A stretch of 64,000 nucleotides of DNA from contig OZ020262.1 of assembly GCA_963971285.1 (NCBI GenBank), positions 4,466,082 to 4,530,081 on the forward strand. Reading direction: 5' to 3'. The notes below the pieces were generated by a model. The model was not told the origin of the DNA and did no database searches. It was given only the letters and a program-made list of their open reading frames with translations. Made by a program: the position numbers and the translations under genes. The stretch comes from Astropecten irregularis. Its lineage: Eukaryota > Echinodermata > Asteroidea > Paxillosida > Astropectinidae. Shown here piece by piece: positions 1 to 64,000 of this stretch (positions are counted from its first letter, which is position 1; every line of letters starts with the position of its first letter).

Positions 1-687
1 CTTTGACAAAGATCCTGCTAAGATTGAATCATTGGGCCCTCTTAACACCAAGCTTTTTAAAGGGTGGCTGCAATAATATTTGATAAAATCCACCGAAATA
101 ATTTAATTAACTTTTAAAAAATATATTAAATGTGATTAAAGTTAATAAAATTATTTTAACACCAACACAAGGGTGGCTAAAACTACGAGAACCACACAAC
201 TGCGTTTTAAAGACTTTATTCCATCAATATGTACAGTGTGTAAGCAAAAACACCCATTGCGGCCACCCTTTATTAACAAGAAATGGAACAGAACATTGTT
301 TCAATAAAACAACTTGAATGCATTAATCCATGGGTTACAAAATAGGACAGAAATGTCCGAAGTGAGTTTACTGTATACAGTAGACCCAAGATTTTGTGTC
401 GGTGCTCTCTAGTGTTTTTGTGGACATGCCTATCGGTAGGTTGAGATGGCTTTTGGCTGTAGCGCAGACATTTACTCAGTGTTTTTTGGCAAGACACCCT
501 GCTCACTGCAACAGTATACCACACCTGTACAAGGTGAAGTCTGGCCAGTGCAACAAGATCCCACACCTAAAACAAAAGGACCCTTTGTCTTTTGCTAAAA
601 TACCGCAAGACACCACAGATGTTTACAATGTTATTGTATTGAGCTTGAATAGGTGTTTAATTGCTTTTGTTTTTGTGGTTGACGCAG
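1..687. other. Intron or upstream DNA before the first visible AMOT exon
   Basis: No coding exon is visible. The first ~50 bases (GATCCTGCTA followed by GGGCCCTCTTAAC) resemble the edge of a dispersed repeat also seen near 9.0, 10.9 and 22.3 kb. The stretch ends in a pyrimidine-rich acceptor with AG at 686-687. Confidence 0.5.
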
Positions 688-832
688 TTTGAGCAGGACG
701 TACACAAGGTGCAGACGTCTCATGAGATGCTCGTGGAGTCAACCAAGAAGAGAGAGCAGCTTGAGGTACTAGTCCGCTCCAAGCTGGAGGCCGAAGTCAA
801 GAGACTTCAGGAACAGTTCAGAGATTCTCAAG
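688..832 (+). CDS. AMOT: AMOT exon a (coiled coil)
   Basis: Acceptor AG at 686-687, donor GTCAGT at 833. Starts in phase 0 and ends with one spare base. Encodes FEQDVHKVQ...TKKREQLEVLV...KRLQEQF, a heptad-rich segment like the start of the angiomotin coiled coil. Confidence 0.85.
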
Positions 833-3800
833 GTCAGTTCACAGAGCTTGCAGAACATCTTGATCTCCGTAATTTTTTTAGAATCTGCCAGTCGTCCGAT
901 TTGACCAAGCGTCGTGCAATACACCGATCCAGTAGGCCACGCCCACCATAGCAACAGCCAAGCAACAACGCACACGCGCACGTGCATGAAGTGTCACTAT
1001 CGCCCACACACGACAAATCGCATACACTCAACCACATAAAACACTTCTCTCCATTGGACTTTGTTTTTGCAAAAGGCCAAAAATGTACATTTCCTGACAG
1101 CCAGGGCATCGAGAGTCAGCAATATAATGAAAATATAAATGCCGCTGATGGTGAAGAATAAAACTCAGGTTTGTAAAAGAATCGCCTTCTACATACAAAA
1201 CAAAAGTAAACTCAACGAAAATAATACAAAATTCATGCCGTTATGTCGGACAAAATGGCGGCAATTTGTTGGACCTTAAATAACGCATTGTGATTGGCCA
1301 AATTGTTAAGGGGCGTGGCCTACTGGATCGGTGTATTGCTATACCTAATCTCATTTCCATTGAATTTAGCAGAATCTGGGAGGTTAAAATCTTTTTTGAT
1401 CACGTCTTTACTTTTGTATGTTTGGCTCATTTGTTCTCACAGCTCAGTTGGATATGTCCCGGAGCCGTCTGTTTCAGCTGGAGAAGAACTTGACCGGTGA
1501 GACGGAACTCCGACACGAGATGAACGGAAAGGACATCATGATGCAGAAACTGATGGCTGAAAGTGAGTCTGTCTACTAGATTCTCTGTCCGTCACTGTCC
1601 GTTACCCTGAAAGAGTAGACACCAAGGATCATCCAGTCACATCTACAACATACAGTGGAATGCCACTATAACAAACACTGCTGTACCAAACATCTGGCAA
1701 CACCATAACCGAACATCATCCTTGGCTCCCAATTTTGTGTACAATACACACGGAATATTGTTCTTTAATTCACTATAACGAATGACCACTATGACAGTCA
1801 ATATCTGTACATCCTACCATCATGACCATGTTCGTTGTAGCGGCATCTATAAAACTGCATCTCTATTTGTCTTTGATGTCCACAATCTCCACCGTTTGGC
1901 AAATTTTACATCATTGATTAAAATCCACCAGGCCTTTGGATTTGTGACTGACTAAGTTGCTAACTGAACTGGCTAGTGGTATCTGGCTCTACCAAAGAGA
2001 CATTCCTTATTCATCAAGTTTTGAGAGTCAATTTAATGTATTAACGGAACTCAGTATAACAGTCAGTACTGTACAGTATATCTACTTTAACAAATCAGCA
2101 AGTTCATGTTGGAAAACTTGAATGAACCTAAGAATTGAAAATTGAAGACATGACCAGAAGAAAAAAAGGGGAAAACACCAAAAAAGGATATGGGGTTGTT
2201 CATATTTCATCCGAAGATTGTAGACAACAGCCGGGACTAATGGCAGAAAAAGCAACAAACAAATCACTGTCAGACAGACAAGGGACAAACAAACAAAGAG
2301 ACACATCAAATTGACGCAATGCAGTCCAGAAATGCTAGGAATGTCAGCCCATGTCTTGATGATGAAAGTAAACGATTCTGTTCATACAGCAATGTACACA
2401 TGTGTACAAGTCATTGCTGCTCTTGAATTTTACTTCCAGGGCTTGTTTGTTTAACTCACAGGATCCCAGATTTGGGGATCCATGTCCTATGCAGGGTACG
2501 CTAAAATGGGATCCTGATCAGTAGAATCTACGATCCTGTGCGTTAAACAAACAGGCCTCTAGTTACAGTATGATTATTCTCTCTTTTTCGTCTATCCCGC
2601 TCTGTCCTCAGACCAAGAGTTGATGATGAGCAACCACCGTATGGAGACTGAGATGGCGGCGCAGCGAGCCACGTTGTCCGAACAGCGACAACACATCGAT
2701 GTCCTAGACACGGCTCTGTCCAACGCCCAGGCCAACGTAGTCAAACTTCAAGAAGAGGTGAGACTGGGAAGACAAGTCTAATAACCACCACAATGACAGA
2801 ACAGGATTGGGGACAAGTTTAGTAATTAACTTGTCAGTATGTGAGACCAGAACAAGTCTAATGGCTGCGTTAATGGTGGCTGAAAGTCGAGACAATTTAA
2901 CCATTGTGCATATTGTCCCAATGGCTACAGCCTCTTCCCATAGAGCCATGTGTGATGTAAGTCATAGCCATCAGAAAACTGAACACTGGAAGGATGAGGC
3001 TTTGAATAAAGTTCTGATAAGTAACCTAAAATGAGACTGGGAACTTGTTTAATATTTGTAATTCATTTCTGGGAAATTGAAACTGGTAACAAATGTGTAG
3101 TATTAAAGTAACTTGCTGGGACGTGAGACTTGAACAGTCCCATGACAAACTTACATGTAACTCTGTTACACTCGGTTAACTCTTTGTTTTGCTGAGGAAA
3201 TAAGACTAGGAACATGTCTAAAGCTGTTTGCTTTCTGTAGGAGCCGAAACAATCGACCCTTCCGGCCTGTCAATCAAACTTTGCACTTGGACCAATTGGA
3301 GGATGCCTTTAAATCAGGTGACCACGAAAGCCTCGGTCGAGTTTGACCGAGGTTTTCGTGGTCACTGGTCACCTGATTAAAATGCGTCCTCCTTTTGGTC
3401 AATGCGCACAGTTTGATTGACTGGCCGGAAGGGTCCATTATGACTGAACCAAGACTTGTATGTCCCAAACCTGGAAGAAAGTGCCCATCTGAGCTCTATA
3501 ATTTCCAGCTTGATCGTTGCCTCCTTCCAATTTTCCAACTTGAAAACATCTTGCAATAACCCTTCTGTCCTGCTCTGATCGTCTTGCGTGCAGTGTCGGA
3601 AGCGCCAAGCTTACGTGGACAAAGTGTCATCCCTTCAGAAGATGGTATCGGCCCTAAAATCCACCTACCAGAAACGGGAGCAGATCGAGCAGAAACTGCG
3701 GAGCAAGCTGGAGAAGGAGATTGAGAAACTTAAAGGGATGCAGGTACGCATGGCAACAAAACACAGACAGACAAACAGACATAAGCTTGAAGATGAACAG

Positions 3801-6800
3801 ACAGGCAAAGAAACAGAGACCATAAAATCAAAATGCATAAGACCATGACCTGTAAGCATTTATTTGGGGACTATTTTAAAGACTATAGTAAAACACCTTT
3901 AATAAGTTGATTTCTCAAGGGGGTCTCATTTACTCCAAGATGGTGAGAGGCAATTTGAAACAAAGTGTCTTGCTCAAGGATGCAAGCACTATGAGCTAGG
4001 CCGAGATCCACAACCATATCCACAGCTAGATCCACAACCAGATCCACAACCATAACCACAGCTAGATCCACAACCAGATCCACAACCAGATCCACAACCA
4101 TATCCACAACCATATCCACAACCACAACCACAACCAGATCCACAACCAGATCCACAACCACATCCACAACCCCATCCACTACCACACCCACAACCATCCA
4201 CATCCACAACCATACCCACAACGATGTCCACAGCCATATCCACAACCTTATCCACATCCATATCCACATCCACAACCAGATCCACAACCAGATCCACAAC
4301 CAGATCCACAACCAGATCCACAACCAGATCCACATCCAGATCCACAACCAGATCCACAACCATATCCACATCCAGATCCACAACCATATCCACAATCATA
4401 TCCACAAGTGGCATTCATCATGTAGTTTCAAGCATGTCATAGTACACCATTTATAACATTTTTGACTACTTGTATTTTGAATGGATTGTTCGGTTATTTG
4501 AACAATTTTCTCTTTGTCTTTCGCTGTCCCTCACAGAGCAACAATCCCAACCAGGATGAGGGTGTGTCTGAGCTAGACCTTGAGAGCAGCAACCACACCC
4601 TCTTGGAACTCCTGAAGGAACGAGAGGAGGCCATCTTGAGACTAGAGTCTGACGCCATCTTGAGACTAGAGTCTGACGTCACAAAGGTGAATAGCTTTCC
4701 TTTTAACCATATCCAAATTGAAAACACTCTCACTGTTTCTATTGAGTGACTTATTAAAGCACTCCACACAGCCCTCAGAACTCAAAGGTTTGCTTGTTTG
4801 AAAGTATCATTTAAAAAGTTCTTTATCAGTGAAAAATTTAAAACTTACATGCAGTAGATCTTTCATGTTCAGAGTATCATTTACATGTATTTCTATATTT
4901 TCATTGTGAAATTGATGTATCAATGACAGTCTGTTGTTTGCCGTTACATTAACAGTGGGAGCAAAAGTTTCTGGAGGAATGTACATTAAGACAGTGTGCT
5001 GTGGAATCAACTATGGTCAGGTGAGTTAACACACAGTCTGGCACCCCACTGCGAATTCAATGGCAAAACTCTGAAAACTTATATAGCCTCTGTCAAATTC
5101 TCACATCTTTGAGCGCATGTAGCAAGATTAGTCTCCGAAACAAGTCTTTTGGAGATTATCAGGAGACCAAATTCAAAGAGCTAATTAAGCACCGAAATTT
5201 GCTTAAGCACAAACATCCTTGCATTTTAAGTAAAATCAATTTGGCATGCACAACTACATGGGAATGTAATACTAAACAAACAATAGAAGATTACATATTA
5301 AAAGCAATAAACTTCACACGAATATATGCCTGGTAATCTTGTTATTTTTTTAAACAAGAAGGACATTTCCTGCTCAGCAAATATTTATACTTGAGCAGCG
5401 ATATTGGATTGGTGCCAGGGGCCAATTTCACGGCCCTGCTTAGCACAAAATTTTGCTAACCATGAAATTTCAGTTTTTATTGATATTTGGCTATTGTTCG
5501 CTGACCATGAATATGAAATGGAATTTTTAATGGTGGTTTATTTTATTTGGCAAGACTTTATGTGCTAAGCAGATTTTTGTGCTAAGCAGGGCCACGAAAT
5601 TGCTTATCACTGGTATGCTATTTTTATCTCTGCCTTGTAGCAAGATTAGTCTCTCAATCAAGGAGTCAATGGAGATTTACTGCTCAGTGTGTCCATAATG
5701 TTACATGCTCATCTTTGGTGTTTTGTTTTTCCCTTTGCCTTGTAGCGAGGCTAACCAGGAGGCGGAGAAGATGCGGGCAGAGGCCCAGGCGGAGAGGGCG
5801 CGGTACGTGGGCGAGATGCAGCAGGTGAAGAGCCAGTTCACCGACATGGAATCCAGGTAAGTCCCTTGGTGCATTTTAAGGCCAAGCGAGGGCGCTATAG
5901 CACCACCATCTTTGTGGAATACATCTTTGTGGAATACACAAATGCAAAAATATCACAATCATATTTTACATTCCTGTATCAACAATTCTTTGATTTGATT
6001 GCAATTAGCTAAATTTGAAAATTTACACCATTAATTTGGTATCCCCAAACATGGCGTACGATATACCGCCCTCACGAGTCCGAATAGAATTTGACTCGGC
6101 GACGTACATCTTAACCTGAAACCTTGGAATTACTGGCTGCGTTCGAGCGGTTACTCCCGGTAACACGAGTGTGATGCGCGCGCAATACTCTCCGGTGCTG
6201 GAGTATACTCCCCATATCTGGAGAGTATACTCTCGCTGACCCGAGTGTCGTACTCCGGCCGTTCGAGCGCTCAGGAGTATACTCGTGTTAACACGAGTAG
6301 CTCGCTCGAACGCAGCCACTGTGCTGGTGGTGTATAACCTGTGTTATCCACAATTTTGATGGAAAGCCTATTGTCACAAAGCATGTGGTTACACTCGAAA
6401 AGAAAATAACCCATTAACTGGCTCACCATGTTATCATTCAAAATCCACCAAAATTTAGTATAGAAATTTGAAGGATTTAGGACAGTGGGAACCCGGGTTA
6501 CTGTAACAGTATACAATTTAAAATGGGGGATTGCTGACCCAATTTAGCCCAGGTTCAGAGAAAGTGCCATTTTGAAACTGCAAAATGTTAGATTTTGATA
6601 GAATCAGTAAGGCCTTGGCCAAAATTTGCCCATGGGATTACATGTAGGGGTAGAGTAGAGTTAAGCCACATCCCAAATTGTCTGGCTGTGGCTATGACTA
6701 CTGCTGGATTGTTGTGTTAGCACATGTCAGAATAAAAGACATCATTAGCATCACCCTTAGCAACAGTTACAACCATAGCTATTGCTATTGTAAAGTGCCG

Positions 6801-8222
6801 TGAACTCAGCATGTAGATGCTTGATATTTTACGCATTTTTATTTTTACAGAATCAACGCACTGACAATGGACCTATCGCATAAAGACACCATCATCCAAG
6901 TGTTGAGAAGGCAGATCTTGGATCAGGATCCGACCAGCTCCTTGGAGCGCCTGAACCGGCCGCTGTCAGCCTCCTCCCCTCAAAGCTCCAACCCCAATCT
7001 TGGACGGGGCTCGGCCGAGTCGCTGCACACTCTCCAGTGCTCGCCGGGCAGCTCGGGCTCCTTACACAACCTGGGCTCGGCCTCGTTTTCCTCCTCCTCC
7101 AACCTGGCTAACAAGTCACCACTGAGCTCGCTGCAGAACCTGGCCCTCCGGTCGCCCGTCGGCTCCCATCAGAGCCTGGTGCCATTGGTCGCCCCGCTGA
7201 GCAGGAGCCAGGGCTCCCAGGAGAGGCTATTGGGACTGAGTGACTCGTTCACGTCCCTCAGCACGTCTGGATTGTCCATTGCAGGAACAGGTGCGACAGA
7301 CAAACATTTTGTTGAGATCCTCTTTACTCTATCTCCACCTATGTTTCATCTGACTATGAGTTGATTTTGCAATCACCAAAGAGTATGTTGCTGGACTCAC
7401 CAGATAGAGAATATTCATGGTTTATTTACATCTCAATGTCTTTTGAATTCCATCTAGTTTCACTCCATGCTTAGAGGGCAAGTGGCCAATTTCATAGAGC
7501 TGCTTAGCACAAAAAAATTGCTTAGCACAAAAAAAACTTGCCCAATAAAACAAACCACCATTGAATATTCCATTTGATATTCATGGTCAGCGAACAACAG
7601 CCAAAGAACAATTGCAAGTGATACACAGCACACGGAAATTTGGTTGTTAATCCTGTTTTTACTATTAAATACAGAAATGTCATGCTTAGCAAATGTTTGT
7701 GCTAAGCAGCTCTATGAAATTGGCCCCTGGCCTTTCAGTCCTAGCAGGATCTTTCTCAAGGCTTTGTAAAGGAATACTGGGTCAAAAACACCAGGCCCTC
7801 CTTACTCATTTTATCTACTTCAGGTCATTATTTTGACCTTTGAGCTACCTTTGAGCATGAGCAACGTAAACTGCACATCTTTACACATGCGCAGTTTGTC
7901 AACAAAATTAATTCAGTGCATTGCGATTAGCCAACGCATTGCAAACTCATGGTGGCACACAAGTGAATCGCCTGTATTCAGAAATCATGTGGCAAGCTCT
8001 TTAAGAAACTGAAATCATTAATATCTAGTTCATTCTACATTTCCTGACTAGAAAAAAATTAAGATCAAGGAATTTTGTCTCTTTGGTCAAATCATCTAAC
8101 TTTGATTTTAAATTTTGGTTTGAATTCTAGATGGAAGCGAGTCTGACTTGGCCACCTTAGCCAAAGAGAGAACTATACTGGACGAGAAACTAAAGCAGCT
8201 AGACCAAGAAATTGCACAACAG
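688..8222 (+). CDS. AMOT: Angiomotin-family scaffold protein, nine internal exons (5' end outside the window)
   Basis: Exons at 688-832, 1443-1562, 2612-2757, 3594-3743, 4537-4686, 4956-5020, 5746-5856, 6851-7290 and 8131-8222 all have GT-AG borders. Their phases join without a stop, giving 473 residues. The order of segments follows the angiomotin coiled-coil (ACCH/BAR-like) region: FEQDVHKVQ, VLDTALSNAQANVVKLQEE, YVDKV...KREQIEQKLRSKLEKE, LLELLKEREEAILRLE, WEQKFLEE, then HKDTIIQVLRRQ and a Ser/Leu-rich tail. Family knowledge: angiomotins bind YAP/TAZ through N-terminal PPxY motifs, tight-junction and polarity proteins through a C-terminal PDZ ligand, and F-actin. The N-terminal region lies upstream of this window and no PDZ ligand of the vertebrate type is seen. 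An 8-residue duplication in the coiled coil is unusual. Function beyond family assignment is inferred. Confidence 0.88.
916..1339. mobile_element. Foldback (MITE-like) element with 29 bp perfect inverted arms
   Basis: The 29 bases at 916-944 (GCAATACACCGATCC...) are the exact reverse complement of 1311-1339. The ~370 bp between the arms show no gene. True ends probably lie slightly outside the arms. It sits in the AMOT intron directly before the 1443 exon. Confidence 0.6.
1443..1562 (+). CDS. AMOT: AMOT exon b (coiled coil)
   Basis: Two AGs are close together (1441-1442 and 1446-1447). Only the first keeps the frame open from exon a, giving AQLDMSRSRLFQLEKNL...LRHEMNGKD. Donor GTGAGT at 1563. 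Ends in phase 1. Confidence 0.85.
1653..1858. mobile_element. Tigger/pogo-like MITE remnant
   Basis: Starts at a TA followed by CAGTGGAATGCCACTATAAC. The far end reads as a degenerate inverted copy (GTTCGTTGTAGCGGC). A related element with clearer TA-flanked ends lies at 53983-54150. The right border is approximate. Confidence 0.45.
2439..2558. mobile_element. Short MITE, GGGCYTGTTTGTTTAAC family (copy 1)
   Basis: The ends GGGCTTGTTTGTTTAAC and GTTAAACAAACAGGCCT are inverted repeats, continuing inward as CACAGGATC/GATCCTGTG. Copy 2 is at 11989-12108. Lies in an AMOT intron. Confidence 0.7.
2612..2757 (+). CDS. AMOT: AMOT exon c (coiled coil)
   Basis: Acceptor CAG at 2609-2611, donor GTGAGA at 2758. 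Encodes NQELMMSNHRMETEM...HIDVLDTALSNAQANVV ending KLQEE. The ALSNAQA-VVKL-EE signature is the strongest single match to vertebrate angiomotins as I know them. Ends in phase 0. Confidence 0.9.
3255..3435. mobile_element. Hairpin MITE
   Basis: Two ~85 bp arms beginning GACCCTTCCGGCC and ending GGCCGGAAGGGTC form an imperfect long hairpin around the tip near 3340. No coding content. AMOT intron. Confidence 0.75.
3594..3743 (+). CDS. AMOT: AMOT exon d (coiled coil)
   Basis: Acceptor CAG at 3591-3593, donor GTACGC at 3744, 50 codons in phase 0. Encodes CRKRQAYVDKVSSLQKMV...YQKREQIEQKLRSKLEKE, matching the YVDKVE...KREQ(L/M)E-RLR-LERE stretch of angiomotins. Confidence 0.9.
4004..4405. repeat. 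Short-period satellite (CCACAACCAGAT)n
   Basis: About 400 bp of 6/12-base units of the form CCACAACCAGATCCACAACC with interspersed CCATAT variants. It lies inside the AMOT intron between the 3594 and 4537 exons and creates long low-complexity open frames on both strands that are not genes. Confidence 0.95.
4537..4686 (+). CDS. AMOT: AMOT exon e with an in-frame duplication
   Basis: Acceptor CAG before 4537, donor GTGAAT at 4687, 50 codons in phase 0. Encodes SNNPNQDEG...LLELLKEREEAILRL. The octet AILRLESD occurs twice in a row because 24 bases are exactly duplicated; vertebrate angiomotins, as I recall them, have one copy before the -TKWEQK motif. Confidence 0.88.
4630..4677 (+). repeat. Perfect 24-bp tandem duplication inside AMOT exon e
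   Basis: 4630-4653 and 4654-4677 are identical (GCCATCTTGAGACTAGAG...). The duplication keeps frame and adds eight residues to the coiled coil. Confidence 0.95.
4956..5020 (+). CDS. AMOT: AMOT exon f
   Basis: Acceptor AACAG before 4956, donor GTGAGT at 5021. Encodes WEQKFLEECTLRQCAVE, corresponding to the WEQKYLEEST-RHFAM segment of angiomotins. Ends with two spare bases. Confidence 0.88.
5416..5602. mobile_element. MITE of the GGGGCCAATTTCA family (copy 1)
   Basis: Begins CAGGGGCCAATTTCA and returns near its end as the inverted CCACGAAATTG. TGCTTAGCACAAA and GCTAAGCAG motifs lie just inside the ends. Other copies are at 7483-7729, 9792-10049 and 12861-13106. The right end is truncated. Confidence 0.75.
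5746..5856 (+). CDS. AMOT: AMOT exon g (coiled coil)
   Basis: Acceptor TTGTAG before 5746, donor GTAAGT at 5857. Encodes EANQEAEKMRAEAQAERAR...VKSQFTDME, Ala/Glu/Arg-rich coiled coil. Ends with two spare bases that complete an Arg with the next exon. Confidence 0.85.
6135..6317. mobile_element. PIF/Harbinger-like MITE
   Basis: 183 bp with perfect 15 bp inverted ends GGCTGCGTTCGAGCG, flanked by ACT direct repeats (6132-6134, 6318-6320). A 3 bp target duplication with GGC...GCC ends suits the Harbinger group. The element interior contains further CGAGTAT/ATACTCG palindromes. Confidence 0.75.
6851..7290 (+). CDS. AMOT: AMOT exon h (end of coiled coil plus Ser-rich region)
   Basis: Acceptor TTTACAG before 6851, donor GTGCGA at 7291. 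Begins INALTMDLSHKDTIIQVLRR, equivalent to the IKNLHAKIIEKDAMIKVLQ segment of angiomotins. It then becomes Ser/Leu-rich (SSLERLNRPLSASS, SAESLHTLQCSP, SPLSSLQNLALRSPV), a likely disordered, phosphorylatable tail. GC content is clearly higher than in the flanking introns. Confidence 0.88.
7483..7729. mobile_element. MITE of the GGGGCCAATTTCA family (copy 2)
   Basis: Ends GTGGCCAATTTCATAGAGC and GCTCTATGAAATTGGCCCC are inverted. Internal GCTTAGCACAAA motifs are as in copy 1. Lies in the intron before the 8131 exon. Confidence 0.8.
8131..8222 (+). CDS. AMOT: AMOT exon i (last confident exon)
   Basis: Acceptor TTCTAG before 8131, donor GTAAGA at 8223. Encodes GSESDLATLAKERTILDEKL then KQLDQEIAQQ, charged helix. 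Ends in phase 0, so the next exon must start in phase 0. Confidence 0.8.
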
Positions 8223-8423
8223 GTAAGAAGCCATTTAAGATGAAGTCATCTTCAGTTGATGTAACAAGTAGCCCCTCCCTTGCAGTCAACATTTTTTTTT
8301 GCCAAGAGAACACCGATTACCCTTTCCGTACCATACAGTATGTGACATTTGTTGATAGCAATGACTCATACAAACAAATCCTGTGACTTACTGTTGGTAA
8401 CACTTTTTGAACGGACAAAAATT

Positions 8424-8497
8424 TGACTGGATTGGGATTCGAGCCAGCGATCTTCCGAATACATTATCGATGCTCTTACCAACTGAGCTATCCAGGA
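8424..8497 (-). repeat. tRNA-derived SINE-like head
   Basis: On the minus strand this reads CTGGATAGCTCAGTTGGTAA...GGCTCGAATCCCAATCCAGTC, with A-box-like AGCTCAGTTGG and B-box-like GCTCGAATCCC. The same head recurs at 26.66, 27.2-27.4, 30.3 and 61.4-61.7 kb. Confidence 0.65.
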
Positions 8498-8502
8498 CTA
8501 TT

Positions 8503-9791
8503 GGCGGTGCCCCCCCCCCCCACCCCCCATAGTCAATTATCTTTCTTCGTTTGGCAGTCAGAAGCAGGTTTAGCCTCTGGGATGTTTTTCCAATTTTGTA
8601 GAAAATTTTCAATTTTATTTTTTGATGGACCTCTGTTTTTTATCCTTTTAAGAATAATGAAGAATTGTTAACAAAAGGAAGTGACCATTTTGACTTCTAA
8701 GAAGAGTAAGAGTGTGTTTCTCAAAAGAGTTTTGTCGACTTAAGGAGAAAGCTAAAAGAAAATTAAAAACAATTACTTTCAAACCAGCTTTCCCCTTTAT
8801 TTCCTCATATAAAGCAAAGATAATATTTTGTATTGTCTTTAAAAACTGACGTGGATAAGTTTCCCATTGAAATTGAAAAAGAGAAATAGAAAAATACACT
8901 CTCAAAATGTCAAAACTTGAACCATATAAACACTATCACCAACAAAATGCAAGTTTATTACATAACATTATTATTTTACCCTTCGATAAAGATCCTGCTA
9001 GAATCGAAACGCGTCAGGCCCTCCTTACTCCAAGCATTTTATAAATTTCAGGTCATTATTTTGGCTGATGAGCAGTTTTGCAGCAGTTTATTACATGCAT
9101 TATTATTTGCACTTCGTAAAACATTTCACAGAGAAATAAATTTCAAGCTTGTAGTTGATATTTGTAAGAAATTTGCGAGTCTACCGTACTCGTGGCCATC
9201 GTATATACACTGCACAATCATCTCCCCTGCCCTTGAGACTTGCTGTTTGATGTATGTGTTGATAGCATACCTCGCATAGTAGGCAGAACAAATTAGCCCG
9301 CCAACTTCACTCTACTTTTTTTTTCTTTTCTTCGTCGTATTTTTTCCCCTCCATTTTTTTTTTTCATCAGCAAGAATGCCTCCCCAGTAAGATAATCTGT
9401 TCGCCTCATGGCGGCACTAGAGGAAATATGATAGCATACGTTTGATGCTGTTTTTATAGGTTAGAATTGTTTTGCGCGATTACGATGCGGCGGATTAATC
9501 GTTGGCAGCGGGCGTGCCGCAGTTGCCCGGCAACGGCCCAAGGTATGACATCTGATTTGCGCAAATGATTTGTCGTTGGCGGGAAGCGTATTATTGAAGC
9601 GTGGCCCCCAAACAAATTTGGAATACCAAGTTGTATTGGAATATTATTCTTTTAAGACTTTGTGTCTAAAATATAACAAATAGGCTATGTGCCCCTAGAT
9701 GGGAGGTAACATGGCGCGACAGTCCCAAAGTTGGACACAAAATGGCTGACAAAATGGCTCACAGACAATTGGCCTACAAACATTACTGCCT
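8503..9791. other. Non-coding stretch with a dispersed repeat fragment
   Basis: Starts with a C-run (8511-8530). 8988-9110 carries the dispersed repeat with GATCCTGCTAGAATCGAAAC, GGCCCTCCTTACTCCAAG and a GATGAGCAGTTTTGCAGCAG tail, related to 10845-10960, 22203-22345 and 51765-51840. A T-rich run follows at 9315-9370. Short open frames here have no support. Confidence 0.6.
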
Positions 9792-10049
9792 GGGGCCAAT
9801 TTCACAGCACTGCTTAGCACAAACATTTGCTTAGCATGACATTTCTGTCTTAAACTGAATAAGAACAGGGTTAACAACCAAATTTCCATGTGTTGTGTAT
9901 ATCGCTTGGGATTGTTCTTTGGCTGTTGTTCACTGACCAGGAATATGCAGTGTAAAATGAAATTTGTAAGGGTGGTTTGTTTTATTGGGCAAGACATTTT
10001 AGTGCTAAGCAAATTTCTGTGCTTAGCAGCACCATGAAATTGGCACCTG
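9792..10049. mobile_element. MITE of the GGGGCCAATTTCA family (copy 3)
   Basis: TGGGGCCAATTTCACAGCAC at the left is answered by the inverted GCACCATGAAATTGGCACC at the right. An incidental 199-codon open frame on the minus strand spans it. Confidence 0.8.
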
Positions 10050-10497
10050 CTCACATTGTACTGCATGCATCCATCTTGTGTCCAGAATCCAAAGTTCTCA
10101 CTAAGGTACATGTAATAGCACTGCGCACTTGCGCTAAAAATAGCACCGAACCTCAGACAAACATTGCAACATGCAAACGTGGTGAGTTGGGGTATGTGCA
10201 TGCATGGTGTGACGTCATTAGTGCGGAACGCTATTGTCCCATAAAGGGACACTCTATCCAATCCATATACATGTATACCTCCAAGCTCCAACATTCCACA
10301 CCCTCCACCTCAACCCTTTTTGACATTCTTGCCTTATTTTGAAACATTTTGCATCCCTGAAAATGGGAAATTGCATAGTTTTATTGTCAGAACTTTGTTC
10401 AAACAGCCACAAACATATTGCTTGCAAGCTAAGGACATCACTTTTGACTGGTGTAATGTCTAAAATTGTATGTTTTATTCTTTATCTTCCCACGTAG

Positions 10498-10667
10498 GAT
10501 GTGTAAATTTGACCCCTATTGTCTGGGCATTAGGTACTTCATCTTTTAGAGCTTCCATTTTTGGTATTGTTCGGAGTTCTGTTCTGTTCGTCCTGTCTGT
10601 GTTTACAGCTCAGATATTAGGGAAAAATAAACTTTGATGGCAACAGTATTTACAACCATCAAATAAA
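10498..10667 (+). CDS. Possible AMOT terminal exon (two codons, stop, 3' UTR, poly(A) signals)
   Basis: A good acceptor (TTCTTTATCTTCCCACGTAG) is followed by GAT GTG TAA in phase 0, which fits exon i exactly and would end the protein ...AQQDV. AATAAA occurs at 10626-10631 and 10662-10667. Against it: the predicted end is not the E-[IV]-L-I PDZ ligand of vertebrate angiomotins, and so short an exon could be chance. Confidence 0.3.
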
Positions 10668-10844
10668 TACACCCACATCATTGTGCATTGTGTTTCAATG
10701 TGGGTGTGTGATGAGGTATGTACTGTCTAATGTTGCTTCAGACATTATATTTACCACAAAACAGCATTGAAATACAACTGGTTTTTTTTTTTCATGGAAC
10801 GGTACCTGTTAAAAAGTCATTATGACACTAAATCTTATTTTAGT

Positions 10845-10960
10845 AATAAACTGCTGCAAACTGCTCATCAGCCAAAATAATTACCTGAAATTTATAAAAT
10901 GCTTGGAGTTAGGAGGGCCTGATGCATTTCGATCGTAGTGGGATCGTTATAGCAAAAGGT
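10845..10960 (-). repeat. Dispersed repeat fragment (inverted relative to the 9.0 kb copy)
   Basis: AGTAATAAACTGCTGCAAAC, CTCATCAGCCAAAATAA, GCTTGGAGTTAGGAGGGCC and a CATTTCGATCGTAG end are the reverse complement of the 8988-9110 fragment. Confidence 0.7.
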
Positions 10961-10967
10961 ATTGGAT

Positions 10968-11985
10968 TCGCGAGGATGGAAACGCTTCAGACCCTTCTTA
11001 ATCTTATTTTGTTTATTTTTTGGACAACATTTAATTCCCATCAATCATTTGAAATGCTTTTCTTGTTCTTTTGGGTTTTTGTTTTGGTCCCTCTGGTGTG
11101 ATGCATTTCTTCTGAATTAAACTGTAAGCAGTTCTGTGGCATTTGATCTTATCATTTGGCGGCCATTTTGATAGACCATTGCCAAGACTGTCAAAAATGT
11201 CACACTATTGTAGTAGCAGCGCCCCAATATATCCAGAAATGTTTGCAGATAAAGTGCGTACATTAGTCTGACGCTTTGCTTAATTTAGGCCTTTTTATAA
11301 AAAACAAAAGCAAAAATAAACCACAATTTAACAAACAACTACATGTACAAACAACATCAACACATGATAAATGTATCATGAAAGTACATACACTGTACAT
11401 CATGTACATCATGTTTGTCTGTTTGGAAAGTGCTGTGCAAATTTCTGTGCTTAACTTAAAGAGTTGGCCCTTGATTAAGCTGGCTGAACCAGCTCACCAC
11501 ACCTTTGGAACATCTTACTGCCAATCTAGCAAGGATGATGCCAGGTTAAGGGGGATATATGCTAGGTGTTTGTCAGCAGATAGATGGACAGACAGAGGGA
11601 TGGGAACAGCAGAAGGAATTTTAGTCTGATTGGGTTTGTCTGTTTGAAAGCCCCTCAGTGGTGCCAAATGTGACATGATTGCTCCATCGGAATGCCGACT
11701 ATGCCCGGCCTGGCCTTGGCCCAAAATAAACCTGGCTCTTGTAGCTCTATGCTGAGACCCAGGTCTGCAATGGCCCTGGTCCTAAGGTATGGAGTAATAC
11801 TAGGAAGAAATTCCTAGGCATATGCGTAACCAATGTAAATATGGCACACACAAACCTATATTTCCTACAGCACACATGCTTGTTGAATGTTGACGGAGAA
11901 TGTCGGGTTAGTTTTTCCACACGTTGTCCGTTTAACTCGTACGTGTGGTGTATCGAGTACGAACGTGAATTTGTCACGTGTACAT
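10968..11985. other. No feature recognised
   Basis: Intron-like or intergenic DNA. TACATGTAC-type motifs are scattered through it. No exon with credible splice sites and protein similarity was seen. Confidence 0.5.
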
Positions 11986-11988
11986 TAT

Positions 11989-12108
11989 GGGCCTGTTTGT
12001 TTAACGCACAAGATCACAAATCTTGCGGAACCGGATCCCATTTTAGCGTACCCTGCATAGGACGTGGATCCTCAAATCTAGGATCTCGTGTGTTAAACAA
12101 ACAGGCCC
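11989..12108. mobile_element. Short MITE, GGGCYTGTTTGTTTAAC family (copy 2)
   Basis: 120 bp with inverted ends GGGCCTGTTTGTTTAAC / GTTAAACAAACAGGCCC, flanked by TAT direct repeats (11986-11988 and 12109-12111). Internally shares GGATCC and TACCCTGCATAGGAC with copy 1 at 2439. Confidence 0.8.
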
Positions 12109-12327
12109 TATGTTGTGTATGAGACATGAGTACAGGAACTGGAGCATGAAGCAACATGGGTGCGTGCGTGCAAACCTCATTCAGTTGCATTGGATTTCAT
12201 GGTTCAAAGCGATGTCATATTTCAGCACATTATATGGTGTTTGGTACACAGGAAGCAATTTACATTTGTCTGGTTATGACATTTAAAAAATGTCAGTATA
12301 AAATTTAAGCAAATATATAAGTTCTCA

Positions 12328-12636
12328 AATAGGGCTCCGCATCCGCGCTCGTGACGTCACATTCAGATGTTTGGACAAACAAGTCTTACATTGCCCAATT
12401 AACTTGCACGTAAACGTTGTGATATTTATGTGGTTTGCAGAAACACCATGTAAGAATCATTCGCACTTTCGCACTTCTATTTCGTTCACACTTCTCGTAA
12501 GGTCTCAACGTTTCGACTAGCCTTCTCTAGTCATCATCAGGAGACCCTGTTGTGATATTTGTCCGAATATCCGGGTAACTATAGCTGTCGATATAAAGGG
12601 CATATTCTATAAATAGCTCGAGTGCAGGGCCTTATT
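12328..12636. mobile_element. AATAGGGCTCC MITE carrying a later insertion
   Basis: Same family as the uninterrupted element at 49468-49638: shared GTGACGTCA, ACAAACAAGT, CGTAAACGT, GATATTTGTCCGAA and GGGTAACTATAGCTGTC. Here the sequence is split by a 122 bp insertion at 12428-12549. Confidence 0.75.
12428..12549 (-). mobile_element. Retroelement-like insertion with a hammerhead-like core
   Basis: Flanked by perfect 11 bp direct repeats TTGTGATATTT (12417-12427 and 12550-12560), and absent from the sister MITE at 49468-49638. On the minus strand it contains CTGATGA (12534-12540), a GACTAG/CTAGTC stem with loop AGAAGG, then GAAAC (12510-12514), and further on GAAGTGCGAAAGTGCGAAT. The distal part is shared with the longer insertion at 46368-46624. 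A variable-length target duplication with 5' truncation suggests target-primed retrotransposition (SINE- or Penelope-like). Confidence 0.65.
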
Positions 12637-12860
12637 CAGTGATTGCTGAATACCAGGTCACGCCTTGTGTATCCCTCCTTTTCTTTTCATTAATCTACAT
12701 TTTCCAAAAGTATGGCTCCGTTTAACAATGTTTCTCACGTCTTTTTGATTTTGGGAATTGGGCTCAAATCTGCTGGCATTAAAATGATTAAGGGAGGAAA
12801 AAAGAAACAAGAGAATAACTTGTTCTTCATTGCATGAAGTTATATTTCTCTTCTGAAGTT

Positions 12861-13106
12861 CAGGGGCCAATTCCATGGGGCTGCTAAGCACACAAAAATT
12901 GCTGAGCACAAAAATGTCTTGCCCAATAAAACAAACCACCATTACAAATTCCATTTGATATTCATGGTCAATGAACAACAGCCAAAGAACAATCACAAGT
13001 GATACACAACAAATGGAAATTTGGTTGATAATCCTGTTTTTATTAAGACAGAAATTTCAAGCTTAGCAAATTTGTGTGATAAGCAGGGCCGTGAAATTGG
13101 CCCCTG
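12861..13106. mobile_element. MITE of the GGGGCCAATTTCA family (copy 4)
   Basis: Perfect outer ends CAGGGGCCAA / TTGGCCCCTG. Internal AAACAAACCACCATTACAAA and GATATTCATGGTCA match the other copies. Confidence 0.8.
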
Positions 13107-13996
13107 AACAATCTCCAGGAGTTTTCAATACTGACCAGAATGTCAGAATAAAGGTCCTACATGTACAAAGTTCCTCACCAAATTACTGTCTTTTTTATGT
13201 TTCTCTTTAGAAACTTGTCTTCCACCACACGTTACATACACATACACTGTTTCTTTATTTTAAACAAAGCGTGTACAAAATTCCTTTCTGCTGTTTTGAA
13301 AGAAAACACAAATTCATATCAGTCTGAGCTTGATAACAATTCATATTTTTGCATGTTTAGTCTGCAAATTATATCTCTGTTTTCACAAAAGGTACCGTAA
13401 AACGACATGTACTTTTTCATATTGGCAAGCATTTTTCATGCCCCCTTAGTGAAAACGATGAGAAAATCTGTTCTTTTAATGAAGAAAATATTCACATGAC
13501 CTCCTCATATGACGCATGCACACTGGACAGCTGAATTGACTTGTAATAGATGGTTCCCACAGTTTAGAAGACCCACTTTCCTGATGAGCCATGACTGATG
13601 GAAACCATATTTCAACCTCAGACCCAAGCCCCAGTTCCAAAATGAAATCCTAAAGTTTGAGCGCTGGATATCATAGCGAGCTTGACATCCAGGGGGATTC
13701 AGGCCCATTACAATAAATTCCCCTGGGGTAGAGGTTGCTGGGTGTCTGAGCAACCAGGGTATTACTGGCTGAGTTGCATTCCAGCTTCATAAATTGCATT
13801 TAGTGTTTTTAGCCATGCCATGAGTGATTGGCTGTGTCTGGATTGAGTTGGCTCTGGATGATACGGAGGATTGGATTGGTCAATTTTGGGGGTGTGATCC
13901 TGTCTTTTATAGAACAAGGGATGCCATTGGATATTGAAGTTGGGAGATGTAAATCTTGTTTGGTAGGAGATGCTGAAAGCATACATGTACATTATT
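13107..13996. other. No feature recognised
   Basis: Unique-looking non-coding DNA leading into the minisatellite. No credible exon. Confidence 0.5.
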
Positions 13997-14876
13997 TGCC
14001 TGGGTTTTTGGTTGGTAACCCATTCTTGTATTGATTTGTCCTGGGTTTTTGGTTGGTAACCCATTCTTATAATTTGCCTGGGTTTTTGGGTTGGTAACCC
14101 ATTCTTGTAATTTGTCTGGGTTTTGGGTTGGTAACCCATTCTTATAATTTGCCTGTGTTTTTGGTCGGTAACCCATTCTTATAATTTGCCTGTGTTTTTG
14201 GTTGGTAACCCATTCTTATAACTTGCCTGGGTTTGCCTGGGTTTTTGGTTGGTAACCCATTCTTATAATTTGCCTGGGTTTTTGGTCGGTAACCCATTCT
14301 TATAATTTGCCTGGGTTTTTGGGTTGGTAACCCATTCTTGTAATTTGTCTGGGTTTTGGGTTGGTAACCCATTCTTATAACTTGCCTGGGTTTGCCTGGG
14401 TTTTTGGTTGGTAACCCATTCTTATAATTTGCCTGTGTTTTTGGTCGGTAACCCATTCTTATAATTTGCCTGTGTTTTTGGTTGGTAACCCATTCTTATA
14501 ACTTGCCTGGGTTTGCCTGGGTTTTTGGTTGGTAACCCATTCTTATAATTTGGCTAAGTTTTGGTCGGTAACCCATTCTTATAACTTGCCTGGGTTTGCC
14601 TGGGTTTTTGGTTGGTAACCCATTCCTATAATTTGGCTAAGTTTTGGTTGGTAACCCATTCTTATAACTTGCCTGGGTTTGCCTGGGTTTTTGGTTGGTA
14701 ACCCATTCTTATAATTTGCCTGGGTTTTTGGTCGGTAACCCATTCTTATAATTTGCCTGTGTTTTTGGTTGGTAACCCATTCTTATAACTTGCCCGGGTT
14801 TGCCTTGGTAACCCATTCCTATAATTTGGCTAAGTTTTGGTTGGTAACCCATTCTTATAATTTTTGGTTGGTAACC
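13997..14876. repeat. Minisatellite, ~38 bp unit
   Basis: About 22 units of TTTTTGGTTGGTAACCCATT followed by CTTATAATTTGCCTGGG. Some units carry an extra GCCTGGGTTT. Each unit holds a GGTTGGTAACC near-palindrome. Several minus-strand open frames (MGYQPKTQTNYKNG repeats) are products of the repeat, not genes. Confidence 0.95.
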
Positions 14877-15512
14877 AGAAACAAATTGATTGAGTTAAGC
14901 ATCCCTTTGGGTCTTGGAGATATTTATAAAGCTCATGAGCAAAAAAACCTTGACAATTAAGAAGATAGTAGGGAGCATATTAAGTGTATTTGAATAATCT
15001 TGGGGGTAGAAGGATGCAGCAAACAGTACAGTAGTCAAACAAACAGAAAAATTGCATTTAAAAAAGTAGAGAGCAAAACCAAAAACTTCAGACAGAAGTT
15101 CTAACTGATAGAAATCATCCCTTGAGATTCCCTGGCCCAGGAAATTTTCCAGACATGTTTTCATTTTTCCACATGTCGGGGGATCATGGATACCATTTCA
15201 TAGCCGACCATCATGATTGTAATACTTTCACGTATGCTGTGCTGCATTAAGTCTTGATCCGGAACAGTTCAAGTACAAATGCTATGAGAATTAGTCAGTA
15301 CAACTATTACAGACTATTTTTTAACTCTGTCACATAAAGCAAAACAGCATGTACGTTTTTCAGTTGGCTTAAAAGTATCGTTGCTGATGTTTTTTTTCTT
15401 ACTTCATAAAATACCCTCTTTCATGACTAAAGACAAATGAAAAAGAAACCTACTGTACATGTACCAGTATTTTGTTGCAATATCAAAGTATTGATGCTTT
15501 TCCAAAGTTTAA
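14877..15512. other. No feature recognised
   Basis: AT-rich non-coding DNA between the minisatellite and a TTAA-flanked MITE. Confidence 0.5.
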
Positions 15513-15904
15513 GGGTAGGCCTACTATCATACTTTTGGTACCATATCAGATATCTTTACAGATTTACCTATAACTCACAGGGCATAAAAATGGTGCTGAT
15601 AGAAGCATAGATAGGCCCCCACCTATGCCTACTGTTAAATGTTGTCTGCCTGAAATGCTGTTTTTATCAAGAAAAGAGTAAAAACCTATTTACCAAAACA
15701 AAAACTGTTGATCTCAGGGAGATTAAAGCTTGTGTGAAAAGATTTTTAAAATACTGTAAATGTTTTTTCATTGTTTTCTCATAAAGTGGCTATTGTACGG
15801 GACTGAAAAATCCACAGATGACTGTTAGTGTTACTGTATCTTCCTTGATATTTTACCCCATAAATCTGCATTTCTTTGACAAAAAACAAAGTATGATATT
15901 ACCT
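15513..15904. mobile_element. TTAA-flanked MITE, AGGTAGTATCATACTTTGG family (copy 1)
   Basis: Flanked by TTAA (15509-15512 and 15905-15908). The right end reads CAAAGTATGATATTACCT, the inverse of the family's left end; the left end here is slightly diverged (GGGTAGGCCTACTATCATAC). The interior TTTACAGATTTACCTATAAC is shared with copies at 21322, 36379, 37958 and 55257. Confidence 0.75.
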
Positions 15905-15908
15905 TTAA

Positions 15909-17033
15909 ACTGAAGATAAAAACAAATTGTCCATCAAACAAGGTTTTAAAAAGGTTAGGAACTTGTGTGTTTGTTCGTGATATAACGCCAAAGTGTGCAT
16001 TTATAGTCAAAAAGTATGGTCCAAGAATTTCACAGGGTTGTTTTTATTTGTGTCATTTTTATTTACTCGTTTGACAAAGTAAACAGCTGGTTTATAGCAT
16101 CAACTTCCCCTCCACTTTCATCAGATAACCCAAAATTAAGAAATGAAGAAGATACATACTTGGCAACGAGTCAAGTGATTAGCGATTTATCTCCGTAGCG
16201 AAGCTTGTCTCTTTTTTCGTTTCGTTTGGCTGGCTTGTTGCAATACCTGAACGTTTTTCTCATGTCGTCCTTTGAGCAGTCCCGGGACAACAACCCACGC
16301 AAGCATTTCCTAAATGTGTGGCAAGGCAATCATGCCATGTAAAAATACATACTGATTATAATGCACATTCCTGGAGCATGAGTCGTCTGGTCTGGTGTAG
16401 CGCATGACCTGGGCTGCCTTCTGATATCAGCGGGTAGAGAAAGAGGGAAACGTATTATTGCCGTCCTTACTCTTAGACAGTGACCCCTGCCGACCTTCAG
16501 AAATATTTGGGTATTGGGCTGGTTCTGCTGGAGTAATACCAAGCTTGGTGTGTTTATTTTCCGGGACTGGACAGGAGGGGGGCTAAACTGACCACAGCTT
16601 TGACCAGCTTGACCTCTGCAAATATTTGACCCTAGCATTCGGCAAATGTACAAAAATGTACGGAATTTTTTGTTTTTGCGGGAGGAAAACCATTTTTTGT
16701 AGGCTAAATATTTTGTTTGTGACAGGAAACAGGTCCTTATTTGTGTGATGTGATTAAAAATCACTGAGGCAGAAATTCAGGAATTTATTTTTTTCTGAAT
16801 CAATAAGGCCAATATATTATGATAGTGCTGAGTCATTTTCAATTATGCACGTGTAATATGTGAATGTTCATATATGTATTGGTAGATTTTTTTCTGCAAT
16901 TTTCAAGATGCAGTTTAGAGTCACACATGGACATAAACATGAACTTAAAATCACATACAAGCATTTGTACACGTACACAAAACTATCCTGAAAAGATTGG
17001 TTGTTCAATTGTAAAAAAAAAGATTTTACCCTA
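15909..17033. other. No feature recognised
   Basis: Non-coding. The short open frames here lack similarity and splice context. Confidence 0.45.
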
Positions 17034-17037
17034 TTAA

Positions 17038-17361
17038 AGGCCATATACAACATTGGTAACAAACCAAAACAGAAATGTTCACAGATTTAAAGGGTATAAA
17101 GACAGTAATAGTAGAAACACATTGTTTTTGCCTGAAAGGATTCATCCAGAAAAGAGTAAAACCAAACACCAAAAAAATGTTTTTCTTTCCGGCCAAGATC
17201 AAAACTTCCTGTAACATTTGTGTAAGTTTTTCGCTGTTTTCTACCGTTTCCAATGATCAATTGAGCTGAAATTTTCACAGGTTTGTATTTATTCCATGAC
17301 AAATTAAATTATGAACAGCCTGCAGCTGCTCTCTCACCTTAACCAATGTTGTACATGCCCT
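17038..17361. mobile_element. TTAA-flanked MITE, AGGCCATATACAACATTGGT subfamily
   Basis: 324 bp flanked by TTAA (17034-17037, 17362-17365). Ends AGGCCATATACAACATTGGT and ACCAATGTTGTACATGCCCT are inverted. Interior motifs (CAGAAATGTTCACAGATTTA, CCAGAAAAGAGTAAAAC) link it to the AGGTAGTATCATAC family. Confidence 0.8.
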
Positions 17362-17365
17362 TTAA

Positions 17366-20300
17366 TGTGATTCTGCATTTAGAACTGATTACAGGTAAAA
17401 AACATGTTAAAAAATAAAAAAAATAAAAAAAAAAAATCCAAAATTCTCTTCAACTTTTGGGCAGAAACTCTGTTTTGAAATGAAATGAGTGAGTCCATTT
17501 TCTCTGGGCAACTGGCACTTCTATAAATAGAGAAACTAAAATATCTTCTAGAACATTTAAAGGGCTACCAAGGCAGTGACGAGGGGCACCAAGGCGTGGG
17601 GCTCTGAGGCAATTTTCTCTGTTGGTCACGTGAAGTTGCTACCCCTGCATTTTGGATTTTCTGATTTTCAATTTAATTTGTCTGCAATATTTTGAATGGA
17701 TTGCATAAACAGTGAGATGATAACAGTTTTAACACACTTTTCTTGTTCGATCTTTTGTCTTTTCCGTGTGCAGGACCAGATATTGGATTGTTTGTGGAAG
17801 TCCTGAACTCTTAAGGACAGTCTCAGAATTAGACCGTTCCCCTCCTCTAGTATGACAGCCTCGTCCATGTGTAGCTGTCTTGTCAACTTTGTCTCATCGT
17901 TGTCTCATCGTACACCATGCAAAGATGGAGCTCCAGTCGCAAGATCGGCTAAAAACGGACAGCGCCCTCTGCTGAGGTAGTTGTGCCAGGCATCTAGTCG
18001 AGGGGAGGGTGGGGGTATGGGGAGGGCGAAAGATTGAATAGTTACAGTGTCTCTCTAGAATCCACTTTCCAAAAAAATAATGATTTAATACCCAGCTACT
18101 GGAATCATGACAGGCGCCCTCTGTCGATGCACTTGTGCCAGGTTTGCAGCTTCTGCATTGCAAGGGTAGATATTGCAGGGAACATTAAATACAGAAACCC
18201 TAGCTTTCCAATTCCAACTTATATCCAGTAAGTTTACTGTTAATAGCGGAACATAACGCTTTTCTCTGTAATGTCCGCTAATGGAATTCTTGCCTCCATT
18301 TTGCCCAACACTGAGTAGTTCAGGTAAAACCCAGTGATAAAGTAGGCCATACGAAGACAAAGCATCTCTCGTCTCAAGCCTATTGTTCACACCATGCTTA
18401 GGCCATAGCTTGATGAATGACCTTTGACCCTTCCCTCCCAGGTCCCCCTCACCCTCCCTACACAATCTCCCTGGGACTTTGTCAGCCTGGAGGGAAATAC
18501 AGCTAATGTTTGAGCTGCATTTCTGCAAACTTTGAAATGCAATTAAAAAAGAAGATCAGTATAAGGCGATGGATTGCCTAGAATGTTATCAGTGGAGCCA
18601 TCGTTATTTTGGAGGGATTAGGAATGTTGTCCCACACATTCCATTCAGGGGGAGGGAGAGCGATAGGTAGAATGGGTGAGGGCCTTTAATGCCAGTGTGA
18701 TAGACTAAGCACATTGCACTGTGCACTTTTTTGATGCATTATTCATGAGGTTAAGATAAACGCTGACTGCTGATTGGCGGACAACAGGTTATGAATAATG
18801 CATTAAGTCAACTGATTGGTGGATAGGATAAACATGGGGGGAAAGATTTGAAGCCGCCGAAACAAATGCTGTAAAAATAGAAATCAGTTCTTATCAAGTT
18901 GGTAATTTCTTTTTCAATTTCGTTTTGTTGAAATTTGTGTACGGTAGTTAATTTTTCCTCAGTATGGTCTGAACACATTTTGTTTTCTTCAGATTTGAAG
19001 AATTAAGATAATTTATGAGGATTTTCAGCTGCAGGCAGCAAATTATAATGATATTCCAGTGAATCACTGGACATGACGCCGATTTCAACTTTCTCCCTAC
19101 CTTGTCGTTATGACTATTTTACTCATAATAGTCTAAATATTTGTAATTACAATCGTGTATAATTGTCTTCATTTGATGTGAAGTGTTGTAGTCTAAACTG
19201 GGAATGTGTGATTTCGTGGTGGTGTTTTCTGATTGTCTTATTTGATGTTGTAATATTTTTTTTTATTTTAAAAGGCAACATGTACATTGGTCATGTACAT
19301 CTGTTCTGGGTTTTTGTTTGGTATAAAAATAACACTTTTTATTTGATGCTTGGACTGAGTTCTCAGAGCATGTGGAATGTCACCTCTACTAGAGTTCCGG
19401 CTTTGGCTAAGGCTTTGTTTTTGTACATTTCCAATCTGTGAGTATTCATGAGAACAGCGCCCTCGCTGGTGTATACAAGGCTTGGGCTTAGGCTTAGGCT
19501 TCAAAGTAATAGGTTGTGTCCCAATTCTCTGGCTGCGACCGCAAATAACACACAAGTCTATGGAAATAGTAGCTGCCATAGTTACATGCGTAATTTGCAG
19601 CTGCAGCCAGAGGATTGGGACATGGCCATATTACCGGTAAACTCGATTCGGAAAAAGTTAAGTGGAGCTTTGACCAAAAACTGCCAACTGTTTTTCATTT
19701 TTTTGGAAAACGGGTGAAACCTGAGGCGGATCCTTTAGCAGAGGTTTTCAGAAACAGGTCTAGAAGGTAGTTGACTTGAGGTGGATCCAATTTGTGGATA
19801 GAATCATAGGGCAACACCAAGAGGCTGTAATTAATAGTGGCTTTACATTTGGGTACGTAACTTTAGGGAGGTGTTACTTTGAGTTTATTTTGCCTTCTTG
19901 ATCGGTCCATCACATCAGTGAATGGAGATCTTGGGTAATGACAAAGGGGCTGTAAATTATATGCAAATTTATGCAACATTGAATTGCTTTTTTTCATTTT
20001 TAAATCATTTTCCAATTTTGGCTGGTCCATATAGCATTTGTACAAAGCTCTTGAGTGTATTTTGTGACTTTACATGTAAACCGTATAATATGCATTTTTT
20101 CTGTACATTCTATTTTGTCATCGTGTATTTCGGTGACGTTTTTTGAAATATTCTTGCCAATGTACTATGGTGTATACATAGCATGTACATATTTATTAAG
20201 AGGGTGTATGCGTTTGTGGTGAGGACATTTTCAATTTTTGTTTGTTTTTTGCATCGATTCAGCTGTGATATATGAACAAGTACTCGCTGGGATTTTTTGT

Positions 20301-20845
20301 GGGAATTCTAAAGATAAAACGTATGATAAGGCATCTACAGTATTCACGTGTTATACATATTCATGACATGCATATTGTGTAAATATGCATATATTCATAT
20401 AACAGCATATCAAATGAAGATATGCATGTTGATTTGCATACCTATTATGATGTATGCATATGAGATATACATATTCATAAGAGGATTAATAGTTGATGCT
20501 ATGCTGTATTACAAAATGGTTGCACTTTAAACCGTTTTGATTCATTTTTATTGCATATTGCATAATTATACAGAAATTACAAATTATAGATCAGAACGTA
20601 TAGTTTGGAATATTTATACCAAATCTTAATTGTGATGTCACAGTCTGGCTTCCAGTGTCCAATTTCCCATTAGAAACCAATATAAAATCATTCTCCATTT
20701 GTGGCATTTCTTGCATGCCATTAAAAAATTTTGTTTGCCTACTTTTCATTTCCTACTTCAAATTTTCATTTGACTGATTAGGAATTCAGTGTACTATGAC
20801 CTTTGACCTGTCACCTTTAACCTTTTGACTGGAGTCCACTGCTCC
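17366..20845. other. Long non-coding stretch
   Basis: No credible exon. Two similar GCGCCCTCTG...TTGTGCCAGG segments lie at 17963-17993 and 18113-18143. TGCATTATTCAT and ATGAATAATGCA at 18736-18802 are inverted repeats. AT-rich ATGCATAT repeats occupy 20350-20480. Confidence 0.45.
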
Positions 20846-20853
20846 ATTGGGAG

Positions 20854-21101
20854 CACTGATCTATACAAACTGGATAGGTCGCGCTGCTCTGCAGGTGAAG
20901 CATCCGTGCAGCCATTTTGGGATATTCAATACATTGGCAGGCGCGGCAGCCGGCGTATACAGAGAATTGCTGCACTGCTTGCTGTGTAGTCATGCAGTGC
21001 AATGAGTATTGTGCTGAATATCCTAACATGGCCACTGGTGACTTCACGGCTTGCCGTCTAATCACTGCCCCCGCGACCTATCCAGTTTGTATAGATCAGT
21101 G
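20854..21101. mobile_element. hAT-like MITE with 8-bp target duplication
   Basis: 248 bp with a 30 bp perfect terminal inverted repeat starting CACTGATCTATACAAACTGG, flanked on both sides by ATTGGGAG (20846-20853 and 21102-21109). An 8 bp duplication with CA...TG ends suits hAT. Confidence 0.85.
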
Positions 21102-21321
21102 ATTGGGAGTATAGGTGATTTACACGCTCATATTGTGAAATCACGAAGTCTGCAGAAAATGGCAATCCTTGAGAATGGTACAATTAAGGCCCAAAGGATC
21201 GATTTTACAAAACCCTACAATCGATCTCAACTCGATAAACCATCGTAGGGGGTCTATCCTACGTATGACTGCATTGCATCATAAGTCCTACGATTGATAG
21301 TTAGTTACGCAGTGAATTTAA

Positions 21322-21534
21322 AGGTAGTATCATACTTTGGTAGCATACCGAAACAGAAATCTTCACAGATTTACCTATAACTTACAGGGTATAAAGATGG
21401 TGATGGTAGAAATATACTGTTAATTTTTTTCTGCCTGAAATTCTGTATCTATCCAGAAAAGAGTCAAACCAGTGACCATAATTATTTTTGATCAATCGGT
21501 ATTTCTTTGACAAAAACCAAAGTATGATATTACT
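21322..21534. mobile_element. TTAA-flanked MITE, AGGTAGTATCATACTTTGG family (copy 2)
   Basis: Flanked by TTAA (21318-21321, 21535-21538). Left end AGGTAGTATCATACTTTGG, right end CCAAAGTATGATATTACT. Confidence 0.85.
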
Positions 21535-21538
21535 TTAA

Positions 21539-22202
21539 AGTCTCTGAACTAGGTCATGTCCCAATCTTGGGATTTATTGCTGGACGGGCTGACTGGTAAC
21601 ATACAATGTCATGCTAACATTTCTCTCTTTAATACATGAATAAATAAATTCTACAATTGTAACAAACGCTCTTAAGCTGAATTAAGAGCATTTGCTTTTG
21701 GGGGCTCAAAAATGGAATCAAATTTGTGTTACGACTGAATTTCAATAATCATTCGTATTTCGTGTCAGAAAATTAGATGTTTTGTTTGCCACGTGGTATA
21801 TTGGTATTCCTTAATACCGATACTTTTGGTTGTCTTCAAAAAAGCCTTGTACATATTTTATGTAAAAAAATTAAAAAACAAATATGTAAATGAATTCTAT
21901 CATTAACCTTTGCACTTTATATCATACACTTTATAAGTTTTTCTTGCAATAAAAAAGACTTTAACTTTTGAAGAAAAAAACTTGTCTTGTGTTAATATTT
22001 TTTCAAATCAGTTTAATTTGTATGGGAGAATAATACTCAGTTGCTCTTAATGAATGTAATTTGGTTGTTATTTCAAGTACGGTTATTTAGAAGGAAGGAT
22101 CTTTGAATTTTGCATTTTAATTTGATGGCAAAAATGAAGCCACTTATGGTCGTTAATTAACCAGTAACTGACATTTAGTTATCAGTGTCTTTATTTACAA
22201 TT
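21539..22202. other. No feature recognised
   Basis: AT-rich non-coding DNA before the nested repeat at 22.2 kb. Confidence 0.45.
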
Positions 22203-22610
22203 AGTAATAAACTGCTGCAAGCTGCTCATCAGCCAAAATGACCTGAAATATATCAAATGCTTAAAGTTAGGATGGCCTGACGCGTTTCGATCCTAACAGG
22301 ATCTTAATTTGCCTTTGAGAAAGATCCTGTTAGGATCGAAACGCGTTAAGCCCACCGCACACTATACGATCCGACATTCCGACTAGGACCCGACTGGTTT
22401 TTGGAAGGATCACAAAGCATTCTGGGAGTCTTAACCGTGATTGTTCCCAGTCGCAGACCCACTCTGATGGTCAGTCGGCAAGATTCGACTGTCGAATCAC
22501 GGTTAAGACTCCCAGAATGCTTTGCGATCCTTCCAAAAACCAGTCGGGTCGTAGTCGGATCGTATAGTGTGCGGTGGGCTTTAGGCCCTCCTAACTTTAA
22601 GCAGGTGTCT
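22203..22610. mobile_element. Dispersed repeat disrupted by a nested MITE
   Basis: The outer sequence carries the AGTAATAAACTGCTGCAAGC / GATCCTGTTAGGATCGAAAC / GGCCCTCCTAACTTTAAGC pattern of the dispersed repeat, including an inverted GACGCGTTTCGATCCTAAC block. It is split at the TTA at 22346 by the element at 22349-22580. Confidence 0.65.
22349..22580. mobile_element. Harbinger-like hairpin MITE (TTA target duplication)
   Basis: 232 bp flanked by TTA (22346-22348 and 22581-22583). Ends AGCCCACCGCACACTATACG / CGTATAGTGTGCGGTGGGCT, with near-continuous inverted complementarity running ~100 bp inward, so the whole element can fold into one hairpin. Confidence 0.85.
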
Positions 22611-22689
22611 TTATTTGTCAGAATGAGGCAAAGAGGGTGTGTGTTTGTGGGCAACATTTGAAAAAAAATATATTTATTTTATTTACACA

Positions 22690-23165
22690 ATAACCATATC
22701 ACGTACACGCTGCCTGTGAGAACGCCCAAACGGCCGATACCCAGCCCTTATATCCCATAGTTATAGCACGCAACGCACAGGCTCGGGGAAACGTCCAAAT
22801 GACCTGTTTTTCTAACTGGCCATTGTCTATTCGTTGTGTACAGTAGTAGGCCTACTGGGGAACGCCTAAATGGCCTGATTTTGTACATGTCGAAACAGCA
22901 TTAGAAGGTTCAAATTTTCGGATACTGAGTGCGTAGCGCTGAATGGAAAAGCCGACAAGCGCCTGGTTTTGCTAGAAAATGCTCGGGGAAACGCCTAAAC
23001 GGCCTGATTTTGTACATGTCGAAACAGCACATGAGGTGCAAATTGAATGCGTAGGGGATGAATGGGAAAGCCGACATCCGACGGGTTTTGCTAGAACATG
23101 CTCGGGGAAACGACTAAATAGCCTGTTTTTCTAACTCGCCATTGCCTATACGTTGTGCACAGCCA
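22690..23165. repeat. Cluster of diverged direct repeats, GCTCGGGGAAACG-type
   Basis: At least four blocks start (C)TCGGGGAAACGCCTAAA(C/T)GGCCTG. Two continue with TTTTGTACATGTCGAAACAG, a (G)AATGGGAAAGCCGACA segment and GGTTTTGCTAGAA, spaced ~110-130 bp. Unlike the other arrays it is strongly diverged, so it is older or under no homogenisation. Confidence 0.7.
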
Positions 23166-23488
23166 GCCGGGTAGAAAATCAGCCCATACAGGCGGTTCAA
23201 ATTGGATTTTGTGAAAATCATTTTCCTAACTAATATTGACCGGTGAGGGCGTTATGTCTATTTTTTGCTCATCCTTCCAATATTTACCAGCGACGGCGTT
23301 TTTGAAACGCATTAATTAGAGATATCTTATTTACTTGATTACTAATATCTCTATTTTGAAACAATAGGTTGAAATCGGTCACAAATAACTGTTCATTCTG
23401 TGGAATAACTTGCAACTCGTTTGAATCGAATAGGGACGGAGAATTGTTTACGTTAATTGGCCGTTCGTTTCACGATACGGAGCCTATA

Positions 23489-23549
23489 CAGTGGCGGATC
23501 TAGCTTATTGGTAAGGGGGCCGGGGGTTTAAACCCCCCCCACTGGGCAT
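23489..23549 (+). repeat. Left terminal inverted repeat
   Basis: CAGTGGCGGATCTAG, a purine-rich stretch with GGGGGCCGGGGG, TTTAAA, a C-run, then CACTGGGCA at 23540-23548. Same order as the reverse complement of 42557-42604, with the G/C tract of different length. Confidence 0.85.
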
Positions 23550-25735
23550 TTTACCCGTTATTACCCAGGTTATAACGGGTAATAACAGTGATATTACCCG
23601 GTAATATCAACTGGGTAATAACAGGGAAATAGTAGACCAATCTTTCCCCGTTACTACCCCTTATGTAACCGATATTTCTGTTATTGCTATATGTTATTAC
23701 CGCTTGATATTACCCCTTTTACCATGATATTACCATAAGAATGTAACCGATATTTCTGGACTTTCCCCGTTATTACCATCCGATATTACCCCTTTTACCC
23801 AATATTACCGCGGAATTGTAACCGATATTTCTTGCATTTCCCCGTTATTACCATCCGATATTACCCCTTTTACCATGATATTACCGTGGAAATGTAACCG
23901 ATATTTCTGGCATTTCCCCGTTATTACCATCCGATATTACCCCTTTTACCCAATATTACCGTGGAAATGTAACCGATATTTCTGGCATTTCCGTGTTATT
24001 ACCATCCGATGTTACCCCTTTTACCCAATATTACTGGGTAATAACAGGGAAATAGTAGACCAATCTTTCCCCGTTACTACCCCTTAATTATGTAACCGAT
24101 ATTTCTGGCATTTCCCCGTTATTACCATCCGATATTACCCCTTTTACCAAATATTACCGTGGAAATGTAACCGATATTTCTGGCATTTCCCCGTTATTAC
24201 CAACCGATATTACCCCTTTTTCCATGATATTACCGTGGAAATGTAACCGATATTTCTGGCATTTCCCCGTTATTACCATCCGATATTACCCCTTTTACCC
24301 AATATTACCTTGGAAATGTAACCGATATTTCTGGCATTTCCGTGTTATTACCATCCGATATTACCCCTTTTACCCAATATTACTGGGTAATAACAGGGAA
24401 ATAGTAGACCAATCTTTCCTCGTTACTACCCCTTAATATGTAACCGATATTTCTGGCATTTCCCCGTTATTACCATCCGATATTACCCCTTTTACCAAAT
24501 ATTACCGTGGAAATGTAACCGATATTTCTGGCATTTCCCCGTTATTACCAACCGATATTACCCCTTTTTCCATGATATTACCGTGGAAATGTAACCGATA
24601 TTTCTGGCATTTCCCCGTTATTACCATCCGATATTACCCCTTTTACCCAATATTACCTTGGAAATGTAACCGATATTTCTGGCATTTCCGTGTTATTACC
24701 ATCCGATATTACCCCTTTTACCCAATATTACTGGGTAATAACAGGGAAATAGTAGACCAATCTTTCCTCGTTACTACCCCTTAATATGTAACCGATATTT
24801 CTGGCATTTCCCCGTTATTACCATCCGATATTACCCCTTTTACCAAATATTACCGTGGAAATGTAACCGATATTTCTGGCATTTCCCCGTTATTACCAAC
24901 CGATATTACCCCTTTTTCCATGATATTACCGTGGAAATGTAACCGATATTTCTGGCATTTCCCCGTTATTACCATCCGATATTACCCCTTTTACCCAATA
25001 TTACCTTGGAAATGTAACCGATATTTCTGGCATTTCCGTGTTATTACCATCCGATATTACCCCTTTTACCCAATATTACTGGGTAATAACAGGGAAATAG
25101 TAGACCAATCTTTCCTCGTTACTACCCCTTAATATGTAACCGATATTTCTGGCATTTCCCCGTTATTACCATCCGATATTACCCCTTTTACCATGATATT
25201 ACAGTGGAAATGTAACCGATATTTCTGGCATTTCCCCGTGATTACCATCCGATATTACCCATTTTACCCAATATTACCGGGGTAATGTAACCGATATTTC
25301 TGGTTTTTCCTCGTTATTACCATCCGATATTACCCCTTTCACCAAATATTACCGGGGTAATGTAACCGATATTTCTGGCATTTCCGTGTTATTACCATCC
25401 GATATTACCTCTTTTACCCAATATTACTGGGGTAATTTAACCGATATTTCTGGCATTTCCGTGTTATTACCATCCGATATTACCTCTTTTACCCAATATT
25501 ACCAGGGTAATGTAACCGATATTTCTGGCATTTCCGTGTTATTACCATCCGATATTACCTCTTTTACCCAATATTACCGGGGTAATGTAACCGATATTTC
25601 TGGCATTTCCGTGTTATTACCATCCGATATTACCTCTTTTACCCAATATTACCGGGGTAATGTAACCGATATTTCTAGCATTTCCGTGTTATAACCATCC
25701 GATATTACCCTTTTACACAATATTACTGTACGTGA
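23550..25735. repeat. Left subterminal satellite (75 bp monomer, 348 bp higher-order repeat)
   Basis: Monomers of ~75 bp built from CCGATATTACCCCTTTTACC, CAATATTACCGTGGAAATG, TAACCGATATTTCTGGCATT and TCCCCGTTATTACCAT. From ~23.7 to 25.1 kb they are arranged in a ~348 bp higher-order unit that also holds ACTGGGTAATAACAGGGAAA; identical frames recur at 23875, 24224, 24572 and 24920. The distal part (25.2-25.7 kb) has simpler GGGGTAATGTAACC monomers. The first lines also contain inverted GGTAATA/TATTACC pairs. The recurring 70-residue open frames are repeat products. Confidence 0.95.
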
Positions 25736-25740
25736 GAATG

Positions 25741-26640
25741 TACAGTAATTGATTCTTCTGGCATGGCAAAGTTTTCACTGCTGGACATGCATCAGTGTTT
25801 ACCTGAAATACAAAGGTTAAATGCTGACTTTATCACTGAATTGATACCTAAATCCATTTTAATCATTATCTTTAGCAAGGCTTTACAAAGGAAGCACACA
25901 CAAACACATCTATTTTCAGCATGTATATGTATTCATCAACAAAACTTTCATGTATAAAAGCATAATACTTAATAAAAACATAATACGAAAGGCAAAATTT
26001 GAGCTCATAAACGTACATCAAAGACAAATTCATTTTGCTTGACCCCATGGTGAATTTTAAATTTTGTCCAGACATATAAACCAAACAAGGTATTTAATGT
26101 TTTGGTTCAATTGACCTCCCAAGGGCATTCGAAGTTGCAGTGTTGAACCTTTTGTTCAACCTTGCAACTTTGAAGATGGAAATGATTCAAGTTGAACAAA
26201 TTAAAACATTAAATACCTTGTTTGGTTAATATGTCTGGACAAAATTTAAAAATTCACCATGGGGTCAAGCAAAATGAATAAGACTGAAAACAGTTTTGAT
26301 CTCGGGGTAAGATAAAAACCATTCTTTATGTGTTATAAGAAAAATTGAGTTGGGTTTTCGCTATTTTCTCGTGACCCAAATGTCCGACTGAGCTCAAATT
26401 TTCACAGGTTTATTATTCCATACATACGCCATACTGGATCACGCAAAGTGTGAATATTGTTATGTGACCTTTAACAATCATGTATTATACCTTTAAAGGA
26501 GAGCAGTAAAATCAAAACTCCATTCAACTGTGCAAAGTATGTGTAAAGTGATAGCTAATTTATAGGGAACAAGTGCAAAGAAAAATTGACTGAATATAAT
26601 TAAATAACCACAATGGAAACTGACTGAATTTGAAGTCATT
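25741..26640. other. Transposon interior with a long hairpin
   Basis: Non-coding. Arms at about 26030-26104 and 26203-26279 (CATTTTGCTTGACCCCATGG...AAACCAAACAAGG and its inverse) form a ~75 bp stem. The rest resembles fragments of the TTAA-MITE interior (AATTTTCACAGGTTTATTAT, CCTTTAACAATCATGTA). Confidence 0.6.
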
Positions 26641-26655
26641 GAAAAGTGAGCAAAG

Positions 26656-27392
26656 AAAAATTGACAGGAGCGGACTCAAACCAGCGACCTCCTGAATGCC
26701 GTACAGGCACTCTACCAACTGAGCCATCCAGCCCTACGCTGTGGTGTTCCCATAATTTGTCAATTATCCATGTTCGTTTGGCAGTCACAAGCCATGAAAC
26801 CATGCACACACTGGCATATCCCAAGGATCATTTCACCGAAAAACGCAGCAATGCTGCAACCTGGGAACGGTACTGGGAACGGTACATGGGCCAGGGATCA
26901 CCATACATCTTTTTAATTAATATAATCATCAAACAAGGGAAACTGACTGAATTAAAGTCATTGAAAAGTGAACAAAGAAAAATTGTCTGGAGAGGGATTC
27001 GAACCACCTGAGCCATCCAGCCCTACGTTGGTGGTGCCTCCAATAGTCAATCATCCTTGTTCATAGGCTATTTGATGATTATATTAATTAAAAAGCTGTA
27101 TCCTCTATAAATGATCCCCATGTACCGTTCCCAGGTTGCAGCATTGCTGTGCATATCGATGTAATGATCCTTGGGATATGGCAGTGTGTGCGCGGTTTCA
27201 TGGCTTCTGACTGCATGGGGCTGGATGGCTCAGTCGGAAGAGCGCCGGTATGGTATTCAGGAGGTCGCAAGTTTGAGTCCCGCTCTAGTGAAATTTTCTT
27301 TCTTTACTTTTCAAAAATTGACAGAAGTGGGATTCGAACCAGCGACCTCCTGAATACCATACAGACTCTCTATCAACTGAGCTATCCCTAAT
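26656..27392. repeat. Cluster of tRNA-derived SINE-like heads
   Basis: Heads lie at 26656-26737 (-), 26975-27027 (-, partial), 27213-27298 (+) and 27318-27392 (-). Each has GGCTGGATGGCTCAGTTGG-type A-box and GGT(T)CGAATCCC-type B-box sequence. Between them run body segments CCTTGGGATATGGCAGTGTG, GTACCGTTCCCAGGTTGCAG and a pyrimidine-rich tail with TTTTCTTTGTTCACTTTTC. The opposed copies at 27213 and 27318 form an inverted pair next to the 3' end of the DUF4806 gene. Confidence 0.65.
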
Positions 27393-27431
27393 ATGAACAT
27401 AGATAATTGACTAAGCTATATACCCTCAAGT

Positions 27432-30400
27432 TTACTCGCTATCGTCAGCGTCGAGGATGGCCTCCTCCTCTGCTCCGGTTCCCTTTACCTTTGCTTCCCT
27501 TCTTTTCTTTCTCATTGCCTCCAAAGACTTGTGCTTCCTAAATTCAAATTTTGAACCCCCCTTGGTTATGGATGCCGTCTTTATGAGTGAAGCCATCTTG
27601 GTGTTCAAGGTTGGCTTCAAAGTCATCCTTGACCGGTGGCCGTCAACTATTTCTGAAATCATCAAATAAATACAGAGAAATATGCATACAGATTAATTTC
27701 TTATAAGTAGGACTTTGTACCAGAACTAGCTAGACACAGGCTGTTTTCTCACAATATCCACTGGCATTCTAATGAATTATGCTTTTGACACCATTGAAAT
27801 TGGTCAGATTTAATCTGTTGTCAATGTTTATAGATTCAATTCAAGTATTACATTTATTTACATAGATGTATCCTGCATGTTTGTGAACTTCTCTTTAACC
27901 ACGGTCCCTTTAATGGGACTGAGCTGAAATGTTAACAGGTTTATCATTTCATATACAATGCTGGATCAGACAAGTGTGAGAGCCGTTCTGTGACCTTTAA
28001 CAATCATGTAATATACCTTTAAGTGGGAACTCAACGGACCAAGAAATAGCATGAATGAGGGCCAACAAATTTCTGCACTTGGACGGTTTTTAGATGCATG
28101 TCTTCAAAGTGTGACCCTAATAATCACTAGTAGAGCAACAATTCTTAAATGAAACTACCGTATATCCCAGAAAACCACTGTGGCAAATATTGCATGAATG
28201 AGTGGATGAGTAATACATAGGATCCACGATGCTGCTAAACATACTTTAACAACTTCCATGTATGTCTGTTAATCCTCAATGTAAGTTGTTACCCCAATCA
28301 ACTTTCCAATCAAGAGCAACAAAAAAATCATGTCTACCTTCCATGAGTAGGTGGTGGAATGATTCTTTGACCCCGACGGTGCCATTTCCTCCTCCCCATG
28401 TAAGATCTTCGACGACCTTATGTGCAATTATCTTGAACAGTGCCATCCTTAGAAGTCCACTGGATGGCACCCGTTCACATGCCTTCAGCATCTTCTTCCG
28501 CTGTGATTTAAGAAACACAGAGACATATCTAATATCAGTACCACAAAAACAGTGATATTTTAATCTCAACTCTTTCTTGAAAACATTTAGAATGTTAAGG
28601 CTTACCACTACACGACGTGTGTGAGGGTCTGCCAACAGTTTGTCGTTGTTCAGGAACTCCTCAGTGGTCTGAGCTGGAATGCTCAGTGGCAGTTCTCCCT
28701 CATCTTCTATACTGCCTTCCTCTTCGGTGCTGGAGCCAGTTGCTTCAGCAATGGATGCTGACTCAGCAGTAGAACAGGTGTCTGCAGTTAAAGACGTTAA
28801 CTGCCTTTCGATTGCTGACAATCTGCCCAAAACCGACTTTTGGAAATTATCAAGTTTGATAATAATCAAGTCCAGCTTGTCGGTTTCGGGCAATGGATCC
28901 TGAAATATAGAAATCAAACAGAAAAATTAATCTGGGCACCCTATCAATACACATGTATAGGCTTTTATTAGTTTTCCCATTCGCACTCATTGAGTCCCAC
29001 TCAAATATGAGACACATAAATTTAGCTTCAAGTCAAATAGACGCACTTCAGGATCTTCATCAAACATATTATGCTGTGTCCAGTTTTCAACTGTTATCCC
29101 AACAGGAATAACCACTGAAAAATTACAATTGTTAATGTTTAATAGCGATATCACAAGCAGAGCGCGCACATTACAACTTAGAACATGCAATACATATGTG
29201 GGATATTGAATTTATAACTTCAAGTAACTTGACAGACATAAGATCCATAAACACTGTTTACACGCAAAAGCACGCTATATACATTTCATTTCGCAGGGTG
29301 CAATACAGCCGTACAATACAGGATAATTTTACACTATAAATGATATCAAAGGGTAGGGAAATAAGGCATAGCTACTTTGACCTGTTTGAAACATTGCCTC
29401 GTTGATGACACACCTCTCCAACTATTAAGAACTTTTTCTATTTCGCATAAGGTCGATCTCCTGTGCTATTTTGGTCTTGCAGCTTGGCTTTGACCTTTTC
29501 CGAGTTACCAGAATACACCTGGAAATAACATGCCTATACAACATTTGGCTGTTAGATTTACTCCCATTGACTTTTTCTGAGATGGGATGAGATTTGTGTG
29601 GATTTTTCGTCGATGTGATAATACTAGCTACCATCTTTTACAGTGTATTAATAAAGGTTTTTTTCTGTTATGTGCTGTACAGTTAAGTTTCAAGAACATA
29701 ATCATAGGACAAAGTTGAGGTTGATTAGCAGACATGACCCTATAACTGTATATAAGGCCACAACATAAAATTGCAAATAGGACGGTATCTGGTTCAACTG
29801 TTAGGCACTTGCCTTGGTATTCTGTATAGGACCATCTTCATCCATTGGAGTGTCCTCATGACCTCCATCAGAGGTTGCATCGGCTGCATCAGATGCAGCG
29901 CTACCGTTACCCTTGGTGTTGCTCCCTGATAAAATGGCAAATGACATACATATTCAAAGTCCTTTTCACCCTTGCAATGTATTCCATTAACACAATCCCA
30001 TGCATAGTTTCTGTTTTAGTTGAGAGCGTGTCACATGACGTCATATTTTCTACTAGAAAAGGCACAACAGAAGGTGATGTACTAGCACATGAAGCAAGCT
30101 TGAAGCAGTCAATATTTGTATAATATATTGACATATCAAGTACAAATTCACAGCTACTGTGCTATATACTCACCTGCCACACTGTCTTGTGGAGTAGCCT
30201 CATTCCCCAAGTTTACATCCAAGTCCGTGGGAACTGTAACAACAGGATCATAACAATATAACTGATATCATTGGTCCACTCTAGCAGTCATGAATCCTAC
30301 ACTTTTAAGTAATTGAAAAGTGAACAATTAAAGAAAAATTGACTGGAGCGGAATTCAAACCAGCCCTCTGGATTACTGTATGGTCAATGTTACCAACTGA

Positions 30401-31955
30401 GATACCCAGCCCTATGTTGGTGTTTCCCTATTATCTTTGCTCGTTTGTCAGTCAGAACCCATGAAACCACTCAGATACTTCTAAATCCAAAGGATCACTT
30501 GAGATGTACGTAGCATTAGCAATGTTGCAACCTCCAAATTAAATATGATTTTGAAGACACCCTATTATGGTGGCGCAGGAAAAACATCGCACATCACCAA
30601 TATCTGTGCATACATGTATATAATGCCGACATACAATGTTTGCAAATATTTGTGATATGCAAATATCGTACATCACAAATATATGTGCAGATATTTGTGA
30701 TGTACGATGTCCCTCCAGCGCCACCACACCCTAGGGAGTTCTGATGCAATTTGAATGTTGACTCACGTAAGTTAGACTTTGTTGGCCTTGGTCTTGATAG
30801 GGCAGTTGACAGCTTCACTGTGGAAAAAAAGAATTATTTGTAGTAATTTATCATTCAATTACAACGTATGTTGAAATTACTATATGAATGACAGAACTGA
30901 ACCTTCGTACCTGTAGGTGCTCCAGCCAAAGATCTAGGTATGGGGATAGGCTCAGTGTCTAGCATCGCCAGGCTTGCATCGCTGGCATTCTTGGGCGGTA
31001 GCTTGTGCACTGGGTCCTTTCCCCTTCTCTTCTTCCGTGGCATTTCTTCTTGTGTCTTGAGTTTGCGGTTCTTAACTACATACAGGGAGTTGATTCAATA
31101 CAGAGAGTATAGTGTTTGAAGAACTAGTTTTTATCTCCCCTCCAATAAATGCTGATATTATTACAATAGGTAGTTTTGTACATGGAAATATCATTGCCAT
31201 GCACTTTTACTGTAGAGTTCCTAAAAATTCATAACTTAAATTCACTCGGACTTACTCTTTGATTGGGTGCTGTCGAGCTCTTCCAAATCAGATGCACTGT
31301 CAGAATCAGAACACTGTTCACTGCAACTACTGTCGCTGCTGTTGTCCTCCTCGGCTAGCCGCATTGGTCTGGCGCGTACACGACATGGTCGCTGGGTATC
31401 GTTCCGAAGAGCATCCGATGATGAAGATGGGGCATCAAGGCGTTCCCTGAGAAGTGACTGGCCAGCTTCATAGTCAGTTATCACTGAACAGCAAATTATG
31501 ATAACAAAAATATGAAAGATAGTGGCACAGAGGAAATCACAATTTGAGAAAAAATATATCAAAAGATATGAAATTAAGTAGCACTAAAACTAAGAACTGT
31601 ACCTTGGCGTACTTCAACGGTAACTTTGAGCCATTCAGCTGGATGGGAACTTGGGGATTTCGCACAGGTCTCCTTAAGGCGAGAGTATTCTGGCTCTTTG
31701 ATTGTCCCATTTACTGGGAACCAGGCGCGTTGACATTCTTCACCATGCCTCTTTCGGACCCAGCGGAATGGTATCAGGTCATACGTTGCATCTCGCAGAT
31801 ATTTGACTAGCGTCCAGCTCTTGTCAGGATTATAGCCTGCTGAAAAGGGATATGAAAAGTTACACAAAATTAATGGAAGAAACAGTTAGCACTATACAGA
31901 CATTTTGAAAAGAAACATAAAATTTCATACTTTTTGGAATCCAAAGAGAATTCAT
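27432..31955 (-). CDS. Transposon-borne DUF4806-type protein, ten exons, 518 residues
   Basis: Exons (high to low): 31931-31955, 31603-31839, 31256-31483, 30911-31075, 30767-30817, 30174-30233, 29813-29925, 28606-28899, 28338-28500, 27432-27652. All phases join without a stop; nine introns end in AG, eight start with GT, and the one after 29813 starts with GC (AAG|GCAAGT). Residues ~13-45 (SWTLVKYLRDATYDLIPFRW) are the conserved N-terminal module typical of DUF4806 proteins. Residues ~88-165 are Ser/Asp/Glu-rich. A basic patch PRKKRRGKDP is a likely nuclear signal. Residues ~300-330 (IIIKLDNFQKSVLGRL) look like a coiled coil. Residues ~365-445 (LPLSIPAQTTEEFLNN, RRVVRKKMLKACERV, SSGLLRMALFKIIAHKVV, LTWGG) match DUF4806. 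The tail is Lys/Arg-rich and ends acidic (AILDADDSE). The 25-base first exon is the least certain part. It lies 382 bp downstream of the transposase gene on the same strand. DNA or partner binding is inference; no function of DUF4806 is firmly known to me. Confidence 0.8.
28338..28899 (-). CDS. Exons encoding the coiled coil and DUF4806 domain
   Basis: Exon 28606-28899 (98 codons, phase 0 to 0) and exon 28338-28500 (54 codons plus one base) are joined by a GT-AG intron. The splice converts RRVV...RKKML into one continuous helix-rich domain. An unspliced reading runs through the intron and gives a misleading 213-residue frame. Confidence 0.8.
30337..30418 (-). repeat. tRNA-derived SINE-like head in an intron of the DUF4806 gene
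   Basis: Minus strand reads GGCTGGGTATCTCAGTTGG...GGTTTGAATTCCGCTCCAG, a decayed copy of the same head, followed by TCAATTTTTCTTTAATTG. Confidence 0.6.
30560..30735. mobile_element. Foldback MITE in an intron of the DUF4806 gene
   Basis: Ends ACCCTATTATGGTGGCGC and GCGCCACCACACCCTAGGG are inverted. The interior alternates CGTACATCACAAATAT and ATATTTGTGATGTACG, giving a strong hairpin. It lies just downstream of the donor at 30767. Confidence 0.65.
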
Positions 31956-32336
31956 GTGCATCAAATCAAGTGCATCCAATTCAAATGATGCTATGTTGAA
32001 ATTTAGTCATAGGTCATTTAAATGTATAATCAACTGACAAGCTATCTAATGTAGCAGCACCTGCAAACTTTTAGTTGGTATAGCTTTTTCAGCAGTCCAT
32101 AGCATTTTGAAGTTCCAGCATTGTGCATAGCAACATTTACTTTCAATTATAAACAAAAATATTTTTTAATGGGGAAATTAATTCACAAAGAGTAGTGCAA
32201 CCTTTGACAAACCTGTTCTGATGCATGAGTCTGTTTTATCCTCCACGTTTTATATTCAGCCTCAAAGCAAAACAGCCCATCTTTAAGAACTGAAGGAAGT
32301 TAGGGCCAAGATACAATCCAGTTGATTGATACTCAG

Positions 32337-35141
32337 TTAAGTGTTCTCTGTGAAAGCAGAGCAGTGATTCAGAACCATAAACCAGACTCGGTTGTCCCTC
32401 AAAACTGTGTGCTTCCACACTTTGGCAACAATCTTGGTATCACCAATGTCTGTTGAGACTGAAAGAAACAAGTTCCCATTGGGACACTCAAGGAATCCCA
32501 CCAAGGAAGTGTCAATTGGTGCAGTGATAGCAGGTCGTAACCGTGTATATCGGCGGTAGACGTAGGTGCCATCATCAGCCAGCTCAGTGAATTCAATAAT
32601 TTCACCTTTAGATGTCAGATACACATTGTTAGGGGCTGTAATGCGAAGTTGTTCTTGTGTCAAGACACTTGTCTTGATAGGGTTTTCCCTGAGCCTCTTA
32701 GCTAGTTGCACTAGAGGCTTGTGACCAGGCTTAACCTTCTTCTTCAGCTGGCCAAGGAAGTTTTCAAACCTAAAAGCTGAGCTGTTTTCCAAACAACCAT
32801 GCTTCTCAACAACATCCCCCAAATGAAGGAGATGATGTACATTGTAAACAACAAAAATATCGCCATACAGTTTGAAAGCTTTCTTTACAAAAAGGGTTAA
32901 CAACTCCCTTGCATAATCCAGCTGCAGATAAGCCGTCCTCTCACTCACTAAAAGACCAATGGCCACTGACAAGAGAAGAAAATGATTGTAGTAGACAGGC
33001 CTCAAAACACCTTTGAAGGCAAATGGGCCAGTGTACAGCAGCAGTGTCCTGTATTCCGTAGCCTTAAATCTCTTGATCTTTTCCAATGACCGTGGTTTGC
33101 GTACAAAGTTGGATGGCATCGTCTCCTTCATCCCCATCAATTTCCTGTTAATGTCAGCCACTGCAACTTGGTCCAGATGGAATGCTGTATGATGGAATTG
33201 CCTGTCCAACCAGAAATCGGTAAGCCGCTTTACCACGCCAAGGCAGACCATGTGCATGTAATCCAAGGCAAACCCATGTATCATGTCAAAGCCTGGAATA
33301 TTCAACCATGGACTGTCGACGCAGCGAGAATGATGATGTTCTGTGTAGTCCTTCCTGCGGAATGTGTCGTCACTTTGCAGGTCAAAATTCTCAGTCCTGT
33401 AGAACACCATCCTACCATCCACCTTGGTTGCTTTGCAAAGACCGCGCTCACAGGAATGTGCACCCATGTGTCCCATGATGCTTTTCATAAAGGCTCGAGC
33501 TGGTGCATCACATACTATGCACATCAGACAAACTTGGTGGTGGTTGCCTTTGTAAATGAAGCCATCTTGGAGTAGACGAGATAACTCACCAACAGTCTGG
33601 TTAACGTAGGAGACACAGCTTGGTTTACCACCCATAGTTGCACACACGGGAAATATTTTGTACTGTGACTGGTCATTCTCTAGACACCCCAGTACTGGCC
33701 ACGAGTTGGCATTAGATGAATCAAAAATGAGTACACCATCGACACCAATCGCAAGTTTAATCTCTTCATTTAGACGAAGTGGACGAATCATAAAGTCCAG
33801 AGCACGTGTTAACTGGTCATCAATGCCAAACCAGTGGTACTCTACACCGAAGTAGGATGGATTAATGTTAACAAAGCCTGGAGTGCAAAGTAAAGTGCGC
33901 GGATCCTTTGGCAAATCTTGGACACCAGCACGACTGAAAAGCTTAAGCAGGTGCTGCTGGTCACTCCGCGAAAGTGAAGTTTTTCCAAAGAATTCACGCA
34001 ATTCCCTCTTGAAGAACTCTGCTTCAGTCGCTATTTGTTCACCATCAACCTCTCTAACATAAATGACATGATTGTCATCAGCCTCTTCATCAGAAATGCT
34101 GTCACTGGCATAATAACCAGGGCTGGCAGGACCAGGGCTGTCGTAAACAGGGCTGGCAGGACCAGGAGTGTCGTAACCAGGACTGGCAGGACCAAGGGTG
34201 TCGTAACCAGGACTGGCAGGACCAGGGCTGTCGTAAACAGGGCTGGCAGGACCAGGAGTGTGGTAACCAGGACTGGCAGGACCAAGGGTGTCGTAACCAG
34301 GACTGGCAGGGACAGGGGTGTCGTAACCAGGACTGGCAGGACCAGGGGTGTCGTAACCAGGACTGGCAGGACCAGGGGTGTCGTAACCAGGACTGGCAGG
34401 ACCAGGGGTGTCGTAACCAGGACTGGCAGGACCAGGGGTGTTGTAACCAGGACTGACAGGACCAGGGGTGTCGTAACCAGGACTGGCAGGACAAGGAGTA
34501 TTGTAACCAGGACTGGCAGGACCAGGAGTGTCGTAACCAGGACTGGCAGGACCAGGAGTGTCGTAACCAGGCCTGGCAGGACCAGGAGTGTCGTAACCAG
34601 GACTGGCAGGACCAGGGGTGTTGTAACCAGGGCTGGCAGGACCAGGAGTGTCGTAACCAGGGCTGGCAGGACCAGGGGTGTCGTAACCAGGACTGGCAGG
34701 ACCAGGGGTGTCGTAACCAGGGCTGGCAGGACCAGGGCTGGCAGGACCAGGGGTGTCGTAACCAGGACTGGCAGGACCAGGGGTGTCGTAACCAGGGCTG
34801 GCAGAACCAGGGGTGTCGTAACCAGGGCTGGCAGGACCAGGGCTGGCAGGACCAGGGGTGTCGTAACCAGGACTGGCAGGACCAGGGGTGTCGTAACCAG
34901 GGCTGGCAGAACCAGGGGTGTCGTAACCAGGGCTGGCAGGACCAGGAGTGTCGTAACCAGGGCTGGCAGGACCAGGGGTGTCGTAACCAGGGCTGGCAGA
35001 ACCAGGAGTGTCATAATTGAATGGCCCTCTCCTCACTTTTTCTAAGATGCTACATATTCTAAGTTCCTCTCTTTTCTTCTGGGCCCATTTCGCTTTTTGG
35101 TGACGGCGTTTCTCCTTTCGGACGTAATCATCCTCGTCCAT
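32337..35141 (-). CDS. TNP2/CACTA-like DDE transposase with a decapeptide-repeat N-terminal region, 934 residues
   Basis: Single open frame. I start at the Met at 35141 (ACAATGG context) rather than 14 codons upstream, because a splice acceptor (CATTAG) lies 10 bases before it. Residues 1-42 are basic (RKEKRRHQKAKWAQKKREE). Residues 43-342 are 29 tandem YDTPGPASPG-type units. Residues ~350-460 are an acidic linker and helical region. Catalytic candidates: D468 in AIGVDGV, D545 in the VCDAPAR motif, and E793 in SSAFRFENFLG, the D-D-E pattern expected of TNP2/Plavaka-like transposases. Conserved LDYMHMVCLGVVKRLTDFW (627-644) and a Cys/His-rich CLMCIVCDAP...HSCERGLC segment support the family. 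Expected role: cuts and joins element ends in the nucleus. No stop or frameshift is seen, so it could be functional. Confidence 0.85.
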   Translation of the reverse strand: MDEDDYVRKEKRRHQKAKWAQKKREELRICSILEKVRRGPFNYDTPGSASPGYDTPGPASPGYDTPGPASPGYDTPGSASPGYDTPGPASPGYDTPGPASPGPASPGYDTPGSASPGYDTPGPASPGYDTPGPASPGPASPGYDTPGPASPGYDTPGPASPGYDTPGPASPGYNTPGPASPGYDTPGPARPGYDTPGPASPGYDTPGPASPGYNTPCPASPGYDTPGPVSPGYNTPGPASPGYDTPGPASPGYDTPGPASPGYDTPGPASPGYDTPVPASPGYDTLGPASPGYHTPGPASPVYDSPGPASPGYDTLGPASPGYDTPGPASPVYDSPGPASPGYYASDSISDEEADDNHVIYVREVDGEQIATEAEFFKRELREFFGKTSLSRSDQQHLLKLFSRAGVQDLPKDPRTLLCTPGFVNINPSYFGVEYHWFGIDDQLTRALDFMIRPLRLNEEIKLAIGVDGVLIFDSSNANSWPVLGCLENDQSQYKIFPVCATMGGKPSCVSYVNQTVGELSRLLQDGFIYKGNHHQVCLMCIVCDAPARAFMKSIMGHMGAHSCERGLCKATKVDGRMVFYRTENFDLQSDDTFRRKDYTEHHHSRCVDSPWLNIPGFDMIHGFALDYMHMVCLGVVKRLTDFWLDRQFHHTAFHLDQVAVADINRKLMGMKETMPSNFVRKPRSLEKIKRFKATEYRTLLLYTGPFAFKGVLRPVYYNHFLLLSVAIGLLVSERTAYLQLDYARELLTLFVKKAFKLYGDIFVVYNVHHLLHLGDVVEKHGCLENSSAFRFENFLGQLKKKVKPGHKPLVQLAKRLRENPIKTSVLTQEQLRITAPNNVYLTSKGEIIEFTELADDGTYVYRRYTRLRPAITAPIDTSLVGFLECPNGNLFLSVSTDIGDTKIVAKVWKHTVLRDNRVWFMVLNHCSAFTENT
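34110..35015 (-). repeat. Coding minisatellite (30 bp unit) in the transposase gene
   Basis: 29 units, 27 of 30 bp and two of 45 bp (extra PASPG). Variation is almost all single-base (YDTPGPASPG, YNTPGPASPG, YDTPGSASPG, YDTLGPASPG). All unit lengths are multiples of three, so frame is kept; the same property leaves 327- and 336-codon shadow frames in other phases. Confidence 0.97.
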
Positions 35142-35183
35142 TGTGGCTATTCTAATGAGTACATGTAGAAAGCATACAGACAT

Positions 35184-35715
35184 TTCATCCTAAACATCTC
35201 ACATATACTATTTGAGAATTTGGCTATATGTTCCTTGCTGGTCAAGAAATGCAGGCGTAGTGATTACTTACCAGAGGTGGACATAACTGTAGAGTGTAGA
35301 AAACCACGAACTGGTACAGCACACCACCACAAGGAGTCTAAAAAAGTGGGAAAATGGCAATTTGGTAATACTAATACAAGTCATTGTCTAAGGGGGGGGG
35401 GGCCTGGGTCTGCTGACAGTTACATGACCTTGTTGACTGTTGAGGATTTGTCATTATTTGTTATGTGCAATGACTAACCGTGATGATCATCATGATTATA
35501 AACAAAATTGGTCACAATATAGGGCATTCATAACTTCTGAAGGCGTTAAGCGAGACAATAATGCAGAGGTCAGAGGAGTCATGATGTTCAGCCATGTCAC
35601 AGCATAACAAGGGGGCAAGACCCCCAAATTAATTGGGATAATTGTATTGTCATATTTTTACATTATATGTTATTGTACCCTCACTCCCTCAGTTTAGCTT
35701 GCAATATTGATTACA
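35184..35715. other. Upstream region of the transposase gene
   Basis: No coding exon. Contains a G-run at 35393-35402. The acceptor-like CATTAG just upstream of the transposase Met implies that a 5' untranslated intron ends here. Confidence 0.4.
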
Positions 35716-36162
35716 TTGTAGATTGACTTACTATGCCTAAAGTGATTGCTCCTTCTAAATAGGAATTAGAATAGTACTTGAAGTGTATATAGTATACACT
35801 CCATTAATGCAATCTCTATTCATCAGACAAAAATTTATAATGAATATAAGTTGTTATTTTGTCTGATGCATAGAAAATGCATTCATGGAGAATTTGTGTG
35901 GAATATACACACACTTCAAGGATACCAAGGCTGACCCTTGGTCAAGTGTACATAATGATGAATGGTATAGAAAAACACTGCTGACCTAATGAGATTGGGG
36001 AATTGAATTGATTCCCATACCCACTTTCTACAACTTGGGAGGGTCAAATTATATGGACTTGACCAAGCCTTGGTTTTTTTGATGAGGTACATCTGTTTTA
36101 GGTTTCTCGGCCATGGCAATTGAGTAGAAATCAGCAGGGTCAAGAACACCCCTTTTCCCTTG
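35716..36162. repeat. Duplicated block, copy 1
   Basis: About 447 bp nearly identical to 36763-37219. Contains a hairpin (35777-35922) whose arms begin ACTTGAAGTGTATATAG and end ATACACACACTTCAAG, with inner CAGACAAAA/TTTTGTCTG pairing. Confidence 0.85.
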
Positions 36163-36378
36163 TAATTAATACCTTAAGTCCTGTTTAAGGGCCCTAATTG
36201 GTTCTGCATTTATTTAATCTACCTGTAAACCTTCCTGTTTTTTTATTGTAAAAAAACACTGGATCGATGACCTAGGTTTTAATACTTGTATTGATGTTAT
36301 GTTTATGCAAAACCATTCTTAAGTTATCACTACAGTTTAAACATCAATGTGCTTCTTGCCTTTCATGCATTATTTTAA

Positions 36379-36560
36379 AGGTATATGCTATCATATTTTG
36401 GTAGCATACCAAAAAAGAAATCTTAATAGATCTACCTATAACTTACAAAGTATATAAATGGTGATGATAGAAACATTCTGTTAAAACTTGTCTGCCTGAA
36501 ATGTGATTCATAAAGAAAAAAGAGTAAAATCTGTTAATCATCCAAAAACAGTTCTCAAAG
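36379..36560. mobile_element. TTAA-MITE left half (AGGTAGTATCATAC family)
   Basis: Starts after TTAA (36375-36378) with AGGTATATGCTATCATATTT. Its right part appears displaced to ~37320-37445 (TTCTTTGACAAAAACCCAAG), with the second duplicated block in between. Confidence 0.55.
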
Positions 36561-36762
36561 GAGATATCAAAACCCTGACCCTGATCATAGATGCTTTTGT
36601 TTGTAAAGGTTGAGTTATAGGAATAGATCAGTTAAGATCAATTTAAGTAATAAGTATAATATTGTTTAGTGGCAAATTGCAATTTAATAGAGTTTACTAG
36701 TTCTGCTTCTTGTATTACTGTAACTGTATAGAATAGCATATATAAGTGATATCTATTGATAG

Positions 36763-37219
36763 ATTGTAGATTGACTTACTACTGTACTATGCCTAACGTG
36801 ATTGCTCCTTCTAAATAGGAATTAGTACAGCACTTGAAGTGTATATAGTATACACTCCATTAATGCAATCTCTATTCATCAGACAAAAATTTATAATGAA
36901 TATAAGTTGTTATTTTGTCTGATGCATAGAAAATGCATTCATGGAGAATTTGTGTGGAATATACACACACTTCAAGGATACCAAGGCTGACCCTTGGTCA
37001 AGTGTACATAATGATGAATGGTATAGAAAAACACTGCTGACCTAATGAGATTGGGGAATTGAATTGATTCCCATACCCACTTTCTACAACTTGGGAGGGT
37101 CAAATTATATGGACTTGACCAAGCCTTGGTATTTTTGATGAGGTACATCTGTTTTAGGATTCTTGGTCATGGCAATTGAGTAGAAATCAGCAGGGTCAAG
37201 AACACCCCTTTTCCCTTGA
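36763..37219. repeat. Duplicated block, copy 2
   Basis: Near-identical to 35716-36162 in the same orientation, about 1.05 kb away. Flanks differ, so it behaves like an inserted unit rather than a tandem copy. Confidence 0.85.
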
Positions 37220-37957
37220 TTTTGCTTTTATGTAATCAAATTGCAAACCTCTATTCTTTACTAACTGTGAAAAACAGGAAGATCAAAACTCCTGTGAATA
37301 AATTTGAAGATGTCATGATGAAGTTCACTATTTTCTCAAAATGTGGGTACCATATCGGACTGGAAATTTCACAGATGACTGTCATGCTTTCCTGATTGTT
37401 GTTGCCAATGAATCTCCATTTCTTTGACAAAAACCCAAGTATGATACATGTGTACTTTATACATAACATGCTTTTCCTCTGTTCTTGTGTATTGAGCAAA
37501 TTGTATAGATATTTCAAACGTTTGTCGTTTGAACTAATTAACATAGGCCTACTCTTTTCATGTTGAAATTCTGACTCAATATCCCTTGAATGTTTAACTT
37601 CAGTTTGCGACAGCGAGCAACAGATTGAACAAATTGCCTCATTTTTGAGGAAACTGATTTTTCATTTCGTTTAATATTATGGACGTGTGCAAGTCCACAG
37701 AATGTCTCAAGATGAGGAAGATCAAATTAATATGTGGACTATTGTCCTGAAATCCACACTTTATGACAGTAGGCCTACTTGTAATATTGTAAGGTTGAAA
37801 CATGCATGCATACACAGTGAATGACAAAACTAATCAGACAAAAATTAAAGACAAATTTTGCTTCCATAGGCCTACACTACTACTTACTAGTCATTACAAT
37901 ACTTTTCTCTACACGTCTCTAGAAAGCAAAGCAATTGTAAGATCATGGTAAGTTTAA

Positions 37958-38267
37958 AGGTATAGTATCATACTTTGGTAAGAAACCAAAACAGAAATGT
38001 TCATAGATTTACGTATAACTTTCAGGGTATGAAGATGGCAGTGGTAGACAACGACCGAAAATCTTTTTGATGTTTTAAAAGATCAAAAGTAAAAGAGAAA
38101 AGACTTAAGAAATACTGTGGCCGTTTTTCATTGTTTTCTCAAAAAGTGGGCGCCGTATGGGACTGAAATTTTCACAGATGACTGTGACTGTATCTTCCTT
38201 GATATTTTTGCCCATTAATCTGTAGGCCCCCTACTTCTTTGACAAAAAACAAAGTATGATACTACCT
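37958..38267. mobile_element. TTAA-flanked MITE, AGGTAGTATCATACTTTGG family (copy 3)
   Basis: Flanked by TTAA (37954-37957, 38268-38271). Left end AGGTATAGTATCATACTTTG, right end CAAAGTATGATACTACCT. Nested inside the 19 kb transposon. Confidence 0.85.
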
Positions 38268-38592
38268 TTAAACAGAAAACTAAATCTAATAATATATCTA
38301 ATACTCTATAAAACGTAGGTTAAACATTACATGGAAAGGGAAATAACGACTGAATGTCGGACCAAAATTAAAATGGCTATTTTTGTCCAGTTTTACCATG
38401 CCATGGCCCATGGCAACACCAACTTAAGCAAAGAATGCCAAAGTCTCAAAAATTATCATTGAGTTTAAAATAATGATGATCTCTATGATTTATAGAAAGT
38501 GAGACAAAAGAAATATGAAAGTCTCTACACAGTCAAATATATATCATAACCAATCAAATAATTATAGTTAAGATTACAAGAACTTTTCCTAC

Positions 38593-38725
38593 CTGAAACT
38601 GAAAGTGAAACGGAAGAGCTAGAGGGCATCCAGAACGGCAGAAGAAGTTTGAATGAAGCACTGAGGCATAATGATGGCTGGACAAACCACCCAATTACAA
38701 GCCTCTGCAATGCGGAATGATCCAT
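38593..38725 (-). promoter_or_regulatory. Possible 5' exon of the transposon transcript(s)
   Basis: A short minus-strand frame ends at a strong donor (GTTTCAG|GTAGGA at 38592). Joined to the acceptor next to the transposase Met it hits a stop at once (G|AA TAG), so it could only be an untranslated leader. A shared leader for both genes would match the En/Spm arrangement. Inference only. Confidence 0.25.
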
Positions 38726-39229
38726 TTACAGAGCAGGGAGGCTCAGGCGCAGTACTGGAGGTATTATATGCCATTGGAAATATACTGCTGACAAATACTT
38801 GATTTTTTCGGTTACTACATAATGTGGCAATTACTTGAAAAACGCATTAGGTTCCTAGAGTAGCAGAAGCGAAATACGTCAGAAGATAATTGGCGTCACT
38901 TGAAGCGCGAAGGGTTTAGCCCCCTAAAAATGTTGGCTCAGTCCACAACCGCTCTGGATGTGCTCAATATGCAAGAACCTGTCTGGAAAGTTTCAACGGA
39001 GTTGACCTTGTACTTCACACACAGTAAAGTGGCATAGACACCCCCTCATACCTGGGGGGGGGGGGGGGAGATCCTCTAACACTGATGGGTCGAACTCTCA
39101 TGTACATGTACAAGTATATAATGCATATATGTAGATATATATATATGAGCCTATTATTTTGCCTTGTGAGCCTGCACAGTTTTTTTTTACATGACGCCCA
39201 CATGGGCCAGCCCAGTAATTTATATTAAT

Positions 39230-42200
39230 TATTACTGTTATTAAGTTTCCAATGTTATAACCTGGCATTTCAACCGTTAGGTATTACCCACATTACTTCT
39301 CATCACCCTGTTGTTACTGGGTAAAATTTGGGTTTTAACAAGGTAATAACAGTAATATTTGAAGTTGTGAATTTTTCTGAAATTGCTGTTATTTTTCTGT
39401 TATTACTCAAGTTACCAATGTTATAACCCATTTCAACCGTCAGTTATTACCCACATTTCCTCTCATCACCCTGTTGTTACTCGGTAAAATATGGGTTTCA
39501 ACAAAGTAATAACAGTAATATTTGAACTTAGTAATTATTTTGGAATTGCTGTTATTTTTCTGTTATTACTCAAGTTCCCAATGTTATAACCCATTTCAAC
39601 CATCAGTTATTACCCACATTACCTCTCATCACCCTGTTGTTACTCGGTAAAATATGGGTTTCAACAAGGTAATAACAGTAATATTTGGACTTAGTAATTA
39701 TTTTGGAATTGCTGTTATTTTCCTGTTATTACTCAAGTTACCAATGTTATCACCCATTTCAACCACCAGTTATTACCCACATTACCTCTCATCACCCTGT
39801 TGTTACTGGGTAAAATATGGGTTTCAACAAGGTAATAACAGTAATATTTGAACTTAGTAATTATTTTGGAATTGCTGTCATCTTTCTGTTATTACTCAAG
39901 TTACCAATGTTATCACCCATTTCAGCCGTTAGTTATTACCCACATTACCTCTCATCACCCTGTTGTTACTGGGTAAAATATGGGTTTCAACAAGGTAATA
40001 ACAGTAATATTTGGACTTAGTAATTATTTTGGAATTGCTGTTATTTTCCTGTTATTACTCAAGTTACTCATGTTATAACCCATTTCAACCATTAGTTATT
40101 ACCCACATTACCTCTCATCACCCTGTTGTTACTCGGTAGAATATGGGTTTCAACAAGGTAATAACAGTAATATTTGAACTTAGTAATTATTTTGGAATTG
40201 CTGTTATCTTTCTGTTATTACTCAAGTTCCCAATGTTATAACCCATTTCAACCACCAGTTATTACCCACATTACCTCTCATCACCCTGTTGTTACTCGGT
40301 AAAATATGGGTTTCAACAAGGTAATAACAGTAATATTTGGACTTAGTAATTATTTTGGAATTGCTGTTATCTTTCTGTTATTACTCAAGTTACCAATGTT
40401 ATCACCCATTTCAGCCGTTAGTTATTACCCACATTACCTCTCATCACCCTGTTGTTACTCGGTAAAATATGGGTTTCAACAAGGTAATAACAGTAATATT
40501 TGGACTTAGTAATTATTTTGGAATTGCTGTTATTTTTCTGTTATTACTCAAGTTCCCAATGTTATAACCCATTTCAACCATCAGTTATTACCCACATTAC
40601 CTCTCATCACCCTGTTGTTACTCGGTAAAATAAGGGTTTCAACAAGGTAATAACAGTAATATTTGGACTTAGTAATTATTTTGGAATTGCTGTTATTTTT
40701 CTGTTATTACTCAAGTTCCCAATGTTATAACCCATTTCAACCATCAGTTATTACCCACATTACCTCTCATCACCCTGTTGTTACTCGGTAAAATATGGGT
40801 TTCAACAAGGTAATAACAGTAATATTTGGACTTAGTAATTATTTTGGAATTGCTGTTATTTTTCTGTTATTACTCAAGTTCCCAATGTTATAACCCATTT
40901 CAACCATCAGTTATTACCCACATTACCTCTCATCACCCTGTTGTTACTCGGTAAAATATGGGTTTCAACAAGGTAATAACAGTAATATTTGGACTTAGTA
41001 ATTATTTTGGAATTGCTGTTATTTTTCTGTTATTACTCAAGTTCCCAATGTTATAACCCATTTCAACCATCAGTTATTACCCACATTACCTCTCATCACC
41101 CTGTTGTTACTCGGTAAAATATGGGTTTCAACAAGGTAATAACAGTAATATTTGGACTTAGTAATTATTTTGGAATTGCTGTTTATTTTTCTGTTATTAC
41201 TCAAGTTCCCAATGTTATAACCCATTTCAACCATCAGTTATTACCCACATTACCTCTCATCACCCTGTTGTTACTCGGTAAAATATGGGTTTCAACAAGG
41301 TAATAACAGTAATATTTGGACTTAGTAATTATTTTGGAATTGCTGTTATTTTTCTGTTATTACTCAAGTTCCCAATGTTATAACCCATTTCAACCATCAG
41401 TTATTACCCACATTACCTCTCATCACCCTGTTGTTACTCGGTAAAATATGGGTTTCAACAAGGTAATAACAGTAATATTTGGACTTAGTAATTATTTTGG
41501 AATTGCTGTTATTTTTCTGTTATTACTCAAGTTCCCAATGTTATAACCCATTTCAACCATCAGTTATTACCCACATTACCTCTCATCACCCTGTTGTTAC
41601 TCGGTAAAATATGGGTTTCAACAAGGTAATAACAGTAATATTTGGACTTAGTAATTATTTTGGAATTGCTGTTATTTTTCTGTTATTACTCAAGTTCCCA
41701 ATGTTATAACCCATTTCAACCATCAGTTATTACCCACATTACCTCTCATCACCCTGTTGTTACTCGGTAAAATATGGGTTTCAACAAGGTAATAACAGTA
41801 ATATTTGGACTTAGTAATTATTTTGGAATTGCTGTTATTTTTCTGTTATTACTCAAGTTCCCAATGTTATAACCCATTTCAACCGTCAGTTATTACCCAC
41901 ATTACCTCTCATCACCCTGTTGTTACTCGGTAAAATATGGGTTTCAACAAGGTAATAACAGTAATATTTGGACTTAGTAATTATTTTGGAATTGCTGTTA
42001 TTTTTCTGTTATTACTCAAGTTCCCAATGTTATAACCCATTTCAACCATCAGTTATTACCCACATTACCTCTCATCACCCTGTTGTTACTCGGTAAAATA
42101 TGGGTTTCAACAAGGTAATAACAGTAATATTTGGACTTAGTAATTATTTTGGAATTGATGTTATTTTTCTGTTATTACTCAAGTTCCCAATGTTATAACC

Positions 42201-42310
42201 CATTTCAACCGTCAGTTATTACCCACATTACCTCTCATCACCCTGTTGTTACTCGGTAAAATATGGGTTTCAACAAGGTAATAACAGTAATATTTGGACT
42301 TAGAAATTTG
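39230..42310. repeat. Right subterminal satellite (163 bp monomer, ~19 copies)
   Basis: Monomer contains CAGTTATTACCCACATTACC, TCTCATCACCCTGTTGTTAC, TCGGTAAAATATGGGTTTCA, ACAAGGTAATAACAGTAATA, TTTGGACTTAGTAATTATTT and GCTGTTATTTTTCTGTTATT. Copies are spaced exactly 163 bp (for example 39654, 39817, 40306, 41121). From ~40.5 to 42.3 kb they are nearly identical, so homogenisation is recent. The monomer differs from the left array but shares TTATTACC and GGTAATAA words. Confidence 0.96.
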
Positions 42311-42439
42311 ATACATATGGTGCACCATATTCAGTAATTTTACTCATCAGAAACAGATCCTGTCGGCCCCTAGAATGAATTATATCTGATCCTCATTCTA
42401 AAATACCAAATATTAAAGAATAGCACACTTTCAAAGTCA

Positions 42440-42604
42440 TGCAAAGGTAATATCATTGGGGTAATAACACGGTAATATCGGTAATATTTGGACTTAGTCA
42501 AATTTGGGGCTGTTATTACCGGTAATATCGGGTAATATCGGTAATCGGTAACAATTTGCCCAGTGGGCCTTAACCCCCCCCCCCCCCCCCTAGATCCGCC
42601 ACTG
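42440..42604 (-). repeat. Right terminal region and inverted repeat
   Basis: GGTAATATCGGTAATATTTG and GGTAATATCGGGTAATATCG lead to TTTGCCCAGTG (ending 42565), GGCCTTAA, a run of about 19 C, then CTAGATCCGCCACTG ending 42604. Confidence 0.85.
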
Positions 42605-42609
42605 CTATA

Positions 42610-43151
42610 AGAGGAGTTTGAGTTTTTCAGTCAGATCATAGAGGAAGGGCTGTTTCCTTCCTCTATGGTCAGAGTACGGGCGAAGTAGTTCGAGAACAAA
42701 TTAAAACATCAAGTACATCCCGGGTACATTTTCTAACTAGAACATTGTGCCATGGGTCCATTAGAGATTGTGACGCGTTTGTGTACATGTTTACAATCTC
42801 TCCCCCACACGATCTTTCCTCGCCTTGTTACCGGTAGTTAGAAAATGCCACGTGTGATGAATGCAAATGCAGCCCATGGAAAAAAGATGCAATCTTCGCC
42901 GGTATTTTTGTAGTGTTCCACAGGAATAGGACGATACAAACATAGCACCACGGATATTGCAAAGTGGCGATAATGCAATAAATTATACTGTATTCATCAT
43001 TATTTTCATAAGTTTAGTATCGAAAAATTAATAAAAAAAAATAGAATAAAATGAATTTTCTTTCGAGTACTTGCAACTGGGATCAAGTTCACATACAGAG
43101 TACAATTTGAGTACAGGCCAGGTACTTATTGGTACTTGAGTTTGAGGCTTT
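42610..43151. other. Flank of the transposon; small hairpin
   Basis: ATAGAGGAAGG and CCTTCCTCTAT (42638-42665) form a short hairpin. Otherwise no feature recognised. Confidence 0.45.
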
Positions 43152-43640
43152 GGCTGGTATTCATAAAAACGTAGCATTATATGCTTTTACTTCACTTTTC
43201 AAGTATTTAGCATGCACCATATTCATAAAAAGGGAAGGATTTGCTTATACTTTTAAGCATATATGCTTCAGGTAAAAGCATCTCCTTCAAGACATCGAGC
43301 AAATACTAAAAGTAGAAGCATCTCCTTCTATACATATTCATAAAGAGTAGTATTAAGCATAAACTACAAGAAATCCTTGGAAGATTCTAAGGTTGCTCCA
43401 GACCAGGCTTGAACGTCTTTGTGATTACTTGTGCTTGGCGTGGCTGGCTACATTGAACTTATGGAAGGTGCAGGGAGGAAAACAAAGGTTTATGATGTCA
43501 GGCAGTTGTATTGGCCATCGTACTTCATGCGTTTTTATTATTTTGGTGAAGAAAACGGTGGACTGGCTAGCTACCCGTCACATCTTCGTCCGACATGCTG
43601 CCCGATGTTACCTCAGTCATGTCAGTGAGGAATGGTTCAA

Positions 43641-43665
43641 GTGGCGGATCTAGAGAGGGTTTTTC
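43641..43665 (+). repeat. Stray copy of the 19 kb element's terminal motif
   Basis: AGTGGCGGATCTAGAGAGGG repeats the terminal AGTGGCGGATCTAG of the large transposon about 1 kb outside its right end. It may mark a relic of a related element. Confidence 0.5.
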
Positions 43666-43856
43666 GGGGTGTAGCGCAGACCGATGTATTATTAGTAACT
43701 ATCAGTATTATAAATGGAGACCGAAAATGAGCACCCTTTAAAATTCTTATCATTTTAAAACCATTTTCATACCTGCATGTGCTTTGAATGTTTTCATGTT
43801 TTATGCCCTATAATTGGAAAAAATCTCGAAAAAAAAAAATATTCTGTTCTGTTCCA

Positions 43857-44975
43857 GTATGGAGTAGTGCCCCCTAGTAGTTCCCCCTGTATGAAGTAGT
43901 GCCCCCCGGTAGTTCCCCCAGTATGGAGTAGTGCCCCCAGGTAGTTCCCCCAGTATGGAGTAGTGCCCCCAGGTAGTTCCCCCAGTATGAAGTAGTGCCC
44001 CCCGGTAGTTCCCCCAGTATGAAGTAGTGCCCCCAGGTATAGTTCCCCCAGTATGGAGTAGTGCCCCCAGGTAGTTCCCCCAGTATGAAGTAGTGCCCCC
44101 AGGTATAGTTCCCCCTGTATGAAGTAGTGCCCCCAGGTAGTTCCCCCAGTATGGAGTAGTGCCCCCAGGTAGTTCCCCCAGTATGAAGTAGTGCCCCCCG
44201 GTAGTTCCCCCAGTATGAAGTAGTGCCCCCAGGTATAGTTCCCCCAGTATGGAGTAGTTCCCCCAGTATGGAGTAGTTCCCCCAGTATGAAGTAGTGCCC
44301 CCAGGTAGTTCCCCCAGTAGTTCCCCCAGTATTAAGTAGTGCCCCCAGGTAGTTCGCCCAGTAGTTCCCCCAGTAGTGCCCCCAGGTAGTTCCCCCAGTA
44401 GTTCCCCCAGTATGAAGTAGTGCCCCCCGGTAGTTCCCCCAGTAGTTCCCCCAGAATGAAGTAGTGCCCCCCGGTAGTTCCCCAGTAGTTCCCCCAGTAG
44501 TTCCCCCAGTATGAAGTAGTGCCCCCAGGTAGTTCCCCCAGTAGTTCCCCCAGTATGAAGTAGTGCCCGGTAGTTCCCCGAGTACATGTAGTTCCCCCAG
44601 TATGGAGTAGTGCCCCCAGGTAGTTCCCCAGGTTGTTCCCCCAGTATGAAGTAGTGCCCCCCGGTAGTTCCCCCAGTAGTTCCCCCAGTATGGAGTAGTG
44701 TCCCCTAGTAGTTCCCCCAGTATGGAGTAGTGCCCCCTAGTAGTTCCCCCAGTATGAAGTAGTGCCCCCGGTAGTTCCCCCAGTGTTGTAGTTCCCCCCA
44801 TTACGGTAGTTTCCCCCAGTATGGGAGTAGTTCCCCCAGTATGGAGTTGTTCCCCCAGTATGGGAGTAGTTCCCCCAGTATGGAGTAGTACCCCCAGTAT
44901 GGAGTAGTACCCCCAGTATGGTAGTACCCCCAGTATGGTAGTTCCCCCAGTATGGAGTAGTACCCCCAGTATGTT
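43857..44975. repeat. Minisatellite (GTAGTTCCCCCAGTATGGA-type, 15/31 bp units)
   Basis: About 1.1 kb of alternating GTAGTTCCCCCAGTATG(G/A)A and GTAGTGCCCCCAG units. Overlapping minus-strand open frames of 237-395 codons (rich in GGTT) are repeat products. It ends about 60 bp before the acceptor of the exon at 45037. Confidence 0.95.
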
Positions 44976-45036
44976 TGTCATCGTAATATGGCAGGCCTAA
45001 TTCTGATCGACTGTTCTCTTGTTTTCTGTCTCCTAG

Positions 45037-45170
45037 TGTTGGCAGAGCATCCGGACATGAGGCAGATCATGGCCGACGTAGCCAGGGAAAGACTACAGAA
45101 GATCATTGAGAGCAGTGCCGAGAAGGACGGGTACCAGACCGCCGATGACGAAAACGATGAGTCCAATTAA
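45037..45170 (+). CDS. Orphan terminal coding exon, product unrecognised
   Basis: A strong acceptor (CTTGTTTTCTGTCTCCTAG) precedes 44 codons and a stop: LAEHPDMRQIMADVARER, LQKIIESSAEKDG and an acidic end YQTADDENDESN. It needs one base from the previous exon (phase 1). AMOT exon i ends in phase 0, so it cannot be joined directly to it. It sits inside the candidate element at 43152-45930. It may be the last exon of a plus-strand gene whose other exons are unseen, or an element-encoded fragment. Confidence 0.35.
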
Positions 45171-46017
45171 AACCTAGATGAACTTAGTTCAAAATAGTCC
45201 AAAAGCTTGGTTAAACTCAAGAATCCAAAACTTGAGTTAGTATAACTTAATATTTGACGACTCCAAACAAAGAACAGACAATTATATTGTTCTTTCCAAA
45301 GAAACAAGGCACTGAAATAAGAACACAGTTACAAATGAATTCATTCCAATATTATTTCTTTATTGGAGAAAAAAAAACAATCACAATATTTATGTACAAT
45401 TGACATACCAAGATCTGATGAATGTTTTCATGTTTTATACCCTATAATTGGAAAAAATCTTGACAAAAAATATTCTGTTCTGTAAACGAAGAATTTGATG
45501 TGCTCTAGCCATGACACGTCCCTCGATAAGTTTTTCAGATTGCGACTCAGTTTAGGACTTGATTTCATCGAAATGACACTTTTTGCTTTCCAACCCCCTT
45601 GTTTTCTGAAGACTAAATCTGCCCTAACTGTTCGCCTGCACGGAGCCAAACAGTTGCTATCCTCTGACAAAGGTTCCTTTTTTCAAATTGTTCATGTAAT
45701 CCCATTAACATCAAACCAATCTGTATTCCACTGGCAATTGAATAGGTACTTAACCACAAAACCACAAAGCATTACCTTGAAGTTTGTAAGTCTAGCATTC
45801 TGTACCAAATGCTCGTTTTATGAATATGGAATCAAGTATAAGCTTCACCTTATGCTAAATACTTAGAGAAAAAAGTACTTACTAGAAGTATTTACTTGGA
45901 AGCACCTGCTAGTTGTTATGAATACGAGCCCTTGAGTACGAGTACTCCAACACTGGACACAATAGACAAGAATGACCAAGAAAAACAGGCAACTTATTTA
46001 AGGATTTTTTCTTACAT
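45171..46017. other. Intergenic region between convergent genes
   Basis: Contains the right part of the candidate element. A 123-codon plus-strand frame (45495-45866) overlaps an 80-codon minus-strand frame; neither has recognisable similarity. Confidence 0.4.
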
Positions 46018-46066
46018 TTTATTCATATGTTTTTTTCATAGCAATATTTGAAGATCAACAAATAAA
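46018..46066. terminator. Closely spaced poly(A) signals on both strands
   Basis: TTTATT at 46018-46023 is AATAAA on the minus strand, about 0.8 kb beyond the TAF6 stop. AATAAA at 46061-46066 is on the plus strand, about 0.9 kb beyond the orphan exon's stop. Both could be used, giving convergent 3' ends. Not proven. Confidence 0.3.
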
Positions 46067-46197
46067 AGCAAGAAGTGAAAAAGTTATGACCAAAAAAATG
46101 AATCATTTCAGCTATATTGGACTGGATAATTTATACATAAAAGTGCACATGATCTATACACAGGGGGCAGGGTATTGGAGGGCCACTTAAAGACGAG

Positions 46198-46226
46198 GAG
46201 CCTTTTCCAAACCACGGCTCTGGCTT

Positions 46227-46258
<32 letters not shown>

Positions 46259-46722
46259 TCTCAGGCTCAGGCTCCAGCTTTGCCTCTGACATTCATATGC
46301 TGAAAATATAGGTTGTGGTTTTTCATTGAGGCTGAAATTCTGTTTTCTTTTTCAAACCAGACAATCTTCAGTGACCACCAATCAGAAAAGCCCTTCCACA
46401 CATCCAATCCTCTCACACCCTAGTGAGCACCAATCACAAAGCTCCTCCAAGGAACTGGATCCCAAGCAACCATTATATAAGGACCTCACATCCCTCATTT
46501 CAATCATCTCCTGATGAAGACTAGAGCAGGCTAGTCGAAACGAGAAGTGCGAAGTGCGAACGAAATAGAAGTGCGAAAGTACGAATGATTCTTACATTGT
46601 GTTTCCGCAAACCGATCCACATACAGAGAATCTACTTCCAAACGGCAGCTAAAAGTCTCTATTTTGATACCCATTATTTTAGAAAAGATTCATGAAATGG
46701 AGCCGGGGTTTGGAAAAGGCCT
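46198..46722. mobile_element. GGCCTTTTCCAAACC MITE carrying a retro-insertion
   Basis: Ends GCCTTTTCCAAACCACGGCTC and GGAGCCGGGGTTTGGAAAAGG are inverted. Internal TGAAAATATAGGTTGTGG and CTATTTTGATA match the uninterrupted copy at 50891-51112. A (GGCTCA)n run lies near the left end. Confidence 0.75.
46368..46624 (+). mobile_element. Longer copy of the hammerhead-like retro-insertion
   Basis: Bounded by AGACAATCT (46359-46367) and AGAGAATCT (46625-46633), an 8/9 match, and absent from the sister MITE at 50891. Contains TATATAAGG, CTGATGA (46511-46517), a GACTAG/CTAGTC stem with loop AGCAGG, GAAAC (46537-46541), then GAAGTGCGAA repeats and GAATGATTCTTACATTG, the last shared with 12428-12549. 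Confidence 0.65.
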
Positions 46723-46828
46723 TAGAATAGTGGTTTGTCCAGTATAAATGTTGATTGAAATTGCTATACAAAGTCTGGTATCGTGGGGGTTTCACCTCAA
46801 CTTGGTGGAATAACCCATGTTTGAATGT

Positions 46829-47230
46829 TCATGTATCAGCATCACCACCCGGTTCGTTCTTAACGTCAGGCTCCGTGCTCAGCGGCGACTGCATGCTAGC
46901 TGCGTGCACCAGCGACATGAGCATGTTGGTTCCCTGCGTACTTGCTGCTGCTGCTGCCCCTGAAGGACCTGCAGTAGCAGCAGCAGCAGCAGCAGCAGTA
47001 GCACTAGTTGAAGGCGCCTCTGTTGGCTCGGACTTGATCGTTTCAACTTTGACTTTTACCGGGGCCTGCTGAGCAGGCCGGGTGGCTGTCTGTGATGGCT
47101 GCGTGACCACTACGACTTTCTGAGTGGAGGTCAAGGTAGTGGTTGTGCTGTATTTGGGTGTGGGCTTCTGACCGCTGACGACGCGGACCAATGTGGGCGT
47201 TGAAGGCGGAGAAGTGACGGTAGTTGAGGA
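46829..47230 (-). CDS. TAF6: TAF6 exon 12 of the visible set (last coding exon)
   Basis: Acceptor CTTAG, 133 codons plus stop TGA at 46829-46831. Low-complexity: Thr/Ser/Val-rich, a poly-Ala tract coded by GCT repeats, lysines in [14 protein letters not shown] and VKNEPGG that resemble sumoylation sites. Confidence 0.88.
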   Translation of the reverse strand, partial: SSTTVTSPPSTPTLVRVVSGQKPTPKYSTTTTLTSTQKVVVVTQPSQTATRPAQQAPVKVKVETIKSEPTEAPSTSATAAAAAAATAGPSGAAAAASTQGTNMLMSLVHAASMQSPLSTEPDVKNEPGGDADT

Positions 47231-50200
47231 CTAAGGGATGACAAAAAAAGAAAGAAAACATTTCTGTGAACAATTGGATGACTGGAAGTAACGAACAGAA
47301 ATCAGACTTAGGGCCTCTGCGAAACCAGGCTTGAGGCTAGGCTTGAGACTGAAGGGATTGTTCCACATTACAAAGCCGAAGAAAGGCTTCAGTTTCGCCA
47401 TGTATCTCAAGCTCTGCATTTCATTATTCAGTATACAAAATGGGGGTAGCCAAATAAATCCCAAGCCTAGCCTCAAGCCTCATTTCATAAAGGCCCTATA
47501 ATCACCAGGTACTACAAAGTTCTAAAACAGGTACATGTATTACAGAATTACATGTATCTACTTTTGGATGAAGAAGAATTACTGGTCAGAAAAAGCCGGT
47601 TACAAAGCATACTCTTTGACAAACAGGGATCCAAAGAAATGCTTCCAGGGTAAAAAACGAATGACATAGGTTGAGAATGAAGTAGAAGAGCCATTTTGAC
47701 CTGCTCACAAAACTTTTCATAATCTAAAGGTAATATCATACTTTGGTTTTTGTCAAAGAAATACAGATTCATGAGCAAAAATAATAATAACTAGAGGTTG
47801 TGTCTGTTTAAAACAGAACACATGGCTTTTCCGCATAATGATATAAAATATTTCTCCAATTAAAACACATCACTTATTTTGTTTGATTGAGACAGATGGT
47901 TTAAAAGTGACCGTATCTAAATGTAGAAAACTTGAGTTAAACAAATCAATTTTGGAGTTTTGAAGTGTGCACCTTTAATCTTACGTCACGTGTCTTGGCC
48001 ACATAAAGTGGTTTTATAAAACTAAGTGCGACTGTGTGCCATATAGATGCAAACGGGTAAACACTGCTGTCTGAAAACAAAGCAGCCCTGGCATGGCCTA
48101 ACGAATAACAGTCATCCGAGCAGACGGTTTTGAATGGCGCCCTCTTTTGATCAAAACAAGCAACTATGTACTTTGTTTAATCAAAAGAGGGCGCCATTCA
48201 AAACCGTCTGCTCGGATTACCGATTCATGCATTACTGAAAACGGTCTAAGTAGATTGTTGCGAGTGCGTGGTTGTCTTGTCAATAACAGCATTTACGCTG
48301 AAGGCAATAAGGAAAAAAAGGAGAACACGGCATATATAAAGTAGGCAAACAACCTTTCGAGCGCCTGGCATGAATGGTGTTTAAATCGTATGTTTCATTT
48401 TATGACCAATATTTTCACGTACAGAGCTCTGTACAAGTCATTGGGCTAGCGTGAGAAAGATTTTAAAAATCATAAAAATTCAAGTGATGACGCCGTCGTG
48501 ACGTAACTTCATAATTACGATCCACAACTTCCATTTCCCCAAGCTACCAATTTTCTAGGCGATCGGCCGTTCCTACTGTGTGTTATAAAAAAAGCAATTT
48601 TTATGACGTCATGATGACGTCACCGATTTTTTGTCTATGTAGTTTTCATCTATGGTGTATGCTTAATAATTATCAAAAAGAAATTCAAAGATATCTTGTT
48701 TTGTTTACTTGATATCGTTAAAAGAACTTTAATAACCCAAAATTTCAATAAATCATAAAAAATCAGAGAATGACGTCATGATGACGTCATTGAAATTTTT
48801 CGATATAACACTTCCCGACTTAGATACATACCAAGTTTCAACTCAATCAAACTTAGGGTTCGTTCATAATTGATGTCTGAAGTTTGCCCCTTTAAGACAC
48901 TGTCACGTGACACCTGATGACGTCATAATGACGTCATTGAAATTTTTCGATATAACACTTCCCGACTTAGATACATACCAAGTTTCAACTCAATCAAACT
49001 TAGGGTTCGTTCATAATTGATGTCTGAAGTTTGCCCCTTTAAGACACTGTCATGTGACACCTGATGACGTCATGATGACGAAAAGTTTCGGGAGACAACT
49101 ACCCTATATGGACTTCCTTCATACCAAGTTTGGTTAAGATCGACTGTTTAAAAGTGACCAAAGTGGCGTGTAGAATGCCCCTGTACAAAGTCTATACGAA
49201 ATTTGGCTGAAGAAGAGTAAGAAGAAAAAAAAAAAAAAAACAGAACAAAAACAAAGGCTTTTCGCTTCCGCGAAAAAGCCAATAATATATAATTCTTGTA
49301 TAGCGCCAAATCCGTCAAAATTGACGCTCAAGGCGCTTCAAGAAAGATGCAGCAGCAGTCATCTGTGAAATTCACATTCCCATACAGTGCCCAATTTTGA
49401 AAAAAAAACAGTGAAAAACACACATGGTATTTTAATATCTTTTCACAGATCAAACTGTTTTTGGTCAATAGGGCTCCGTGCTTGTGACGTCAAATTCAGA
49501 AGTTCGAACAAACAAGTTGCATGTGGCCCCCATTAACTTATACGTAAACGTACTGATATTTGTCCGAACATCCGGGTAACTATAGCTGTCAATAATAAAG
49601 GGCGTATTCTATAAATAGCTCAAACGTGGAGCCCTATTGGTTTTACTCTTTTCTGGATAAATACAGCATTTCAGGCAGACAAACGTTATGTTTCTACAAT
49701 CGTCATCTTTATACCCTATAAAAGTTATCAGTAAATCTGTGAAGCTTTCTGTGTCAGTATGCTACCTTTTACGTCTTCCCTAAAACATGTAAAACCTTTG
49801 AGTTTTGCATCTTAAGGACCAATATTGAATTGGCACTGTTTATGCAACTAGAGAAACCGATATAAGCCAACAAAAATGTACTCGCTCACAGTGGCGTCAC
49901 CAGACTTTTGAGTCTGGGGGGGCACAAGGGGGGCACTAGCAATTGTTGGGGGGCACTACAATAATATATATTATATTTTTTTTCACCAACCCAAATCTCA
50001 AATGGGGGGGCACGCGGGGGGGCACGAGGTTTAGTTTTGGCCCCCCCTTGGTGACGGCACTGCTTGCTCACAGTACAAACAATGAGCAATCTTTTGGATC
50101 CAAATTGTAAAATTCAATCCTCACCTGTATCGAGGAGACAACAGTTGAAGTTCTGGCGCTAGGAGCTGTCACGATGACAATCTTCTGGCCTGCTCCTGAG

Positions 50201-53200
50201 GCTGATGGTGAAACGACGGGAGCAGAGGACAGTCTCTGGAAGCCCGGTCTGGTGATTATGGTTGGAGTACGTGGAGCGCCGACCATAGAGGAATGAGACG
50301 TCAGGACTGAGGAAGGGTTGCGTGGTCCCAGACCTACGGTGCTGGCAGACCGACCCTGACAAAGAAAAAATTAGAAAGATTTAGAGATTTGAAGCTGCTG
50401 CATAGTGGAGACAAGACTTGTAAAGGTGTGTAGAATACACCTTGGGTATCAACTTGACATTTTGGCCAGGGTAATCTGGACATCCTCAAGAGTGAAAGAC
50501 TTTAAAACAGTTTTCAGAGAACAGCTTGATGGCACAGCTGCAGCCATGTTTGTCAAGGAATAAGCTAGGTTTACCATTGTCATTGCTTGGTACTAAAAGC
50601 AGTTGCGTGGCCAATTGAGGCATTAATATTAAAAGCCACATTCCGGGACATCAATGGAGATAAATGTTCAACTGGTCTTCAACAATCATCATTCTTCGCT
50701 TATGGAGTAACCACCAAATCTCCACATTAGATGAGTAATCTTTAGTTTACAGTATAAAGTGAAGTGTCTAAGCACACAACTGAGAATTCCTTGCTTATTC
50801 ATGACAGAGAATCTTGTAAGCACAAAATGTCTGCCTCTGTAAGCGCTACTTCTATGCTTACATGAAAATGGTCGCTGATGGAAAGACAGAGGGCCTTTTC
50901 CAAACCTCGGCTCTGGCTTCGTCTCTGTCATCCATATACTGAAAATATAGGTTGTGGTTTTTCACATAACAGATAAACTGTTTTCCTATTCAAACCAGAT
51001 AATCTACCTCCGAACCGCAGCCAAAGTTCTCTATTTTGATATCAGTTTTTAATATTTTAGAATGGATTCACGAAACGGAGCCATAGCCGGAGCCGAGGTT
51101 TGGAAAAGGCCCACAGATGGTCGAAAGTACATACAAGAGATATAGCAACCTACAAAATACAGTCCACCTGTGCTAAGACACCTGCTCTCTCACTCTCTCA
51201 AATGACTAGCTACAGATAAGCCATACCTGTGAGAGACTTAACGTGGGCTTTCCTTGGCTGGAAGGGGATGGGGTACCGGACGAACTGGGCTGTGTCCTCA
51301 GTTTGACGACCTGGGTGAAAAGTGCGGTGCCCAAGAAGCCAAATTCATTCCTGTAGGCTTCTAGTTCATCGGGAAGGGGTCGATTCTGCTTCAGGAATGG
51401 TCCACAATGTTTCTGAGAAGAGAAATTTGCCACAAATTTGAGAAAAAAGGGAAAAACAATGGAAACTGATAAGAAGTGACATTTCAACCTACAACCACTA
51501 CAGCTAACTCAACATTGGCCTGGGATTTAAGGCAGTATGGGATCGATATTAAAGGAAAACCAAATTATGCAGAATAATGTAAGAGAAGTTCAAACATGAA
51601 TCTTTGAAACCAAATCCTGTGGAATACTGCCCAATTTATTAGTTTAAATAAAATTGATTCCTCTCATCCATTTATGTGTGTTTCTTTCAACCTGTACGTT
51701 CCTAATACTTGCGTACCGGCAATTTAGCCTTTCAGAAAGATAAACAGATGGATAGAAATGCCAGGCCTTCCTAACTCCAAGCATTGGATAGATTTCAGGT
51801 CATTATTTTGGTTGATGAACAAGTTGCAGCAATTTATCATTTGTATTAAATGAATTCAATGACTTTGCCCTTTGTGGTCAGGTTTACTGGCAACTATAAA
51901 GAAATTGCATAATTTTCCAGTGGACACTAGCAACTTTTCAGTCTCTTTCACAATATTTTCCTTTAGGTTGACGGAATACAGAAAGTCTATCTCACCAGGA
52001 CAAGCTGTAGGAGATGGTCTGTAGCATTCTTGTCTACGTTACTGATGATGGGTGACTCAGAGGCTAATCTGACTCGCTCACCGATGGATGACATCTTACA
52101 TAGCACCATGGTCTTGATGATCTATGAGCAAAAAGAAGAAATATTAATATTTTTAGAAAAACAGCTGAATGTGTGTTGGTTTGGTAACAATAATCTCACA
52201 AAGTGGCAGTATGGATTAATATATTTAATGTTTCTCCCAAACTCTAATACCCCTTTCTACGTCATATCCTACAGCAGGTGTTAATCAACTAGGACTAGCA
52301 TTGTAAATAGAAACCATCTGTCATTGAGTGACACTTAATAATTGATGCCAATCGTTTGAACTCTGGCAGACCACAGTGTCGTCATCATGCCAACCCCCCC
52401 CCCCCCCCACCTCTCCCCTCCCGAACATGCATTCTTTGGAGTTTGATTCATCAAATGATTGCTGCCCTCTATTGGCATTGGCAAATAGATTTCAAGGCAT
52501 TTTGATTAATCATTTGTTTGCTGCCCTCTATTGGCAAATAGATTTCAAGGCATTTTGATTAATCATTTGTTTGCTGCCCTCTATTGGCAAATAGATTTCA
52601 AGGCATTTTGATTAATCAAATATTTGCTGCCCTCTTTTGGCAAATAGAGACCTTGGATTTTGATTAATCAAATGTTTGCTGCCTCAACTGGCAAATAGAG
52701 TCCTTGGATTTTGATTAATCAAATGTTTGCTACCCTCTATTGACAAATAGTGTCCGAGGATTTTGATAAACCAAATGTTTGCTGCCCCTATTGACAACAA
52801 GACTTCAAGGATTTTGATTAATCAATGTTTGCTGCCCTCTATGCGCGGTATTTTTTAACGCTTGAGGGCGCTTCGGGGGTCATTTGACAATGCCTTGTTC
52901 TTGTGTACCGCTGTGTCAGAATACAACTCGTACATGTCGTAGTAAAAATATACACTTCTATCGTATCCCAAAAGACAAAATTGTCCGTAAATGACCTCTG
53001 CTCAATTGACAATTAACCGGACCATACCCCCGGAAGTAAATAAAGTTGTACACCTAACAGCGCCCTCGTGCGTTCAAAAATACCGCGCATTGGCAAATAG
53101 ATTTCAAGGCATTTTGATTAATCAAATGTTTGCTGCCCTCTATTGGCAAATAGATTTCAAGGCATTTTGATCAATCAAATGTTTGCTGCCCTCTATTGGC

Positions 53201-56200
53201 AAATAGAGTCCTTGGATTTTGATTAATCAAATGTTTGCTGCCCTCTATTGGCAAATAGAGTCCTAGGATTTTGATTAATCAAATATTTCCTGCCCTCTAT
53301 TGGCAAATAGAGTCCAAGGATTTTGATTAATCAAATGTTTGCTGCCCTCTATTGGCAAATAGAGTCCTTGGATTTTGATTAATCAAATATTTGCTGCCCT
53401 CTATTGGAATATAGATTTCAAGGCATTTTGATAAATCAAATATTTGCTGCCCTCTATTGGCAAGTAGAGTCCTTGAATTTTGATTAATCAAATGTTTGCT
53501 GTCCTCTATTGACAAATAGAGTCCAAGGATTTTGTTAAAGCAAATGTTTGCTGCCCTCTATTGACAACAAGTCTCCAAGAATTTTGATTAATCAATGTTT
53601 CCTGCCCTCTAATGACAACAAGATTCCAAGGATTTTGATCAATCAAAATTATTTCCAGAGAATGACCGATTCATGCAGACTTCAATATTATGCCATGCAT
53701 GCCAACTAAACAGCGCTCTCGCTGGTGTACGCACGACCTTACTGACCTCGCTTCCTAGTTCACACAGTCCGGCTAACGCCCCATAGACTGCCGCCATGGT
53801 GGATTTCTCATCGCACAGACACTGGTCAAAGGTCTTGGAAATACGAAGCTGTAAGTTGTTGGTGGTAGTGCTGAACTTTCTATAAAGAAATGAACAAATA
53901 AATACAGGTCACGCCAAAGACTCTACACTACAAGCACAATTTTTTTCACGCATATTTGGTTGGTAAAATAGTTATTTATCTACAGCGCAACTATAACGAA
54001 TACCACTATACCAAACATTTTGGCTATACTGCATATCATCCAATTTTTGTGTACAATGTATATGCATGCTGAACATTGTTCACTATAACGAACGACCACT
54101 AAAACGGACAAGTGTGTATCCCGGCCTGATCGTTATAGTGGCGGTTCACTGTATTTCTGATGGAGCTTGTTCGGGCTTTCAAAGACTACAGATTCTTTGC
54201 AATATAGTAACCTTTCCATTCTAAGTTTTTTTCTTAACTTTGCATGAAAGGCAAGAAATCATGAGGTTTTCCCGTTTGTCAATTTGGTCATCCCACTCTC
54301 TAGTCCTGGCTAGACTTCTTGGTGGGAGGGTCTCTTACTTGCAGATGCTGGACATGAGTCTGGAGGCAAAGTCCCTCAGGGCCCAGTGGTTCTCTGCATC
54401 GGGGCGGAGACATAGCTGCTTGCTGACAATGCAGGTCATGACGGCTGGCACCAACTCATGGAGCTGAAATAAAACAAGCAAACGGAAGGGTCTCATGTTT
54501 GATGCTCAGCAAAATTTGCAAGATACAAAGACAGAGAGATTGTCCACCAGAACACAGACAAACAGTCCTTCTTAATGAATCCACCAAGGATTCTCCAGGT
54601 ACAGTGTGATGTTATCTAGGATCTTAACCCTAACCCACCTCCATACCATAATAACAAACAGGTTTTCCTGTGTGGTATCCTGAAAACCACAATACACCAC
54701 AGTGTGGATTGTGTGGTAATGCTTGGTTTATGATCCAGTTCCCCTGACAAACTGAATCCATCAGCTACAGTGACAAACAGACAAACACACAGATCCACCA
54801 CATTTTTCTCCAGGTAGGAAGTGGTGCAATCTGAAAAGAATGTAACTATCAAATGACAAACAGCTACAGTGACATACAGACAAACACACAGATCCACCAC
54901 GATTTCCTCCAGGTGTCCTCCAGACAACCACAAATATGTACCAGATTTTTCTCCAGGTACAAAGTGGTGCAATCTGAAAAAGACTGTAACTATCAAATGA
55001 CAAACAGCTAGACTAACAGATGAACAGACACGCATATCACCACTCACATATTTCTCCAGGTACAGGGTAGGGTTGTCCAGGAGGGCCCAGACCATCCGCA
55101 TGAGGTAGATGAGAAGGACCAGGTTACTCTGAACCACGTTGACTTTGACACCCTCCGAGATGAAGGCACTGAAGCGTGGCAGCATCTGGTACAGCCCTGG
55201 ATCACTGGTCAGACTGTTCAGGGCTTCCTGAATAAAAAAGAAGAAAGAAACTTTAAGGTACTATCATACTTTGGTAGCGTACCAAAACAGAAATCTTCAT
55301 GAATTTACCTATAACATACTGTAGGTATAAAGACAGTAATGGTAGAAACATACCATTAAATATGTTAAAATGTTACTGCCTGAAATCCAGAAAAGGGTGA
55401 TGGTACTTTTGTTGCTTTGTCTGAGAGTGACGGTATTTTTCTTGCTTTGTGTGAGAGTGATGGTACTTTTGTTGCTTTGTCTAAGAGTGATGGTATTTTT
55501 GTTGCTTTGTCTGACAGTGATGGTATTTTTGTTGCTTTGTCTGAGAGTGATGGTATTTTTGTTGCTTTGTGTGAGAGTGATGGTATTTTTGTTGCTTTGT
55601 GTGAGCGTGATGGTATTTTTGTTGCTTTGTGTGAGAGTGATGGTATTTTTGTTGCTTTGTCTGACAGTGATGGTATTTTTGTTGCTTTGTGTGAGAGTGA
55701 TGGTATTTTTGTTGCTTTGTGTGAGAGTGATGGTATTTTTGTTGCTTTGTCTGACAGTGATGGTATTTTTGTTGCTTTGTGTGAGAGTGATGGTATTTTT
55801 GTTGCTTTGTGTTAGAGTGATGGTATTTTTGTTGCTTTGTGTGAGAGTGATGGTATTTTTGTTGCTTTGTGTGAGCGTGATGGTATTTTTGTTGCTTTGT
55901 GTGAGAGTGATGGTATTTTTGTTGCTTTGTCTGAGAGTGATGGTATTTTTGTTGCTTTGTCTGAGAGTGATGGTATTTTTGTTGCTTTGTGTGAGAGTGA
56001 TGGTACTTTTGTTGCTTTGTCTGAGAGTGATGGTACTTTTGTTGCTTTGTCTGAGAGTGATGGTTTTTTTTGTTGCTTTGTGTGAGAGTGATGGTACTTT
56101 TGTTGCTTTGTCTGAGAGTGATGGTATTTTTGTTGCTTTGTCTGAGAGTGATGGTACTTTTGTTGCTTTGTCTGAGAGTGATGGTATTTTTGTTGCTTTG

Positions 56201-59200
56201 TCTGAGAGTGATGGTATTTTTGTTGCTTTGTCTGAGAGTGATGGTACTTTTGTTGCTTTGTCTGAGAGTGATGGTATTTTTGTTGCTTTGTGTGAGAGTG
56301 ATGGTATTTTTGTTGCTTTGTGTGAGAGTGATGGTATTTTTGTTGCTTTGTCTGAGAGTGATGGTATTTTTGTTGCTTTGTGTGAGAGTGATGGTATTTT
56401 TGTTGCTTTGTGTGAGAGTGATGGTACTTTTGTTGCTTTGTCTGAGAGTGATGGTATTTTTGTTGCTTTGTCTGAGAGTGATGGTATTTTTGTTGCTTTG
56501 TGTTAGAGTGATGGTATTTTTGTTGCTTTGTGTGAGAGTGATGGTATTTTTGTTGCTTTGTCTGAGAGTGATGGTATTTTTGTTGCTTTGTGTGAGAGTG
56601 ATGGCACTTTTGTTGCTTTGTCTGAGAGTGATGGTATTTTTGTTGCTTTGTCTGAGAGTGATGGTATTTTTGTTGCTTTGTCTGAGAGTGATGGTATTTT
56701 TGTTGCTTTGTGTGAGAGTGATGGCACTTTTGTTGCTTTGTCTGAGAGTGATGGTACTTTTGTTGCTTTGTGTGAGAGTGATGGCACTTTTGTTGCTATG
56801 TCTGAGAGTGATGGTACTTTTGTTGCTTTGTCTGAGAGTGATGGTATTTTGTTGCTTTGTGTGAGAGTGATGGTATTTTTGTTGCTTTGTGTGAGAGTGA
56901 TGGTATTTTTGTTGCTTTGTCTGAGAGTGATGGTATTTTTGTTGCTTTGTCTGAGAGTGATGGTATTTTTGTTGCTTTGTCTGAGAGTGATGGTATTTTT
57001 GTTGCTTTGTCTGAGAGTGATGGTACTTTTGTTGCTTTGTCTTAGTGTGATGGTATTTTTGTTGCTTTGTGTGAGAGTGATGGTATTTTTGTTGCTTTGT
57101 CAGAGAGTGATTGTATTTTTGTTGCTTTGTGTGAGAGTGATGGTACTTTTGTTGCTTTGTGTGAGAGTGATGGTATTTTTGTTGCTTTGTCTGAGAGTGA
57201 TGGTACTTTTGTTGCTTTGTGTGAGAGTGATGGTATTTTTGTTACTTTGTGTGAGAGTGATGGTACTTTTGTTGCTTTGTGTTAGAGTGATGGTACTTTT
57301 GTTGCTTTGTGTGAGAGTGATGGTATTTTTGTTGCTTTGTGTGAGAGTGATGGTATTTTTGTTGCTTTGTGTGAGAGTGATGGTATTTTTGTTGCTTTGT
57401 GTGAGAGTGATGGTATTTTTGTTGCTATGTGTGAGAGTGATGGTATTTTGTTGCTTTGTGTGAGAGTGATGGTATTTTTGTTGCTTTGTCTGAGAGTGAT
57501 GGTATTTTGTTGCTTTGTGTGAGAGTGATGGTATTTTTGTTGCTTTGTGTGAGAGTGATGGTATTTTTGTTGCTTTGTCTGAGAGTGATGGTATTTTTGT
57601 TGCTTTGTCTGAGAGTGATGGTACTTTTGTTGCTTTGTCAGAGAGTGATGGTATTTTTGTTGCTTTGTCAGAGAGTGATGGTATTTTTGTTGCTTTGTGT
57701 GAGCGTGATGGTATTTTGTTGCTTTGTGTGAGAGTGATGGTATTTTTGTTGCTTTGTCTGAGAGTGATGGTATTTTGTTGCTTTGTGTGAGAGTGATGGT
57801 ATTTTTGTTGCTTTGTCTGAGAGTGATGGTACTTTTGTTGCTTTGTCTTAGTGTGATGGTATTTTTGTTGCTTTGTGTGAGAGTGATGGTATTTTTGTTG
57901 CTTTGTCAGAGAGTGATTGTATTTTTGTTGCTTTGTGTGAGAGTGATGGTACTTTTGTTGCTTTGTGTGAGAGTGATGGTATTTTTGTTGCTTTGTCTGA
58001 GAGTGATGGTACTTTTGTTGCTTTGTGTGAGAGTGATGGTATTTTTGTTACTTTGTGTGAGAGTGATGGTACTTTTGTTGCTTTGTGTTAGAGTGATGGT
58101 ACTTTTGTTGCTTTGTGTGAGAGTGATGGTATTTTTGTTGCTTTGTGTGAGAGTGATGGTATTTTTGTTGCTTTGTGTGAGAGTGATGGTATTTTTGTTG
58201 CTTTGTGTGAGAGTGATGGTATTTTTGTTGCTTTGTGTGAGAGTGATGGTATTTTGTTGCTTTGTGTGAGAGTGATGGTATTTTTGTTGCTTTGTCTGAG
58301 AGTGATGGTATTTTGTTGCTTTGTGTGAGAGTGATGGTATTTTTGTTGCTTTGTGTGAGAGTGATGGTATTTTTGTTGCTTTGTCAGAGAGTGATGGTAT
58401 TTTTGTTGCTTTGTGTGAGAGTGATGGTACTTTTGTTGCTTTGTCTGAGAGTGATGGTATTTTTGTTGCTTTGTGTGAGCGTGATGGTATTTTGTTGCTT
58501 TGTGTGAGAGTGATGGTATTTTGTTGCTTTGTGTGAGAGTGATGGTATTTTTGTTGCTTTGTCTGAGAGTGATGGTATTTTGTTGCTTTGTGTGAGAGTG
58601 ATGGTATTTTTGTTGCTTTGTGTGAGAGTGATGGTATTTTTGTTGCTTTGTCAGAGAGTGATGGTATTTTTGTTGCTTTGTCTGAGAGTGATGGTACTTT
58701 TGTTGCTTTGTGTGAGCGTGATGGTATTTTTGTTGCTTTGTGTGAGAGTGATGGTACTTTTGTTGCTTTGTCAGAGAGTGATGGTATTTTTGTTGCTTTG
58801 TCAGAGAGTGATGGTATTTTTGTTGCTTTGTGTGAGAGTGATGGTACTTTTGTTGCTTTGTCTGAGAGTGATGGTATTTTTGTTGCTTTGTGTGAGAGTG
58901 ATGGTACTTTTGTTGCTTTGTGTGAGAGTGATGGTATTTTTGTTGCTTTGTCTGAGAGTGATGGTATTTTTGTTGCTTTGTCTGAGAGTGATGGTATTTT
59001 TGTTGCTTTGTGTGAGAGTGATGGTATTTTTGTTGCTTTGTCTGAGAGTGATGGTACTTTTGTTGCTTTGTGTGAGAGTGATGGTACTTTTGTTGCTTTG
59101 TGTGAGAGTGATGGTATTTTTGTTGCTTTGTCTGAGAGTGATGGTATTTTTGTTGCTTTGTGTGAGAGTGAAGGTATTTTTGTTGCTTTGTCTGAGAGTG

Positions 59201-62200
59201 ATGGTACTTTTGTTGCTTTGTGTGAGAGTGATGGTATTTTGTTGCTTTGTGTGAGAGTGATGGTATTTTTGTTGCTTTGTGTGAGAGTGATGGTATTTTT
59301 GTTGCTTTGTCTGAGAGTGATGGTATTTTTGTTGCTTTGTCTGAGAGTGATGGTATTTTTGTTGCTTTGTCTGAGAGTGATGGTATTTTTGTTGCTTTGT
59401 GTGAGAGTGATGGTATTTTTGTTGCTTTGTCTGAGAGTGATGGTATTTTTGTTGCTTTGTCTGAGAGTGATGGTATTTTTGTTGCTTTGTGTGAGAGTGA
59501 TGGTACTTTTGTTGCTTTGTCAGAGAGTGATGGTATTTTTGTTGCTTTGTGTGAGAGTGATGGTATTTTTGTTGCTTTGTGTGAGCGTGATGGTATTTTT
59601 GTTGCTTTGTGTGAGAGTGATGGTATTTTTGTTGCTTTGTGTGAGAGTGATGGTATTTTTGTTGCTTTGTTTGAGAGTGATGGTACTTTTGTTGCTTTGT
59701 CTGAGAGTGATGGTACTTTTGTTGCTTTGTGTGAGAGTGATGGTATTTTTGTTGCTTTGTGTGAGAGTGATGGTATTTTTGTTGCTTTGTGTTAGAGTGA
59801 TGGTATTTTTGTTACTTTGTGTGAGAGTGATGGTACTTTTGTTGCTTTGTGTTAGAGTGATGGTACTTTTGTTGTTTTGTGTGAGAGTGATGGTATTTTT
59901 GTTGCTTTGTGTGAGAGTGATGGTATTTTTGTTGCTTTGTGTGAGAGTGATGGTACTTTTGTTGCTTTGTGTGAGAGTGATGGTACTTTTGTTGCTTTGT
60001 CTGAGTGTGATGGTATTTTTGTTGCTTTGTGTGAGAGTGATGGTATTTTTGTTGCTTTGTGTGAGAGTGATGGTATTTTTGTTGCTTTGTGTGAGAGTGA
60101 TGGTATTTTGTTGCTTTGTGTGAGAGTGATGGTATTTTTGTTGCTTTGTCTGAGAGTGATGGTATTTTTGTTGCTTTGTGTGAGAGTGATGGTATTTTTG
60201 TTGCTTTGTCTGAGAGTGATGGTATTTTTGTTGCTTTGTCTGAGAGTGATGGTATTTTTGTTGCTTTTTATGCGAGAACTAGTCTCATTACTGTCTGTGT
60301 CTGGAAAACAAGGAATGATAATTACCGCTCTTCTCGTTTCAGAAGAACCGACGCAAGCTTCTGTGATCTCCTTGTAGTACAACTGTTGTTCCTGAAATGC
60401 ATAAAGATCATCAGAGGTTACAATTACAGTCGTGAAAATTAGTTTGAACATGCTTGAAGAAAAACTTATTTTATTGTTGGGAAGGCACAAGCACTGGAAA
60501 GTCAGATTGTCGATAGAAACACTTGGTGGGACCCATGGGCTAAGAACTAGGGTCAATTTAATCAATTGTGATACCTGGTGTGATATTGGATGCCAATTAT
60601 ACTGCTGATCCCTGTTAGCTTGGTGGCCTAGTGGTAAGACCTCTGCGCTAGTAAGCAGGAGGTCATGGGTTCGAATCCCACCCTGAGCCATTGCATGATT
60701 GCTTTCATGGGCACTATAATAATTTATTATTATCCCTTGTTATCAGGCTATATTTACATTCCTGAAACCATCTCAACTCCCTGGGGAGTATACAGCCCCA
60801 TGCATTGCTGTTACACATCAGTGAAGGATATTGAGCCCTTGTTTCAATATGTACAAAAAGCATATGAGTGTTATTACTTCAGTAATGAATATTGGCCATT
60901 GCTTTAGAAAAAGAAAAGGGGTGGGTACTTGCCACAGAGAGTTCGTGGGTGATGACCGGCTTGAGTTTGACTGCCTCGGCTACTAGTGGACCTTTCCCCT
61001 TCAGGCCAGGGATGGTCGGCTTGGAGGGTTCCTCACCGGGTTTACCCGATGTCTGGTCCTTGAAGGACGGCTTCTTGGGAATGAGAGTCTCAGTCGCCTC
61101 TGACTTCTGCTGACCTCGACCGACTAGGAGGAGTTATCAGGACAGAAGATGATTTTTAAATTAATCCAGTCAGTTTCCCTTGAGGCTATATGATGATTAA
61201 TAAGCTGAATCCTCTTTGAGCATATCCCTTATCTTACATTGCTCAGGTTTGCAGCATTGCCAATGTTGTGCATATCTTCAATGATCCTTGGGATATGGCG
61301 GTATGTGAGTGGTTTCATTGCTTCTGACTGTCAAACGAACCGCCAACATAGATAGCTCAAAGCTGGATAGCTCAGTTGGTAGAGCACTGGTACCGTATTC
61401 CAGGGACCCCATGTTGGAATTCCGTTCAAGAAGATGACTTAGATTAATCCAGTCAGTTTAGCTTGTGGAATTTTGATGATAAATAAGCTGCATCCCCATT
61501 GAGTGATTCCCCATGTACTGTTTCTCAGGTTGCAGCATTGCTAATGTTGCATGTATCTTAAATGATCCTTGGGATCTAGCAGTATGTACGTGGTTTCATG
61601 GCTTCTGACTGCCAAACGAACAAAGAAAATTTACTATCAGGGACACCAGCAACATAGGGCTGGACAGCTCAGTTGGTAGAGCATCTGTACGGTATTCTGG
61701 AGGTCACTGGTTAGAATCCCGCTCCAGTTAACTTTTCTTTATTCCCCTTTCAATGAATTGAAATTAATCAAGTCAGCTTCCCTTGAGCCTATTTGATGAG
61801 AATTAACTTAAGCAGTAGCACGTAAGCATACCTGGAGGAGGATTTTCTGGTATGGCCGGCTGTATGCCCTCAATGCTTAGCCAGTGAGCTGTAGAGATGA
61901 ATGAAAAAGAAGAAACAATTTGATTTTGAAACAGTTACATGTAATTCACTTTCCATTCAAATCGACATTTGAATAGATTGTCTTTTTCAAGCGGAGCACA
62001 ATCTGTGATCCCCAAACACAGAGGTGGTGATACCGATTACATCGTCTGGGAATTTCAGCTATTTTCTGGTGGTATTCAACCATTGTGTGCCTGCATTGCT
62101 TATGACTAGCTTTCTGCACAGTGCACACATGGCCAGGCCAGATGAACTCTGTGTGAACAGGGGTGCGTTCCGCTTGCGCGAACATGTTTGCGTCATTTGC

Positions 62201-63384
62201 ATCACGTTTGGATTTTGAAGTGGAACGCATACGCAACAAATGGCGAACATGTGCTTCATATTGCATCCATCTTTCATTCAATGTAGTTAGTCAACTTCAG
62301 CAAACTTCTCCTCCACACCGCTAGCTATGTTAGGCGAACGTTGTGTTCATGTTTGGCGAACAAAGCGTTCCAGTTAGAAAACGGTGACGCACATTGTGCG
62401 CCATGCGCGTAGTTAGCTGGAGCGGAACCCTGGTCTCTAATAATCCTGGCTGGTTAAAAACAAAAACCTGGGCGGAAGGAAACCTGTCTGGAATCGCCTG
62501 AAATATTTACAACAGACCTTTTAAGCTAACATCCAGGGGGACTTTGGGTAGAGGCGTAGTGATGATATCCGACAGTTCAACCTCTTTCTCTTCAATGAAG
62601 TGGAGCTCACGTCCACCGCCACTGGCAAATCGGAAGGGGACGAAATCCGGCGTGTTGAACCCATAGAGAGGCTGAAACGACAGCAAACAAATCAGAAATA
62701 TCAAAACAATCTACTCAGGCCTTGATTTTTAAGGAGAGTGAGAGTAATCACTCTCCTCCGCTCTCCTTAATGTTTTCCAAGGAGAGCGAAAAAAAGAGCT
62801 CCTAAACAATTTAAGGAGAACTGCCTTTTTCAAAACATCACTTTCTTCAGCCAATATTTACCCTTTGCGGAACATACAAAAATTGTCAACAGGATAAGAA
62901 AAATTTCACATGCTTTCTTTTTCCAACACCGGACTGTCCGGTCCGGACTCCGGATACATGCGGAAACTTGGTTTAGCAAGAGCTAACTGCTCTTGTGAAT
63001 ATCTATCAATGATTTATCCTTCCTTATACAGTTTCTATTTCTCCGGAAAATTTTTATTTTTACGCCATTTCCAGAAATCCGGAAATTGCAGGAACTCTTA
63101 AATCCCTGCAGAAGCTTTAACTAGCGCTGCACAATGATCGGGTGGTATACCCATGTATAAGATGCACTTTTGATTTTGGTCATGGTGAAAAAAGTACCCC
63201 TTTTTATGTGGGTATTTACAGTAGATACATGTACCCCTACCAAAGACAGAAACAAATATGGCTGTGAAAAAATACTCCAGAAAACTGAAACCGGTACCTC
63301 GACATTTTGGATCTTGAGCGAGTTGTCAAAGTCAGCTGTGGAAATCCTCTTCCTTTTGCCCTGTCTCGCAAACTTTGAAGCTTG
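46829..63384 (-). CDS. TAF6: Transcription initiation factor TFIID subunit 6, twelve exons (5' end outside the window)
   Basis: Exons (high to low): 63298-63384, 62518-62671, 61832-61888, 60933-61123, 60326-60391, 55048-55227, 54339-54463, 53747-53879, 51996-52121, 51227-51412, 50125-50355, 46829-47230. All phases agree, giving 645 residues and a stop. The start of the histone fold is missing; what remains runs [17 protein letters not shown], then PLYGF...[107 protein letters not shown]. This follows human TAF6 almost segment for segment: the histone fold pairs with TAF9, and the central HEAT domain is a TFIID scaffold. The C-terminal ~270 residues are Ser/Thr/Ala-rich and poorly conserved. 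One intron has a GC donor (after 60933). Repeats in the introns are described separately. Confidence 0.96.
47231..48113. other. TAF6 intron, left part
   Basis: No coding content. Contains paired GAGGCTAGGCTTGAG / CTAGCCTCAAGCCTC segments (47330-47485, foldback) and the end of a TTAA-MITE (CATACTTTGGTTTTTGTCAAA near 47735). Confidence 0.5.
48114..48217. repeat. Perfect hairpin with 38 bp arms
   Basis: 48114-48151 (ATCCGAGCAGACGGTTTTGA...) is the exact reverse complement of 48180-48217, around a 28-base loop. A minimal MITE or palindrome inside a TAF6 intron. Confidence 0.9.
48480..49085. repeat. Tandem duplication with repeated TGACGTCA (CRE-like) palindromes
   Basis: A ~146 bp unit (CATTGAAATTTTTCGATATA, ACACTTCCCGACTTAGATAC, AGGGTTCGTTCATAATTGAT, CCTTTAAGACACTGTCA) occurs at ~48774 and ~48920. 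TGACGTCA pairs separated by TGA or TAA sit at 48604-48622, ~48770-48790, ~48918-48938 and (half) 49064-49080. Shared with no exon; may belong to a retroelement tail that ends in the A-run at 49227-49241. Confidence 0.7.
49468..49638. mobile_element. AATAGGGCTCC MITE (uninterrupted copy)
   Basis: Inverted ends AATAGGGCTCCGTG / CGTGGAGCCCTATT. Serves as the empty-site reference for the insertion at 12428-12549. Inserted in a degenerate TTAA-MITE interior. Confidence 0.75.
50125..50355 (-). CDS. TAF6: TAF6 exon 11
   Basis: 77 codons in phase 0, acceptor TTTGTCAG, donor GTGAGG. Ser/Pro/Thr-rich, with [17 protein letters not shown], like the hydrophobic I-V-V motifs in the TAF6 tail. Confidence 0.88.
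50891..51112. mobile_element. GGGCCTTTTCCAAACC MITE with 5-bp target duplication
   Basis: Ends GGGCCTTTTCCAAACCTCGG / CCGAGGTTTGGAAAAGGCCC, flanked by ACAGA (50886-50890 and 51113-51117). Copy at 46198-46722 carries an insertion. Confidence 0.85.
51227..51412 (-). CDS. TAF6: TAF6 exon 10 (end of HEAT domain)
   Basis: 62 codons, phase 0. [20 protein letters not shown] and [19 protein letters not shown] align with KHC-PVL-KLR...EFG-LGPLL-SQVVK of human TAF6, then KPTLSLSQ. Confidence 0.95.
51996..52121 (-). CDS. TAF6: TAF6 exon 9
   Basis: 42 codons, phase 0, donor [25 protein letters not shown] and [14 protein letters not shown] match the HEAT repeats of TAF6 (VIKTLILPRL...GERIR; DHVQSLLL). 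Confidence 0.95.
52843..53088 (+). mobile_element. MITE with a THAP-domain start, inserted in the 53-bp minisatellite
   Basis: 29 bp near-perfect inverted ends (GCGCGGTATTTTT... with GAGGGCGC inside), flanked by AT on each side (52841-52842, 53089-53090). The minisatellite unit CTCT-AT-TGGC is rejoined exactly if the element is removed. A 2 bp AT duplication, as I recall it, fits the ISL2EU branch of Harbinger-like elements. Confidence 0.85.
52890..52994 (+). pseudogene. Truncated THAP-domain reading frame
   Basis: 34 codons then [17 protein letters not shown] followed by [10 protein letters not shown] shows the C-x(n)-C zinc ligands and the F-x-R-x-P turn of a THAP domain; the AVPTF-type end and the C-x2-H pair are missing. 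A remnant of the autonomous element's DNA-binding protein. Confidence 0.7.
53747..53879 (-). CDS. TAF6: TAF6 exon 8
   Basis: [20 protein letters not shown]...[16 protein letters not shown] (split here), matching HFSTTTNNIQSRITKTF and YGSIAGLAELGHDV in human TAF6. Phase 2 in, phase 0 out. Confidence 0.96.
53983..54150. mobile_element. Tigger/pogo-like MITE (TA-flanked)
   Basis: TA|CAGCGCAACTATAACGAA ... CGTTATAGTGGCGGTTCACTG|TA. Internal CACTATAACGAACGACCACT also occurs in the element at 1653. Confidence 0.7.
54339..54463 (-). CDS. TAF6: TAF6 exon 7
   Basis: [20 protein letters not shown], then [19 protein letters not shown]: near-identical to the human HEAT segment. Donor GTAAGA. Confidence 0.97.
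54615..55040. repeat. Imperfect repeats in a TAF6 intron
   Basis: Three similar ~120 bp blocks with TCTCCAGGTA(C/G)AAGTGGTGC, AATCTGAAAA(A)GA(A/C)TGTAAC and CTATCAAATGACAAACAGCT. They end at the real exon's TTTCTCCAGGTACAGGGTAG, so they look like duplicated copies of the exon 6 / intron border. Confidence 0.6.
55048..55227 (-). CDS. TAF6: TAF6 exon 6
   Basis: 60 codons, phase 0 to 0. [59 protein letters not shown]. The best-conserved TAF6 block. Confidence 0.98.
55253..60265. repeat. 4.9 kb minisatellite (30 bp unit) grown inside a TTAA-MITE
   Basis: 55257-55395 is the left half of a TTAA-flanked MITE (AGGTACTATCATACTTTGG). From ~55396 to 60265 follow about 160 units of GAGAGTGATGGTATTTTTGT/TGCTTTGTCT. 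A block of ~480 bp with marker variants (CTTAGTGTGATGG, AGAGAGTGATTG, TTACTTTGTG) near 57020 recurs 806 bp downstream, so there is higher-order structure. Open frames up to 511 codons ([10 protein letters not shown] / ESDGIFVAL) are frame artefacts of a 30 bp unit. Confidence 0.97.
60326..60391 (-). CDS. TAF6: TAF6 exon 5
   Basis: 22 codons [22 protein letters not shown], phase 0 to 0, matching the start of the human TAF6 HEAT domain. The following intron holds the 4.9 kb minisatellite. Confidence 0.97.
60618..60690 (+). tRNA. tRNA-like sequence (pseudogene or SINE head)
   Basis: 73 bases from GCTTGGTGGCCTAGTGG to GGGTTCGAATCCCACCC and TGAGCCA. A-box and B-box are both intact, the acceptor ends pair with wobbles (GCTTGG/CCTGAGC), and the T-arm is good. 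The anticodon arm is irregular, so I do not assign an amino acid; a tRNA-derived SINE is more likely than a working tRNA. Confidence 0.45.
60933..61123 (-). CDS. TAF6: TAF6 exon 4 with a GC splice donor
   Basis: Linker between histone fold and HEAT domain: [40 protein letters not shown]. The frame and homology ([13 protein letters not shown]) require cutting at GTG|GCAAGT, a GC-AG intron. The nearest GT would break the frame. Confidence 0.93.
61190..61800 (+). repeat. Two tandem SINE-like units
   Basis: Heads at 61356-61432 and 61654-61735 (GCTGGATAGCTCAGTTGGTA, GGTTAGAATCCCGCTCCAG), each preceded by the body ATGATCCTTGGGAT(A)T, GTGGTTTCATGGCTTCTGAC and the CAGGTTGCAGCATTGC motif. Period ~290 bp. 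Confidence 0.7.
61832..61888 (-). CDS. TAF6: TAF6 exon 3
   Basis: 19 codons: [19 protein letters not shown], almost the human sequence at this place. Donor GTATGC. Confidence 0.97.
62158..62433. mobile_element. MITE with GGGTKCCGCT-like inverted ends
   Basis: CAGGGGTGCGTTCCGCTTGC at the left faces AGCGGAACCCTGG at the right. Inner CGCGAACATG / GGCGAACATG and GGCGAACGTT motifs repeat. Harbinger-like look, no target duplication confirmed. Confidence 0.55.
62518..62671 (-). CDS. TAF6: TAF6 exon 2
   Basis: [20 protein letters not shown], then [20 protein letters not shown] and [11 protein letters not shown]. Matches human [20 protein letters not shown] closely; phase 0 in, 1 out. Confidence 0.98.
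62700..63297. other. TAF6 intron
   Basis: No coding content. A small hairpin at 62730-62770 (AAGGAGAGTGAGAGTAATCA / CACTCTCCTCCGCTCTCCTT). Confidence 0.5.
63298..63384 (-). CDS. TAF6: TAF6 exon 1 of the visible set (end of histone fold)
   Basis: 29 codons: [29 protein letters not shown], aligning with the last two helices of the TAF6 histone fold (KFMHMGKRQKLTTSDID). The first helices are upstream, beyond the window or in an unseen exon. Confidence 0.95.
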
Positions 63385-64000
63385 CTGTACGGAGAAAAAG
63401 AGTTAAAAATGGAGTAAGTCTTCAGTCTGATCCACCTCTGGAACATTCCACTTAAAATCCCACAATTTCCTGATGCATATGCTACAAACAGAAGCATGCT
63501 GAAAGTCTAGTTGCCATAAATTAATTGGCTATGATTTCATAATCTTCTAAAAGTGAAAGTGCTAATTTTCCACGCTAACAGAGGAGTCTTCTGGTTCTAT
63601 CCTAACAGGGATGAGATTCCTCGAAAATGAAAAAGTCATTTTTTTACGGCGTGTGTTGCATCCAAACCAGCTTAAAAGGCCCAATTTATTATTTTTTTTT
63701 TACTTTAGATGCTATATGGTGTAATCTAACCCCCTTCTGGAGCACATTTTACTCTACAAAAGTTTGTTTAGGATCTGTTTATCTTTATTTTGTGGTATAT
63801 AATGTTAATATAAAGAACCTCGTAAAGTGTAAAGAATGTCAGTAGTTTATTACTCGTAGAATTTCACACCTTTGATTTTCAACTGGTGCTTGAAAGATTC
63901 GGCATGATTCAAGATACCCCCCCCCCCCTCCCTCTGAGATACAAGTAGAAGAGGCCTAACATTGTGATCGAAGCGGAAGAGTTTCCTTATGGCTAAATGA
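63385..64000. other. TAF6 intron reaching the window edge
   Basis: No exon recognised on the minus strand up to 64000. A C-run lies at 63920-63928. Confidence 0.5.

What the first reader, a model, noticed from the sequence alone, without database searches (positions are those of the whole stretch)
23489..42604. A 19 kb animal transposon built like plant En/Spm: TNP2-like transposase, second protein, and two giant subterminal satellites
Seen: perfect 15 bp inverted ends with CTATA direct repeats, CACTGGGCA just inside, 2.2 kb and 3.1 kb tandem arrays next to the two ends, and two open genes on one strand. Known: En/Spm encodes TnpD (TNP2 transposase) and TnpA, which binds short subterminal motifs. 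Inference: the arrays here are enlarged binding platforms for one of the two element proteins, and the copy may be mobile.
Basis: partly seen in the sequence, partly recalled or inferred. Interest (0 to 1): 0.88.

Follow-up and report, generated by a model that had tools for sequence, protein, structure and literature searches.

The report
Animal CACTA-type transposon inside a MITE
A 19 kb animal jumping gene, distantly related to the maize En/Spm element, sits inside a much smaller and unrelated mobile element; the two satellite arrays at its ends share a repeated DNA word that looks like a docking site.

Summary
The 15-bp CAGTGGCGGATCTAG ends with CTATA belong to an abundant MITE-like family (238 perfect 15-mers; 5-bp target duplications in 14 of 15 complete copies fetched). 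The transposase element lies inside one such MITE. Its own ends are CCCACTGGGCA...TGCCCAGTGGG (23538-42567, 19,030 bp). Eleven other near-full-length right-end matches stop at this border; ten other copies have both ends; 10 of 11 including the window show a 2-bp duplication. CCC termini, 2-bp duplication and a TNP2-type transposase are published marks of animal TRC elements (SmTRC1, PMC1636069), a CACTA-related group. The En/Spm-like plan partly holds: TNP2 frame, second multi-exon gene on the same strand, arrays at both ends. The arrays have different units but share GGTAATAAC (30 and 38 sites; none in 13.5 kb between), and three 4.4-4.5 kb copies read in full keep such sites only near their ends. 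Catalytic D, D, E are present, but this copy alone among 41 aligned proteins lacks the second cysteine of C(2)C, so present mobility is doubtful. Binding of the arrays by an element protein is inferred, not shown.

The parts
23484..23488 (.). left CTATA, 5-bp target duplication of the host MITE
23489..23537 (+). left part of the host MITE (CAGTGGCGGATCTAGCTTATTGGTAAGGGGG...)
   Evidence: resembles the CTTTTTGGTAAGGGG-type end of MITE copies L009-L023
23538..42567 (.). TRC/CACTA-type transposon, 19,030 bp
   Evidence: borders fixed by other copies
23538..23548 (+). left terminal inverted repeat CCCACTGGGCA
23706..25726 (+). left subterminal array (75-bp units, 348-bp higher-order unit), rich in GGTAATAAC/GTTATTACC
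27432..31839 (-). gene 2, exons A-I (31839-31603, 31483-31256, 31075-30911, 30817-30767, 30233-30174, 29925-29813, 28899-28606, 28500-28338, 27652-27432): 509 aa conceptual protein without inner stop and without its start codon; 7 GT donors and 1 GC donor, AG acceptors; splice sites chosen by hand
   Evidence: exons A-D only are supported by 69% identity over 234 aa to P0121, Lytechinus pictus; exon A has one match in the genome
35272..35284 (-). candidate first exon of gene 2 (ATGTCCACCTCTG|GTAAGT), upstream of the transposase frame
   Evidence: 1 of 2 candidates with a strong donor and matching phase in the searched stretch; the other lies inside ORF1; inference
32337..35189 (-). ORF1, TNP2-type transposase, 950 aa stop to stop; start codon of MDEDD at about 35141 (read by eye)
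34114..35016 (-). 30-bp minisatellite coding about 30 copies of YDTPGPASPG at the N-terminal side of ORF1
39243..42308 (+). right subterminal array, 163 bp x 18.8
42309..42567 (+). unique right subterminal stretch and right end ...TTTGCCCAGTGGG
   Evidence: 96-98% identical at 11 other places
42557..42567 (-). right terminal inverted repeat TGCCCAGTGGG
42568..42604 (+). right part of the host MITE; its first two bases CC are the inferred 2-bp target duplication of the inner element (left partner in a poly-C run, ambiguous)
42605..42609 (.). right CTATA, 5-bp target duplication of the host MITE

Best explanation
A 19,030-bp animal CACTA-related (TRC-type) cut-and-paste transposon at 23538-42567 has inserted into a short MITE of another family. 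Shown: its borders, its CCC-starting inverted ends, a 2-bp target duplication in the family, a TNP2-type transposase with the catalytic D, D and E in place, a spliceable second gene, and two terminal arrays sharing a 9-bp motif on both strands. Inferred: the transposase cuts at the ends, and the gene-2 product (a TnpA analogue by position only) binds the GGTAATAAC-type sites so as to bring the ends together. On this reading the arrays are cis sites, and tandem growth enlarged them in this copy. I put the binding role of gene 2 at about 45% and a cis role of the motif, whichever protein binds it, at about 65%. This copy looks coding but possibly inactive.
For: Borders: 11 of 11 other near-full-length right-end matches stop at query base 259-260 of 296, and 11 of 11 other left ends start at CCCACTGGGCA. 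Ten other copies have both ends, 4.4-5.4 kb plus one of 12.8 kb with a retroelement inside. A 2-bp duplication is present in 10 of 11 including the window. Host MITE: 15 complete MITEs fetched, 14 with a perfect 5-bp duplication (L013 and L014 share flanks and may be one duplicated locus), one with a mismatch. Transposase: 237 homologs, 120 listed; Transposase_21 in 5 and DUF4218 in 19 of 41 aligned members; D129, D206, E454, H430 and H434 in 41 of 41. Motif GGTAATAAC, both orientations: left 30, right 38, middle 0. It occurs 24, 23 and 21 times in three other copies, only near the two ends. Shuffled units share a 9-mer with at least 2 copies on each side in 1 of 3000 trials, and as many different shared 9-mers in 0 of 3000; a single shared 9-mer is common, 1881 of 3000. 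Against the window copy the right ends are 96-98% and the left ends 95-97% identical, while the alignable pieces away from the right end are 78-86% in three copies.
Against: No binding, transcript or transposition data. The window's own transposase core hits no Pfam model by itself. The C(2)C second cysteine is G here and C in 40 of 41. Gene 2 hits no Pfam model and only one protein, and that only over exons A-D. One of 11 pairs, C16:15.17 Mb, lacks the 2-bp duplication, and the window's own CC lies at a poly-C run and is ambiguous. The shared motif could reflect common origin of the two arrays. Pieces of the left array of one copy are only about 75-90% identical to the window, so strong conservation is shown for the tips and, at about 93-94%, the right array, not for the left array as a whole. 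The 4.4-4.5 kb copies are not simple deletions of this copy but seem to come from a sister about 20% diverged.
Confidence: 0.78

Rival explanations
1. One reading: one 19 kb element whose ends are the 15-bp CAGTGGCGGATCTAG repeats with a 5-bp CTATA duplication.
For: Perfect 15-bp inverted ends and CTATA on both sides enclose everything.
Against: All 11 other near-full-length right-end copies end at CCCAGTGGG without the CAGTGG tail. The CAGTGG ends occur as complete MITEs of under 310 bp with 5-bp duplications and without this content (15 fetched).
Confidence: 0.02
2. The arrays are passive satellites grown by slippage near the ends, with no binding role.
For: Units within the window's right array are more alike (0.972 mean) than they are to units of three other copies (0.937), with 28 identical pairs, so the array grew recently. 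Unit numbers vary among copies. In Chenopodium a satellite array near the 3' end of CACTA elements is reported as an addition or capture; the passages I saw name no binding role (PMC8978399).
Against: Two different units share the same motif on both strands, absent from 13.5 kb between. Three copies read in full keep it near both ends only.
Confidence: 0.33
3. Gene 2 is a captured host gene, not a TnpA-like partner.
For: P0121 of Lytechinus pictus is annotated as a protein of its own with a different C-terminal part; whether it lies in a transposon there was not testable. No Pfam match.
Against: Its exon A has only one match in the genome, inside this element, so no host copy was found. It is on the same strand, downstream of the transposase, with a phase-matched candidate first exon upstream of it, resembling the En/Spm layout in PMC2613891 (passages).
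Confidence: 0.2
4. A recently active autonomous element rather than a damaged one: the C-to-G change is tolerated because a cysteine two residues on (CERGLC) takes its place.
For: A 950-aa frame without stop; nine gene-2 exons joinable in frame; recent array growth.
Against: C(2)C spacing holds in 40 of 41 aligned proteins. No second close copy of the transposase was found in the assembly.
Confidence: 0.25

Closest known systems
Animal TRC elements (SmTRC1 of Schistosoma mansoni; Aedes and Tribolium TRCs), PMC1636069 (abstract, passages and section 8 seen); Spongebob_HMa of Hydra, PMC4298943 (passages)
   Same: TIR starting CCC; 2-bp target duplication (in SmTRC1 in 7 of 14 copies, per the paper); Transposase_21-type transposase; further products from 3' exons; insertion into other repeats also reported for SmTRC1.
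   Different: Longer (19 kb against 9.2 kb in Aedes and about 5.2 kb in Tribolium); paired kilobase-size satellite arrays with a shared motif. A tandem-repeat region of SmTRC1 is named in a figure legend; the word subterminal does not occur in that paper's held text.
Maize En/Spm and soybean Tgmt* (CACTA), PMC2613891 (passages)
   Same: TNP2 transposase plus a second gene with the transposase frame in its first intron (inferred here); subterminal repeats in direct and inverted orientation. Tgmt* is of similar length, 20.5 kb.
   Different: CCC instead of CACTA ends, 2-bp instead of 3-bp duplication; no relation of the second protein was found here; kilobase arrays of 75- and 163-bp units instead of short reiterated motifs.
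CACTA elements with captured satellite DNA in Chenopodium, PMC8978399 (passages)
   Same: A satellite array close to one end of a CACTA element.
   Different: Here arrays lie at both ends, recur in other copies, and share a motif.

Membership tests
Animal TRC (CACTA-related) | TIR begins with CCC | tested here: met
   CCCACTGGGCA at 11 of 11 other left ends read and at the window; CCCAGTGGG at right ends (L070 has one mismatch inside)
Animal TRC (CACTA-related) | 2-bp target-site duplication | tested here: met
   10 of 11 copies with both ends, window included
Animal TRC (CACTA-related) | Transposase_21 (TNP2) transposase | tested here: met
   indirect: homologs at 31-53% identity; 5 of 41 aligned members hit PF02992 and 19 of 41 hit PF13960; the window protein alone hits neither
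Animal TRC (CACTA-related) | alternatively spliced transcripts giving a second protein | not testable with these tools
   spliceable second gene found; no transcripts available
CMC/CMCT clade (as described in PMC12730594, passages) | catalytic D, D, E with C(2)C and H(3-4)H motifs | tested here: inconclusive
   D129, D206, E454, H430 and H434 met; second cysteine of C(2)C is G in this copy, C in 40 of 41
Plant-type En/Spm (CACTA sensu stricto) | TIR begins CACTA | tested here: not met
   CCCACTGGGCA
Plant-type En/Spm (CACTA sensu stricto) | 3-bp target-site duplication | tested here: not met
   2 bp
Plant-type En/Spm (CACTA sensu stricto) | TnpA-type protein binding subterminal motif | not testable with these tools
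   motif found; binding not assayed

The most novel reading that the evidence does not exclude
An animal CACTA-type transposon builds and enlarges its own paired satellites as docking platforms for a second element protein. Plant En/Spm and animal TRC elements would then share a two-protein, array-docking way of moving, and such elements would seed satellite DNA in animal genomes.
Probability: 0.35. Interest if true: 0.62.

Novelty: new member of a known kind. Interest (0 to 1): 0.42.

Why it matters
DNA-binding partners of animal CACTA-type transposases seem poorly known; PMC1636069 found no similarity between the SmTRC1 second protein and other TRC elements. Here one coding copy, ten other copies with arrays next to both ends and no transposase match, and a shared 9-bp motif make the question directly testable. 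It also warns that abundant MITE ends around a large insertion can be mistaken for its borders.

Tried and rejected
A TNP2 family with 5-bp duplications was considered after and dropped once moved the borders. The search for DUF4806 (PF16064) genes in the genome did not complete, so coupling of TNP2 and DUF4806 genes is untested; the resemblance of the gene-2 tail to DUF4806 is by eye only. The empty-site search with joined outer flanks did not complete, so no empty site is shown. PMC3485254 (passages) held nothing usable on ends. The listings of literature searches showed no paper that by title or abstract start describes this element.

Full report
What was checked. The perfect 15-bp inverted ends (23489-23503, 42590-42604), CTATA on both sides, CACTGGGCA inside, both tandem arrays and the minus-strand open frames are in the sequence. 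Array lengths by Tandem Repeats Finder are 2.0 kb and 3.07 kb.

The outer ends are a different element. The 15-mer occurs 238 times in the 475.7 Mb assembly (130 forward, 108 reverse; control pattern 0); the first 100 places were listed. Among those 100 I saw 15 opposite-facing pairs under 300 bp apart and fetched all 15, plus 5 single ends. 14 of the 15 pairs have a perfect 5-bp direct repeat and L022 has one mismatch; L013 and L014 share flanks and may be one duplicated locus. Their two ends are unequal: one mostly continues CTTTTTGGTAAGGGG, the other runs of G with TTTAGGGGG or similar. The window has the first type on the left and the second on the right, so the window holds one MITE, split in two. 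That these are MITEs of another family is inferred from size and ends; their transposase was not identified.

The inner element. A search with 42309-42604 gave 23 matches: the window itself, 11 others at 96-98% identity that all end at query base 259 or 260 of 296, one partial match (L071) also ending at 259, nine short matches to the tail only (query base 255 or later), and one internal match in the window. Beyond the border the flanks of these copies differ from each other. Left-end search from 23537 found 11 other left ends at 95-97%, all 11 starting CC CACTGGGC. Pairing left and right ends by place and strand gives 10 other complete copies: nine of about 4.4-5.4 kb and one of 12.8 kb on C23. 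The orphan ends are C15:1.25 Mb (left), C28 and C18 (right). The C23 copy is a 4.5-kb type with a gypsy-like retroelement inside. Array-type matches lie next to the left end of each of the ten and 163-bp array next to their right ends. Two-base direct repeats flank CCC...GGG in 9 of the 10 other pairs (TT, TT, CA, TT, AG, TG, TA, TT, AG); C16:15.17 Mb has CC/GG and fails. The window has CC on both sides, at poly-C. So the element is 23538-42567.

The transposase. ORF1 (950 aa stop to stop) hits no Pfam model itself. Its core found 237 homologs among 7999 scored candidates; of the 120 listed the best is 53% identical (P0001) and the others 31-41%, some named as animal proteins (Mytilus, Hydra, Dreissena, Lingula). 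I aligned 40 of the 120 listed with the window. 19 of 41 members match DUF4218 and 5 of 41 match Transposase_21 at E up to 0.01. D129, D206, E454, H430 and H434 are invariant in 41 of 41. At the second cysteine of C(2)C the window has G and the other 40 have C. In the assembly the transposase core has one full-identity place, this one, and 42 other matches; the 15 best of these are 33-40% identical and all 42 lie between 26 and 52%, the higher values being short stretches. The N-terminal side carries a minisatellite-coded decapeptide repeat not seen in P0001.

Gene 2. Nine minus-strand exons, with splice sites that I chose by hand, join in frame to 509 aa with AG acceptors throughout and GT donors except one GC. 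Between exons G and H the frame is also open without splicing, so that intron is uncertain. Exons A-D are 69% identical over 234 aa to a Lytechinus pictus protein, the only hit among 7999 candidates; exons E-I have no such support. Exon A matches only this place in the assembly. A first exon fitting in phase and donor lies at 35284-35272, upstream of ORF1. If it is used, the transposase frame sits in intron 1 of gene 2, as PMC2613891 (passages) describes for tnpD and tnpA. No Pfam family matches gene 2. The Hydra TNP2 protein P0054 has a sub-threshold DUF4806 match (E 8.7e-5, 23.2 bits against 25), a hint that second-protein domains can be fused or mis-joined there.

The arrays. The 75/348-bp and 163-bp units are different sequences but share GGTAATAAC in both orientations: 6+24 on the left, 19+19 on the right, 0+0 in the 13.5 kb between. 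With one 348-bp and one 163-bp unit, a shared 9-mer with at least two copies in each occurred in 1 of 3000 dinucleotide shuffles, and as many different shared 9-mers in 0 of 3000; a single shared 9-mer is common in shuffles (1881 of 3000). The three other copies read in full keep 24, 23 and 21 sites, all within about 750 bp of the left end or about 1.2 kb of the right end, with none in the 2.7-2.9 kb between. These three are 97.3-97.7% identical to each other; their alignable pieces away from the right end are 78-86% identical to the window copy, and the longest of these pieces starts in the left array. In one copy, pieces of the left array match the window at about 75-90%. The window's right array grew recently: its 18 whole units average 97.2% identity, against 93.7% to 12 units of the three other copies, which average 96.3% among themselves. 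Copies differ in unit number.

How it most likely works. Shown: borders, duplications, catalytic residues, spliceable second gene, shared motif. Reported for the group: animal TRC elements have CCC ends, 2-bp duplications (7 of 14 SmTRC1 copies), a Transposase_21 domain and alternatively spliced further proteins (PMC1636069, abstract, passages and section 8); plant TNPA recognises subterminal repeats, which act in cis (PMC2613891, passages). Inferred: the gene-2 protein or the transposase binds the GGTAATAAC-type sites, and the arrays are enlarged docking regions.

Verdict. A new, long member of the animal TRC branch of the CACTA-related transposons, nested in a MITE. Ordinary in kind, useful as a test case for the animal counterpart of TnpA. 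Current mobility is unproven and doubtful.

Noticed in passing
23484-23537 and 42568-42609; loci L009-L023: Abundant MITE-like family with unequal ends (CAGTGGCGGATCTAG) and 5-bp target duplications; its transposase was not identified.
   Followed up: partly
34114-35016: About 30 in-frame copies of a decapeptide YDTPGPASPG in the transposase N-terminal side, rich in SP/TP like the RNA polymerase II tail (resemblance recalled); absent from the closest homolog P0001.
   Followed up: no
G000 C1:8.3-14.6 Mb: About a third of the TNP2-like matches (15 of 43) crowd into some 6 Mb of one contig.
   Followed up: no
L045, L046, L047: Another TNP2-like family with three matches of equal score on three contigs; L045 and L046 agree at 3507 of 4092 ungapped positions, L047 at 1106 (no gapped alignment made).
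   Followed up: partly
35720-37200: A duplicated stretch inside the element, about 1.06 kb apart (35799-35890 repeated at 36855-36946).
   Followed up: no
26672-27387 and about 30300-30420: tRNA-like SINE-looking repeats (by eye) inside the element, the first in inverted arrangement.
   Followed up: no
55397-60267, 43854-44991, 13994-14863, 52438-53647: Further satellite arrays in the window outside the element (30 bp x 163, about 32 bp, 37 bp, about 52 bp).
   Followed up: no
L096 (C23:12596600-12606500): A copy of the 4.5-kb type interrupted by a gypsy-like retroelement of about 7.7 kb (type judged by eye from its open frames).
   Followed up: partly
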